A DNA stretch of 44,757 nucleotides from Candidatus Goldiibacteriota bacterium. GTDB taxonomy: Bacteria; Oederibacteriota; JAAXVQ01. Below, one piece after another: positions 1 through 44,757 of the stretch. Both the position numbers and the translations under genes were made by a program. The stretch's first letter is position 1. The number at the start of each line of letters is the position of its first letter. The stretch is from NCBI GenBank assembly GCA_020052235.1, contig JAGVPM010000028.1, forward strand, positions 1-44,757. The letters run 5' to 3'. The notes beneath the pieces were generated by a model. It was not told the DNA's origin. It ran no database searches and was given only the letters and a program-made list of their open reading frames with translations.

Positions 1-456
1 AAATAAATATCCGTTCCAATGCGCACCGGTGATTTCCTCGGCAATGGCCGAAAGCGAGGCATACCGCTTACCCCGGTATTCAAAACCTTTGTCCAAAACC
101 TTTACTTCAATCCGTACGTCTTTATACTTTTTGAGTATTGTGGTTCCAGGAATGGGTAGCCGCCGGTCCCGTAACTTTCTAGTTTGGCTTCCCCGGTTCG
201 ATGAACTAACCGGCCTGTTGACTTGATTATTAATTGGATCGTACTCCTGAATAAGCTCAGCCACCTTGCCCTGCGCTTTTTCCGAAAGGCCACCATATTC
301 CAGTTCCTGCAAGCGATAGGCGATGCGCCGCCAGAGATATGTTTTATTATTGATGGGCGTAGCTTTACCTTCGTGCAGCTCGGTATACTTTTGGCGCAAG
401 TCAGCCGAAGATGCATTTTTTAGTGCCATGATTTGGTTTAACAGGCTATCTTTCAT
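1..456 (-). CDS. DUF2924 family protein (3' end cut by window edge)
   Basis: Reading from an ATG at 456, 152 codons stay open to base 1, so the C-terminus lies outside the window. The N-terminal part contains LWRRIAYRLQELEYGG, followed by RDRRLPIPGTTI, a segment KGFEYRGKRYASLSAIAEEI and finally GAHWNGYLF; this order is that of DUF2924 proteins as I recall them. Members usually sit beside site-specific recombinases in phage-like or integrated elements, so a recombinase gene may lie just beyond the left edge. The start is chosen because a strong Shine-Dalgarno (GGAGGTG, 464-470) stands 7 bases upstream. Molecular function is unknown. A 104-residue ORF overlapping it in another frame (102-416) is a shadow. 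Confidence 0.85.
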   Translation of the reverse strand, partial: MKDSLLNQIMALKNASSADLRQKYTELHEGKATPINNKTYLWRRIAYRLQELEYGGLSEKAQGKVAELIQEYDPINNQVNRPVSSSNRGSQTRKLRDRRLPIPGTTILKKYKDVRIEVKVLDKGFEYRGKRYASLSAIAEEITGAHWNGYLF

Positions 457-476
457 TTGGTTTCACCTCCGCTCAT

Positions 477-686
477 AGTGCTCCTACGGAGCACTTCCGC
501 TATGGGGGCAAGCCCCCCTTCGGCGCTCACTTTTGTTCGCTGAGCACCCCCCGAGCGTGGGGGAACATTTCCCCCACTCCCCCTTCGAACACCACAACCG
601 GTGTTCTCACCCACATACGGCCATAGGTTCGAAGAAATATCAAGGCGAATAAACGGCGGGTAGCATCTCTTCCGGAAAGCAGAGAT
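477..686. repeat. cluster of short hairpins upstream of the DUF2924 gene
   Basis: Five or six separate inverted repeats follow one another: AGTGCTCC/GGAGCACT (477-484 and 488-495), GGGGGC/GCCCCC (504-509 and 512-517), GTGGGGGAA/TTCCCCCAC (557-565 and 569-577), GAACACC/GGTGTTC (587-593 and 600-606) and ATCTCT/AGAGAT (665-670 and 681-686). Most loops are 2 to 6 bases. The cluster would lie in the 5' leader of the DUF2924 mRNA if transcription starts upstream of it. It contains no convincing gene. It could be a structured RNA, recombination target or element boundary. Confidence 0.7.
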
Positions 687-892
687 ACTTTTGGCGCGAG
701 TTGATTTTTTTCGGTATTTTTCATTTAATGGCCACTATGCCGGATTGGTAAAACCAGCGGATTGACAAATAATGGGCTGAAAATAGCGTTAAATGGCGAG
801 TGTTAAATCTTGTGTGTTTTAGAGATAGTGAGACGAAAAAAGTGAAGAAAAGGCTGGTGTGGGCCTGCCGGGGAGCGAATTCAGCGTAAAAT
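687..892. other. intergenic stretch without recognised feature
   Basis: AT-rich sequence between the hairpin cluster and the terminator at 893. I see no ORF with a ribosome binding site, no tRNA and no clear promoter here. It may contain the boundary between the chromosomal backbone (tRNA-Arg and its terminator) and the element that carries the DUF2924 gene. Confidence 0.4.
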
Positions 893-937
893 AAAAAAGC
901 CTTCGGGCTTGTTTAGGACAAACCAGAAGGCTTTAGG
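893..937 (-). terminator. intrinsic terminator downstream of tRNA-Arg
   Basis: On the minus strand AAAGCCTTC pairs with GAAGGCTTT (926-934 with 896-904) around a 21-base loop, and the stem runs directly into six T residues (A run at 893-898 on the plus strand). It probably ends the transcript that contains tRNA-Arg. Confidence 0.75.
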
Positions 938-989
938 CTGGTGCAAACGTAACGATGCAATAAAAACGCGACAATTCAAAGATAAAATC

Positions 990-1060
990 AGAAAGGTGAA
1001 AGTTGAAAGGTGACCGCAGGGGATCGGATGTCTTTATCCCCTTTCACCTCTCGCCTCTCC
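990..1060. repeat. degenerate repeats of a TTTCACC / TTTCAAC type
   Basis: The stretch holds GAAAGGTGAAAG and TTGAAAGGTGACC, then CCCTTTCACCTCTCGCCTCTCCC in inverted sense (about 991-1014 and 1037-1062). Related words (CAACTTTC, CTTTCAACTCTCG) recur at 1190-1206 and 1981-2004. These look like low-complexity dispersed intergenic repeats. No gene is apparent. Confidence 0.5.
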
Positions 1061-1068
1061 CCTGCTCT

Positions 1069-1089
1069 GTTTTTCGCAGAGCGAAAAAC
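1069..1089. other. hairpin directly after the tRNA-Arg 3' end
   Basis: GTTTTTCGC (1069-1077) and GCGAAAAAC (1081-1089) form a 9-bp stem with a 3-base loop, starting at the base after the tRNA CCA. Near copies occur at 2015-2035 and 2117-2138, both also touching a tRNA gene. The T-rich arm is transcribed first on the minus strand, so this is not a textbook terminator; it may mark tRNA 3' processing. Confidence 0.65.
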
Positions 1090-1167
1090 TGGTGTCCCAG
1101 GCAGGACTCGAACCTGCGGCCAACGGATTAGAAATCCGTTGCTCTAATCCAACTGAGCTACTGGGAC
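1090..1167 (-). tRNA. tRNA-Arg (anticodon TCT)
   Basis: Read on the minus strand, the acceptor arms GTCCCAG and CTGGGAC pair, followed by discriminator A and an encoded CCA. The D-arm GCTC...GAGC, the anticodon stem ACGGA/TCCGT with loop TTTCTAA (anticodon TCT, reads AGA) and a T-arm with GGTTCGAGTCC are all present. The 3' end points toward the DUF2924 region, which is the usual geometry for an element integrated at a tRNA 3' end. Confidence 0.97.
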
Positions 1168-1223
1168 GTGGTGAGCGCTAGTGAGCCAAGCAACTTTCAA
1201 CTCTCGTTGCTTAATTGGCCTGT

Positions 1224-1556
1224 TTACTTTCCCCGGCGGGCAGCCACTGCGAACTGTAAAAAATACTTTTTCCAGGATGCTTCCGTGCTAACAAACAAAC
1301 CAGCACCTAAAAAAAAATCCGCAAAAACTTCGCGGGCACGAGCGATCTCTTTCAACCTGGTTAGATTTCTACCATCACCCAGAGTTAGATCAAAAAGTTC
1401 CAAGGCCCTTTCGAAAGCTTTTTGGCTGTAAGGAATATTGGATTGGGCTTTCCAATTCAAGGTACGCTCCACTTCACTGCCGATATTAGCCATTTGCTCA
1501 ATAAGGGACATCTGCCCCCAGCGTCCTGCAGCAAGTTCAGGGTGTTGCGCACTCAT
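1224..1556 (-). CDS. conserved hypothetical protein, partner of the DUF5674 gene
   Basis: A 110-residue soluble, mainly helical protein with the distinctive N-terminal phrase LAAGRWGQMSLIEQMANIGSEV and a downstream YSQKAFERALELFDLT segment. I recall similar small proteins of about 110 residues in many uncultured bacteria, but no function. Its ATG overlaps the stop of the DUF5674 gene in an ATGA arrangement (1553-1556), so the two are translationally coupled and probably work together. It has no signal peptide or membrane segment. The pair lies between two tRNA genes and is flanked by similar short direct repeats (1190-1206 and 1981-2004), which suggests a mobile cassette. A toxin-antitoxin role is possible but unsupported. 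Confidence 0.75.
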   Translation of the reverse strand: MSAQHPELAAGRWGQMSLIEQMANIGSEVERTLNWKAQSNIPYSQKAFERALELFDLTLGDGRNLTRLKEIARAREVFADFFLGAGLFVSTEASWKKYFLQFAVAARRGK

Positions 1557-1894
1557 GCTTGAACTTTTCGGTTAACGATGTCCATAATCTTTTGACGCGT
1601 GGCAGCATCTTCCACACCCCGGCTCCGGTTATTTCCCGATGGGCGCACATTGATCATGGAATCAAATTCTACAAACTCAGCATTGGGCAATTCCGGATAT
1701 AAATTTATGCCCCAAAGGTTTTTTTGGATTGAACCATCCTGCAACAACTGGGCTTCCAAATCAGAATGGAGTTCGGCATCCAGGGCCAAGAGCCCTTTTT
1801 CAATATCCACGACAGCTTTAACCATGTCGCCAAATGAGGCTGTGGCCATGCATTTGATCTCATCCAAGGATATTGAGCCTGAAATTATTTTCAT
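1553..1894 (-). CDS. DUF5674 family protein
   Basis: The start is set at the ATG at 1894 (MKIISGSISL), giving 113 residues. The frame is open upstream to 2014, but that extension translates the TCGATAG tandem repeats and the CTTTCAACTC repeats and has no family resemblance. AGAGG lies about 11 bases before the chosen ATG. The phrases FGDMVKAVVDIEKG, ELHSDLEAQLLQDGS, LWGINLYPELP, EFDSMINVRPS and NRSRGVED match what I know of DUF5674. Function is unknown. The downstream gene overlaps by 4 bases, which indicates coupled translation. Confidence 0.85.
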   Translation of the reverse strand: MKIISGSISLDEIKCMATASFGDMVKAVVDIEKGLLALDAELHSDLEAQLLQDGSIQKNLWGINLYPELPNAEFVEFDSMINVRPSGNNRSRGVEDAATRQKIMDIVNRKVQA

Positions 1895-1931
1895 GGTTTT
1901 AAATACCTCTACGCTTAAAAAAAATCCTAAC

Positions 1932-1956
1932 TCGATAGTCGATAGTCGATAGTCGA
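1932..1956. repeat. tandem heptamer TCGATAG, about 3.6 copies
   Basis: TCGATAG is repeated three times (1932-1952) followed by TCGA, in the gap between tRNA-Pro and the DUF5674 gene. It lies within the presumed leader of the DUF5674 transcript. No function is evident. Confidence 0.9.
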
Positions 1957-2014
1957 AAATTGACCGAAATCGGGAATTAGGCAACTTTCGCCTTTCAACT
2001 CTCGATTTCCCCAA

Positions 2015-2035
2015 TTTTTTCGCTGTGCGAAAAAA
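2015..2035. other. hairpin just downstream of tRNA-Pro 3' end
   Basis: TTTTTTCGC (2015-2023) pairs with GCGAAAAAA (2027-2035) around TGT, two bases from the end of the tRNA-Pro gene. It has the same design as the hairpin after tRNA-Arg (1069-1089). Confidence 0.65.
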
Positions 2036-2114
<79 letters not shown>

Positions 2115-2116
2115 AT

Positions 2117-2169
2117 GATTTTCGCTAAAGCGAAAATCGCAGCAGCCGAACCAGGCATCATTCGGCTGC
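2117..2169. other. two hairpins between the ITPase gene and tRNA-Pro
   Basis: GATTTTCGCT (2117-2126) pairs with AGCGAAAATC (2129-2138), and GCAGCCGAA (2142-2150) pairs with TTCGGCTGC (2161-2169). The first belongs to the TTTTCGC/GCGAAAA family seen beside both tRNAs. The second lies downstream of the ITPase stop on the minus strand and could weakly terminate or protect that mRNA; no long T run follows. Confidence 0.55.
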
Positions 2170-2210
2170 GATCTATTTGCTCAATTTTCCATTGCTCAAG
2201 GATATATGTT

Positions 2211-2828
2211 TTATCCCTTTACCCGCTTTTTTTCAAGCGTATTTCTTAGGTAAACCGCGACTTTGGCCAAAGCGCGTGAGCGGTGGCTGATTTGATTTTT
2301 CTGTTTTGGCGTCATTTCAGCCAAGGTTTTGCCGTATCCGGCGGGAACAAACACCGGATCATAACCAAACCCATTTCTCCCGCGATTTTCAGTGATAATT
2401 TTCCCCGAAAGCGTCCCGGTACGAATGACGGTCTTTTCCCCCGGCCAAGCCAAAGCCATGGTCGTGGCAAAATACGCTTTGCGCTTGGAACCGCTCAGAG
2501 ATTTCATGGCCTTAAGCAATTTGACGTTATTGGCTGCATAATTGCATTCCGGTCCGGCATACCGGGCGGAACGTACTCCGGGCTTCCCCTGCAACGCAGG
2601 TACAAATAAACCGGAATCATCCGACAGCGCGGGTTGGCCAAAGGCTTTGGAAACCGCCTCAGCTTTCTTAATGGCATTGGCTTCCAAGGTCCGGCCGTTT
2701 TCCACCACGTCGGGGATGGGCGGATAATCGTCCAATGACCGCAAGCGGATGCCGGTTCCGCGCATGAGTTTGGAAATTTCTTTAAGTTTATGTTTATTGC
2801 GGGTAGCCGCGATTAAGGTCAATATCAT
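2211..2828 (-). CDS. rdgB: XTP/dITP diphosphatase (RdgB/HAM1 family)
   Basis: A 205-residue cytosolic enzyme that hydrolyses non-canonical purine nucleotides (dITP, XTP, ITP) to monophosphates and so keeps deaminated bases out of DNA and RNA. It starts with the nucleotide-binding IAATRNKHKLKE segment, has LEANAIKKAEAV (about 49-60), LSDDSGLFVPAL (68-79) with the metal-linked Asp pair, GVRSARYAG, and the C-terminal NGFGYDPVFVP and ISHRSRAL motifs. Length is normal for the family. Its ATG begins one base after the stop of the RNase PH gene; the rph-rdgB order is a common bacterial arrangement. Confidence 0.97.
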   Translation of the reverse strand: MILTLIAATRNKHKLKEISKLMRGTGIRLRSLDDYPPIPDVVENGRTLEANAIKKAEAVSKAFGQPALSDDSGLFVPALQGKPGVRSARYAGPECNYAANNVKLLKAMKSLSGSKRKAYFATTMALAWPGEKTVIRTGTLSGKIITENRGRNGFGYDPVFVPAGYGKTLAEMTPKQKNQISHRSRALAKVAVYLRNTLEKKRVKG

Positions 2829-2829
2829 T

Positions 2830-3552
2830 TTATTTAGAAATATCCCCTAATAGGTTTTTCTGCGCCTGAATCAAAGTTTGAATTCCGGCCTGGGCCAAAT
2901 CCAGCATGGCGTTCAACTGTTCCCGGGTAAACGGATCTTTTTCAGCCGTGCCCTGAACTTCAATTAATTTTCCCGAACCGGTCATGATAACATTCATATC
3001 CACTTCGGCTTGGCTGTCTTCAACATAGGCCAAATCCAACAACAACTCGTTGCGGACATGGCCGATGGAAACCGCGGCCACATAATCCTTAAACGGCAGC
3101 GCGCCCAGCATTTTTTTGGATTGCAGCCAGCGGCAGGCATCCACCATGGCAATGAAGGCCCCGGTAATGGCCGCGGTGCGCGTGCCGCCGTCGGCTTGAA
3201 TGACGTCACAGTCAATCAGCAGGGTCCTTTCGCCCAATTTCGTCATGTCGGTAACCACGCGCAGAGAGCGGCCGATCAAGCGTTGAATTTCCTGGGTACG
3301 CCCACTCTTCCCCTTGACGCCCTCGCGCTGAATGCGCTGCTGCGAAGAACGCGGCAACATGCCGTACTCGGCCGTCACCCATCCCTGGCCTTTGTTGCGC
3401 AAAAAAGGCGGCACGTCTTCCTGCACCGTGGCCGTGCAAAGCACTTTGGTATTTCCGGTTTCAATCAATACGGCCCCTTCCACGTCTTTCAGGTAATTCC
3501 GGGTGATCGTCAGGGGTCTTATCTGATTGTTCTGTCGTCCGTCGGCACGCAT
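2830..3552 (-). CDS. rph: ribonuclease PH
   Basis: A 240-residue phosphorolytic 3'-5' exoribonuclease that trims tRNA 3' ends. The start is placed at the ATG at 3552 ([13 protein letters not shown]), with AGGAG seven bases upstream; an in-frame GTG two codons earlier is less likely. Family marks are [66 protein letters not shown], and the [23 protein letters not shown] segment that carries catalytic and phosphate-binding residues. It sits between an orphan dehydratase-like gene (10-base gap) and rdgB (1-base gap) and is probably cotranscribed with them. Confidence 0.97.
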
Positions 3553-3562
3553 GGGCACACTC

Positions 3563-4564
3563 CTAAGATTTGGATTGTTGGCTTCGCAACATTTCTAAAA
3601 ACGCTTCCACCCGGGTACGCGAGCGTCCGTCCAGGGGGCCGGGCCGGTCGCCTTCCAAGGTCAAAATCGGCAAATGCAAATGCTTGCGGAAAGTCATGTC
3701 TTCAATTTGATGATGGCAAAACGATTGCACGTAATGGATGTAACCATCCAAACGCCGGACCATGGTTTGTTCGGCAATATCCGCGATCCGTCCAAAAATA
3801 CTGTAGGGATACGTGTAGGACAAATATTGTTCCAGGACATCTCCGCTGTAATTGGGCATGGCAAATTGCCGGGGAATCTCGTTAAATACCACGCGGGCAT
3901 CCATGGTTTCCACAAATTCAAACAAATCAGAATAGATGGCCGGCACGCCGATGAGTCCCAAACGCAGCATGCTTTGCGGATACGGGGGCTTGGGCGTGAC
4001 CAGCAGGCTTTCCAATTCCGCCTGGAATTGATCCGGATCGCTTTTAAAATCCGAACAATTGATTAAAACATTAAAATTATCGCGTCCGGAGAGCACATTG
4101 CTTTGCCAAGTCCTGCGATCCAGTTCATGCGCCAGCACCCGGATAAAATCCAGGCGTTTTTTCGCCGCCTTGACCGCATCCCATTGGACGCCGAACACCT
4201 CCATCATTTTTTCAATTTCAAAACGCAACAGATAGCGGTTTTTATCATACGGGAAAGCAAAAGAAACAAAATCAGCACGGTCCGGAAGCAGCGCCTCGAG
4301 CATGGCATGCAGATGGGTGCAATCGCCCTGTACCACCCCGATGACGGTTTTAATTCCGGATTGCAAAATGGTGGTATAAAGCCCCTTGACCCAGGAACAG
4401 GTATTGCGGGGCAAGCCGTCGCGCTCCGCTTCATCCAGAAAAGTTTGCGGAAAAGGCGCGGTGATAAACCGGTTGTTTAAATCCACGGGTTTGATCTTCG
4501 CCGCATATAAAACTTCAATGGGGATTGTCGAGGTGATTCCCACAAGCGCCGGGGTCAGAACCAT
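3563..4564 (-). CDS. 2-hydroxyacyl-CoA dehydratase D-component-like protein (HgdB/BcrC/FldC superfamily), orphan
   Basis: The start is set at the ATG at 4564, two bases after the queE stop; the frame is open further upstream but only inside queE. The 333-residue protein has the iron-sulfur protein layout of the HgdB superfamily: [10 protein letters not shown] (Cys56), [10 protein letters not shown] (Cys82) and [12 protein letters not shown] (Cys283), three cysteines expected to bind a [4Fe-4S] cluster. Known members reductively dehydrate 2-hydroxyacyl-CoA or reduce aromatic acyl-CoA, but need a second subunit and an ATP-using activator. Neither is visible here, so the substrate is unknown. 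Tight spacing with queE and rph suggests cotranscription. The orphan state and the queuosine/tRNA-processing neighbours hint at a different role, possibly in RNA or small-molecule metabolism; this is speculation. Confidence 0.8.
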
Positions 4565-4566
4565 AC

Positions 4567-5331
4567 CTAGGCCCACCCCAACATGGGATGGATTTGCGGA
4601 ATCAAACGCACGGCAGGATGCACATGGGCCGCGGCTTGCAGCAGGGCTTCGAGTTGCAAACGCGCCGGTGTTTTTTTCCATGCCACCCCGGTGGCAGGTT
4701 GAATAATGAAGTCCCAGCGCGGAACGCATTGGCGGATCAAACGCGCAGCTTGAACGATTTCCACGGCCGAAGTTTTCGGCACCACCACCACTTTAACGCA
4801 TCCGTCCACGGAACGGGCGTGCCTTAAAAACGCCTCGTGTTGATCCCAGGCTGTGGGTTTGCCGCAAGCGGATTTCAATTTGATATCCGCGGAAATAAAA
4901 TCCAGATGCCGTTTCACTTTTTTTATACCCAACGGCAAGTGGCCGTTGGTTTCCAATAAAATCGGCGAAGGCCACCGCTGGCGCCTTAATTCCTGCAGAA
5001 GAGCTTTTAAATAATCCGCCTGCTCCAAAGGTTCGCCGCCGGTGATGGCCAAACTATGAAAAGGGCCGTATGTCAGCCAAAAATTCCATAACAACGGCAC
5101 TACCTCCGGCGCCGTAACCGGATTGGCCATGCTTAAGGGAACGGAAGCTATATTGGGAAACTGAACCTGCCAGGATTTCGGGCGGGGTGGACGGCTCTGC
5201 GGAGTATCGCAAAACGCACAAGTTTCCCGGCAACCCGCCAGGCGCAAAAAAATCTGACGGTGACCGATCCAGGTGCCTTCTCCCTGTATACTGGTGAAAA
5301 GTTCCTGGAGAAACCCCTGCACATTACTCAT
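4567..5331 (-). CDS. queE: 7-carboxy-7-deazaguanine synthase (radical SAM)
   Basis: QueE converts 6-carboxy-tetrahydropterin to 7-carboxy-7-deazaguanine in queuosine synthesis. The N-terminus reads QELFTSIQGEGTWIGHRQIFLRLAGC, then the radical-SAM cysteines CRETCAFC (C-x3-C-x2-C, residues 34, 38, 41). AITGGEPLEQ (SAM-binding GGE) and LLETNGHLP follow. The start is taken as the ATG at 5331, which overlaps the queD stop by 8 bases; a TTG four codons upstream is the alternative. No separate Shine-Dalgarno is seen, so translation is probably coupled to queD. Length (254) is slightly above many QueE proteins and includes the longer central insertion typical of some bacteria. Confidence 0.93.
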   Translation of the reverse strand: MSNVQGFLQELFTSIQGEGTWIGHRQIFLRLAGCRETCAFCDTPQSRPPRPKSWQVQFPNIASVPLSMANPVTAPEVVPLLWNFWLTYGPFHSLAITGGEPLEQADYLKALLQELRRQRWPSPILLETNGHLPLGIKKVKRHLDFISADIKLKSACGKPTAWDQHEAFLRHARSVDGCVKVVVVPKTSAVEIVQAARLIRQCVPRWDFIIQPATGVAWKKTPARLQLEALLQAAAHVHPAVRLIPQIHPMLGWA

Positions 5332-5698
5332 AGTAACGCACAAAAGCGCGCGGCGATTCCCAAACCACCACGCATTTGATGGTTACAACAGGTTGAATCC
5401 GGGCCAGATCGGCTTTGGCCCGGCCGTAAATGACTTTGGCCAGATTTTCCGAAGTCGGATTTTGCGCAGCGAATTCCGGGAGTTCATTGAGCATGCGGTG
5501 ATCGTAGCTTTCCAAGATCCCCTTCAATACGCTCTTTAGAATGCCAAAATCAATGGCCAACCCCAATGCATCCAAGACCGGAGTAAGCACTTCCAGCCGG
5601 ACTTGCCAATTGTGCCCGTGGCAATTCTCGCATTTCCCCTGATAACCGCGCAATTGATGCCCGGCGGATATTTCTTGTTCCACCACAACTTCAAACAT
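5324..5698 (-). CDS. queD: 6-carboxy-5,6,7,8-tetrahydropterin synthase
   Basis: QueD makes 6-carboxy-tetrahydropterin from dihydroneopterin triphosphate, the step before QueE. The ATG at 5698 (MFEVVVEQEISAGHQL) has AGAGGAGA upstream; the frame extends further upstream only into cimA. The 124-residue protein has zinc ligands His14, His27 and His29 (CHGHNW), the catalytic Cys23 four residues before His27, the LAIDFGIL segment and YDHRMLNEL with the catalytic His. NPTSENLAKVIY near the C-terminus is characteristic. queD starts 13 bases after cimA ends and overlaps queE. Confidence 0.95.
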   Translation of the reverse strand: MFEVVVEQEISAGHQLRGYQGKCENCHGHNWQVRLEVLTPVLDALGLAIDFGILKSVLKGILESYDHRMLNELPEFAAQNPTSENLAKVIYGRAKADLARIQPVVTIKCVVVWESPRAFVRYYE

Positions 5699-5711
5699 GA
5701 ATCTTCTCCTC

Positions 5712-7280
5712 TTATTTCCAACTCCGGTCCGAATGGAGTTTGAATTCAATGGAATCCACCAGGGCTTCCCAGGAAGCCTCGATGATGTTGGTGGATACGC
5801 CGACCGTTCCCCAGGTTTTTTTCTCATCCTGACTTTCTATAAAAACCCGCACCTTCGCATCCGTGCCGGCTTTGGAATCCAAGACACGGACTTTAAAATC
5901 CACCAAGTGAACTTTTTTCAAAGCCGGAAAATATGGTTCCAAGGCTTTGCGCAACGCACTGTCCAAGGCATTGACCGGTCCGTCGCCTTCGGCTGCGGTA
6001 TGAATTTGTTTTCCCTGCACCGTGACTTTGATGGTGGCTTCGGAAATTAATTTATCGTCCCGGTGTTCAACGCTGACCCGAAAACCGCAGAGTTCAAAAT
6101 AGGGCTTGTGCTTCCGCAAGCTGCGCTCCATCAGCAGGCGAAAGCTGGCATCCGCTCCTTCAAACTTATACCCCGCATGCTCGAGAGTCTTTAACCTTTC
6201 AATGATCTGTTTGGCTTCCTCGGAACCCGGTTCCAATTTAACGCCCATTTGCCCGGCTTTAAAAAGCACCGAGGCGATTCCCGCCTGCTCGGAAATAATA
6301 ATGCGGCGTTCATTGCCTACGGTTTGCGGCTGAATATGTTCATAGGAAACGGGATTTTTCCGCACCGCATCCACATGCAAACCGCCTTTATGGGCAAAGG
6401 CATTGTACCCCACATAGGCATTGAACTCGCGGGGCGGAACATTGGCAATTTCCGAAACACTGTGCGACAACGAGGTTATTTGTTTAAGTTGCGCCGGAGG
6501 CATGCAGGTTTTCCCCATTTTCAATTGGAGCGTAGGGATGACCGAACACAAATTGGCATTGCCGCAGCGTTCCCCGTAGCCATTTACCGTTCCCTGGACC
6601 ATGGAGACCCCGCCGGCAACGGCTGCCAACGAGTTGGCCACCGCCAATTCACTGTCATTGTGGGCGTGAATACCCAGCGGAGTGCGCACCGTGGGACGGA
6701 TGATTTCCACCGTGCGCCGGATATCCTCGGGCAGCGTGCCGCCGTTGGTATCGCACAGCACGATCCAATCCGCCCCTGCTTCATCCGCCGCGCGCAAAAC
6801 CTGAAGCGCATATTCCGGATTGACGCGGTACGCATCAAAAAAATGTTCGGAATCAAAAAGCACTTTGCGCTTTTTTAATTTTAGATACGCAACACTTTCC
6901 CGGATCATTTTTAAATTTTCTTCCAAGGAAATCCGCAGTACGTCCCGGACATGCAAATCCCAGGTTTTCCCCACGATGGCCACGGCCGGGGTCCCGGCGT
7001 CCAACAGCGTTTGCAGCGAGGGATCCTGCTCCACTTTGTATTTGGCGCGGCGGGTGCTCCCAAACGCCACCAGCATCGCATGGCTTAAAGGTTCTTTTTT
7101 CATGCGCCGGTAAAATTCCAAATCCTTGGCATTGGTATGGGCCGGGTATCCCCCTTCAATGAAATCCACTTTTTGATCCAGCATGTGCGCAATGGCGACT
7201 TTATCTTCCACGGAAAATTCGATTTCCTCGGACTGGGAGCCGTCACGCAGCGTTGTATCGTAAATGAAAACTTTGGACAT
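5712..7280 (-). CDS. cimA: (R)-citramalate synthase (LeuA/CimA family)
   Basis: A 522-residue enzyme expected to condense pyruvate and acetyl-CoA to citramalate, feeding isoleucine synthesis without threonine. YDTTLRDGSQSEEIEFS opens the HMGL-like TIM barrel with the metal and substrate residues; GIHAHNDSELAVANSLAAV and GTVNGYGERCGNANL are the HxH metal motif and the conserved GxGERxGNA loop. The C-terminal LeuA dimer/allosteric domain runs from about 390 to 510. Length and the long form match the CimA branch (TIGR00977 type) better than 2-isopropylmalate synthase, but substrate is inferred. GGGAGG lies just upstream of the ATG. No leucine-responsive leader is seen; a palindromic repeat lies in the upstream gap. 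Confidence 0.9.
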   Translation of the reverse strand: MSKVFIYDTTLRDGSQSEEIEFSVEDKVAIAHMLDQKVDFIEGGYPAHTNAKDLEFYRRMKKEPLSHAMLVAFGSTRRAKYKVEQDPSLQTLLDAGTPAVAIVGKTWDLHVRDVLRISLEENLKMIRESVAYLKLKKRKVLFDSEHFFDAYRVNPEYALQVLRAADEAGADWIVLCDTNGGTLPEDIRRTVEIIRPTVRTPLGIHAHNDSELAVANSLAAVAGGVSMVQGTVNGYGERCGNANLCSVIPTLQLKMGKTCMPPAQLKQITSLSHSVSEIANVPPREFNAYVGYNAFAHKGGLHVDAVRKNPVSYEHIQPQTVGNERRIIISEQAGIASVLFKAGQMGVKLEPGSEEAKQIIERLKTLEHAGYKFEGADASFRLLMERSLRKHKPYFELCGFRVSVEHRDDKLISEATIKVTVQGKQIHTAAEGDGPVNALDSALRKALEPYFPALKKVHLVDFKVRVLDSKAGTDAKVRVFIESQDEKKTWGTVGVSTNIIEASWEALVDSIEFKLHSDRSWK

Positions 7281-7305
7281 AAAATCCTCCCGAATAATAA
7301 TACTA

Positions 7306-7385
7306 TGTCATTTCGAGGAGCTATGGCGGCGAGAAATCTAAAAAGGAACGTGCGAATTAGATTTCTCGCTTCGCTCGAAATGACA
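7306..7385. repeat. 80-bp palindromic repeat (TGTCATTTCGAG ends)
   Basis: Outer arms TGTCATTTCGAG (7306-7317) and CTCGAAATGACA (7374-7385) are perfect inverted copies, as are inner arms GAGAAATCTAA (7331-7341) and TTAGATTTCTC (7357-7367). I recall repeats with these TCATTTCGAG / GAGAAATCT words from many MAGs. It lies in the recJ-cimA gap and has no coding capacity; it resembles a MITE-like or REP-like element. Confidence 0.9.
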
Positions 7386-7416
7386 ATCATTAATCCAAAC
7401 GCAACTGCGTAAATAA

Positions 7417-9114
7417 TCAAAACACCCGCATATCTTTCAGTTCCAACTGCAGCGTCGTAGACCCGTTCCAGGTATTTTCCATCAAATGCCCCGCAATATC
7501 CAGTGGATTTGCAATGTCCAAATCCTGGGCGCGTTCACCCCAGCCGAATCCAATCACATCCAGGGTACGGTTCTTACCGTCGGTTATTTTCAATTTCAAA
7601 TGCCGTTCCCCCACTACCCTGGGCGGAGAGGCCAGCCAAACCTGGGAAGCCGCCAGCAAGGGTCGGCTGTTTTGAAATCCAAAAGGTTCCAGACGCTTGA
7701 TTTCCCGGCAAAAACGCGGGGTCAGATCTCCCAAAGTCACCTGGGCATCGATATGGATCAGGGGCGCCAAATGTTCTTCGGTCAGCCGTTGTTGAGCCGC
7801 CTGCAGCATGGCATCCCGGAACGCGTTTAAATTATCCGAGATCAGGGTCACGCCGACCGCCATTTCATGCCCGCCCCATTTGCACAGAAGCGGCGCCATG
7901 GAATCCAAAACCGCGTGCAGGGGAAATCCCGCCACACTGCGTCCCGATCCCCGCCAGAATCCCTCGTGCTGCGCCAAAACAAAACTGGGACGATGATGGC
8001 GCTCGCAAAGTTTGGATGCAGCCAACCCTAAAACACCCAAGGGCCAATGCGGAGCCGCCACCACCAAAACCTGCGGCAGAGGATCCCAGGCCTCCATTTG
8101 CTCCAAAGCTTCCGCAATAACCGTTTGTTCCATGATTTGACGCTGTGAATTCAATTGATTCAATTGACCGGCTAAATTCTCCGCAGTAGGTTCTGATTGA
8201 GTCATCAACAATTCGTAACTCTGCCGGGCATCGCCGATTCTTCCGGCAGCATTCAGGCGCGGCGCCAATTTAAACGCCAAATCTTGCGAGGTCAACCCGC
8301 CTTTTTCCAAACCGGCAGCTTTAATCAAAGCGCTTAATCCCGGACGGCCGCCGCGGTTAATAACCGCCAATCCGGCCCGGGTTAAAGTACGATTTTCACC
8401 CAGCAAGGGGACCACATCGGCCACCGTGCCCAAGGCCACCAAGTCCAAGTATTTCCGCAACGGCTCATGATTTTCCTCACCCAAAGCATGCGCGGCCGCG
8501 CGAATAACCTGCAACGCCACGCCCACCCCAGCCAAGGCGCGAAACGCTTCAGGTCCGGTAACTTTCGGATCAACCACGGCATGCGCTTCAGGTAAAACCG
8601 AACCCGGTTCGTGGTGATCGGTCACAATGACGGTCAAGCCCCGCCGGCGCGCTTCCCGCACTTCTTCAACCGCCGTAATACCGCAATCCACGGTCACCAA
8701 ATATTTTACGTTTTGTTCCTGCAAGGCATCCAGGCATTTGATGTTCAAACCGTATCCGTCGTTAAGCCGGTCCGGGAGCAGGATCTGAACCACGCCGCCG
8801 CGATCGCGAATGAATTCAGCCATGACCGCCGTAGCGGTAATGCCATCCACATCATAATCACCAAAAACCGCTATCCCAACACGCTCGCGAATGGCTTGGG
8901 CCAAAAGTTCCCCAGCCTGCAAAACACCAGGCAGCTCCCGGTAATTTATCAACCGTGTGCCCGCAGGATCTAAAAAAAACTTTGCAGTTTCGAAGTCACC
9001 TAAGCCGCGGTTAATTAAAATGGACGCAGTTAAAGGAAGCACGTCCAGTGCCTGCGACAATGCAGCCACAATTTCAGGCTCCGGCGCTGGTTTGACCAGC
9101 CAATGTTTTTGCAT
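7417..9114 (-). CDS. recJ: single-stranded-DNA-specific exonuclease RecJ
   Basis: RecJ degrades single-stranded DNA 5' to 3' in recombinational repair and mismatch repair. The 565-residue protein has the DHH phosphoesterase motifs in order: GDYDVDG (85-91), VDCG (142-145) and DHH (166-168). The DHHA1 part carries GRIGDARQSYELL and, later, GFWRGSGRSVAGFPLHAVLD, GGHEMAVG and a C-terminal OB-like domain. The second of two adjacent starts (TTG-ATG) is chosen. The Shine-Dalgarno is weak. A GGGAACGG palindrome and the terminator of the preceding operon lie directly upstream, so recJ should have its own promoter, which I could not identify. Confidence 0.96.
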   Translation of the reverse strand: MQKHWLVKPAPEPEIVAALSQALDVLPLTASILINRGLGDFETAKFFLDPAGTRLINYRELPGVLQAGELLAQAIRERVGIAVFGDYDVDGITATAVMAEFIRDRGGVVQILLPDRLNDGYGLNIKCLDALQEQNVKYLVTVDCGITAVEEVREARRRGLTVIVTDHHEPGSVLPEAHAVVDPKVTGPEAFRALAGVGVALQVIRAAAHALGEENHEPLRKYLDLVALGTVADVVPLLGENRTLTRAGLAVINRGGRPGLSALIKAAGLEKGGLTSQDLAFKLAPRLNAAGRIGDARQSYELLMTQSEPTAENLAGQLNQLNSQRQIMEQTVIAEALEQMEAWDPLPQVLVVAAPHWPLGVLGLAASKLCERHHRPSFVLAQHEGFWRGSGRSVAGFPLHAVLDSMAPLLCKWGGHEMAVGVTLISDNLNAFRDAMLQAAQQRLTEEHLAPLIHIDAQVTLGDLTPRFCREIKRLEPFGFQNSRPLLAASQVWLASPPRVVGERHLKLKITDGKNRTLDVIGFGWGERAQDLDIANPLDIAGHLMENTWNGSTTLQLELKDMRVF

Positions 9115-9149
9115 CAAAATAATAAACCCGCCTTTATCATGCCTGCGTA

Positions 9150-9172
9150 GGGAACGGTTTCAAACCGTTCCC
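9150..9172. repeat. 23-bp palindrome upstream of recJ
   Basis: GGGAACGGTTT (9150-9160) and AAACCGTTCCC (9162-9172) are perfect inverted copies around a single C. It lies in the leader of recJ. It resembles other single-hairpin nomadic repeats of this window in being a nearly perfect palindrome without coding content. Confidence 0.8.
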
Positions 9173-9207
9173 TGCAAAATTCCATCCCTGCAGCAAACGA
9201 CAGCTAT

Positions 9208-9253
9208 AAAAAAACCCCCGCCTTCGCTTCACCTTGAAACGTAGGCAGGGGTT
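9208..9253 (-). terminator. intrinsic terminator of the Hsp70/GspE-like operon
   Basis: On the minus strand AACCCCTGCCT pairs with AGGCGGGGGTT (one mismatch) around a loop of about 20 bases, and the stem is followed by seven T residues (A run 9208-9214). It starts 17 bases after the stop of the GspE/PilB-like gene and ends the five-gene operon. Confidence 0.85.
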
Positions 9254-9269
9254 CAGGAAGCAGTTTAGC

Positions 9270-11102
9270 TCAGCCGGCCACGCGGAGCAATTCCTCGTAC
9301 GAGGTTATGCCCGCCAGCGCTTTGGCTTCCAATTGGGCTTTCATGGAAACGAACCCCGGAACATCCGCCATGGCTTTTTTCAAAACCACGGTAGGCGCTT
9401 TGGCAATAATCGCCTCGCGCACATTATCCGTCACAGGCAGCACTTCAAAAACCGAAACCCGTCCGCGATACCCGGTTTTCGAACAATTCTCACAGCCTTT
9501 GCCGCGGTACAGAACCACTTTTTTACCCGCAGCCTGAGGTCCGAAACGTTTGGCAATATCCGCCGTTGCTTCATAGCTTTCTTTGCATTTCGGACAGATG
9601 ATGCGCACCAAACGTTGATTGACCAAAAGATTCAGGCTTGAACCCAGCAGATACGGTTCCACGCCCATATTGATCAAATACTGAATGGCGCCCAGGGTAT
9701 CGTTGGCGTGCAGGGTGGAAATAATCAAGTGACCCGTCGGCACCGCGTCCAAAACCAACCGCGCGGTTTCAATATCATGCATTTCCCCCACCAGCAAAAC
9801 ATCCGAATCCTGCTCGAGCATGGCGCGCACGCCGTTGGCATATGTAAAACCGCGTTTCTCGATAACTACTACCTGATTAACCCCGGAGAGCGAATAATCC
9901 ACGGGCTCATCCACGGAAGAAACATTTTTTGTAGGATGATTCAAAGCATTCAAGGTGGCATACGCCGTTGTGGTTTTCCCGCTGCCCTTGGGCCCTACGA
10001 TCAAAATCATACCGCTGGGAAGCTGCAATTGCTGGCGGAAAATCTGCAATTGATTGGGCTCCATGCCCACTTTGTCCAAATCCACAATCGGTGTTTCGGC
10101 ATTCAAAATGCGCATCACAATTTTTTCGCCCCAAAGCGTAGGCGCAATCATGATCAGCATGGAAACTTCCTTGCCGGGAATTTTCAACTTTAAGCGGCCT
10201 TGCTGGGCCGTGCGTTTCTCATTGGGATCCATTTCAGCCATGGTTTTTATTTTCGCGGCCAAAGCGGAAGCCAACGTACGCGGAGGAGACTGGACTTCCT
10301 GAAGTATGCCGTCAATGCGCCAGCGAATGCGGAACGACCGTTCATAGGGTTCAAAATGCACATCCGTGGCTCCCACCTTGGTGGCTTCCACCAACACACT
10401 GGTTAAAAAATTCAATACCGGAGTATCGCCGCCCATGGCCGAAGCCGTGGGAATGGCTGAACTTCCGGAGGAAGATGTTTCCGGATACGCTGCCGCCGCC
10501 GAAGCTGCGGACGTAGCCATCGAGGGCACGGAGGGCGCTGACCCGGCGGACGGCATTGAAGCGTGCTGCATGCCCCCCGCATTCATACCCGGTACCGAAG
10601 GCACCGCGCCAAAAGAATCATCCTTGCTTGACGCTTTCACCAATTCACCCGCATCTTCCTCTTTAAATCCAAAATACTTATCCAACGCGGTTTTGATTTC
10701 CTTTTCCGACGTCAACCGCAAATCCAAATCACAATGCGTGGATAATTTGATGTCGTCGGTAACGAAAACATTGCTGGGATCGGCCAGCGCCAAAATTAAA
10801 GTATTCCCCTTTTTCGTAACGGGAATAACATGCTGTGAACGCATTAACTGCTCAGGCAAAAGCTTCAAAACCGCTTGAGAAATATTTTGCATTTCATTGA
10901 GCGGCATGTAGGGAATGCCGAATTGATTGCCCAAAAAGGCGTAAAGCACCTCATGGGTAACATAGCCCTTGCGGACCATGACTTCGCCGACTTTTTCTCC
11001 GGTAACCTTTTGTTCCTGCAGGCATTCCTGAAGTTGATCTTTGGTGATAATCTCTTCGTCCATCAACATTTCGCCGATACGATGGCCTTTTTTAGTTGCC
11101 AT
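9270..11102 (-). CDS. GspE/PilB-type secretion ATPase with altered conserved motifs
   Basis: A 610-residue protein with an N-terminal GSPII_E_N/MshEN-like domain (about 1-145), a Pro/Ala/Ser/Met-rich linker (about 160-225) and a C-terminal hexameric ATPase domain. Walker A is GPKGSGKTT (370-378), the Walker B region is VLLVGEMHD (435-443), the His box is STLHAND, and a tetracysteine zinc site is present (CPKC 503-506, CENC 537-540). Several usual residues differ: the RVSTLPT arginine segment reads LIMIAPT, the EDPVE Asp box reads DEPVD, and GEIRD reads GEMHD. In the family these residues act in catalysis and subunit contact, so activity may be reduced or specialised. It is the last gene of an operon with Hsp70, J-protein, pseudo-cyclase and PQQ genes; no pilin or GspF-like gene is nearby. 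AGGGAGGAA precedes the ATG. Confidence 0.9.
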   Translation of the reverse strand: MATKKGHRIGEMLMDEEIITKDQLQECLQEQKVTGEKVGEVMVRKGYVTHEVLYAFLGNQFGIPYMPLNEMQNISQAVLKLLPEQLMRSQHVIPVTKKGNTLILALADPSNVFVTDDIKLSTHCDLDLRLTSEKEIKTALDKYFGFKEEDAGELVKASSKDDSFGAVPSVPGMNAGGMQHASMPSAGSAPSVPSMATSAASAAAAYPETSSSGSSAIPTASAMGGDTPVLNFLTSVLVEATKVGATDVHFEPYERSFRIRWRIDGILQEVQSPPRTLASALAAKIKTMAEMDPNEKRTAQQGRLKLKIPGKEVSMLIMIAPTLWGEKIVMRILNAETPIVDLDKVGMEPNQLQIFRQQLQLPSGMILIVGPKGSGKTTTAYATLNALNHPTKNVSSVDEPVDYSLSGVNQVVVIEKRGFTYANGVRAMLEQDSDVLLVGEMHDIETARLVLDAVPTGHLIISTLHANDTLGAIQYLINMGVEPYLLGSSLNLLVNQRLVRIICPKCKESYEATADIAKRFGPQAAGKKVVLYRGKGCENCSKTGYRGRVSVFEVLPVTDNVREAIIAKAPTVVLKKAMADVPGFVSMKAQLEAKALAGITSYEELLRVAG

Positions 11103-11141
11103 GGAACTTCCTCCCTAAGCCTAGTGGAATCGTTTGCGCTT

Positions 11142-12839
11142 TTAGCTTCCGAACAATCCGAACAGCCCTTTTTTCTTTTCGTTTTTCTTGACTTCACCTG
11201 CATCCTCGGGGCCTTCAGGCTTGGCGGCCTGAGTGTATTCGCCTTTTTTCCCGCCCCTGGCATCCCCGGAATCCGCAGGCCGATTTTTCGCCGTGGATTG
11301 TTCCTGGGAATATTGGGAAATTTCAGCCTGCGACAGCCCTGAATTGGGTGTGATCTTAATGGCCTGTTCTTTGCCCGTGGCCAAATCCGTGGCCGACACG
11401 CGCACGATGCCGTTGGCATCCACATCAAACGCCACTTCAATCTGAGGTATCTCGCGGGGGGCCGGAGGAATGCCGACCAAATCAAACGTACCGATCAGTT
11501 TGTTGTCCGCGGCCATGGGTTTTTCGCCCTGATAGACTTGAATACGGACAAATGTCTGATTGTCCTTGGCGGTCGAGAAAATCTCGCTCTTGCGGATCGG
11601 AATGGTGGAGTTTTTTTCCACAATTTTCGAAAACATGCCGCCCTCGGTGCGGATGCCCAATGAGAACGGCGTTACATCCAGCAGCAGAATATCCCGGATA
11701 TTGCCCTTCAGCACCGAAGCTTGAATGGCTGCGCCGGCTGCCACGGATTCATCGGGATTGACTCCCGGGAACGGATCTTTGCCGAACATGTGCCGGACCA
11801 CTTCGCGAACCCTAGGCATGCGGGTCATGCCGCCGACCAAGACCACTTCATCAATGTCATTGGCGCGCAAACCCGAATCATGCAACGCCTGCTCGCAGGG
11901 GAGCAACGTAGCGTCCACCAAATCCTTGGTCAGCTCTTCCAATTTTGGCCGCGTCAGTTTGGCTGCCAAGTGTTTGGGGCCTGATGAATCCGAAGCAATA
12001 AACGGCAGGGTTATTTCCGCCAATGGTTTCTCGGACAATTCGCATTTGGCTTTCTCCGCCACTTCCTTCAACCGCTGCAGCGCAATCCGGTCTTTGCGCA
12101 AATCAATGTTCTCTTTGCTCATAAAATCATTGATCAGCCATTCAATCACGCGCTGATCAAAGTCATCACCGCCCAAATGGGTATCGCCGCAGGTGGCTTT
12201 GACTTCAAACACGCCATTGCCCAATTCCAGAATGCTCAAATCAAACGTCCCGCCGCCCAAGTCGTAAACGGCAATTTTGCGTTTGGTTTTACGGTCAAAC
12301 CCGGCTGCCAAAGAAGCGGCCGTCGGTTCATTGATAATGCGCAAAACATCCAACCCGGCAATTTTACCCGCATCTTTGGTGGCCTGGCGCTGGCTGTCAT
12401 TAAAATAGGCCGGACAGGTGATGACGGCCTTCTCCACCACTTCCCCCAGGAAATTCTCGGCATCCCGTTTCATTTTCGCCAAAATCATGGCGGAAATTTC
12501 CGGCGGCGAATAATCGCGGTTGCGGATCCGGACGCGGACATCGCCGTTGGCCGAAGTGACCAGTTGATACGGAACCAATTCCCGGTCTTTTTGCACGGCC
12601 GGATCGGTTAATTTCAATCCCATGAACCGTTTGACGGAAAAAACCGTCGATTCCGGATTAATCACTTCCTGGCGTTTGGCAGGCTCGCCTACGACCCATT
12701 CCCCGGTTTTTAAAAAGCTGACAACCGAGGGGGTGGTGCGCATGCCTTCGGCATTAGGAATAATCACCAGTTCGTTTTCCTGCATAATCGCCCCGCAAGA
12801 ATTGGTCGTCCCCAAATCTATACCGATGATTTTTGACAT
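11142..12839 (-). CDS. Hsp70 (DnaK-like) chaperone lacking the helical lid
   Basis: The start is the ATG at 12839 ([14 protein letters not shown]), giving 565 residues. The ATPase domain is intact: IDLGTTNS (7-14), Lys70, [12 protein letters not shown] (169-180), DLGGGTFD (193-200) and [11 protein letters not shown]. The interdomain linker LLLDVTP (385-391) and beta substrate-binding domain (about 392-500) are present. The alpha-helical lid of DnaK is absent: after residue about 505 there is only a charged, Gly/Pro-rich tail ending in [15 protein letters not shown]. The basic-hydrophobic end could bind a membrane or partner. A J-domain gene lies 27 bases upstream and is its likely co-chaperone. 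No grpE is present. This is a paralogue rather than housekeeping DnaK, judged by length and context. Confidence 0.93.
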
Positions 12840-12866
12840 TCGAACCAACCTTCCCTTTCTAAATGG

Positions 12867-13406
12867 TTAACCCTTCAATTCATCCAAACGGCGGATGGTG
12901 CGCCTGATTTCCTGATCGTTCGCGTTCATTTCCTGAACCCGGTGAAAATACGAACGGGCTTCAACATATTTTTTCATATCCACCAAGCATAAGCCGATGT
13001 TGTACAATGCTTCCGGAAACCCGGCCCACATGCCGACCGCTTCCTGAAATTTCAACATGGCTTTGGATTTTTGTTTGGTAAACAACGCCACTCCGGCGTT
13101 AAAACGCAAAAGCGCATCTTCCCATTGTTTTTTCTTTTTCTTCTGGAAAAAATAAAATTTCCGCTCCGCCGCATGTTTCTTCATTGGGCAATAAATTTGA
13201 AAATTATGCAATTTGCGTTTTTCCGCATCCGATAAACACCGGAAAGCTTCCACCACCTTGGCGGTCATTTGGTGGGCCCAATCCGCCCGGTCGGGATTAT
13301 GGTCCGGATGATATTTATACAACAGCATCCGGTAGGAATTTTCAATGTCCTCGGTGGTCGCAGCCGGATAGACTTCCAAAATCTCATAATAATTTTTTTC
13401 GTTCAC
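12867..13406 (-). CDS. J-domain protein with C-terminal TPR-like repeats
   Basis: A 179-residue protein starting at a GTG. Residues 4-68 form a J domain (NYYEILEVYPAATTEDIENS) with the HPD motif at 33-35, which stimulates Hsp70 ATPase. A basic stretch (FFQKKKKKQWEDALLRF, about 85-100) leads to TPR-like helices to the end (ALYNIGLCLVDMKKYVEARSYF). It lacks the Gly/Phe-rich, zinc-finger and client-binding parts of DnaJ, so it probably recruits the neighbouring lidless Hsp70 to a specific partner through its TPR part. Gaps of 24 and 27 bases to its neighbours place it within the operon. Confidence 0.93.
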   Translation of the reverse strand: MNEKNYYEILEVYPAATTEDIENSYRMLLYKYHPDHNPDRADWAHQMTAKVVEAFRCLSDAEKRKLHNFQIYCPMKKHAAERKFYFFQKKKKKQWEDALLRFNAGVALFTKQKSKAMLKFQEAVGMWAGFPEALYNIGLCLVDMKKYVEARSYFHRVQEMNANDQEIRRTIRRLDELKG

Positions 13407-13430
13407 GCGCCCCCGCCCTTAGATAACGTA

Positions 13431-14888
13431 TTAAAACTTCGCCCCGGTGATCCGGTATACTTCCAGCATCTCCCCGGTATCGGGCATTTGCAATTCTTCC
13501 ACTTTTTCTCCGCGCACCAAATTGGTCACCCTTTGAAAAACATTGCCCGCAACCATGACCATGGATACGGGTTGCGTGCTCATTTTCTGGGTAAACGACA
13601 AATAATCCCGGATCACTTCCATGGACGCAAATCCCTTGGGAGTCAGCATGGAGCCTTCCGCTTCCCCCAAGGTCACTGCCGAGGAAATATACAGCGGGGT
13701 CTCGTTGCGCTGCACCCGGCCTTTATTAATCTCGGCCAAGGTTTTCTGCATGGAGACCGCGGTTAAAATCGCGCGCCGGTCATCGTCGGTATGCGCCGCC
13801 GGGATTCCAAAAACCACCACAAACATGGTTTCAGTCAATTTATAAACCTGGCCTTCGTATTCAAAAATTGTCGACATATACTTCCGGAAATAATGATCCA
13901 GCGAGGAAGCCAGCCCCGCCGCTTCCTGCGAGGTGGCATTCTGCGCCAATTGGGTTAAATCGGCGAACAACAGCGCCACGGAGTGGCGTTTGCCTGCGGC
14001 GGATTGCAACGCCAAGGCGTTGGCGTCGACAAAGCGTTCCTGGGCTTCCTTGGTGATATACAATTGAAACGATTCCTTGATTTTGTTCACTTCTTTCAAT
14101 TCATCGGCCACCACATCAAAAGCGTCCTTGATGCGGACTTTTTCCTTCAAGTCCTGGACCATCAAATTAAAGCTCTCGGTCAGCAGTCCGATTTCATCTT
14201 TGCTGATGACCGGCGCGGCAACACCCAAATCACCTTGGGCTACTTTGGCCATGGCCGCGGTTAAATCTTCAATGGGTTTGGTGACGGTTTTGCCCAGCCA
14301 CATGGCTCCCACAAAACCAACCACCATCATCAGCAGGGTAAGCAATATGTTCCGCACCTGCGCCCACATGATGTCCCGCTTTAATGCCAATAAGGAAAAC
14401 CGGATATTGACGGTGGCAAACCGGGTGTCTTCCACCACGATATCGCCGGCGATTTTCGCCGTATTTCCGGCCGGGAATTTGTATTGCACCAATTGATTCA
14501 AACTTTCCATGGATTCATCCAGCGAAAGTTTCGGATCGAGTTTACGGACACTTTCGGGATTGAGCGTAAACGCCTTAACTTCCCCGTCGTTGGTGACAAT
14601 GGAAATATACAAGATGTTGGAATCCAAGTTGCGGATAACTTTGATGAACTCGCGAAAGATCGGCCAAGCCACGCTCTCGCCGGCCAAGGGCTCGATGAGT
14701 TTTAGGGCCGCCACCATGTTGGCGACATCGGTCATGCGCTTGTCCATTTCCATGGTCTTAAGGCGCGCTTCCTGGTAAATGGTAAAATACGAAACCGCGC
14801 CCATGATCAACGCGACCAAGGTAATAATCAGCACGGTGATTTTCAGCGCCAGTCCGAATTGAGCTTTCTTTTTATTTTCGATCGGCAT
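13431..14888 (-). CDS. membrane sensor with HAMP and degenerate class III cyclase domain
   Basis: A 485-residue inner-membrane protein: transmembrane helix (about 14-36), extracytoplasmic sensor (about 38-178), second helix (181-199), HAMP domain (about 197-250, TKPIEDLTAAMAKVAQGDLG and DEIGLLTESFNLM) and a class III adenylate/guanylate cyclase-like domain (about 300-440). LLFADLTQLA keeps the first metal-site Asp (310). The second metal-site loop, usually KFIGDAIMAVFG, reads KLTETMFVVVFG, so the second Asp is replaced by Thr354. The later Gly-rich loop that usually contains GN is also altered. It is therefore likely a non-catalytic signalling or scaffold domain. It starts 13 bases after the PQQ-lipoprotein gene stops, so the two may form an envelope-to-cytoplasm pair. 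Confidence 0.9.
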   Translation of the reverse strand: MPIENKKKAQFGLALKITVLIITLVALIMGAVSYFTIYQEARLKTMEMDKRMTDVANMVAALKLIEPLAGESVAWPIFREFIKVIRNLDSNILYISIVTNDGEVKAFTLNPESVRKLDPKLSLDESMESLNQLVQYKFPAGNTAKIAGDIVVEDTRFATVNIRFSLLALKRDIMWAQVRNILLTLLMMVVGFVGAMWLGKTVTKPIEDLTAAMAKVAQGDLGVAAPVISKDEIGLLTESFNLMVQDLKEKVRIKDAFDVVADELKEVNKIKESFQLYITKEAQERFVDANALALQSAAGKRHSVALLFADLTQLAQNATSQEAAGLASSLDHYFRKYMSTIFEYEGQVYKLTETMFVVVFGIPAAHTDDDRRAILTAVSMQKTLAEINKGRVQRNETPLYISSAVTLGEAEGSMLTPKGFASMEVIRDYLSFTQKMSTQPVSMVMVAGNVFQRVTNLVRGEKVEELQMPDTGEMLEVYRITGAKF

Positions 14889-14901
14889 GAATTCTCGGCT
14901 C

Positions 14902-16314
14902 CTATTGGGCTATTGCCGTAAATGCATACACACTGCGGTCAAACGAGCCAATGACCAACAACCCGTCCGCGATAACCGGGGACGAATCCACGCCTCCGCC
15001 CGAGGCATAGGTCCATTTTTGTGATCCATCCTGGGCGCGCAAGGCAAACAGCGTATTTCCCGATCCCACGTAGACATTGGCGCCAAACTCCACCGGGGAA
15101 GACGTAATTTTTCCCTTCAGTTTGGTTTTCCAGCGAATCGCACCCGTTTCGCTGTTAAGGGCATACAGGTTCATGTCATTGGCGCCGACAAAAAGGTATT
15201 TGCCGGATAAACACGGCGATGAGGAAACCCATCCCCCGGCCGCGCATTTCCAAGCTAATTCGCCGTTGGCCATATTCAAGGCATAAATGTTTTTATCATC
15301 CGAGCCGAAATATACCTTATCCTCGCCCACGGCCGCGGTTGAAAAAATCCGGCTGCCCGTGGCAAAGGACCATTTCGGTTCGCCGGAAGCCGCATCCAGT
15401 GCGTAAAATGTTTTTCCCAAGGTGCCGATAAACACCATGCCGTTTTGCACTTTGGGGCTGGCGGCAATAGGGCCGTCGGTTTTACGTTTCCAGGCCATGG
15501 CGCCGTTGGCCTCGCTGAATGCATATACATTCCCATCCATGGAACCCACAAAAACAAAACCCCCAGCCACGGCCGGAGAGGAAAAATGCACGGGGCCACC
15601 GGTCATGGCACGCCAAAGCAATGCTCCGGTTTTGGCATTCAAACAGTAAAGATACGTATCATCCGAGCCTATAAAAACCTTGCCGTTAACCACGGCCGGA
15701 GAGGATGATACCGGCCCGCCGGTTTGTTTTTCCCATATCGGGCGCCCATCTTTGGCATTGATGGCATATACATTATTGTCATTGGAACCAATGTAAATCA
15801 CACCCCCAACGATGGCGGCCGAACCGTCAACTTTTTCTCCCGTGCGGTATTTCCATTGCAGGTCCAAGGGAATGGTAAACGTTGCGCCGCCGGCAGGCCT
15901 GCTTTTTTCATTTTGGCGGAACATGGGCCATCCGCTGTTGGACCCGCCGGAAAAAACGGGAACCGCGGCTTTAACCGGAGCTTGGGCAGCAGTTCCGGCC
16001 GAAGCTGCCGGCACGGATTGAATTTGATTTTGCACGGCCGCAATTTGCTGTTCGATTTTCTGGACTTCTTTTCTTGATTGGGGAGCATCGCTGGAACGCA
16101 CGCGCGCCAAGCTGGCCTGCAATTCTTCCAGGCGTTTTTTTTGTTCTGCAATGATTTTTTCTTGTTCTGCGGCTTTTTGTTGTGTTTGGGCATTGCCCGA
16201 GACATTGAATTGAATTTTAATTTCTTTTTCTTGGGCCGATTGACCGCACCCGCCGATAAAAATCATGATTCCGAACGTGAGGAGCAATAACCATTGCGTG
16301 TTTTTTGATGTCAT
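14902..16314 (-). CDS. PQQ-type beta-propeller lipoprotein with coiled-coil stalk
   Basis: The start is the ATG at 16314 (MTSKNTQWLLLL) with GAGGTG upstream, giving 470 residues. A signal peptide ends in a lipobox IGGC with Cys23, so the protein is probably a lipoprotein. A Gln/Glu/Lys-rich coiled coil (about 40-100) and a Ala/Pro linker lead to a propeller (about 145-470) made of repeats of the type VYAIN-x-DG-x-x-W-x-x-x-TGG-x-x-x-SSP-x-x-x-x-x-x-VFIGS. The fold resembles BamB and quinoprotein propellers; I see no reason to assume a bound PQQ cofactor. It is the first gene of the operon, behind the promoter at 16357-16386. BamB-like scaffolding is possible, but bamA is elsewhere and the operon context points to a different partner. 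Confidence 0.9.
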   Translation of the reverse strand: MTSKNTQWLLLLTFGIMIFIGGCGQSAQEKEIKIQFNVSGNAQTQQKAAEQEKIIAEQKKRLEELQASLARVRSSDAPQSRKEVQKIEQQIAAVQNQIQSVPAASAGTAAQAPVKAAVPVFSGGSNSGWPMFRQNEKSRPAGGATFTIPLDLQWKYRTGEKVDGSAAIVGGVIYIGSNDNNVYAINAKDGRPIWEKQTGGPVSSSPAVVNGKVFIGSDDTYLYCLNAKTGALLWRAMTGGPVHFSSPAVAGGFVFVGSMDGNVYAFSEANGAMAWKRKTDGPIAASPKVQNGMVFIGTLGKTFYALDAASGEPKWSFATGSRIFSTAAVGEDKVYFGSDDKNIYALNMANGELAWKCAAGGWVSSSPCLSGKYLFVGANDMNLYALNSETGAIRWKTKLKGKITSSPVEFGANVYVGSGNTLFALRAQDGSQKWTYASGGGVDSSPVIADGLLVIGSFDRSVYAFTAIAQ

Positions 16315-16356
16315 GAGTCGCACCTCGTGGAAATGGTAGAAAATCAAATTTGTTTG

Positions 16357-16386
16357 ATAATATCATTCCAAGATTCGGCTTGTCAA
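16357..16386 (-). promoter_or_regulatory. sigma70-type promoter of the five-gene operon
   Basis: On the minus strand TTGACA (16381-16386) and TATTAT (16357-16362) are separated by 18 bases, 43 bases upstream of the PQQ-lipoprotein ATG. The -35 box is a perfect consensus match and the -10 box has five of six. Confidence 0.75.
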
Positions 16387-16430
16387 TGTTGAACTTTTAT
16401 ATATTTTGTTAAATATTTATTACGCAATGA

Positions 16431-16529
16431 TTCACCGCAGAGGCGCAGAGGGCGCAGAGAAATACCTTAAAAATTAAACCTATTTTTTCCTGATAGAATC
16501 CTCTGCGTACTCTGCGCCTCTGCGGTGAA
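16431..16529. repeat. 99-bp inverted repeat (TTCACCGCAGAGG ends)
   Basis: A 20-bp arm (16431-16450) beginning TTCACCGCAGAGG has a perfect inverted copy at 16510-16529. It begins 6 bases beyond the smc stop and lies upstream of the PQQ operon promoter. The sequence between the arms is AT-rich and non-coding. It resembles a known widespread intergenic repeat type, and may also act as the 3' end hairpin of smc mRNA. Confidence 0.93.
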
Positions 16530-16535
16530 ATGGGG

Positions 16536-19500
16536 TCAATTTGCAGCAGCCAGTTCGGCCATTTTTTCCGATGATTCGGCGATGGGTTGAGCCTGATTTT
16601 GTCCTTTAAATTTAACTGAAACCAGCTTGGAGACACCGGGTTCCTGCATGGTGACGCCATATAAAACATCCGCTTTTTCCATGGTTATTTTATTGTGCGA
16701 AATAACGATGAATTGGGATCTCTTCGCAAATTCCTGTAAAATCCTGCCGAAACGGACGGTATTGGTATCATCCAACGGAGCGTCCATTTCGTCAAAGATG
16801 CAGAACGGACTCGGTTTAATCAGAAAGATGGCAAATAACAACGCAATGGCCGTCAGGGCTTTCTCTCCGCCGGAAAGAAGCGTTATATTTTGCAAACGCT
16901 TTCCCGGAGGCCGGGCGATGATTTCAATGCCGGTTTCCAAAAGATTGTTCTCATCGATCAAAATTAATTCAGCATCTCCCCCGTTGAACAAACGCCGGAA
17001 CACTTCCCTGAATTTTTCCTGAACCTGGGTAAAGGTTTCCAAAAACCGGGCCCGGCTTTCCTGATTGATCTTGGAAATCAAGCGTTGCAGGCTTTCCTTG
17101 GATTCTTTAAGATCATCCAATTGCTTGGTTAAAAATTCATACCGTTGCTGCAATTCCTGATATTCTTCCATGGCCACCAAGTTGACCGATCCCATGGAGG
17201 ACAACTTGTCCTTAATTTCCTGAATCCGGGCTTGAGCCGCTTTAGGATCCAGGACCTCAGCTGCCGGTTGCGCCGCTTCTTCGGTTGTTTCCCCTGGGGC
17301 CGGCAAAGCAGCGTGCTCCTCTTCAAGCGACAACGTTAAATGATATTCGGTTTGGAGGTACTCTTCCAAGGATTTAAGATTATATTCCAACTGGCGTTTT
17401 TCCAATTCCAATTGGTGCTGTTGCTGCTTGGCTTCATCCAAGCGGCGTTGGCGCGTCCGGAGCTCCTGGGCATAACTTTCTTTTTGGCCTACCACTTCAT
17501 GGCGTTTATTCTGAAAACCGCGCACTTCCAGATCACGGCTGGCTTTTTCAGTCTCCAGTTGCAACAGCAATTCGCGGCGCTGCTGCATTTGGGATGCCAA
17601 TTCAACGATACGCACTTGATCCCGTTCCCGGGTTTCGCGTTTCTCATCCAAGCGGCGCTCCAGCTCATGCAGTTCATGCATAACGCGTTCGGCATCCGCC
17701 ATGCAATTGCTGACTTGCTGCGATAAGGCCGCCAACGAAATCCGCAATTCCCCCGCGTGCAGGGCCCGGTCATCGTATTCCTGGCGGCGCGCTTCAATTT
17801 CAATTTGATGCTGGGAAAGGGCTTCCTGAGTTTGCCGATCATAGAGTTCAAGGTTCAACAATTCTTTTTCCGCATCGGCATGTTCCGCCTGTAAGGTCCG
17901 GCAAAGTTCAAACGTCTGATCCCGTTCCTGCTGCAAAGCCGACGTTTGTTGCTCCAGCTCTTTGCCCTGGCGCAAAACCTGCTCCAACGATTTCTCGGTT
18001 TTGGTAAGGCGGATCTGCAATTTATGCAACTCCGCATCATTGGCCGACAGCCCGCCGGTGATTTCTTCCAACCGCTGCGCCAACGTTTGCGCCTCCGTTT
18101 GGGCCGAGGTGCTGTTTTTCTGCAAAAGTATCAGTTCGTTTTGAAGTTCCTCAATCTCGCGCTCACGGCCCAGCAAACCCCGTTCCGGGATATCGCTGCT
18201 GCCGCCGGTGAGCCAACCGTTCATGGTTTCTATTTCACCATTTAATGTGACCAAGATGCCTTGAGCTCCGGCAGCACGGACTTGCCGCAGAGTTGCGTAA
18301 TCGTTCACTAAAACGGTTTGTGCCAAAAGCCGGTCAAACATGGCGCAGAAACGCTCGTCGATCTTCACCAAGCTGCGGGCCAGCCCGATCACGCCGGGCA
18401 AGTTCATCCAAGCTCCGTCCGCTGTTGCGGGTTCGGCATTCTCTTGGCCTGAAAAAGCATCCATGGGAATAAACGTAGCCCGGCCGCGGTTCCCCTCGGC
18501 CAAGAACGCCATGGCTTCGCGGGCATGCGTTTCCGATTGGACCAAAATATGCTGCAAACCGTGCCCCAGCAGCGCTTCAAAAGCAAATTCATATTTTTTA
18601 TCCGTGCGCATAAAATTCGCCACGGGTCCCAACACGCCCGGGAACCGTTCGGGATGGGCATTGTGCTCCAACAAGATCGTTTTGGCGCCCAATTCATACC
18701 CATCCAAGCCGTTTTTCAATTCTTCAATCCAATTCACACGCGCTTGCAACTGGGTAATGGTTTGGCCAAAATTGGCAATCATGTTTTCCAGGGTCGCCAG
18801 CGTCTTTTCCAAGCGTTCTTTTTCCACCAGCAGCGAAGACTTTTCCGTTTCCAAATTAAGGGCGGCATCCGCCAATGTTTCGCCTTCGTTTTCGTAGGTT
18901 TGCTTTTCCTGAAGCACCTGCGTGCGCTGCTGATTCAAGTTGCCCAACCGCTGTTCCAGTTGCTGCCAACGCTGTTCATGTTCGCCGCGCCGCACTTCCA
19001 AATTCTTCAAGGTGCCCCGCAGGGTGGACATTTGGTCCACCAGGGTCAACAGGCGGTTTTGCTGATCCTGAACGCGCATGGCCCGTTCTTTCATTTCATT
19101 TTCCAAGGCCGTCAGCCGTGCTTCATCCTGGCCCAGCGTGGTTTTCAATTGAGCCAATTCCTGTTCCTTGGCCTGGCGGCTTTCAAAAATCTGCGTGCTT
19201 TGCGAGCGCAGGAGCACTTCCTTTTCCCGGAATTCGGCCATCTCGGCATCCAAACGGGTAAGCCCAAGTTGCAAATCCTCTTGCCGCAATTCCGAGGAAG
19301 TGACAAACTCCTCGGCTTTAATCATTTCCTCGGCCACGCGATGCGCCGAAGCTTGCGCCTGTGTTAAAGCCGCATCCAAAACGGACAATTCCTCGTCAAA
19401 GGCGGCTACATCCATTTCCAAGGTTTCTTTTTGATTTTCCAATTCGCGAATGGAGGATAAACGTTCTTCCCAGGCATGCTCGAGTTTACGCAGGGCCCGG

Positions 19501-20213
19501 CGGCGTTCGGTCAATTCTTTCCGGCCGCGCGACACTTCCAAGGTGGTCAATTCTTGTTTAAGTTCCTGATAACGCCGGGCTTTTTGCGCCTGGCGTTCCA
19601 AGGTTCCGATTTGGCGTTTGACTTCCACGGCAATATCATTAACCCGCAGAAAATTTTGTTCCGTGGCTTCCAGCTTGCGCGTGGATTCTTCCCTGCGGCT
19701 GCGGTATTTGGCAATCCCTGCCGCTTCTTCAAATACAAAACGGCGGTCACCGGGTTTGGAGGATACAATCAAATCGATCTTTCCCTGCTCCAAAAACGAA
19801 TAGGCATTCGTGCCCAACCCGGTGTTGCTTAAAAGATCATGAATGTCGCGCAGGCGGCAGTTAACCTTGTTCAGGAGATATTCGCTCTCCCCGGAACGGT
19901 ACGTGCGGCGCGTAAGCGTAACTTCATCATGTTCCGTGGGCAGGAAATGATCATGATTGTCGATGGTAAGGGAAACTTCAGCCATGCCCACGGCCTTGCG
20001 CTGATCGGTCCCATTGAAAATAACATCTTCCATGCGGGCGCCGCGCAGGGCTTTGGCGCTGGTTTCACCCAAGACCCAACGAATGGAATCAACCACATTG
20101 GATTTCCCGCAACCATTCGGACCTACCACCGCCGTGATCCCAGCTTCGAAATCCAAGCAGGTATGATCGACGAAAGATTTAAAACCAACCATTTCCAGGC
20201 GTTTAAAATGCAC
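16536..20213 (-). CDS. smc: chromosome segregation protein SMC
   Basis: The start is taken as the GTG at 20213 (VHFKRLEMVGFKSF), with GGAGGGG eight bases upstream; the in-frame GTG at 20234 would add seven residues. The 1225-residue protein has Walker A GPNGCGKSN (31-39), two long coiled coils separated by a hinge (about 510-660), and C-terminal LLSGGEKALTAIALL signature and FCIFDEMDAPLDDTN Walker B. SMC with ScpAB condenses and separates chromosomes; scpA/scpB are not in this window. It stands alone between a promoter (20252-20279) and an inverted repeat. Confidence 0.97.
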   Translation of the reverse strand: MHFKRLEMVGFKSFVDHTCLDFEAGITAVVGPNGCGKSNVVDSIRWVLGETSAKALRGARMEDVIFNGTDQRKAVGMAEVSLTIDNHDHFLPTEHDEVTLTRRTYRSGESEYLLNKVNCRLRDIHDLLSNTGLGTNAYSFLEQGKIDLIVSSKPGDRRFVFEEAAGIAKYRSRREESTRKLEATEQNFLRVNDIAVEVKRQIGTLERQAQKARRYQELKQELTTLEVSRGRKELTERRRALRKLEHAWEERLSSIRELENQKETLEMDVAAFDEELSVLDAALTQAQASAHRVAEEMIKAEEFVTSSELRQEDLQLGLTRLDAEMAEFREKEVLLRSQSTQIFESRQAKEQELAQLKTTLGQDEARLTALENEMKERAMRVQDQQNRLLTLVDQMSTLRGTLKNLEVRRGEHEQRWQQLEQRLGNLNQQRTQVLQEKQTYENEGETLADAALNLETEKSSLLVEKERLEKTLATLENMIANFGQTITQLQARVNWIEELKNGLDGYELGAKTILLEHNAHPERFPGVLGPVANFMRTDKKYEFAFEALLGHGLQHILVQSETHAREAMAFLAEGNRGRATFIPMDAFSGQENAEPATADGAWMNLPGVIGLARSLVKIDERFCAMFDRLLAQTVLVNDYATLRQVRAAGAQGILVTLNGEIETMNGWLTGGSSDIPERGLLGREREIEELQNELILLQKNSTSAQTEAQTLAQRLEEITGGLSANDAELHKLQIRLTKTEKSLEQVLRQGKELEQQTSALQQERDQTFELCRTLQAEHADAEKELLNLELYDRQTQEALSQHQIEIEARRQEYDDRALHAGELRISLAALSQQVSNCMADAERVMHELHELERRLDEKRETRERDQVRIVELASQMQQRRELLLQLETEKASRDLEVRGFQNKRHEVVGQKESYAQELRTRQRRLDEAKQQQHQLELEKRQLEYNLKSLEEYLQTEYHLTLSLEEEHAALPAPGETTEEAAQPAAEVLDPKAAQARIQEIKDKLSSMGSVNLVAMEEYQELQQRYEFLTKQLDDLKESKESLQRLISKINQESRARFLETFTQVQEKFREVFRRLFNGGDAELILIDENNLLETGIEIIARPPGKRLQNITLLSGGEKALTAIALLFAIFLIKPSPFCIFDEMDAPLDDTNTVRFGRILQEFAKRSQFIVISHNKITMEKADVLYGVTMQEPGVSKLVSVKFKGQNQAQPIAESSEKMAELAAAN

Positions 20214-20230
20214 GGGAGCATCCCCTCCTA

Positions 20231-20246
20231 CCACAAGATATTGTGG
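20231..20246. promoter_or_regulatory. possible operator or mRNA hairpin at the smc start site
   Basis: CCACAA (20231-20236) and TTGTGG (20241-20246) are inverted around GATA. The position overlaps the expected transcription start and leader of smc, so it could be a repressor site or a 5' hairpin. Confidence 0.4.
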
Positions 20247-20251
20247 TGCAT

Positions 20252-20279
20252 AGTATATTCAGTTTCATAACTTTGTCAA
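20252..20279 (-). promoter_or_regulatory. sigma70-type promoter of smc
   Basis: TTGACA (20274-20279) and TATACT (20252-20257) on the minus strand are separated by 16 bases, about 40 bases upstream of the smc GTG. Confidence 0.8.
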
Positions 20280-20368
20280 GCCAAAAAGCTGCTTATACCA
20301 CCAAATTTAGTAAATATTCAGCAACCGCAACACCATATCATGTGGTCAGTATGTTTTTCAAAGATGGA

Positions 20369-20384
20369 ATATTGTGCACAATAT
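20369..20384. promoter_or_regulatory. 16-bp perfect palindrome, operator-like
   Basis: ATATTGTGCACAATAT is a perfect palindrome in the lpxI-smc gap, 90 bases upstream of the smc -35 box. Its length and symmetry fit a dimeric transcription factor site, but no regulator gene is nearby. Confidence 0.4.
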
Positions 20385-20401
20385 GTTGGCAATACATTAT
20401 T

Positions 20402-20429
20402 GTAGAGACGCAAAATTTTGCGTCTCTAC
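20402..20429. repeat. 28-bp perfect palindrome, GTAGAGACG type
   Basis: Half-site GTAGAGACGCAAAA (20402-20415) is followed without spacer by its inverted copy (20416-20429). The palindrome at 39249-39276 has the same length and the same GTAGRGRCG ends. It lies 24 bases after the lpxI stop. No T run follows on the minus strand. Confidence 0.93.
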
Positions 20430-20452
20430 CTTTCGACATAACGCAAAAAAAA

Positions 20453-21268
20453 TTACGGTTTAAGGGCTACCATGGAGATGCGGGCTTGATTGGCCATGGC
20501 CAAGGTGGTTTCCGGCTGTAACAATAAAGTTTGCCCTGCGTCAAAAGCGATAACCGAAGCTTTCACTTTCATCATTGATTTAATGGTCTGAGGACCAACG
20601 ACCGGCATATCGAAGCGCAAATCCTGGTTTGGTTTAGTCACTTTAACCACCACAGCATCTTTTTTGGCAAATTTCCCGCCCCGGTCAATACAAGCATCCG
20701 TGCCTTCCATGGCCTCCACAGCCAATACGGCCTGGTTCCGCACCACCACGGTCTGACCAATATCGGCCCCGGCAATGTGTTTGGCAATGGTATATCCGAA
20801 TTGAATATCTTTTTTTTCTTGGTTATTGGGTTTGCGGCGGGTTAAAATCCCGGGCTGCGGCAAACATTCCTGCAGAAACGGCAAGGGAGATTCAAGCCGA
20901 ATTCCTTCTTTTCCCAGCGTATCCGCAACACCGCGTAAAATGGAATCAGCCCGCTTGTCTTTTAAAAGCGCCATGAGTGCGATGGCGCGCAGATCCAGCT
21001 TGAGGTTGGCAAACAGGCGTTTATGCCGGATCTGTCCGGCCATAAACGCCTGTTGTACGTGAGCGGTTTTAAAAACTTTAATCAGTGTCCCCAACTGGCC
21101 AATGCTGATCCAATGAATTTCATCCACCAGAGTCTTCAGTTGCGGCGAAGTTTCCTCGGGAAAAGCAATGGCACAAATACGAAAACCCTGCCGGCGGGCG
21201 GACTTGGCGAAAACCAGGGGAAAATTTCCATTGCCCGCGATCAACCCCAGGGTTTCACCGGCTTTCAT
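20453..21268 (-). CDS. lpxI: UDP-2,3-diacylglucosamine pyrophosphatase LpxI
   Basis: LpxI hydrolyses UDP-2,3-diacylglucosamine to lipid X, the fourth step of lipid A synthesis, in bacteria that lack LpxH. The 271-residue protein has the N-terminal LGLIAGNGNFPLVFAKSARRQG segment, RADSILRGVADTLGKEGI, and the C-terminal (DUF1009) part with VEAMEGTDACI and RFDMPVVGPQTI. Its ATG overlaps the lpxA stop (TAATG), indicating coupled translation; this lpxA-lpxI order is known in lineages with LpxI. Confidence 0.95.
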   Translation of the reverse strand: MKAGETLGLIAGNGNFPLVFAKSARRQGFRICAIAFPEETSPQLKTLVDEIHWISIGQLGTLIKVFKTAHVQQAFMAGQIRHKRLFANLKLDLRAIALMALLKDKRADSILRGVADTLGKEGIRLESPLPFLQECLPQPGILTRRKPNNQEKKDIQFGYTIAKHIAGADIGQTVVVRNQAVLAVEAMEGTDACIDRGGKFAKKDAVVVKVTKPNQDLRFDMPVVGPQTIKSMMKVKASVIAFDAGQTLLLQPETTLAMANQARISMVALKP

Positions 21269-22041
21269 TACTTGGCAATTCCCCGTTCGGATGATTTGAT
21301 AAAATCAATAAACGGCGCAATTTCAGGGTACGCATTTTCTTCCTCGAGTTTTTTCAAAGCCTGCGTAACGTTCAACTTCGAACGGTACATCACGCGATAG
21401 GCATGCTCGATAATTTTGATCTGCTCGGGTTGGAAACCCTTGCGTTCCAAGCCGATTTTATTGATGCCCACGATGCGCAGCGGAGAACCGGCGCAAATAA
21501 TATAAGGCGGCACATCCTTGGGCACCCGTGAATGCCCCCCGATCATGGCATACGAACCAATGCGCACGTATTGATGAATGGCGTTCAAGCCGCCGATATT
21601 GGCGTGATCCATTATGACCACGTGCCCGGCCATGGCCACGGAGTTGGCGATGATATTGCTGTTGCCCACGATGCAATCGTGCGCCACATGGGAATAGGCC
21701 ATAAACAGATTGCCGTCCCCGACCGTGGTGGCATGGTCCTCGGACGTAGCGCGGTTCATGGTCACGTATTCACGTATTGTATTTTTGTTGCCTATTTTCA
21801 AATAGGAACGTTCGCCGCGAAATTTCAAATCCTGGCATTCGCTGCCTAAGATCGCACCGGTAAAAATCTTGCAGTCCGTACCAATCGTTGTCCAACCATC
21901 CAGTACGGCATGAGGGCCGACTTGCGTCCGGTCGCCCACTTCCACGAATTCGCCTATAATCGCCCCCGGAGCCACTTGGACATCATTGCCCAATTTGGCT
22001 TTCGGATGAACAACGGCATTCGGATGAATATTGACTGACAC
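21268..22041 (-). CDS. lpxA: UDP-N-acetylglucosamine acyltransferase
   Basis: LpxA adds the first 3-hydroxyacyl chain to UDP-GlcNAc. The 257-residue protein starts at a GTG with AAGGAGG seven bases upstream. Left-handed beta-helix hexapeptides fill residues about 5-185 (IHPNAVVHPKAKLGNDVQVAPGAIIGEFV), with YSHVAHDCIVGNSNIIAN containing the catalytic His, then GLNAIHQYVRIG and the helical C-terminus with GINKIGLERKGF. It lies between the lpxC/fabZ gene (180-base gap holding a repeat) and lpxI. Confidence 0.97.
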   Translation of the reverse strand: MSVNIHPNAVVHPKAKLGNDVQVAPGAIIGEFVEVGDRTQVGPHAVLDGWTTIGTDCKIFTGAILGSECQDLKFRGERSYLKIGNKNTIREYVTMNRATSEDHATTVGDGNLFMAYSHVAHDCIVGNSNIIANSVAMAGHVVIMDHANIGGLNAIHQYVRIGSYAMIGGHSRVPKDVPPYIICAGSPLRIVGINKIGLERKGFQPEQIKIIEHAYRVMYRSKLNVTQALKKLEEENAYPEIAPFIDFIKSSERGIAK

Positions 22042-22102
22042 AGTAACGCCTCCTTCAGCAAAACTTTGGGATCATTAAGAATACTATTTACCTTTGTTTT
22101 AC

Positions 22103-22181
22103 CGTCATACCGGCGAAAGCCGGTATCCAGTGAGCCTTGATTTTACGGCTTTCCTGGATCCCGGTTTTCACCGGGATGACG
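22103..22181. repeat. 79-bp palindromic repeat (CGTCATACCGG ends)
   Basis: CGTCATACCGGCGAAAGCCGG (first 20 at 22103-22122) has an imperfect inverted copy ending CACCGGGATGACG (22169-22181), with TATCCAG/CTGGATC pairing inside. This word pair is known from intergenic repeats of many Gram-negative genomes. It lies between lpxC/fabZ and lpxA. Confidence 0.88.
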
Positions 22182-22221
22182 AACAAACCTCAAGAACACA
22201 AATTTGCAAAAACCGGGTAAA

Positions 22222-23535
22222 TCATTTATCCATGATGGTCGACATTAATTCCGCTTCGCAAACCAAATCTTCGCCCACATAAGCCTTACCCTGCATTTTG
22301 GCGATTTTGCCTTTAATTTTGACGACCTCCAGCACGAACCGGAGTTGATCGCCGGGTATGACCGGCTTGCGGAATTTTACACCGTCGATGCTGACAAAGT
22401 ACACCACTTTGTCCTTGGCATCCGGAACCGCCTTCAAAAGCAACACGCCTCCGACTTGCGCCATGGCTTCGACAATGAGGACTCCGGGCATGATGGGGTG
22501 GCCCGGAAAGTGTCCTTGGAAAAAAGGTTCATTGATCGTGACATTTTTAATGCCCACGACCCGTTTTCCTTCTTCCATATCAATAATCCGGTCCACCAGC
22601 AGGAACGGATAACGATGCGGCAAAAATTGTTGAATCTCACTGGCTTGAATGATCATATTTTTCTCTTTCCCCCTTTGAAGATTTTCTTTTCTCAAAATGG
22701 CTTGACGCAGTTGTTTGGCAAACCGGGTATTCAAGGCATGCCCGGATTTGTAGACCACGAATTCGCCTTCGACCGGTTGCCCCGCTAATGCCAAATCGCC
22801 GATAAAATCTAAAATTTTATGATAAACCAGTTCGTACTCCGAACGCAACGGGCCGTTTAAAAACCCCTCGCGGCCTATCACCACGGCGTTCTCCAAGCTC
22901 CCGCCTTGCGCCAACCCCTGGGCCTTCAACCAGGCAATTTCATGTTCAAAACAAAAGGTGCGCGATTGTGCCACCATGGATTGAAAAATTTCCGGCGTGA
23001 CATCCACGGTTATACGCTGCCTGGGCAGCCAGGTGTTTTCAAATTGCAAAATGAAGGTGATTCTCAGCCCCGGATAAGGCCAGGCAACGATATATTTATC
23101 CCCGGCATCCAACTGAACCACTTGATCAATTTTGTGGACACGGCGAATGGAACCGGGTTGTTCCACCACACCTGCCGTAAGCAAAACCTCGACAAAAAGT
23201 TTGGCCGATCCATCCAGGATGGGAGGTTCATTGCCGGATATTTCAATGCGGCAATTGTCAATCCGCAATCCGGCCAAGGCCGCCAGCGCATGTTCTACCG
23301 TGTGAATTTCGCAGCCGTTCTCGCTCAATGTGGTTCCGCGTTGGGTCTGCGAAACCGTGTCTGCCGTAGGATGGATAACCGGCTGCCCCGGCAGATCGGT
23401 CCGTATAATGATATAGCCCGTATCTGGGGCGGCCGGCGCAAAGGTAAGTGATGAAATCGTGCCAGTATGCAGCCCGATCCCCTCCACGCTCACTTCGCGG
23501 GCCAGGGTTCGCTGGCAGGACGGCTTCCCGCTCAC
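22222..23535 (-). CDS. lpxC/fabZ: bifunctional UDP-3-O-acyl-GlcNAc deacetylase / 3-hydroxyacyl-ACP dehydratase
   Basis: A 437-residue fusion. Residues 1 to about 285 are LpxC, the zinc deacetylase that commits to lipid A: HTVEH (78-82), [10 protein letters not shown] (His239, Asp243, Asp247) and [10 protein letters not shown] (His266). Residues about 294-437 are FabZ, dehydratase of fatty-acid synthesis: [23 protein letters not shown] (catalytic His346 region) and VEAMAQ (Glu356). There is no stop between the parts and the join is a short basic linker ([13 protein letters not shown]). LpxC and FabZ compete for the same 3-hydroxyacyl pool, so fusion fixes their ratio. Such fusions are known in Bacteroidota and some other phyla. 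The GTG start overlaps the lpxD stop by 4 bases. Confidence 0.97.
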
Positions 23536-24554
23536 TTTTCCTCCAGCGCCTGTAAGCGTGCTTCCAACCGTTGGATTTTTTTAATTAATTCCGGCAAACG
23601 CGCTACGGCCGCCAATTGGCGCATGGACTCAGTATGCGGGCGCGCAGGATATCCTGAAACAAATTGTTTTTCCGGTACATCGCGCGTGATTCCGGCTTGA
23701 GCGCCTAAAACAGCATGATCGCCAATGGTCAAATGGCCGCTGAGACCGGCCTGTCCGCCGATCATGACATGTCGTCCAACTTTGGAACTACCGCTGATGC
23801 CGGTCTGGGCAGCAATAACCGTTAAGGGACCAATGGTCACATTATGGGCGATTTGTACCAAGTTATCAATTTTACAACCCTGGCCCAGCCGGGTTTCACC
23901 CAATGAGGCCCGGTCAATGGTCACATTGGCCCCGATTTCAACATCATCCTCAATCACCACAGTGCCGATTTGAGGAATTTTGGCATACGTTTCTCCCACT
24001 GGGGCGAATCCGAATCCGTCGGCGCCAATCACGGTGCCGGGATGGATGATGACACGGTTGCCGATGGCAACACGCTCACGCACAACCACGTTCGCATATA
24101 CGATGCAATGATCCCCCACCACGGTGTCATCCCCGATGAAAACCTGGGCCGTTAAAACCGTATGATCCCCCAAACGCGCTTTGGCCCCAACCACGCAAAA
24201 CGGGCCAATGGCGACATCTTGGCCCAGGTGCGCTTCGGGATGAACCACGGCCAGCGGATGAATGCCGGGAGCCGGCCGCGGGATGGGAGGAGCATACAAC
24301 CCCACCACCTTAGTAAAATCCGCGTAGGGATTCCGGCTGATCAGGCACGCGCGCTCATACGGAACCTCCGGTGAAATAATCACGGCTCCGGCGCGCGTGC
24401 CCGGCAACTGATCCTTGTATTTGGGATTAGCCAGAAAAGTAACCATGTTCGCCCCGGCCATCTCAAGCGTACTGACGCCTTCGATGAGCAGGGACGGTTC
24501 ACCACGGAACTCCAGCCCCAACCATTCCGCCAATTGCTTTAGCGTGCGTTGCAT
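23532..24554 (-). CDS. lpxD: UDP-3-O-(3-hydroxyacyl)glucosamine N-acyltransferase
   Basis: LpxD adds the N-linked 3-hydroxyacyl chain in lipid A synthesis. The 340-residue protein has the N-terminal uridine-binding domain ([37 protein letters not shown], about 7-45) and a beta-helix of hexapeptides (about 100-310) with [34 protein letters not shown] and the catalytic-His segment NLVQIAHNV. The C-terminus is a short coiled helix ([16 protein letters not shown]). It overlaps lpxC/fabZ and starts 15 bases after ompH ends. Confidence 0.97.
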
Positions 24555-24569
24555 AAACGAATATCCGAT

Positions 24570-25085
24570 CTATTTTTTCTTATTCAGCTGATCCAGCACT
24601 TTATAGGTAATATCTTCGCCGCCGTACAACAAAACTTCCTTATCAAAAACCGCATCATATTTTTCAGCCTTGGCGATCTGCCCTACCAATTCCTTGATGT
24701 CATTGACGATACTCTCCATCAAATCGCGCTGTTTTTTCATGAACGTGCTCTGGATATCCTTGTATTTTTCGCGGAACGCATCCTGATCGTCATCAAACTT
24801 GCTCTTCATGCCGTCGTACTGTTTTTGCGGCACAATGCCTTTTTTAGCGTTTAACTCTTCCTGTTGTTTTTCCAGTTTGTCGTTCATTTTTTTCAATTCC
24901 GTTTTCTTATCTTCAAATTCCTTTTCCAGGCGCGTCTGCGCTTCCTTGGTCTTCTGATATTCCTTTACAACCTTGGCCGTATCCACCACCGCGATTTTCG
25001 AAGACGCCGCCGCGCTCACACCGGCAATACCCACCCAAACCATGGCCAATGCCACTGCCAACCCTGCCTTGCTCATCATTTTCAT
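24570..25085 (-). CDS. OmpH/Skp family periplasmic chaperone
   Basis: A 171-residue secreted protein: signal peptide 1 to about 27 (MKMMSKAGLAVALAMVWVGI, ending VSAAA), then KIAVVDTAKVVKEYQKTKEAQ and two long charged helices forming the Skp-type tentacles, with the helix turn near KKGIVPQKQYDG. Skp binds unfolded outer-membrane proteins on the way to BamA, and its gene stands between bamA and lpxD here as in Proteobacteria. AAGGAGGACG precedes the ATG. Confidence 0.92.
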   Translation of the reverse strand: MKMMSKAGLAVALAMVWVGIAGVSAAASSKIAVVDTAKVVKEYQKTKEAQTRLEKEFEDKKTELKKMNDKLEKQQEELNAKKGIVPQKQYDGMKSKFDDDQDAFREKYKDIQSTFMKKQRDLMESIVNDIKELVGQIAKAEKYDAVFDKEVLLYGGEDITYKVLDQLNKKK

Positions 25086-25204
25086 AGAAACGTCCTCCTT
25101 AAAATAGTTTGCTGATTTATTATCCCCGCACCCGGGGTATCTATAACCGGAAACGGCCGAATTTCTCCACCCGCCAGCCGGATATTTTTCTTAATTAATT
25201 CAGC

Positions 25205-27532
25205 CTAAAAAATATTGCCAATATTAAAATGATAATTCATGGTCTGCGGATGTCCGTTGGGATCCGGATCCAAAGGATAGCCGAAATCAAACCTAATTAA
25301 AATAACCGTGCCGGGAATGGTCAAACGTATGCCCAAACCCACGCCCTTGTTCAAAGACGGATAGGACTCAAAATCATCCAATTTATCCCACGCATTGCCC
25401 GCGTCAAAAAAAGCCACACCCTTCAAGGGCCCGATAATGGGATAGTGCAATTCCACGTTGGAAACCAACCGCATTCTGCCTCCCAGCGGCGGGCCAAAAG
25501 CGCCTTCCCCGTAACCGCGGACCGTGTCCGTACCACCGGCGCGAAAACGTTTAGCCGGCGGCACATCGGTAAAGCCCGTCACGCCGTAATCATACCCATA
25601 GGCATAACCCGCTTCGCCATGCAGGGCCAACACCAGCTTCCATATCAGCGGTATATAATAACTGGTCTCGGCCAAATATTTCATATAATTGTTGTCGCCG
25701 CCCAAAGGGCCGCCGGCTATTTCAACCGACAACCTGTGATTCATGCCCGTGGTTGCGTCGAAAATATTATCGCGCGTATCGTAAACCAGGCTGGGGGTAA
25801 TGGAACTGGTATCGCTGCGCCCTTCGGCATAGGTGCTTTGAAGTTCCGGAGCCAATTCCGTATATTCATCGCTTTCCAGCTTATAGGTCAAATATCCCTT
25901 CCAAGCTTCGTCAAACCGTTTGCCCAGCCGGATATCGCCGCCTTGTGAAAGCAAATTGTAATTCTGGCCGTTGTAACCCTTGCGTTTGTTCACGTTCCAA
26001 ACATCCACGCCGAAAGAAACCGGCGAATCAAACAGATAAGGCTCCGTAAAGGACATCTGCCAGCTCTGGCGCAGGCTGCCCATTTCCCATTGCAGGCTCA
26101 CCGACTGGCCATTGCCGAATAAATTCGCCTGGGTCAGCTGCAAATATCCCATCAAATAATCAACCGAAGAATAACCCGCGCCCAAACTGATGGTGCCGGT
26201 ATGGCGTTCTTCCACATCAAAAACCAAAACTTGTTCCCCGGGGGTGGAACCGGGCTCCGTGTTGATCTTGACATCCTGAAAAAATCCCAAGTTCATGACT
26301 TTTTCACGCGACCGCTGAATTTGCCGCGTATCAAACGGCTCCCCCGGATTGACGGATAATTCACGGCGGATCACCTTGTCTTTGGTCATGGTGTTGCCGC
26401 GAATCTCAATTTTCTCAATCCGGGCAATGGTATTTTCTTTTATCCAGACCGTCACATCCACCTGTCCGCTGTCGTCGTGGTATTCCATTTCCGGGGAAAT
26501 ATCCGCGTAGATATACCCCTTCTCCGAATAGGCCATGCGGACTTGCTGCAAATCAGTTTCAAACATGATCCGGTTGAATAAATCACCGGTTTTCAAATCC
26601 GTTCTGCGCGTGAGTTCTTCCTCGGAATAAATGATGTTGCCCTTAATGTCCAATTTCCCGAATTTATACTGCACGCCCTCCAGCACATCCAACTGAATGG
26701 CCATTTCTTTTTTGCCCGCATCCACGCTCAAGGCCTTGGTTTTGATTTCCTGAAAATGCAGGTCAATATCCTGCAGCGTAAAACCGTCCAGTTTGGCTTT
26801 TAAGTACCCTTCTTTGGCATAACCGATCAATATCTTTTTTAAATCCTCTTTAAACGTTTCTTCTTCATAGGTTCCGCCAATGAACCAGCCGGATTCCTTG
26901 GTTTCCATGAACCCTTTAACTTTACTGTCCGAAAACGCCTGTAATCCGTTCAAGGTGATCTTGGTAACCTTGATCTTCATGCCTTCCTTGACTTGAAACT
27001 CCACAGCCATGCCTTTTCCTTGAGGAACAGCCTGGGTTTCAACCGCAGCCTGAAAAAATTCTTTTTCTTTATAATAGGCGGCTATTTTCGCAGCTGCTTT
27101 ATTAACTGAAAATTCATCATACGGCGTCCCGGTTTTCAATTCGCTCTTTTCAATGAGTTCCTTTTCATTGAACTCCTTATTTCCTTTCACTGCAATGGTG
27201 GTTATAATCGGTTTTTCAACCACATGAATGATCAAGCAAACGGACCCGTCGGTTAACGGTTGCAGGGAAAGTTGTATATCTTTAAACTTTTCCGTACGCC
27301 AGATCTCTTTAAAATCACGATCCAACAGCAGACGCACGTCGCTCACACGGTCAGCTTTCCGAACTTTCAGCCAGGAAATAATATCATCGTCGGCAATGGT
27401 TGTATTGCCTTGGACTTTAATTTCCGAAATAACGGCATCTTCGGAAATTTGGGCGGCCTGACTGGAAAAAGTAAAAAGGAACAGAACGAGAACCGCAATG
27501 AAAATATGAAAAAGCCTTGAAAACAAAGGCAA
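25205..27532 (-). CDS. bamA: outer-membrane protein assembly factor BamA
   Basis: BamA inserts beta-barrel proteins into the outer membrane. The 775-residue protein has a signal peptide (about 1-26), POTRA domains (about 30-430; for example VQGNTTIADDDIISWLKVRKAD and IEIRGNTMTKDKVIRRELSVNPGEPF) and a 16-strand barrel (about 450-775) with RFRAGGTDTVRGYGEGAFGPP, the conserved loop-6 VRGY motif, and the C-terminal beta-signal NYHFNIGNIF. The first codon is TTG close behind AAGGAGGG; a second TTG two codons later is possible. It heads the operon bamA-ompH-lpxD-lpxC/fabZ-lpxA-lpxI. Confidence 0.96.
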   Translation of the reverse strand: MPLFSRLFHIFIAVLVLFLFTFSSQAAQISEDAVISEIKVQGNTTIADDDIISWLKVRKADRVSDVRLLLDRDFKEIWRTEKFKDIQLSLQPLTDGSVCLIIHVVEKPIITTIAVKGNKEFNEKELIEKSELKTGTPYDEFSVNKAAAKIAAYYKEKEFFQAAVETQAVPQGKGMAVEFQVKEGMKIKVTKITLNGLQAFSDSKVKGFMETKESGWFIGGTYEEETFKEDLKKILIGYAKEGYLKAKLDGFTLQDIDLHFQEIKTKALSVDAGKKEMAIQLDVLEGVQYKFGKLDIKGNIIYSEEELTRRTDLKTGDLFNRIMFETDLQQVRMAYSEKGYIYADISPEMEYHDDSGQVDVTVWIKENTIARIEKIEIRGNTMTKDKVIRRELSVNPGEPFDTRQIQRSREKVMNLGFFQDVKINTEPGSTPGEQVLVFDVEERHTGTISLGAGYSSVDYLMGYLQLTQANLFGNGQSVSLQWEMGSLRQSWQMSFTEPYLFDSPVSFGVDVWNVNKRKGYNGQNYNLLSQGGDIRLGKRFDEAWKGYLTYKLESDEYTELAPELQSTYAEGRSDTSSITPSLVYDTRDNIFDATTGMNHRLSVEIAGGPLGGDNNYMKYLAETSYYIPLIWKLVLALHGEAGYAYGYDYGVTGFTDVPPAKRFRAGGTDTVRGYGEGAFGPPLGGRMRLVSNVELHYPIIGPLKGVAFFDAGNAWDKLDDFESYPSLNKGVGLGIRLTIPGTVILIRFDFGYPLDPDPNGHPQTMNYHFNIGNIF

Positions 27533-27559
27533 AATACCCTCCTTGAAAAAATTTGGTCA

Positions 27560-27588
27560 ATCTTATCAAAATGACATTGGAGCGTCAA
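27560..27588 (-). promoter_or_regulatory. sigma70-type promoter of the bamA-lpx operon
   Basis: TTGACG (27583-27588) and TAAGAT (27560-27565) on the minus strand, 17 bases apart, with the start expected about 20 bases before the bamA codon. Confidence 0.65.
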
Positions 27589-27665
27589 GCGAATTCCCTG
27601 ATTTGTAGTATCGTATTTGCCGGGAGTTTGAGCAATTAGTCAATTCTCAACTGTTTTGCCGGTGT

Positions 27666-27746
27666 CTGGTCACTTCGACAAGCTCAGTGACCAGGGGCGG
27701 ATCAATTTAAAGACGTTCGTTGAATCGGTTGCTGAGCTTGTCGAAG
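27666..27746. repeat. 81-bp palindromic repeat (TTCGACAAGCTCAG type)
   Basis: CTTCGACAAGCTCAG (27673-27687) is perfectly inverted at 27732-27746, and the left part is itself a hairpin (CTGGTCACT 27666-27674 with AGTGACCAG 27686-27694). Repeats with this core are familiar from many bacterial MAGs. It lies in the tamB-bamA gap just beyond the tamB stop. Confidence 0.92.
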
Positions 27747-27761
27747 CAATCGAAACGACCT

Positions 27762-30700
27762 TCACCGGACATTTGCGCCCGGTTTTTTAGGAGCGGCTTT
27801 TCCCGAAGCCGTGTTTGATTCGGCTTCCGAAGGAGTCCAGCTCTTGAATTCCGTCCGTCCTTCTATTCCCACATAAAATTCCTGTCCATTGTCCGCATCA
27901 AAATCCTTGGAAACCTTTAATTTCCTTGATGAATCAAGATTATATTCCAACCCCAACAAAGATTGCCATGCCAAGCCGCCGCCCCTGTCAACACTGCGGT
28001 CTTTCAAAGTTGCGCGATAATTTAAATAAAGGTCATCGGTTAAATATTTTCCCAGATCAATTTGGGTATCCTGAAGCAAACTCATTCCGGTTGTTTCTGT
28101 TCCCCCTTGATTATTCGCCGTCTGCGTACTTCCGGAACCGGCCGCAATCGAACCGGCAACCTTTTCGACACCGCCGAAATGAATATCGACCACGTCTACC
28201 GGGGCATATTTTTTCAAACCCTTTTTTATTTCCTGCCCAATGATGCTTCCCGCCCAACGGCCTAAAACCCGCGCCCCGGCAGTCTGAACTTTTTCATCCA
28301 TTTGTTCTTTGGACCAGCTGGAGTAATCTTCGCCAAAGGTCAACAAAGACATAATCTGCGCCTGGGTCATGACGGGTTCCGAACTCAACTCGAGCTTGAG
28401 CGAGCCCAGAGAGCCGCGCACAGTTAAATAAATAATAACTTCCCGCATGCGGCCTTCATCTTTAATTTGCACATCCCGGATCGTGGTTTGGGCCCGGGCA
28501 AACAGCACAGGAGCTTCGCGGCCTTGAAAAGTCAAGGCAGTTTCAGCGCTGGAATCGAGAGAGAAATTGGCATCCATATAGGTAACCAATCCTTTGGCAA
28601 TGGCCACGCGCCCTTCACCGGTAAAATCGTTTTTTCCGCCCCTAAAGATCACGGAATTGTCGGGTTTAATTTGGGCACGAACCATATCATTCGTAAACCA
28701 AAAATTTTTACGCGTAATTAATTTCAAGTTATCGCATTGCACATTAACAGGTTTCATTGCCTGGGCAAACGGCGTGAGGGGTTTGGCCGGATAGGTGAAA
28801 TCCCCATCGGAAACTTCCATGACACCGCCCAGGCGCGGAGTGTCCAAGGTGCCGCCGAGGATCACATGGCCGGTCATCCAAGCGGAGATAAATTCAAAAT
28901 CCTGGGTGGAATCCAGCCGCAGCCGGCCTTTGGAGGAATCCAGCACCAAATTTAACTCGTCCGGAATCATTCTCCGAAACACCATAGCCCAAGGAGCGGC
29001 CGGACCGGCTTTAATGGTCAGGGTTCCTTCGCCCACACGCCCGTCCAGGCGCTGAATGAACGTCTTGTTGTTGTCAAATTTCAACTCCGCGTTGACATGA
29101 TCCACCCGGGGCGTGTAGAAGCGGGGTGAAATGGTCCCGTCCTGGATAAAGGCCGAACCTGAAAGCGCGGGGTAATCCATGGTTCCGCGGATATTCAAAT
29201 CAAAGCGGTTTTTTCCGGAAGCCGAGGCTATGTAAGGCACCATCGCCAGATAGGCCAAATCCCCTTCAGGAAGAACAACCTTTAGATCCATTTCCGCCCC
29301 GCGCATGGCCTTTTCCGCAGCAGGTGTTTGCGGTACCGGAAGGCGGCCCTTCAAGAGCATGGTGTATTTATCTCCGCGCCTGAGAATGCAGCCTTCACGC
29401 AGCGCTGGTTCAGGCGGCGGTGCTTCATCTTCCGGTGCACTAAAATACAACCAATCATGATCAATGGATACGGTTCCGGAAAACGAATCGAACGGAATAT
29501 TCAGAACGCTCCCGTCCTCGACTTTCACTTTAATTTTCACATTGGTGATATTTCCGGGATCGGTGTACAGTACCGAACCGCGCGCCATCCCGGTCCACGG
29601 TTGCGGCCATCCGAAACTCCGGGCAATGACATCCGCCGGCACGGCAAAAACATTCACCAGGAAATTGGAGCGCCCTTTGCCGGACGCATCGATGATTCCG
29701 GTGGCGCTGGCGCGTTTGAAGGTAAAACCGTCTCCGATTTCCAACTTTTTAAAATCCACCAACCCATCGGAAGAAATCCGGGCATGGCCGATGAGTCTGT
29801 ACGGTAATCCGGGAACGGATTGAAAACTCAATTCCTCATTTTTATAATGGATATCAGCGCGCAAATCGCCATAGGTGTAATTATACAGCCCAAAATCCGG
29901 ACTGGTTAAATTCACGTTAAGTTCAAACGGATCCCGGGTGGGAATATTGCCTTTAAGACGGATATGCCCATGAAACCGTTTGTACAGAAAATTAAAATTA
30001 CCGGCCTGCAAATCCAAACTAAACGTGCTGTTGCCATCGGCATGGGTTTGCCAGGTGCCGCCGCTGCTTTTCAAAAAACCGTCGGATTGCAAACCCTCCA
30101 TTTGTTTTAGTTCTACGCGATCCCCTTGGCTTTCCCATAACAGGTTCAATTTGGAAAAACGCCATTCGCCGTAGTGGAAATCTTCACAGCGAAGATTTCC
30201 GCCGGTCGAGGGCATTGAATTTGCGGCCGACCTCAAAAAAATATTTCCGAAAAGTTTGGCTTCGGGCAAGTCAGTATTTTTTTTCATCATGAATAAATCG
30301 CCCAGACTTCGGCTGGGAACTCCGGCCAGGCGCAGGTTAACTTGATACGCCGGGGGTGAATTCGGGAGCGTTGCGGCATAAATGCCGGTTCCGCTGAGCT
30401 CCCCGGTTCCCAGGGTAAGATTAAAATCCGTGTTCAGCTGCTGCCGCATCCATTGAAGCCGGACTAATCCCGTGACCGCTTCCCGCAACGGCTTGCTGTT
30501 GCCGTTTATGATCTCACGCACGGATTTCAAACGCGAATGATTCAGCAAACACTGGAGTTGAACCAAAAATTTCTTTTCCCAAGAGATTTGCCCAGAAACC
30601 GTCACTTCATTTCCCCAAGCCAGGGAACGGAGTTGGATGTTTTTTTTATCTATCTGCCAAAGGCACTGCCCCTGCAGTGGAGGCAAACTCCGGTCATCCA

Positions 30701-33284
30701 TTTCCAAATTGGCAAGCGCAACGCCTAAAATATAATCCGCGGCCGCCGGCGATTTGGGCGCGCCGTCAATTTTCAAATCCCCGTCCCAGCGGTGGCCGGC
30801 CAAGTTAAATTGATCCATCCAGGCGCGTCCGCGAAAATAACCGTTTTTAGCAAAATTGGTTTCAATGGCGGCATTAAACTTTCCCGGGGATTGGATCAAT
30901 TCCAAGCTTTTCACCCACACATTGTCCCCGCTGGTGGTAAAAATCATTTTTCCGCTTTGCGCTGAAAAACCGCGGCCTTCCAAGCCTTGGACTGAAATTT
31001 CACCTTTGCTGTGCAATTGTTTCAGAAGACCGCTCACCCGGACCATACCCTGAAGTTTTCCGTGCAAAGGCGCGTCTCCGGACGATCCCCATAGTGCAAA
31101 TACGCCATCAACCGGAAAGCGTTCCAACACCAGCTCGCTGTGCTGAATATCCTGCGTTTTAAAATCCAACACGCCTTGCAAACGCAGATGTTTATGATCC
31201 ACTTCCAAGGTTTGTATTTGCACGGAATCTTTGGTGAGCCGAAGTTCGCCCCGTGCCTCCCAAGCCCGTGCGGCATTCCGGATCAGCCGCGGGGTGGAAA
31301 AATGCATCTGCAGGTACGGATTTGACAATGTCCCAGCGCATTGTCCGCCGATGGAAAATCTCCCGTTGAGGTGTGTTAAAGCCGGCGGCCACATGGGCAG
31401 GAGTGCCAAGGGAAGTTCTTTTCCCGTCAGCGCAAGTTTGATGCTTTTCTGCGAATCCAAATTATAATTTCCTTCAGCCCGCAATATCTCGGCGCCGTTT
31501 TGCGAAATGCTAAATGGCTGAATCAACCATCCAGTTCCCTTTTGGTTTAATTGGAGCGCCACCATGACTTCGGGCATCAGGCCCCAATGAGTCTTGGCCG
31601 TCACATTGACCGCTTGGGGGCTGAAAAAAAACTGACTTTGAAAATCTTTAAATTCCGTCTGTTTCCATTTAATCCCAACCGACGAAACTTCCCCCCGCAC
31701 CGTGGGATGATCCAAATCCCCTTTGACCGTGATTTGCGCATCCGCCGTTCCCATGACGTCAGGGTATTTGAATAAAGAACCGATATCCTTCAAAGCCAGA
31801 GCTTTGGCCGTCAGCGAAAAATCCAGGGTCGGGGAGGTTTGCGGATTATCCGAAAATAAAATCCTGCCCTGGCCTTCCGCCGAACCGTGAGCCACGGTGC
31901 CGCGGGCCAACAGCAGGCGCAGCTCCCCCTGGGCATAACGGCAAATACTTTCGAAATTTTGAATCGGCATTTGCCCGATTTTGCCGTTGGCCAAACGAAT
32001 CGTGGCCGTGGCAATCAAATCCGGCATGATTCCCTTGATTAAAATAACCGCCGACCCTTCCCCGGTGGTTTTCAATTGTCCCAAACGCGGAAACGGTTCC
32101 ACCAAATCTCCCAATTTCAAATGATCGTTTTGCACTTTGATAAACACATTGGGACGCTTGAAATTTTCAATATGCCCTTTGGCCGACCAAATGGTTTTCC
32201 CTAAAATCGCCTGCAGATTTTTAATGGTGAGCCGGTCATTATCCCATAAAGTCACCCCGTACATGCCGCGCAACGGGGCGCTCACCAAGGTGGTTTGCAA
32301 CGTGCAATTATCCAAAACCAGCTTCCCGTGCAAATCAACGCCCGGGATCAGGTCATCGCTTTGTTTGGCACGCGAAACCGCGCGTAATGAAAGAGATGCT
32401 TCGCCGCTTAAAATTTCAAAAAAAGGAGAAAATTGCGCCATGCGCTCCAGGGGCCGCAACCGCAAATGCTCGGCCGTAAGGCCAATACGGAATTGACCGC
32501 GTGTTAAGTCAAGTTCCCCGGAAATTTTTATATTTTGCGAACGTTGTGCATCGGTACGCCCGGATAAAAACAAAGGCGCATGGGTGAGATCCTTAAGATT
32601 CAACAAGCCGCGCACATGCTGCAGGCTGGTTATTTGTTTGGGATCGGAAAAACGCATTTCGCCTTGCGTAAGGGTAATTTTGATGGGCGGGATCGAGGAA
32701 ATTTTCGGTGTATCACCCCCGGCCCAAGAAATGAGATTGGGGGTATGCCAAACACCCTGGGCGTCGCGTTCAAAACGAATCAAGGGCCGAATGAGCTGAA
32801 TCTCCAATAAGCCTTCGGCCAAGGCTTTTTTTTTAACAAATATTTCCCACAAGGAATAACGCACCACCACCCGGTCAATGGAAATCTCCAATGACCGGGG
32901 GTCAGAAGCCGGCGCACCGATAACAACGTGTTTTAATACCACACGGTCAAAGATACCGCCTTCCAAACGTTCGATGGTCACCGGGCGGTTCAAGGCTTTG
33001 GAAAGTTCTTTTTCAATATCGGGTTTGAACCGGTTCGCCACCATGCCGCTGGAGTAAACAAACCACAGACCACCTACAATGCAAGCGGCAAACCCTAAAA
33101 TCAAACCTAAAGCCAGCCAAGGATGACGCGCTTGTTGAATACGCTTGGCAGGCAGCGTGTGATGTCCGGTTGCAGAATTAACCGCCTCGGGCAAAATTTC
33201 AGGCTGTGATTTGCGTGTCCGTTTTACCTGAGAACGCGGCGCAGGCCGCTTGGCACGGCGGGAATTTGAATGTGAATCCGGCAT
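27762..33284 (-). CDS. tamB: TamB-like translocation/assembly protein (AsmA-like, DUF490)
   Basis: An 1840-residue protein, much longer than the E. coli protein of about 1260. A basic N-terminal tail (1-53) and one membrane helix (about 55-75, WLALGLILGFAACIVGGLWF) anchor it in the inner membrane, followed by a long beta-rich region expected to form a hydrophobic groove across the periplasm. The C-terminal DUF490 region has VTYMDANFSL, VIIYLTVRGSLGSLKLELSSEP, MSLLTFGED and ends with a TLKDRSVDRGGGLAWQSLLGLEYNLD segment. TamB-family proteins are thought to carry phospholipid to the outer membrane. It starts 5 bases after clpC and is followed by bamA. Confidence 0.93.
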   Translation of the reverse strand: MPDSHSNSRRAKRPAPRSQVKRTRKSQPEILPEAVNSATGHHTLPAKRIQQARHPWLALGLILGFAACIVGGLWFVYSSGMVANRFKPDIEKELSKALNRPVTIERLEGGIFDRVVLKHVVIGAPASDPRSLEISIDRVVVRYSLWEIFVKKKALAEGLLEIQLIRPLIRFERDAQGVWHTPNLISWAGGDTPKISSIPPIKITLTQGEMRFSDPKQITSLQHVRGLLNLKDLTHAPLFLSGRTDAQRSQNIKISGELDLTRGQFRIGLTAEHLRLRPLERMAQFSPFFEILSGEASLSLRAVSRAKQSDDLIPGVDLHGKLVLDNCTLQTTLVSAPLRGMYGVTLWDNDRLTIKNLQAILGKTIWSAKGHIENFKRPNVFIKVQNDHLKLGDLVEPFPRLGQLKTTGEGSAVILIKGIMPDLIATATIRLANGKIGQMPIQNFESICRYAQGELRLLLARGTVAHGSAEGQGRILFSDNPQTSPTLDFSLTAKALALKDIGSLFKYPDVMGTADAQITVKGDLDHPTVRGEVSSVGIKWKQTEFKDFQSQFFFSPQAVNVTAKTHWGLMPEVMVALQLNQKGTGWLIQPFSISQNGAEILRAEGNYNLDSQKSIKLALTGKELPLALLPMWPPALTHLNGRFSIGGQCAGTLSNPYLQMHFSTPRLIRNAARAWEARGELRLTKDSVQIQTLEVDHKHLRLQGVLDFKTQDIQHSELVLERFPVDGVFALWGSSGDAPLHGKLQGMVRVSGLLKQLHSKGEISVQGLEGRGFSAQSGKMIFTTSGDNVWVKSLELIQSPGKFNAAIETNFAKNGYFRGRAWMDQFNLAGHRWDGDLKIDGAPKSPAAADYILGVALANLEMDDRSLPPLQGQCLWQIDKKNIQLRSLAWGNEVTVSGQISWEKKFLVQLQCLLNHSRLKSVREIINGNSKPLREAVTGLVRLQWMRQQLNTDFNLTLGTGELSGTGIYAATLPNSPPAYQVNLRLAGVPSRSLGDLFMMKKNTDLPEAKLFGNIFLRSAANSMPSTGGNLRCEDFHYGEWRFSKLNLLWESQGDRVELKQMEGLQSDGFLKSSGGTWQTHADGNSTFSLDLQAGNFNFLYKRFHGHIRLKGNIPTRDPFELNVNLTSPDFGLYNYTYGDLRADIHYKNEELSFQSVPGLPYRLIGHARISSDGLVDFKKLEIGDGFTFKRASATGIIDASGKGRSNFLVNVFAVPADVIARSFGWPQPWTGMARGSVLYTDPGNITNVKIKVKVEDGSVLNIPFDSFSGTVSIDHDWLYFSAPEDEAPPPEPALREGCILRRGDKYTMLLKGRLPVPQTPAAEKAMRGAEMDLKVVLPEGDLAYLAMVPYIASASGKNRFDLNIRGTMDYPALSGSAFIQDGTISPRFYTPRVDHVNAELKFDNNKTFIQRLDGRVGEGTLTIKAGPAAPWAMVFRRMIPDELNLVLDSSKGRLRLDSTQDFEFISAWMTGHVILGGTLDTPRLGGVMEVSDGDFTYPAKPLTPFAQAMKPVNVQCDNLKLITRKNFWFTNDMVRAQIKPDNSVIFRGGKNDFTGEGRVAIAKGLVTYMDANFSLDSSAETALTFQGREAPVLFARAQTTIRDVQIKDEGRMREVIIYLTVRGSLGSLKLELSSEPVMTQAQIMSLLTFGEDYSSWSKEQMDEKVQTAGARVLGRWAGSIIGQEIKKGLKKYAPVDVVDIHFGGVEKVAGSIAAGSGSTQTANNQGGTETTGMSLLQDTQIDLGKYLTDDLYLNYRATLKDRSVDRGGGLAWQSLLGLEYNLDSSRKLKVSKDFDADNGQEFYVGIEGRTEFKSWTPSEAESNTASGKAAPKKPGANVR

Positions 33285-33289
33285 TTCTT

Positions 33290-35719
33290 CTAACCCTCGG
33301 TTTTGATCTCAAATTCAATCACATCATTTCCTTGGTGCGTCAAAACCGTATACCCCTCTTTGATATCTCCGGTCAGCATCCGTTCGGCCAAGGGATCTTC
33401 CAAGTACCGCTGCACGGCCCGGCGCAGAGGACGGGCGCCCATTTGCGGATTGTACCCTTTTTCAATCAGGAAATCCTTTATCTCGGCGGAAATATTCAAT
33501 GTCACGCCTTTTTCCAAAAGTCGGCGATTTAGCGTCCCCACGATCAATTCCACAATCTGCTCCAGGTGCGAGCGTTCCAAACTGTGGAACACCACCACCT
33601 CGTCGACGCGGTTTAAAAACTCCGGATTAAAAAGTTTTTTAACCTCGCCCATGACCTTATCCTTCATGGTTTGATGCGCCACATCGGCCCCGGCGGATTG
33701 GAATCCCAAACTCCCGCTCTTGTCAATTAACCGGGCGCCCAGGTTGCTGGTCATAATAATGACGGTATTTTTAAAATCCACGGTCCGCCCGTTGTTGTCG
33801 GTCAAGCGGCCGTCTTCCAAAATCTGCAACAGGATGTTAAACACATCCGGATGGGCTTTTTCAATTTCATCGAACAAAATGACCGAATAAGGATTACGGC
33901 GGACTTTTTCCGTCAGCTGCCCGCCTTCGTCATGGCCGATGTATCCCGGGGGCGCTCCCACCAGCCGCGAGACCGCAAATTTCTCCATGTATTCGGACAT
34001 ATCAATGCGTATCAGCGTGGTCTCGTCCTCAAACAAAAACGCAGCCAGCGCCCGGGCCATTTCAGTCTTACCCACACCCGTGGGCCCCAAAAACACAAAC
34101 GATCCGATCGGGCGTTTGGGATCCGCCACTCCGGCACGGGAACGGCGTATGGAGCGCGAAACGGCGCTGATGGCCTCTTCCTGGCCGATAATGCGCTTAT
34201 GCAATTCCGCTTCCATGCGCAGCAGCTTGGCCGATTCTTTTTCTTCCAATTTAAAAATCGGAACTCCGGTCCATTGGCTGATGATTACCGCAATGTCCTC
34301 CCCCGTAACATTGATGACATTTTGGTTGCGGGTTTTTTCCCACTGGCGCTTGATCTCTTCTTTTTTCTGGCGGAAATCCTTGATGCTGTCGCGCAAATGC
34401 GCGGCGCGTTCGAACTCCTGCGCCTTAATGGCCGCTTCTTTTTCCTGATTGATCTTTTCAATTTCGATCTCGATTTCTTTCAAATCCGACGGTATCACAT
34501 TGGAAGAAAGCCGCGTGCGCGCTCCGGCTTCGTCCATCACATCGATGGCCTTATCCGGCAGTAAACGCCCGGAGATGTAACGGTCCGACAAACGCACCGC
34601 CGCCACCAGGGATTCGTCGGTGTAATGCACGCGATGATGCGCCTCGTAGCGGTCGCGCAGTCCTTTAAGAATCTGGATCGCTTCATCGGGACTCGGCGCT
34701 TCAACTTTAATGGATTGGAAACGGCGTTCCAGCGCTCCGTCTTTTTCTATATACTTCCGGTATTCGTCCATGGTGGTGGCGCCGATGCATTGAACTTCAC
34801 CGCGCGCCAGCGCTGGTTTCAGCATGTTCGAAGCGTCGATCGCGCCTTCGGCCGCACCGGCGCCGACGAGGGTATGCAGCTCATCGATAAACAGAATAAT
34901 GGACGACGCCGCGCTTTTAATTTCCTGCATCACGGATTTCAACCGTTCTTCAAATTCCCCGCGGTATTTGGTGCCGGCCACGACCGCCGCCAAATCCAGG
35001 GTCACGATGCGTTTGCCTTGCAGCAATTCCGGCACCAGGTTATTCACGATTTTTTGCGCCAAGCCCTCGGCAATGGCGGTCTTGCCCACGCCGGGCTCGC
35101 CGATCAGCACTGGGTTGTTCTTGGTGCGGCGGCACAATATTTGGATAACCCGTTCAATTTCCGTCTCGCGTCCGATCACGGGATCAAGCTTGGATTCGCG
35201 CGCCAGCTGGGTCAGATCGCGGCCAAATGCATCCAGCGACGGCGTGGTGGTCTTCATCTGCCCCTGGGTGAATTTCGGCAGGTTGCCGCCCAAGAGATAA
35301 ATGGTCATTTCCCGCGCTTTGTCAATCCGGACATTAAACTGCTCCAGCACCTTGGAGGCAACACCCTCGCCTTCGCGGATCAAGCCCAGCAAAATATGTT
35401 CGGTCCCAATGTAATTATGCCCCAGCGCCTGGGCTTCCTCCACGGCCAATTCCAAAACCCGTTTGGCGCGCGGGGTGAAGGGCACCTCGCCCAAGGTCAG
35501 CGTTCCCCCGCCCATATTAATGGATTTTTCAACCTCCAGGCGGATGCGTTCCAAATCCAGCCCCATATTCTCCAGCACCGCCGCAGCCACGCCGCCGCCT
35601 TCGCGGATCAAGCCCAGCAAAATATGTTCGGTCCCGATGTAATCATGCCCCAGCCGCCCGGCTTCTTCGCGGGCGCGATTAATCACTTTTTTTGCGCGCT
35701 CGGTAAATTTGTCGAACAT
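33290..35719 (-). CDS. clpC: ATP-dependent Clp protease ATPase subunit ClpC
   Basis: An 809-residue AAA+ unfoldase for ClpP. Two Clp-N repeats (about 1-145; [14 protein letters not shown] twice) bind phospho-arginine substrates in the family. D1 has GEPGVGKTA and D2 has [13 protein letters not shown]-containing middle coil ([20 protein letters not shown]) and the LGF tripeptide (SGSLGFQ) for docking ClpP are both present. GGAGG lies before the ATG. Together with McsA and McsB it forms the arginine-phosphorylation degradation route, where McsB-tagged proteins go to ClpCP. clpP is not in this window. Confidence 0.97.
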
Positions 35720-35737
35720 GAATGCCTCCGCTTGCCG

Positions 35738-36793
35738 TTAGAGTTTGACGGCTTTAATTTTTAAGCGGCGCCGGACCAAATCGGCACGCCGCGCAGAAAC
35801 TTGCTCCGGCGTCAACAGTTCGGTTTCCTTCTGCTGAAGATGCGCCGGTTGAATCAGCCAGAGCAATGTCTTTAAATCCAGGGGCGAGGGTTTGGAAATC
35901 AGCCCCGTATCCAGGCCCAATTGCAACGCCGATAAAAGATCCAGGGTTTCTTCCAATCCCAGCAAACGGCAATTGGCCAAGATGCCCGAAGCGCGCGCCA
36001 CCTTATCTTCCAATAGAACCCTCTGTTCGCGCAACAATTTTTCGCAGGCTTTTTCTTCGCGTCCGGCCACTTGCTGCACCACACCCTCCAGGTGCTTGAT
36101 GATCTCAGTTTCGGTTCTTCCCAGGGTAATCTGATTGCCGATTTGGAAATAAGCCGAATGAACGTCCGCTCCCTGGCCGTACAATCCCCGCACGGACAAG
36201 CCGACATGCACCACAGCGTGCAAAACCTCGTTGATTTCCCGGGTTAAGGTCAAAGCCGGCAAATGCAGCAATACCGAAACCCTCAAGCCGGTGCCGACAT
36301 TGGTGGGAAACGAAGTCAAATATCCCAATTTCGGATGAACCGCATATTTAACTTGCCCGCCGATATGTTGGTCCAATTCCATGGCAGCTTCCAGGGCTGG
36401 TGCCAGGTTAAATCCGCCTTTTAAAATCTGGATCCGGCAATGGTCTTCTTCATTCATCAGAATCGACGCGGACTCATCGGGCAAACAGGCCAAGCCCAAA
36501 CCGCGGGGATTGGAAACGGCTTCAGCTGAAATCAAGCCGCGTTCCATCCAAAGCGCGCGTTGCGCATCATTCAAATCCTGAATCCGGGTATGGATCCAAT
36601 CCGGCTGGTTGCGAATCGCCCCCCGGATCATTTCCACGGCCCGGTTTAATTCGCTCTCATCCGCCGCGGCCGGAAACCGCATGTCCGCCAAATTGCGCGC
36701 CAGACGGATGCGCGTCGAAACCACCGGTGTTGGTACTGACTCGGTCAGCAACCAAACCGGCACATCCGCAGACGGAACCTTTTCCCGTCTCAT
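35738..36793 (-). CDS. mcsB: protein arginine kinase McsB with Phe at the catalytic Cys position
   Basis: McsB phosphorylates arginines on proteins, marking them for ClpCP. The 351-residue protein has STRIRLARNL (26-35), NEEDHCRIQ (114-122), GTGLRVSVLLHLPAL, and SVRGLYGQGADVHSAYFQIGNQITLG, which contains the phospho-arginine-binding RGLYGQG. The family segment TSCPTNVGTG reads TSFPTNVGTG here, so Phe162 (codon TTT) replaces the catalytic cysteine. Other catalytic acids appear present. The enzyme may be impaired, act by a variant mechanism, or serve as a phospho-arginine-binding scaffold. The ATG overlaps the mcsA stop, and clpC follows after 18 bases. Confidence 0.95.
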   Translation of the reverse strand: MRREKVPSADVPVWLLTESVPTPVVSTRIRLARNLADMRFPAAADESELNRAVEMIRGAIRNQPDWIHTRIQDLNDAQRALWMERGLISAEAVSNPRGLGLACLPDESASILMNEEDHCRIQILKGGFNLAPALEAAMELDQHIGGQVKYAVHPKLGYLTSFPTNVGTGLRVSVLLHLPALTLTREINEVLHAVVHVGLSVRGLYGQGADVHSAYFQIGNQITLGRTETEIIKHLEGVVQQVAGREEKACEKLLREQRVLLEDKVARASGILANCRLLGLEETLDLLSALQLGLDTGLISKPSPLDLKTLLWLIQPAHLQQKETELLTPEQVSARRADLVRRRLKIKAVKL

Positions 36794-37293
36794 GCTTCAC
36801 CTTCGTTTTTATCCCAAAGTCTCATTTGATCGCGCAAGCGCGCAGCCAATTCATAATCCTCAGCCGCCACAGCGGTCTTAATTTTTTCTTTCAGGCCGCG
36901 TGCTTCAGAAGATTCCTCCGCCTCCGGCGCGGCTGCATCCAAACGGCCCCGGTGTTCTTCGGCCTGATGATATTGGCGCAGCAAAGGCGCGAGCGCTTCA
37001 TAAAACACATCATAGCATTGGCTGCACCCCAAACGCCCGGTTTCGCGGAATTGGGCATAGGTCAGGCCGCAGCGCGGACACACCAAGGTGGGGGCCACGG
37101 GATTCAGCGCCGTTCCCAGCGAAACCACGGAAGCCAACAACTGCTGCAGGGTCAACGCCGACCGGTTCAAAACTTCACCCACGTGCCGGCGTTGGGCGCA
37201 ATTTTCACAGATATGAAACGTGGTTTGGGTGTTGTCCACGGTTTCAATCAGATAAACCGAAGCTTCCTGAACATGACAAATTTGGCAAAGCAT
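36790..37293 (-). CDS. mcsA: McsA-like zinc-binding activator of McsB
   Basis: A 167-residue protein with four CxxC pairs: CQIC (3-6), HICENC, VCPRCGLTYAQF and LGCSQCYDVF, expected to bind zinc, and a C-terminal UVR-type helical pair (KTAVAAEDYELAARLRDQMRLWDK). McsA activates McsB in Firmicutes. GGAGT stands upstream of the ATG; lolD ends outside its frame 11 bases before. No CtsR repressor gene precedes it, unlike the Firmicute ctsR-mcsA-mcsB-clpC operon. Confidence 0.95.
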   Translation of the reverse strand: MLCQICHVQEASVYLIETVDNTQTTFHICENCAQRRHVGEVLNRSALTLQQLLASVVSLGTALNPVAPTLVCPRCGLTYAQFRETGRLGCSQCYDVFYEALAPLLRQYHQAEEHRGRLDAAAPEAEESSEARGLKEKIKTAVAAEDYELAARLRDQMRLWDKNEGEA

Positions 37294-37304
37294 GATAACT
37301 CCTT

Positions 37305-37979
37305 TTAAACCACCAAACCGTCGCGCAGGGTAATCAACCGGTCCGCCAAGCGCGACAAGTCCGGGCTGTGCGTTACCATCACAATGGAACGTTTTTCATC
37401 CCGGTGCAATTGAATTAAAATTTCATGAATCCCTTGGGCGGTTTGCACATCCAAATCTCCGGTAGGTTCATCGGCCAACAGGATGGCGGGATCATTCATC
37501 AAAGCCCTGGCAATGGCCACCCGCTGCTGTTCTCCGCCCGAAAGTTCGCCGGGGCGGTGTTCCATGCGGTCACCCAGCCCCACGCGTTCCAGCAGCATCT
37601 TCGCGCGCGGCCGGGTTTTTTCTTCAAAATCACCGGCCATCCCGGCGGGCAGCATGACGTTTTCCAACGCCGAAAACTCCGGCAACAGATGGTGCAATTG
37701 GAATATAAAACCAATTTTGCGATTCCGGACGCGGGCCAGCTGGACATCGTCCAATTGCTGGAATTCCCCGCCATCCAAGATCACTTTTCCCGTGGTAGCG
37801 TGCATCAAGCCGCAGGCAATGTGAAGCAGCGTGGATTTCCCGGCTCCGGACGGACCCATGATGGCCACCCACTCGCCGCGCTGTATTTCAATATCAATCC
37901 CCTTCAAGACCGCCAACGTCCGGCCGCCTTGATGAAATTCTTTCACAATGCGCTCCAGGCGCAGAATCGTCTCATTCAT
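37305..37979 (-). CDS. lolD: lipoprotein-release ABC transporter ATPase LolD
   Basis: A 224-residue ATPase that powers release of lipoproteins from the inner membrane. The start is the ATG at 37979 (MNETILRLE), overlapping the lolC stop; the longer open frame upstream runs inside lolC. Walker A GPSGAGKST, Q-loop FIFQLHHLLPEFSALENVMLP, signature LSGGEQQRVAIARAL, Walker B ILLADEPTGDLD and H-loop MVTHS are intact. The FQ..HLLPEF segment is characteristic of LolD rather than MacB or FtsE. Confidence 0.96.
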   Translation of the reverse strand: MNETILRLERIVKEFHQGGRTLAVLKGIDIEIQRGEWVAIMGPSGAGKSTLLHIACGLMHATTGKVILDGGEFQQLDDVQLARVRNRKIGFIFQLHHLLPEFSALENVMLPAGMAGDFEEKTRPRAKMLLERVGLGDRMEHRPGELSGGEQQRVAIARALMNDPAILLADEPTGDLDVQTAQGIHEILIQLHRDEKRSIVMVTHSPDLSRLADRLITLRDGLVV

Positions 37980-39225
37980 AGCGGATGGCTTCCACCGGAT
38001 CAAGCCGTGAGGCTTGCCAGGCCGGATAAAAAGTCGAAAGCAAACAAACGACCACGGCCGTTGCCGTGATGATCGCCACATCGCTCCCCTGGGTGGCCAC
38101 GGGCAGATTTTCAATGTAATAAACGCTGCCGCCCCCGGGAATATGCAGGGGATAAAGTTTCAATATCAGGCAGGCAACCAAACCGCCGGTCAAGCCCAAC
38201 AGGGTTCCGCTCAAGCCCACCAGGGAGCCTTCCCACATAAAAATCCGCATAATCATTCCGCGATCGGCACCGATGGCTTTCAATATGCCGATATCTTTTT
38301 TCTTTTCCATGACCACCATGATGAGGGTTGAGGCAATGTTGAACGCCGCCACCATGACAATCAAAATCAGAATAATGAACATCATCATTTTTTCAACTTT
38401 CAACGCCGTGGCCAGATTGCGGTTCATGGACATAAAATCGCGGGCCCAATAATCATTGCCGTCTTTTTGCAAATCATCCGCAATTTGCGCTGCTGCTTCC
38501 AAGTGCTTAACCCGGATGGAAAAGCCATTGACGGCATTCGGCAATTCGAACAACTGCTGGATGGTCTCCAAGGATACATAGGCAAAATTAGCATCGTATT
38601 CATACATGCCCGCTTCAAAAACACCGACCACTTGAAACGTAGCCATCTTGGGCATTGTACCTGCTGCCGTGACCTTGAACACCGGCGCCACCACCGTAAG
38701 TTCATCCCCGGTGAGCAAGCCCATTTTCCGGGCAATCTCTGATCCCAGGATTATCCCACAGCCCCGCAAAGGATTGTTGCCCGGCTTGGGTGCTTGATTC
38801 AGCGCAGCCAGGGAACCGGTTTTTAAATTTTTAGCCAGCTGGGTAACTTGCGCTTCACGTTTGGGTTCAATGCCCCAAAGCATAACGCCTTGAACTTGCT
38901 GGTCGTGTTTGAGCATAACTTGGTTGGCCAAATAAGGAGAAACCGCCGCCACCCCCGGATGCGCTTCGGCGCGGCGTAAAACTTTTTTCCAATCCTGAAT
39001 TCCGCCGCGATCGTAGCTGGCAATGATGACGTGGGCCTGGGTATCAATTATTTTCGAACGGATATCGTTTTGAAAACCATTCATGACGGACAATACCACA
39101 ATTAACGCCATAACCCCCAAAGCCACACCGGCGACCGAAATCACGGAGATCAAAGAAATAAACGTCTGGCGGCGTTTGGCTTTGAGATACCGCAAGCCAA
39201 CGTAAAGTTCAAACGGTATGCGCAC
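37972..39225 (-). CDS. lolC: lipoprotein-release transporter permease LolC/LolE
   Basis: The start is the GTG at 39225 (VRIPFELYVGLRYLKAKRRQ) with GAGGTG upstream, giving 417 residues. An N-terminal helix (about 20-45, ISLISVISVAGVALGVMALIVVLSVMNGF), a periplasmic MacB-like domain (about 48-265) and three C-terminal helices (MMMFIILILIVMVAAFNIASTLIMVVMEKKKDIGILKAIG and onward) define a LolCE-type protein. The end PVEAIRYE is typical. It probably dimerises as the only permease here and works with LolD, whose gene overlaps it by 8 bases. Confidence 0.95.
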   Translation of the reverse strand: MRIPFELYVGLRYLKAKRRQTFISLISVISVAGVALGVMALIVVLSVMNGFQNDIRSKIIDTQAHVIIASYDRGGIQDWKKVLRRAEAHPGVAAVSPYLANQVMLKHDQQVQGVMLWGIEPKREAQVTQLAKNLKTGSLAALNQAPKPGNNPLRGCGIILGSEIARKMGLLTGDELTVVAPVFKVTAAGTMPKMATFQVVGVFEAGMYEYDANFAYVSLETIQQLFELPNAVNGFSIRVKHLEAAAQIADDLQKDGNDYWARDFMSMNRNLATALKVEKMMMFIILILIVMVAAFNIASTLIMVVMEKKKDIGILKAIGADRGMIMRIFMWEGSLVGLSGTLLGLTGGLVACLILKLYPLHIPGGGSVYYIENLPVATQGSDVAIITATAVVVCLLSTFYPAWQASRLDPVEAIRYE

Positions 39226-39248
39226 AATCACCTCGAAAAAAAATAATT

Positions 39249-39276
39249 GTAGGGGCGTATTGCAATACGCCCCTAC
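39249..39276. repeat. 28-bp perfect palindrome, GTAGGGGCG type
   Basis: GTAGGGGCGTATTG (39249-39262) is followed directly by its inverted copy (39263-39276). It shares length and ends with the palindrome at 20402-20429. It lies between lysS and lolC; on the minus strand a T-rich run (complement of the A run 39237-39244) follows six bases later, so it may also attenuate transcription. Confidence 0.93.
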
Positions 39277-39311
39277 GATTGAATTAAGACCCCCAACCGC
39301 CGTCCAGTTCA

Positions 39312-40847
39312 TTAAACCGGATTGGCGGATTCATCCTCTGGTGTTTCTTCCGATGTTTCATCATCATCGGACGGGATATGAATCTGGCGCATCTGCGGAA
39401 ATAAAATGACTTCCCGGATGGAGGGCGAATCGGTCAGAAGCATCACCAAACGGTCAATGCCCACGCCCAAACCTCCGGCCGGCGGCAATCCGTACTCCAA
39501 AGCCCGGACATAATCCAAGTCCGCCACATGCGCTTCTTCATCCCCGGCTTCGCGTTGCTGCATTTGCCCCTCGAAGCGCTGGTACTGATCCACCGGATCG
39601 CTCAATTCCGAAAAACCGTTGGCAAATTCATGCCCCACGATATACGGTTCAAACCGGTCCGCCAAATGAGGCGCACCGGGTTTGCATTTGGCCAGGGGCG
39701 AAATCTCGATGGGAAAATCCACCAGAAACGTCGGCTGAATCAATTTGGGTTCCACCAAATATTTAAACAGCAAATCAAACAACTCCGCCTTGCCCATTTT
39801 TTCACTCGCGGAAATTTTATGCTCGCGGCACAAGGCCCGCAGGCGCTCCGGGGTTTGGTTCCAAGCATCTTCCCCCACCGCTTCCTGCATGGCGCCTTGC
39901 ATGGTTATCCTGCGCCAGGGCGCAGCCAATTGAAGTTTCTGCCCCTGATAAACAATCTCCGTGCTCCCGTGAATGATTTTGGCCAAATGCGCGAATAAAT
40001 TTTCGGTCAATTCCATCATGGCCGCGCCGTCCACATAGGCTTGGTACGCTTCGAGCATGGTAAATTCCGGATTATGCATGGTGCTGATGCCTTCGTTGCG
40101 GAAATTGCGGTTGATCTCATACACTTTTTCAAACCCGCCGACCAAAAGGCGCTTCAAATATAATTCCGGGGCAATGCGCAGGAATAAATCGCGATCCAAC
40201 GCATTGTGATGGGTGATAAAAGGGCGCGCCGCCGCGCCGCCGGCCAGCGGATGCATCATGGGCGTTTCCACTTCCAAAAAACCCAGCCCGTCAAAATACG
40301 CGCGAATTTCTTTTACAATGCGGGACCGCTGCAGGAAAATCCAGCGCGTCCGTTCATTGGACAATAAATCCAAGTAGCGCTGGCGATAGCGGACCTCGAC
40401 ATCTTTGATCCCATGCCACTTCTCGGGCATGGGACGCACGGCTTTGGTTAAAAGCGTAAACTCATCCACGCGCACGGTCAATTCACCGGCATGCGTGCGG
40501 AAAACCGGGCCTTTAACCCCGAGAAAATCGCCCATATCAATGTAGTGTTTTAAAAGTTCAAAACGTTCCGGGCCCAAACCATCACGCCGGAAATAGAGCT
40601 GAACCCGCCCGCTGTCGTCCTGCACATGGGAAAAAATCGTTTTCCCGTGCGCGCGCATGGGCTGCAAACGCCCGGCCAAGGAAACAATTTCCCCGGACAT
40701 TTGCTCGCCGGTGAGTGACGCAAATTGGTCCAACACCTGAATGGCGCGATGAGTGCGGGCGTATTGATAAGCGTAAGGTTCCACGCCCTGTTCCCTGAGT
40801 TTTTGGATTTTTTCCAACCGTTGCTGAATAAGTTCGCGTTCCGACAC
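39312..40847 (-). CDS. lysS: lysyl-tRNA synthetase, class II
   Basis: A 511-residue enzyme that charges tRNA-Lys. It starts at a GTG with AAGGAG upstream. The N-terminal OB-fold (about 50-165) is followed by class II motif 1 (FFDGLGFLEVETPMMHPLAGGAAARPF region), motif 2 (FRNEGISTMHNPEFTMLEAYQAY) and motif 3 (GLGVGIDRLVMLLTDSPSIREVILFP). The C-terminal extension is acidic (DDDETSEETPEDES). No T-box leader is visible. It begins the lysS-lolC-lolD-mcsAB-clpC-tamB run. Confidence 0.97.
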   Translation of the reverse strand: MSERELIQQRLEKIQKLREQGVEPYAYQYARTHRAIQVLDQFASLTGEQMSGEIVSLAGRLQPMRAHGKTIFSHVQDDSGRVQLYFRRDGLGPERFELLKHYIDMGDFLGVKGPVFRTHAGELTVRVDEFTLLTKAVRPMPEKWHGIKDVEVRYRQRYLDLLSNERTRWIFLQRSRIVKEIRAYFDGLGFLEVETPMMHPLAGGAAARPFITHHNALDRDLFLRIAPELYLKRLLVGGFEKVYEINRNFRNEGISTMHNPEFTMLEAYQAYVDGAAMMELTENLFAHLAKIIHGSTEIVYQGQKLQLAAPWRRITMQGAMQEAVGEDAWNQTPERLRALCREHKISASEKMGKAELFDLLFKYLVEPKLIQPTFLVDFPIEISPLAKCKPGAPHLADRFEPYIVGHEFANGFSELSDPVDQYQRFEGQMQQREAGDEEAHVADLDYVRALEYGLPPAGGLGVGIDRLVMLLTDSPSIREVILFPQMRQIHIPSDDDETSEETPEDESANPV

Positions 40848-40872
40848 GAGAGAAACTCCTTAGATAGTTTCT

Positions 40873-41032
40873 GTTGCGGAAAGGCTATTTTATAATTCCC
40901 CTCCCCAGGATTTGGTGGGAGGGGATGCAGGGGAGGGGGTAAAAGCTTTGTATTTTAAAGCTCGTCCCCTCACCTTCATCCTCTCCCACAAGGGGAGAGG
41001 AATTTTAAAAACAAAAAAGGCCTTTCCGCAAC
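40873..41032. repeat. 160-bp MITE-like inverted-repeat element
   Basis: Terminal arms GTTGCGGAAAGGC (40873-40885) and GCCTTTCCGCAAC (41020-41032) are perfect inverted copies. Inside are further paired words: CCCCTCCCC with GGGGAGGGG-like runs, and CTCTCCCACAAGGGGAGAG (40981-40999). It has no ORF of note and lies in the 5' leader of lysS, so it would be part of the lysS transcript. Confidence 0.88.
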
Positions 41033-41079
41033 AAGAACCAAATATAATAATGTAACAAATTTTCCAACAAAACCCGGCC

Positions 41080-41108
41080 AGTCTAACAATGAAACGCCGG
41101 TTTGTCAA
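41080..41108 (-). promoter_or_regulatory. sigma70-type promoter of lysS
   Basis: TTGACA (41103-41108) and TAGACT (41080-41085) on the minus strand with a 17-base spacer, directly after the end of the lipoprotein gene. The resulting leader of about 230 bases would include the 160-bp inverted-repeat element. Confidence 0.6.
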
Positions 41109-41118
41109 CGAACACGGG

Positions 41119-41856
41119 TCAATCGCCCCAAATCACCGTGTCCCATTCCCAGCCCCGGGGATGCTCACGCTGCCGAAGCACCCAATACCAAATTTTATGT
41201 TCTCCGCTCCAGCCCGACACTTTGAGCCAAACGGTATTCTCATCCCGCGGAATTACCTCCACGGACAACGGTGACGGATTTTGCCAATTGGCATCGACAA
41301 ACTCAACGGCCCAATGATAATTAACGACCACGCGGTCCTCGGTATCTTCCCCGAAGCCGAAATCGCGCGAAATGAAGCGCTCGAGCATTTTTTTATTTTT
41401 AGTTTTCAGTGCTTTTTGCAAGCGAAACGCCAATTGCCCGGCGGACGGCTGCAGCCAGCGTTTATCCCCCAAAATCCAATGCAGCCGGTTTTCAATCCTG
41501 ATTCCCAACTGATTGTCCTCATCCAAAAGAGGATAATGCATCAACAAGCGCAGATACAGCTTGACGGCTTCAGGCCCTTTTCCCAAACGTTCGCATTCCC
41601 GCGCAATGGTAAACAAATAAAACGGCAAGGCCACCGTTACGCTGGTGTCTCCCATTTTCAGGTCAAGCATTTCCACGCCGGCGTTTTCCAAACGCAAATA
41701 ATCCTGGTAGGATCCTTTGACATCCTGCCAGGTTTTGGCCATACCATTGCGTTCCGGCAAATGGGTGGGTGCGCATGCCGGCAGCAACCCAAACAGGCAA
41801 ACCAGCCCGGCCAGGCACACGGCGTGTTGAAACCAGTCCAGCCTTAAACGTCCCAC
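41119..41856 (-). CDS. hypothetical lipoprotein with NTF2-like C-terminal part
   Basis: The start is placed at the GTG at 41856 (VGRLRLDWFQ) with AAAGGGG upstream, giving 245 residues; a TTG six codons before is possible. A signal peptide with lipobox LPAC (Cys28) is followed by a helical part (LPFYLFTIARECERLGKGPEAVKLYLRLL, TPR-like) and, after about residue 140, a beta-rich part (MLERFISRDFGF ... WAVEFVDANWQN ... VWLKVSGWSGEHKIWYWVL) that resembles a small NTF2-like domain. I do not recognise a family. It follows the secF terminator and so probably has its own promoter, which I could not place. Confidence 0.8.
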   Translation of the reverse strand: MGRLRLDWFQHAVCLAGLVCLFGLLPACAPTHLPERNGMAKTWQDVKGSYQDYLRLENAGVEMLDLKMGDTSVTVALPFYLFTIARECERLGKGPEAVKLYLRLLMHYPLLDEDNQLGIRIENRLHWILGDKRWLQPSAGQLAFRLQKALKTKNKKMLERFISRDFGFGEDTEDRVVVNYHWAVEFVDANWQNPSPLSVEVIPRDENTVWLKVSGWSGEHKIWYWVLRQREHPRGWEWDTVIWGD

Positions 41857-41875
41857 GCTCAAATTCCCCTTTAAC

Positions 41876-41910
41876 AAAAACGGCTCTGCGCCTTTTCAAG
41901 CACAGAGCCG
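41876..41910 (-). terminator. intrinsic terminator after secF
   Basis: On the minus strand CGGCTCTG (41910-41903) pairs with CAGAGCCG (41888-41881) and is followed by five T residues (41880-41876). It starts 20 bases after the secF stop. Confidence 0.85.
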
Positions 41911-41930
41911 TGGTTTGGACAAATGATCCG

Positions 41931-42848
41931 TCAGTGTGCCTGCGGCTGCCGGTTGTTCCATTCCACCACGATATTGGCGGCAATGAAAATGGAAGAGTAC
42001 GTGCCTACGATGATGCCCATCAGCATGGCCATGGAAAAAGCATGGATGACTTCGCCGCCGAGAATAAACAAGGCCAGCACCACCAAGAACACCGTCGCGG
42101 AAGTGATAATGGTGCGCGAAAGGGTTTCATTAATACTGTCATTGACGATTTTGTTGTATTCATCCTTGCGCCGCAGCCGGATATTTTCGCGAATACGGTC
42201 AAACACAACCACGGTGTCATTTAAGGAATAACCCGCCAAAGTCAGCAGCGCGGTAACCAGCAGCAAATTAATTTCCTGCCCCATGAAATAAAACACGCCC
42301 AGGACCGCCAAAATGTCATGCAAGGTCGCGATCGTGGCTGCCACCGAAAAACGGAAATCAAACCGCCACCAAATATAGAGCAAGATCCCCAACATGGCCC
42401 AAAACAAAGCCATGAATGCCTGTTGGCGCAAATGCGCTGAAACCGCCGGTCCCACGTCCTCCGAGGAAAGAATGGTCACGGTGTTGTCCGCAATCTTTTG
42501 CTGCAATACTTCCAGCATCCGGGTGCTGACCCTTTCCGTGGGCAGCGAGGGAGCAAAAATGCGCAGCATATACTTGCAATGACCGGGATCGGTCACGCTC
42601 TGCTGCATGACTTCTTCAAATTCAGGCGCCTTCACGGCAGCGCGCAATTGATCCGGGGTCACGTTCTTTTGGAATTCAATTTCCACGGCGGTTCCGCCGG
42701 AAAAATCAACTCCCATGCGCCCCTTGCCCCGGGCGATCTGGACTACGGCAAACAGCCCCATAAGAATCAAAACCGTTGAAACAACAAAACCGATCCAGCG
42801 CACTTTCACGAACTGGATATTCATATCATTACGTATCAGATGCAACAT
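41931..42848 (-). CDS. secF: protein translocase subunit SecF
   Basis: SecF works with SecD to pull exported proteins through SecYEG using the proton gradient. The 305-residue protein has six membrane helices, GVDFSGGTAVEIEF after the first, and the conserved HDILAVLGVFYFMGQEINLLLVTALLTLAGYSLNDTVVVFDRIREN segment containing functional charged residues. AAGGAGG precedes the ATG by 11 bases. It is 149 bases downstream of secD, separated by a hairpin array. Confidence 0.96.
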   Translation of the reverse strand: MLHLIRNDMNIQFVKVRWIGFVVSTVLILMGLFAVVQIARGKGRMGVDFSGGTAVEIEFQKNVTPDQLRAAVKAPEFEEVMQQSVTDPGHCKYMLRIFAPSLPTERVSTRMLEVLQQKIADNTVTILSSEDVGPAVSAHLRQQAFMALFWAMLGILLYIWWRFDFRFSVAATIATLHDILAVLGVFYFMGQEINLLLVTALLTLAGYSLNDTVVVFDRIRENIRLRRKDEYNKIVNDSINETLSRTIITSATVFLVVLALFILGGEVIHAFSMAMLMGIIVGTYSSIFIAANIVVEWNNRQPQAH

Positions 42849-42879
42849 ACAGGCAATATCCTCCTTGATGCTGAAGCTT

Positions 42880-42991
42880 TCAGGGAAACCACAGGTTTCC
42901 CTGACGCGGACGCCGATGCGTCCTGCTTTCCTTCCTAACTTAGTCGGGCGCTACGCCCCCAAACCCTAAGCCTCATCTTTTTGGATGAGGC
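42880..42991. repeat. array of four hairpins between secD and secF
   Basis: TCAGGGAAACC/GGTTTCCCTGA (42880-42890 and 42894-42904), GGACGC/GCGTCC (42908-42913 and 42918-42923), GGGCG/CGCCC (42946-42950 and 42954-42958) and GCCTCATC/GATGAGGC (42970-42977 and 42984-42991), with loops of 3, 4, 3 and 6 bases. The array lies inside the secD-secF transcript. No T run marks a terminator. Confidence 0.8.
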
Positions 42992-42997
42992 CCTGAA

Positions 42998-44335
42998 TTA
43001 AATCGAAAGTTTATTATACTGTTTACGCGCGTCGTAAATCAGTTTGGTTACGACCATGGCCGTGAACAACGAGATCAACAAGCCCAAGCTCAACGTGACC
43101 GCGAATCCCTTAATGGGGCCGGTGCCGAACTGAAACAGCACGGCGGCCGTGATCAGCGTGGTTACGTGGGTGTCGATGATGGTCCACAAGGCTTTGCTGT
43201 AACCGGCGTCAATGGCCGCCCGGATGGTTTTCCCGGTATGCAGTTCTTCCCGGATGCGCTCCAAAATCAGCACGTTGGAATCCACCGACATGCCGATGGT
43301 TAAAATAATACCGGCAATACCCGGCATGGTCAGGGTCGCATGCAACAGCGCCAGGGCCGCCATCAGGAACAGGAAGTTCAACACCAACGCCAAATCGGCG
43401 ATCACGCCCGACGTGCGGTAATAGACGAGCATAAAAAACATAACCAGGGCAATCCCGACCAAAGCCGAAATTTCACCCTTGCGGATCGAATCCTTGCCCA
43501 ACGTCGGTCCGACTATATTTTTGCTGATGATTTTCACCGGCACGGGCAGAGCGCCCGCGCGCAGAACCAGCGCCAAATCCTTGGCCTCTTCCAGGGTAAA
43601 CTGGCCTTCAATGATCCCCTGCCCGCCGCCAATGCGCGATTTGATTACTGGTGCGGAGTAGATTTTCTTGTCCAACACGATGGCCAGCTTGCGGTTGATA
43701 TTATCCCCGGTCAGAATCCCGAAAATACGCCCGCCCTCGGGATCAAGTTTGAATCCGACAATCGGGCGGCCATAGCCGTCCATCTGAACTTTGGCGTCCA
43801 CCAAGTGGGCGCCGGTCATCAACTGCTTGGTTTCCACCATGAACAAGTCGCCGTCTTTGCCCTGGAGCACCTCGATATCCGCAGGCACCTTCCCCGTCAA
43901 CGTATTGCCATTGGCATCAGTCATGTCCGACAGGCGGTGCGTTTCATTCACTAATTTAAATTCCAGCAACGCGGTCTGACCCACGATTTTTACCGCGCGT
44001 TCAGGGTCGCGAATGCCCGGCAGCTGTATGACAATCCACTTTTCGCCTTCTTTTTGAATAATCGGCTCGGCCACGCCCAACGCATCCACACGGTTGCGCA
44101 GGATTTCCAACGCGCGGTCCACGGCTTCGCCCAACTTTAATTCCGGAGGCAGGTTGGTAGTATCCACTTCCAGCTTCAAGTGCATGCCGCCCTGCAAATC
44201 CAAGCCTAAATTAATTTTTCCTTTGGTGACCAATCCGCCCGATGCATCCCGCACATCATACGGAGGATATACCGCCCACAAACTTCCAATTACCAGTGCC
44301 ACCGTCAAGGCGGTGAGCCATTGGCGTAAACGCAT
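42998..44335 (-). CDS. secD: protein translocase subunit SecD
   Basis: A 445-residue inner-membrane protein. The N-terminal helix (about 5-23) is followed by GLDLQGGMHLKLEV, a periplasmic P1 domain, and five membrane helices with ILTIGMSVDSNVLILERIREELHTGKTIRAAIDAGYSKALWTIIDTHVTTLI, which includes the charged residues for proton coupling. It is somewhat shorter than the E. coli protein of 615, in line with many other bacteria. AGGGGG lies upstream of the ATG, and its promoter is at 44401-44429. Confidence 0.97.
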   Translation of the reverse strand: MRLRQWLTALTVALVIGSLWAVYPPYDVRDASGGLVTKGKINLGLDLQGGMHLKLEVDTTNLPPELKLGEAVDRALEILRNRVDALGVAEPIIQKEGEKWIVIQLPGIRDPERAVKIVGQTALLEFKLVNETHRLSDMTDANGNTLTGKVPADIEVLQGKDGDLFMVETKQLMTGAHLVDAKVQMDGYGRPIVGFKLDPEGGRIFGILTGDNINRKLAIVLDKKIYSAPVIKSRIGGGQGIIEGQFTLEEAKDLALVLRAGALPVPVKIISKNIVGPTLGKDSIRKGEISALVGIALVMFFMLVYYRTSGVIADLALVLNFLFLMAALALLHATLTMPGIAGIILTIGMSVDSNVLILERIREELHTGKTIRAAIDAGYSKALWTIIDTHVTTLITAAVLFQFGTGPIKGFAVTLSLGLLISLFTAMVVTKLIYDARKQYNKLSI

Positions 44336-44400
44336 AAAAAAACCCCCTTATTCCAAAAAATATTTGGTTGAAAAACCATAAAAAATAAACAGATTTCAGA

Positions 44401-44429
44401 ACTATACACCACGTTTTGGGACCTGTCAA
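44401..44429 (-). promoter_or_regulatory. sigma70-type promoter of secDF
   Basis: TTGACA (44424-44429) and TATAGT (44401-44406) on the minus strand with a 17-base spacer: a perfect -35 box and a five-of-six -10 box, 65 bases before the secD ATG. Confidence 0.85.
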
Positions 44430-44453
44430 TATTTTAAATTTTGGGTTCATTTT

Positions 44454-44757
44454 TTATTTTTTCCCCTGCTGCAATCCCAATGCAACTACCACATCCCGGT
44501 AATAACCCCGCCATGGCTCACCATATCTCAAAGCCACGACGGCATAATACTTTGCCGCCATTTCAAGCTGCCCTTCATATTCGTATGCAGTCCCGATATT
44601 CGCCAACACTTCCGCATGTTCAGGATATAACCGGTTGACTTTCAGCCAAATTTCGCGGGCCTCTGTATATTTTTGCATTTCAAAAAGTTGAATACCCTGA
44701 CCAACCAATTGTCCATATTTACTCTGATCCTTCGCTTCAACCAATTGCCGATTATGG
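44454..44757 (-). CDS. TPR-repeat protein (5' end cut by window edge)
   Basis: The frame is open to the right edge (first visible residues HNRQLVEAKDQ), so the start lies outside and about 100 C-terminal residues are seen. YGQLVGQGIQLFEMQKYTEAREIW and AEVLANIGTAYEYEGQLEMAAKYYAVVA are two TPR units; a short helix and basic tail (LGLQQGKK) end the protein. Its partner and role cannot be told from this part. It stops 25 bases before the secD promoter. Confidence 0.8.
   Translation of the reverse strand, partial: HNRQLVEAKDQSKYGQLVGQGIQLFEMQKYTEAREIWLKVNRLYPEHAEVLANIGTAYEYEGQLEMAAKYYAVVALRYGEPWRGYYRDVVVALGLQQGKK

Follow-up and report, generated by a model that had tools for sequence, protein, structure and literature searches.

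In a Candidatus Goldiibacteriota bacterium, the pilus ATPase PilB is relocated out of the T4P locus and is encoded in a five-gene operon with a lidless Hsp70, a J-domain protein carrying TPR repeats (J-TPR), a membrane sensor and a lipoprotein. Tree and synteny together show that, as far as sequence can tell, PilB left the T4P locus and joined a dedicated Hsp70 and J-TPR protein. The operon's own chaperones, its inactive sensor and the loss of motor residues in most lineages suggest that a pilus machine was converted into a chaperone-controlled signalling device. We regard it as an even call whether the operon encodes a PilB signalling module that is gated by chaperones, reads c-di-GMP and sits on a T4P basal body stripped of its motors.

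All five genes occupy the minus strand of the window (the whole stretch of 44,757 nucleotides that was analysed) with intergenic gaps of 13, 24, 18 and 39 bases, and from this spacing we infer that they are co-transcribed as one operon. Its features are as follows:

16357–16386, minus strand: sigma-70-like promoter, TTGACA-18-TATTAT, 11/12 matches, extended −10 TG
14902–16314, minus strand: PQQ-type beta-propeller lipoprotein with an N-terminal coiled coil and lipobox IGGC
13431–14888, minus strand: membrane sensor (TM, periplasmic domain, TM, HAMP, coiled coil, class III pseudo-cyclase)
12867–13406, minus strand: J-domain and TPR protein, HPD intact (residues 33–35)
11142–12848, minus strand: lidless Hsp70 (no SBD-alpha) with a conserved C-terminal motif
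9270–11102, minus strand: displaced, altered PilB with c-di-GMP (MshEN) motif, Asp box VDEPVD and Walker B GEMHD
9208–9253, minus strand: intrinsic terminator, judged by folding energy against shuffles

Domain profiles identified the five products as a PQQ/BamB-type propeller, HAMP, DnaJ plus TPR, Hsp70, and MshEN plus T2SSE. The promoter (16386–16357) is near-consensus and the top-scoring site of the region. The terminator (9253–9208) folds to −32 kcal/mol (z = −5.85, equalled by 0/200 shuffles) and is followed by a T run; as a long imperfect hairpin, it was overlooked by a simple terminator scan and picked up by folding. The first-pass annotation had claimed a five-gene operon with promoter and terminator, and the genes, domains, spacing and both signals were all found; the PQQ gene, however, probably starts at the ATG at 16314 and not at the upstream TTG.

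We searched 59 genomes, 45 of them from the same phylum and all draft assemblies, with three of the five proteins, and then read 40 loci. The order PQQ-HAMP-JTPR-HSP70-PilB on a single strand recurred in 22 operon loci from 21/45 genomes of the phylum, spanning seven families. It was present in all eight genomes of the order to which the window's genome belongs (hereafter own order) and in every genome of five further families; clade 2, which comprises five families, and own order both carry the operon. Nineteen of the 22 loci are contiguous with all five genes (among these, two have a contig-cut PilB and one a HAMP gene split by a frameshift), and the remaining three are interrupted by contig ends. 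Because the HAMP proteins of clade 2 are only 25–28% identical to that of the window while gene order is kept, the order has outlasted the sequence. In 11 of the 13 clade-2 loci, pilB begins 3 bases after hsp70. This retention in every genome of seven families bears out the earlier proposal of a single five-gene system. The J-TPR–Hsp70 pair stands alone in family f8 (beside obgE-proB-nadD) and in f11; since it lies apart from the rest there, the pair is a separable module. Occurrence of the pair without the other three genes had been named in advance as an argument against one system, and it was found in these two families only, where pilB remains in the T4P locus; the five-gene unit stands. 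One genome (G006) holds a second PQQ-HAMP pair.

The identity of the ATPase was established by structure search and phylogeny. Its best solved relatives in the PDB are PilB structures, and its best NCBIfam model is PilB (TIGR02538), which it matches below the cut-off: against an equivalog threshold of 675.65 bits, the window's protein scores 528 and the other operon PilBs 411–479, while the T4P-locus PilBs of f8 pass with 699 and 693 bits. In a tree of 47 proteins, all operon ATPases form one clade (100/100) beside the T4P-locus PilBs of other families (joint branch 97/98), and because of this placement the GspE-like ATPase is PilB, relocated out of the T4P locus. The same tree and the PDB search rule out a T2SS secretion GspE. 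Low T2SSE and T2SSF counts had raised the suspicion of an orphan without any T4P, but PilM, PilN, PilO, PilQ and PilT lie on one contig. The first-pass label "altered GspE/PilB" was thus correct and can be sharpened to a PilB departed from its T4P locus.

The T4P loci themselves record the departure. In f8 the locus reads dnaJ-rsmE-aroE-pilB-pilT-pilC; dnaJ is also near pilB in f6 and f11, pilB accompanies pilT-pilC in f6, f8 and f11, and in f3 and f12 it lies 1.3 kb from pilC. The own-order locus dnaK-dnaJ-...-rsmE-(tldD)-aroE-pilT holds no pilB, with an aroE-pilT gap of 52 to 206 bases, and the clade-2 loci, which run pilT-pilC-pilin-peptidase-pilM on to pilQ, likewise lack it. The compared loci thus show that the operon-bearing genomes examined carry pilB in the operon and lack it in the T4P locus.

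Relocation is accompanied by changes at the motor site. T4P-locus PilBs retain GPTGSGK, ED, GEIRD and TLHTND, or nearly so. All 12 clade-2 operon PilBs have Walker-B GE changed to GD (once SD) and the catalytic His to Arg, and their Asp-box context is gone. In own order, two genomes carry Walker-A Lys to Arg together with His to Asn, one of them additionally GD; in f2 the motor residues are lost in part. In the window's genus, Lys, Glu and His are present, yet with VDEPVD and GEMHD, and because these three residues are retained the window's PilB may still hydrolyse ATP. The retention also favours a reading in which PilB continues to extend the pili of a minimal or divergent T4P as its motor, Hsp70/J only assembles or remodels it, and a diverged platform replaces PilC; the clade-2 proteins, with Walker-B Asp and the His gone in 12/12, run against it. 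For operon PilB and the HAMP protein, dN/dS is 0.04–0.14, close to the value of the RecJ control or lower. The residue changes and these ratios show apparent motor decay under purifying selection.

The N-domain would supply the c-di-GMP input. The MshEN c-di-GMP motif model (NF053729) scores 61.6 bits against a cut-off of 38 for the window's PilB and exceeds the cut-off in every operon PilB tested, clade 2 and f2 included. In Vibrio MshE, the N-domain consists of two 24-residue motifs with 5 residues between them (PMC5013675), and the operon motifs share this two-motif layout and 5-residue spacing. Unlike the MshEN ATPases described there, operon PilBs change a key Gly or Arg and their ATPase site decays: in the first motif, the Gly is Glu in clade 1 and clade 2 lacks the Arg, which leaves the binding of c-di-GMP uncertain. 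The zinc Cys4 is retained, and 62–137 residues link the N-domain to the motor domain. As a separate observation, GGDEF domains are plentiful in the window's genome (13 matches).

The remaining T4P machinery of own order is also reduced. A two-domain PilC (T2SSF) was found in none of its eight genomes, where the T2SSF proteins are single-domain and TadB/TadC-like, and no A24_N prepilin peptidase was found in the order. The five PilT copies read have GEMRD replaced by GDLYD, SEF or SEL and have also lost the His; in clade 2, PilC is present and PilT intact. Assembly gaps or divergence could in part explain why PilC and the peptidase are missing; all eight genomes agree, and five are at least 90% complete. 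Still present in own order are PilM, PilN, PilO, PilQ and a pilin-like gene, and 7/8 genomes encode one short A24 protein. A working extension motor could draw on these survivors, with PilM to PilQ, the secretin, the pilin-like gene and the short peptidase all in place, but the missing two-domain T2SSF (8/8), the missing A24_N peptidase and the degenerate PilT leave that explanation unlikely. The persistence of PilQ, PilM, PilN, PilO and an ATPase without PilC would also accommodate a T4P-derived secretin transporter, for export or DNA uptake, with the operon PilB as its power source and the chaperones as its regulators. We know of no T4P-type transporter that works without a PilC/GspF platform, and the ATPase residues are gone in many members, which makes this explanation quite improbable. 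The first-pass annotation proposed control over assembly of a surface structure, which is doubtful in own order given the lack of PilC and A24_N peptidase and the degenerate PilT; a role in regulation or signalling is the better fit. We consider it possible, though somewhat short of an even call, that the whole order has made its T4P a pilus-less signalling complex, without platform or dedicated peptidase and with a dead retraction motor, in which PilB would be a c-di-GMP-reading ATPase or pseudo-ATPase under the control of Hsp70/J and the inactive cyclase.

Profile and structure searches (6fht, 2w01) assigned the sensor's C-domain to the class III cyclase fold, with TM-scores by target length of 0.66–0.69 for 2w01. 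The HAMP protein model is of moderate confidence (pLDDT 73). The first metal Asp (D310) is invariant. The second is replaced by Thr, Ser, Asn, His, Lys or Arg in all but one member, and the transition-state Asn and Arg positions are not conserved; because of these losses, the HAMP protein is, by its residues, a pseudo-cyclase. In the PQQ protein, the lipobox Cys and the acidic/INxS segment that comes after it are kept in all aligned orthologues. BamB was considered for this protein and rejected (187 bits against an equivalog cut-off of 285).

That score bears on a further explanation, an envelope-stress or proteostasis operon in which a BamB-like propeller, the sensor and the chaperones serve outer-membrane assembly and PilB is an unrelated rider. 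The own-order operon does adjoin smc-lpxI-lpxA-lpxC and bamA/tamB. Around clade-2 operons, however, there are no lpx genes: most have an MCP-like gene upstream, together with one of PilZ size (Pfam check in two), and downstream is a secreted protein made up of Ig-like domains. The C-terminus of this protein bears a weak resemblance to type IX secretion proteins, and a fold search for the protein returned only generic Ig-string matches. Moreover, the 3-base Hsp70-PilB spacing in clade 2, and the fact that the genomes with the operon are exactly those where pilB left its own locus, are hard to square with a rider, and we consider the envelope-stress explanation very unlikely.

Turning to the chaperones, the Hsp70 has its NBD and SBD-beta (PRK00290, 839 bits over 648, residues 4–521) and no SBD-alpha lid, with profile matches stopping at 520/599 and 515/625; a lid is present in the genome's canonical DnaK. 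The tail ends in a conserved C-terminal motif in own order and in KKKSIFDIFKKKEG and close variants in clade 2. In the nucleotide sequence, each of the eight own-order genomes has this tail a single time, always in the operon Hsp70, and its synonymous codons differ. The paired Hsp70s of f8 and f11 are lidless too, with a different conserved end motif and no operon tail. A MinD-like amphipathic membrane anchor, suggested by eye, was rejected on a low hydrophobic moment (0.09, with 95% of shuffles higher); the conserved tail is possibly a docking motif. In the J-protein, HPD is invariant in 18 orthologues.

In the signalling module that we propose, the lipoprotein propeller and the HAMP pseudo-cyclase would read the envelope or surface state, with the inactive cyclase domain serving as a binding partner and no enzyme. 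J-TPR would bring Hsp70 to the PilB ring, or to PilB's long disordered linker, and the Hsp70 ATP cycle and c-di-GMP would choose the PilB conformation shown to PilM/PilN at what remains of the T4P basal body. Control of polysaccharide or adhesion would be the likely output, not pilus polymerisation, by analogy to Myxococcus PilB/StkA and cyanobacterial DnaK1/DnaJ3/PilB; no polysaccharide genes were found within the operon. From these parallels, it is plausible that Hsp70/J acts on PilB, as the first-pass annotation had proposed for the GspE-like ATPase, and we infer that the propeller and pseudo-cyclase may feed an envelope signal to it.

Known systems share parts of this design. In Nostoc, DnaK1 binds PilB in a two-hybrid assay and is needed for motility polysaccharide (PMC9239167), and the DnaK1/DnaJ3/GrpE system of Nostoc punctiforme and Synechocystis resembles the operon as a dedicated Hsp70/J tied to PilB (PMC9239167). 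It differs in that dnaK1 lies between grpE and dnaJ11, the partner is DnaJ3 and PilB is a motor; the HAMP pseudo-cyclase and PQQ lipoprotein of the operon are not described there (PMC9239167). Myxococcus StkA/SglK also place a short Hsp70 (StkA, 540 aa) between T4P and polysaccharide regulation (PMC4319316, PMC5544727, PMC8265645), with StkA acting between T4P and Dif in M. xanthus (PMC4319316). However, stkA is found beside SCP2-like stkB, and beside stkC, and has neither pilB nor a J-protein gene as companion; PilB there is also the active motor. Myxococcus PilB K327A, a Walker-A mutant without ATPase, drives EPS, whereas a Walker-B mutant did not (PMC5544727); since the latter failed to signal, the clade-2 Walker-B change has no direct parallel in Myxococcus. 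PilZ and degenerate FimX regulate PilB in Xanthomonas and Pseudomonas (PMC11656802), a likeness in that a PilZ protein acts on PilB along with a cyclic-nucleotide enzyme that has become degenerate. That system has no Hsp70/J, and its FimX is of the GGDEF-EAL type (PMC11656802), whereas the operon's sensor joins HAMP to a class III cyclase fold.

Coupling of Hsp70/J to PilB is therefore already known, and this genetic fusion with motor decay is new: the open-access literature searched did not yield an operon with pseudo-cyclase and propeller, the pilB relocation or the motor decay. A signalling role of PilB separate from pilus assembly has been suspected, and Hsp70s are known to stand between T4P and the secretion of polysaccharide. 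The operon is a natural experiment: one apparent transcription unit unites PilB with the Hsp70, the J-protein and the sensor, and the motor function of PilB has been given up although purifying selection still acts on the protein. It supplies a minimal parts list of the signalling arm and a small protein set for binding tests. A T4P machine apparently stripped of platform and motors is itself a state without description in the open-access papers found.

The distribution of J-TPR also places the genome. In an alignment scan of 84,980 species genomes, full-length relatives came only from FCPU426, Goldbacteria/Goldiibacteriota, Firestonebacteria or plain-bacterium records, and the scan fell from 41% identity full-length to 36% partial and then to mostly J-domain-only matches. 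The genome therefore belongs to the FCPU426/Goldbacteria/Firestonebacteria lineage and not to Omnitrophota, where it had initially been placed in error. One record with a full-length relative bears a Methylomirabilis title.

Genomes of clade 2 carry intact MshEN-type PilB paralogues in tandem, which are possible replacement extension motors. At one such locus (L225), AIM24 and MiaB-like genes adjoin the tandem, and a PilC gene is absent beside it. The product of the sixth clade-2 gene is secreted and built of Ig repeats; its C-terminal domain is of the PNPFNP kind, and its likeness to PorU/PorZ is weak. These and other features of the related loci are as follows:

L225 5308-8811 and L226 4110-7602, tandem PilB paralogues
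L229 3086-5356 and L233 8555-10825, 756-aa fusion of a PilT-like ATPase with TPR repeats
L100 12781-14610, plus orthologues, sixth clade-2 gene
L229 2062-3063, PorV-like gene
L098 302-3202 (G006:C313), an additional PQQ-HAMP pair that lacks J, Hsp70 and PilB
L127-L129 and L125, lidless Hsp70 and J-TPR genes not in the operon

The separate PQQ-HAMP pair accompanies a full operon in genome G006, and genome G043 holds two operons (L116, L117). In the non-operon pairs, the lidless Hsp70 ends C-terminally in a conserved VLTGDM motif; in family f8, the pair adjoins obgE-proB-nadD.

Three further features lie in the window itself:

16432-16540, TTCACCGCAGAGGCGCAGAG...CTCTGCGCCTCTGCGGTGAA, a long inverted repeat in the interval from smc to the promoter of the operon
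20453-33284, outer-membrane biogenesis genes lpxI, lpxA, lpxC-fabZ fusion, lpxD-like, ompH/skp, bamA and TamB-like (1840 aa)
33290-37293, consecutive genes for an AAA protein resembling ClpC, a McsB-like ATP:guanido phosphotransferase and a McsA-like protein with a UVR motif

The repeat appears REP-like or the remnant of a mobile element. The ClpC-like/McsB-like/McsA-like row resembles a protein-arginine phosphorylation operon, known from Firmicutes; the host here belongs to a diderm candidate phylum.

Follow-up and report, generated by a model that had tools for sequence, protein, structure and literature searches.

The closest described systems for the protein considered here are the McsB proteins of Bacillus subtilis and Geobacillus stearothermophilus. 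In arginine kinase, the guanidinium group of the substrate is held by Glu225, Glu314, and Cys271 (PMC11075012), and in B. subtilis McsB, R337 and D338 serve as the receptor for phospho-arginine (pArg) (PMC8370763). How far the adaptor role of McsB depends on its kinase activity is unsettled, as the two are hard to separate in B. subtilis (PMC5506225), and partial hints come from the kinase-inactive C167S mutant, in which the half-life of MgsR is 12.3 min compared with 17.7 min in an mcsB deletion, a faster degradation that the authors attributed to an adaptor function independent of kinase activity (PMC7235348). A literature search, which covered few subscription papers, returned no description of a natural pseudokinase McsB.

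The window analyzed here, a 44,757-nucleotide stretch of DNA from a Candidatus Goldiibacteriota bacterium (contig JAGVPM010000028.1, assembly GCA_020052235.1), carries an McsB ortholog, as seen from the fold of its phosphagen-kinase and C-terminal dimerization/pArg domains and from its operon with mcsA and clpC (Table 1). The phosphagen-kinase domain PF00217 is matched with 175.9 bits, the gene is the sole phosphagen-kinase gene detected in the genome, and the AlphaFold model of the protein (mean pLDDT 90.4, with a lower value of 69 in the lid block at residues ~201-210) has the McsB structures 6tv6 and 6fh3 as its best full-length PDB matches in Foldseek (TM 0.91-0.92). The similarity to the B. 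subtilis and G. stearothermophilus proteins (6tv6, 6fh1-6fh3) thus covers the full-length fold at ~40% identity, together with the mcsA-mcsB-clpC order, the NEEDH motif, and the phosphate-binding arginines, whereas the differences comprise Phe in place of Cys, Gln in place of the lid Glu, the loss of R337/D338, and genomes in which neither CtsR nor YwlE was found. A score of 334.8 against the NCBIfam protein arginine kinase model (NF002194, curated cut-off 385) was rejected as a sign of lost function since catalytically intact members of the same order (order-mates) also miss the cut-off (356.8-377.4, four scanned).

Table 1. Features of the mcsA-mcsB-clpC locus and its neighbors in the window
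Feature	Coordinates	Strand	Basis or remark
mcsB-like gene, probable pseudokinase, 351 aa, ATG start	35738..36793	-	ORF, profile match, AlphaFold fold
Phe162 codon TTT, at the catalytic Cys position (B. subtilis C167, arginine kinase C271)	36308..36310	-	alignment
Gln207 codon CAG, at the second catalytic Glu position (McsB E212, arginine kinase E314)	36173..36175	-	alignment
Glu115-Glu116 of NEEDH, first catalytic Glu kept	36446..36451	-	alignment
VSARRA at the pArg-receptor motif RDxxRA (R337, D338, R341 of B. subtilis/Geobacillus McsB)	35783..35800	-	alignment
mcsA; zinc-finger CxxC..CxxC twice kept, UVR motif	36790..37293	-	overlaps mcsB by ATGA
clpC, 809 aa; both N-domain GTEHILLG stretches kept	33290..35719	-	
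lolD-like ABC ATPase, upstream neighbor; order conserved in order-mates	37305..37979	-	
lolC/E-like permease, upstream neighbor	37972..39312	-	
lysS, rate control	39312..40847	-	

The gene order lysS-lolC-lolD-mcsA-mcsB-clpC-tamB is common to the window and the order-mates, and its mcsA-mcsB-clpC portion is identical in the same-genus genome G001 and five order-mates. The reading frames are intact and the mcsA-mcsB overlap is kept. The view taken in a preliminary description of the window, that mcsA and clpC are in place and that the operon is not a wreck, holds. Substitutions specific to the family in the ClpC N-domain are mostly conservative, and the kept GTEHILLG stretches say little either way, as they may be kept for other reasons. 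CtsR was searched for in all eight order members (G000-G007) and found in none of them; the order thus has mcsA-mcsB-clpC but not the classical McsB client, and CtsR was rejected as a client of this protein.

The analysis of the catalytic site reveals two losses. The preliminary description had reported Phe162 in place of the catalytic Cys, and alignment to G. stearothermophilus McsB (6fh1) agrees, placing this residue of TSFPTNVGTG on the Cys of SCPTNVGTG. The same description had regarded the rest of the active site as intact and RGLYGQG as the pArg pocket; this stretch is in fact the lid motif of the catalytic site, RGxxGE, in which the second catalytic Glu is replaced by Gln207. Of the trio that grips the guanidinium, window McsB has therefore kept Glu116, the equivalent of arginine kinase E225, and lost two of three residues, one of them to a bulky aromatic. 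The phosphate-binding arginines (R124, R126, R229, R280, and R309 in arginine kinase) are all present, as R28, R30, R120, R171, and R202. A search of the McsB sequence for a compensating Cys or Ser gave no convincing candidate, as Ser161, adjoining Phe162, is ordinary for the family and also present in G. stearothermophilus McsB, and Cys119 is Phe in G001. Across positions at least 95% conserved elsewhere, window McsB breaks five (two in the active site) and G001 six (four in the active site), while the order-mates show no such breaks at catalytic residues.

The real pArg pocket, the C-terminal RDxxRA motif, is not intact as had been described, since R337 and D338 are lost (V332-S333 here) and only R341 is kept. 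This motif is degraded across the whole order, including order-mates of FCPU426 family f2 (L004-L008). The f2 McsB proteins (e.g., JAUXBQ010000064.1) resemble window McsB in their operon, their 46-51% identity, and the degraded receptor, and differ from it in their intact Cys and Glu and in a YwlE-like phosphatase found in four of five genomes. Because the receptor is just as degraded in the order-mates with Cys and Glu in place, its loss is older than, and separate from, the catalytic loss, which suggests that allosteric pArg control may have been lost before catalysis in this order.

These observations were further strengthened by the sister genome. The window genome belongs to family f1 of the candidate phylum FCPU426. 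Among the genomes compared, two species represent this family, the window genome (G000, 99.33% complete) and G001 (84% complete), whose McsB proteins are 55% identical; both are encoded by intact frames free of stops and frameshifts. The alignment of related McsB proteins, which the preliminary description had proposed together with the idea that Cys in relatives would mark Phe162 as a single-base error, gave a different picture, as the nearest relative, G001, has Tyr (TAT) at the catalytic Cys and His (CAT) at the lid Glu, while all five order-mates with McsB keep both Cys and Glu. G001 further has Gly at the arginine equivalent to arginine kinase R309, and the first Glu of its NEEDH motif is Asp. 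As TTT and TAT, like CAG and CAT, are each one base apart, the simplest history is that both residues were lost in the common ancestor and that drift followed, which would have run between the aromatics Phe and Tyr and between Gln and His. Among 116 aligned rows of other McsB sequences, Cys is present in 112 (the exceptions being the Tyr of G001, fetched twice, and two distant Ser) and the lid Glu in 113 (G001, again fetched twice, providing two of the exceptions); part of this sample came from a pattern search allowing Cys/Phe/Tyr or NEEDH, so these frequencies are a guide and not a rate. McsB relatives in genome contigs were found with an alignment as query, while a single-protein scan gave none.

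By searching 45 FCPU426 genomes (G000-G044) with an order-mate protein as query, strong YwlE-like matches, nearly all carrying the CTGN[T/S/A]CRS motif, were found in 20 of the 22 genomes whose McsB is catalytically intact versus 4 of 21 genomes without McsB (Fisher p = 2e-6), these four being only 76-89% complete. McsB and the YwlE-like phosphatase are thus strongly associated across the phylum, whereas nearly all of the genomes encode ClpC, also those of families that have no McsB. In several FCPU426 families, ClpC is present but McsB and YwlE are both absent, indicating that ClpC can do without this system and that losing the system entirely is an established end state. A YwlE-type pArg phosphatase was found in neither of the two f1 genomes, compared with 20/22 of the intact-McsB genomes (Fisher p = 0.02), a comparison that rests mainly on the window genome as there are only two genomes and the other is 84% complete. 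The single low-molecular-weight (LMW) phosphatase homolog of each f1 genome is ArsC-like, with the motif CIHNSARSQMAEA. By this test, f1 looks like genomes without McsB altogether.

Evolutionary rates reveal that constraint on McsB has shifted without disappearing. Relative to the LysS distance, the McsB distance is 7.3 in f1 versus 1.73-1.79 in four order-mate comparisons (~4-fold faster), and the McsA distance is 5.3 versus 1.5-2.2 (~3 times faster), whereas ClpC is not accelerated. Between the two f1 genomes, four genes have a dS of 1.6-2.0 and a short lolD fragment one of 2.4, and omega (dN/dS) is 0.017 for ClpC, 0.042 for LysS, 0.059 for LolD (81 codons), and 0.15 for McsA. For McsB, omega is 0.23 at a dS of ~1.6 (2dlnL of 79 against omega = 1). 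McsB is thus accelerated but remains well below an omega of 1, so that constraint is relaxed or changed, yet present, and McsB is still under purifying selection in f1.

In our judgment, the protein is probably a natural McsB pseudokinase whose arginine-phosphate chemistry has been abandoned and which is kept as a non-catalytic McsA-McsB adaptor or regulator of ClpC. According to this proposal, the common ancestor of f1 would have lost Cys and the lid Glu, which act with Glu116 in gripping and activating the target arginine, and the cognate phosphatase YwlE would have disappeared, such that arginine phosphorylation would be neither written nor erased. McsB has meanwhile kept its predicted fold and its operon place between McsA and ClpC, is still under purifying selection, and together with McsA may bind ClpC and/or clients, acting as an adaptor or as a holdase/inhibitor of ClpC, possibly with nucleotide switching in the window species, where all phosphate-binding arginines remain. 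We infer with good confidence that useful arginine kinase activity has been lost; with moderate confidence, weaker than that for the loss of the kinase, we propose that McsB acts together with McsA on ClpC in a non-enzymatic way. Of the two options in the preliminary description, a reader or adaptor role is the better one and provides the best reading. In a broader and more tentative version, which we hold at somewhat under an even chance, the lineage could have given up both the phospho-arginine writer chemistry and its eraser while keeping McsA-McsB as a structural, phosphorylation-independent regulator of ClpC, implying that the adaptor role can stand alone. Some arginine kinase mutants at the C271 and E314 positions keep weak activity. 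Weighing against the proposal, the arginine kinase mutants C271A and E314D do fold and have solved structures (1sd0, 1p52), and McsB stimulation of ClpC was reported to require kinase activity in B. subtilis (reviewed in PMC5506225). The laboratory mutant C167S resembles window McsB in having no catalytic Cys and is reported to keep part of the MgsR-turnover role (PMC7235348), whereas the protein here differs from that point mutant in representing a natural state, in two species, with the additional loss of Glu and YwlE.

The main rival explanation, which we consider unlikely, is that arginine phosphorylation was given up and that mcsA and mcsB are slowly decaying relics with no important function, their intact frames reflecting a lag. 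The three- to fourfold faster change of McsB and McsA relative to LysS would fit such decay, as would the existence of its end state in the FCPU426 families that have ClpC without McsB and YwlE. However, the McsB omega is significantly below 1 over a dS of ~1.6, the frame is uninterrupted in both genomes, with neither stops nor frameshifts, the losses are concentrated in the active site and not spread across conserved positions, and the zinc-finger cysteines of mcsA are kept.

It is less probable still that the protein remains an arginine kinase that can do without Cys and the lid Glu and catalyzes slowly by means of Glu116 and the arginines. NEEDH and all phosphate-binding arginines are intact in window McsB, and in another family, f22, Cys is replaced by Ser while YwlE-like proteins are still encoded, so that Cys itself may be replaceable. 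Nevertheless, the two species have each lost Cys and the lid Glu, with which the substrate would be gripped, and have a bulky aromatic in the pocket; G001 is also without the R309 equivalent, YwlE is gone, the sequences offer no compensating Cys, and the C167S form of B. subtilis McsB is reported to be kinase-inactive (PMC7235348). Given the second catalytic loss, the further loss in G001, and the absence of YwlE from the f1 genomes searched, the suggestion in the preliminary description that Cys is dispensable is unlikely. A new enzymatic or ligand-binding function, with the pocket remodeled for another guanidine or serving as a nucleotide sensor, is highly improbable; the ATP-site arginines kept in the window genome and the aromatic conserved at the old Cys site would suit it, but one phosphate-binding Arg is lost in G001 and no other positive evidence was found. 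A sequencing or assembly error, although TGT and TTT differ by one base, has a negligible probability: the gene carries another, independent catalytic loss, and the separate genome G001 has lost the corresponding residues through different codons, with its Tyr falling at the same site.

If the pseudokinase reading is right, f1 would mark an intermediate stage in evolution between ClpC lineages that use phospho-arginine tagging and those that do not. A natural McsB lacking both catalysis and its phosphatase would allow a kinase-independent role to be tested with evolved and not engineered proteins, and the label "protein arginine kinase" that annotation pipelines give to proteins of this sort can mislead.

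Further McsB proteins without the catalytic Cys were observed elsewhere. In f22, Ser occupies this position in all four genomes (G050 L028/L172, G059 L175, G061 L176, and G060 L177), and the lid Glu is kept in two of the four and is Asp in the others (one genus only). These proteins resemble window McsB in the lost Cys and in the mcsA-mcsB-clpC order, seen in G050, but differ in the conservative nature of the Ser, in the Glu kept in two of four, and in the retained phosphatase, as f22 retains CTGN[T/A]CRSPMAEG proteins with a YwlE-like domain inside a 410-439 aa open frame. With that phosphatase kept, the Ser-type McsB of f22 may well be active. The single genomes G047 (L187/L029), G064 (L190), and G072 (L186) have Arg, Ser, and Ser, respectively, at the McsB Cys; these proteins are divergent, with NTSDH or NGEDH in two of them and VVNFVHDES in G064. 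Solely ArsC-like LMW phosphatases were found in G064, which together with its degenerate McsB makes it a further pseudokinase candidate.
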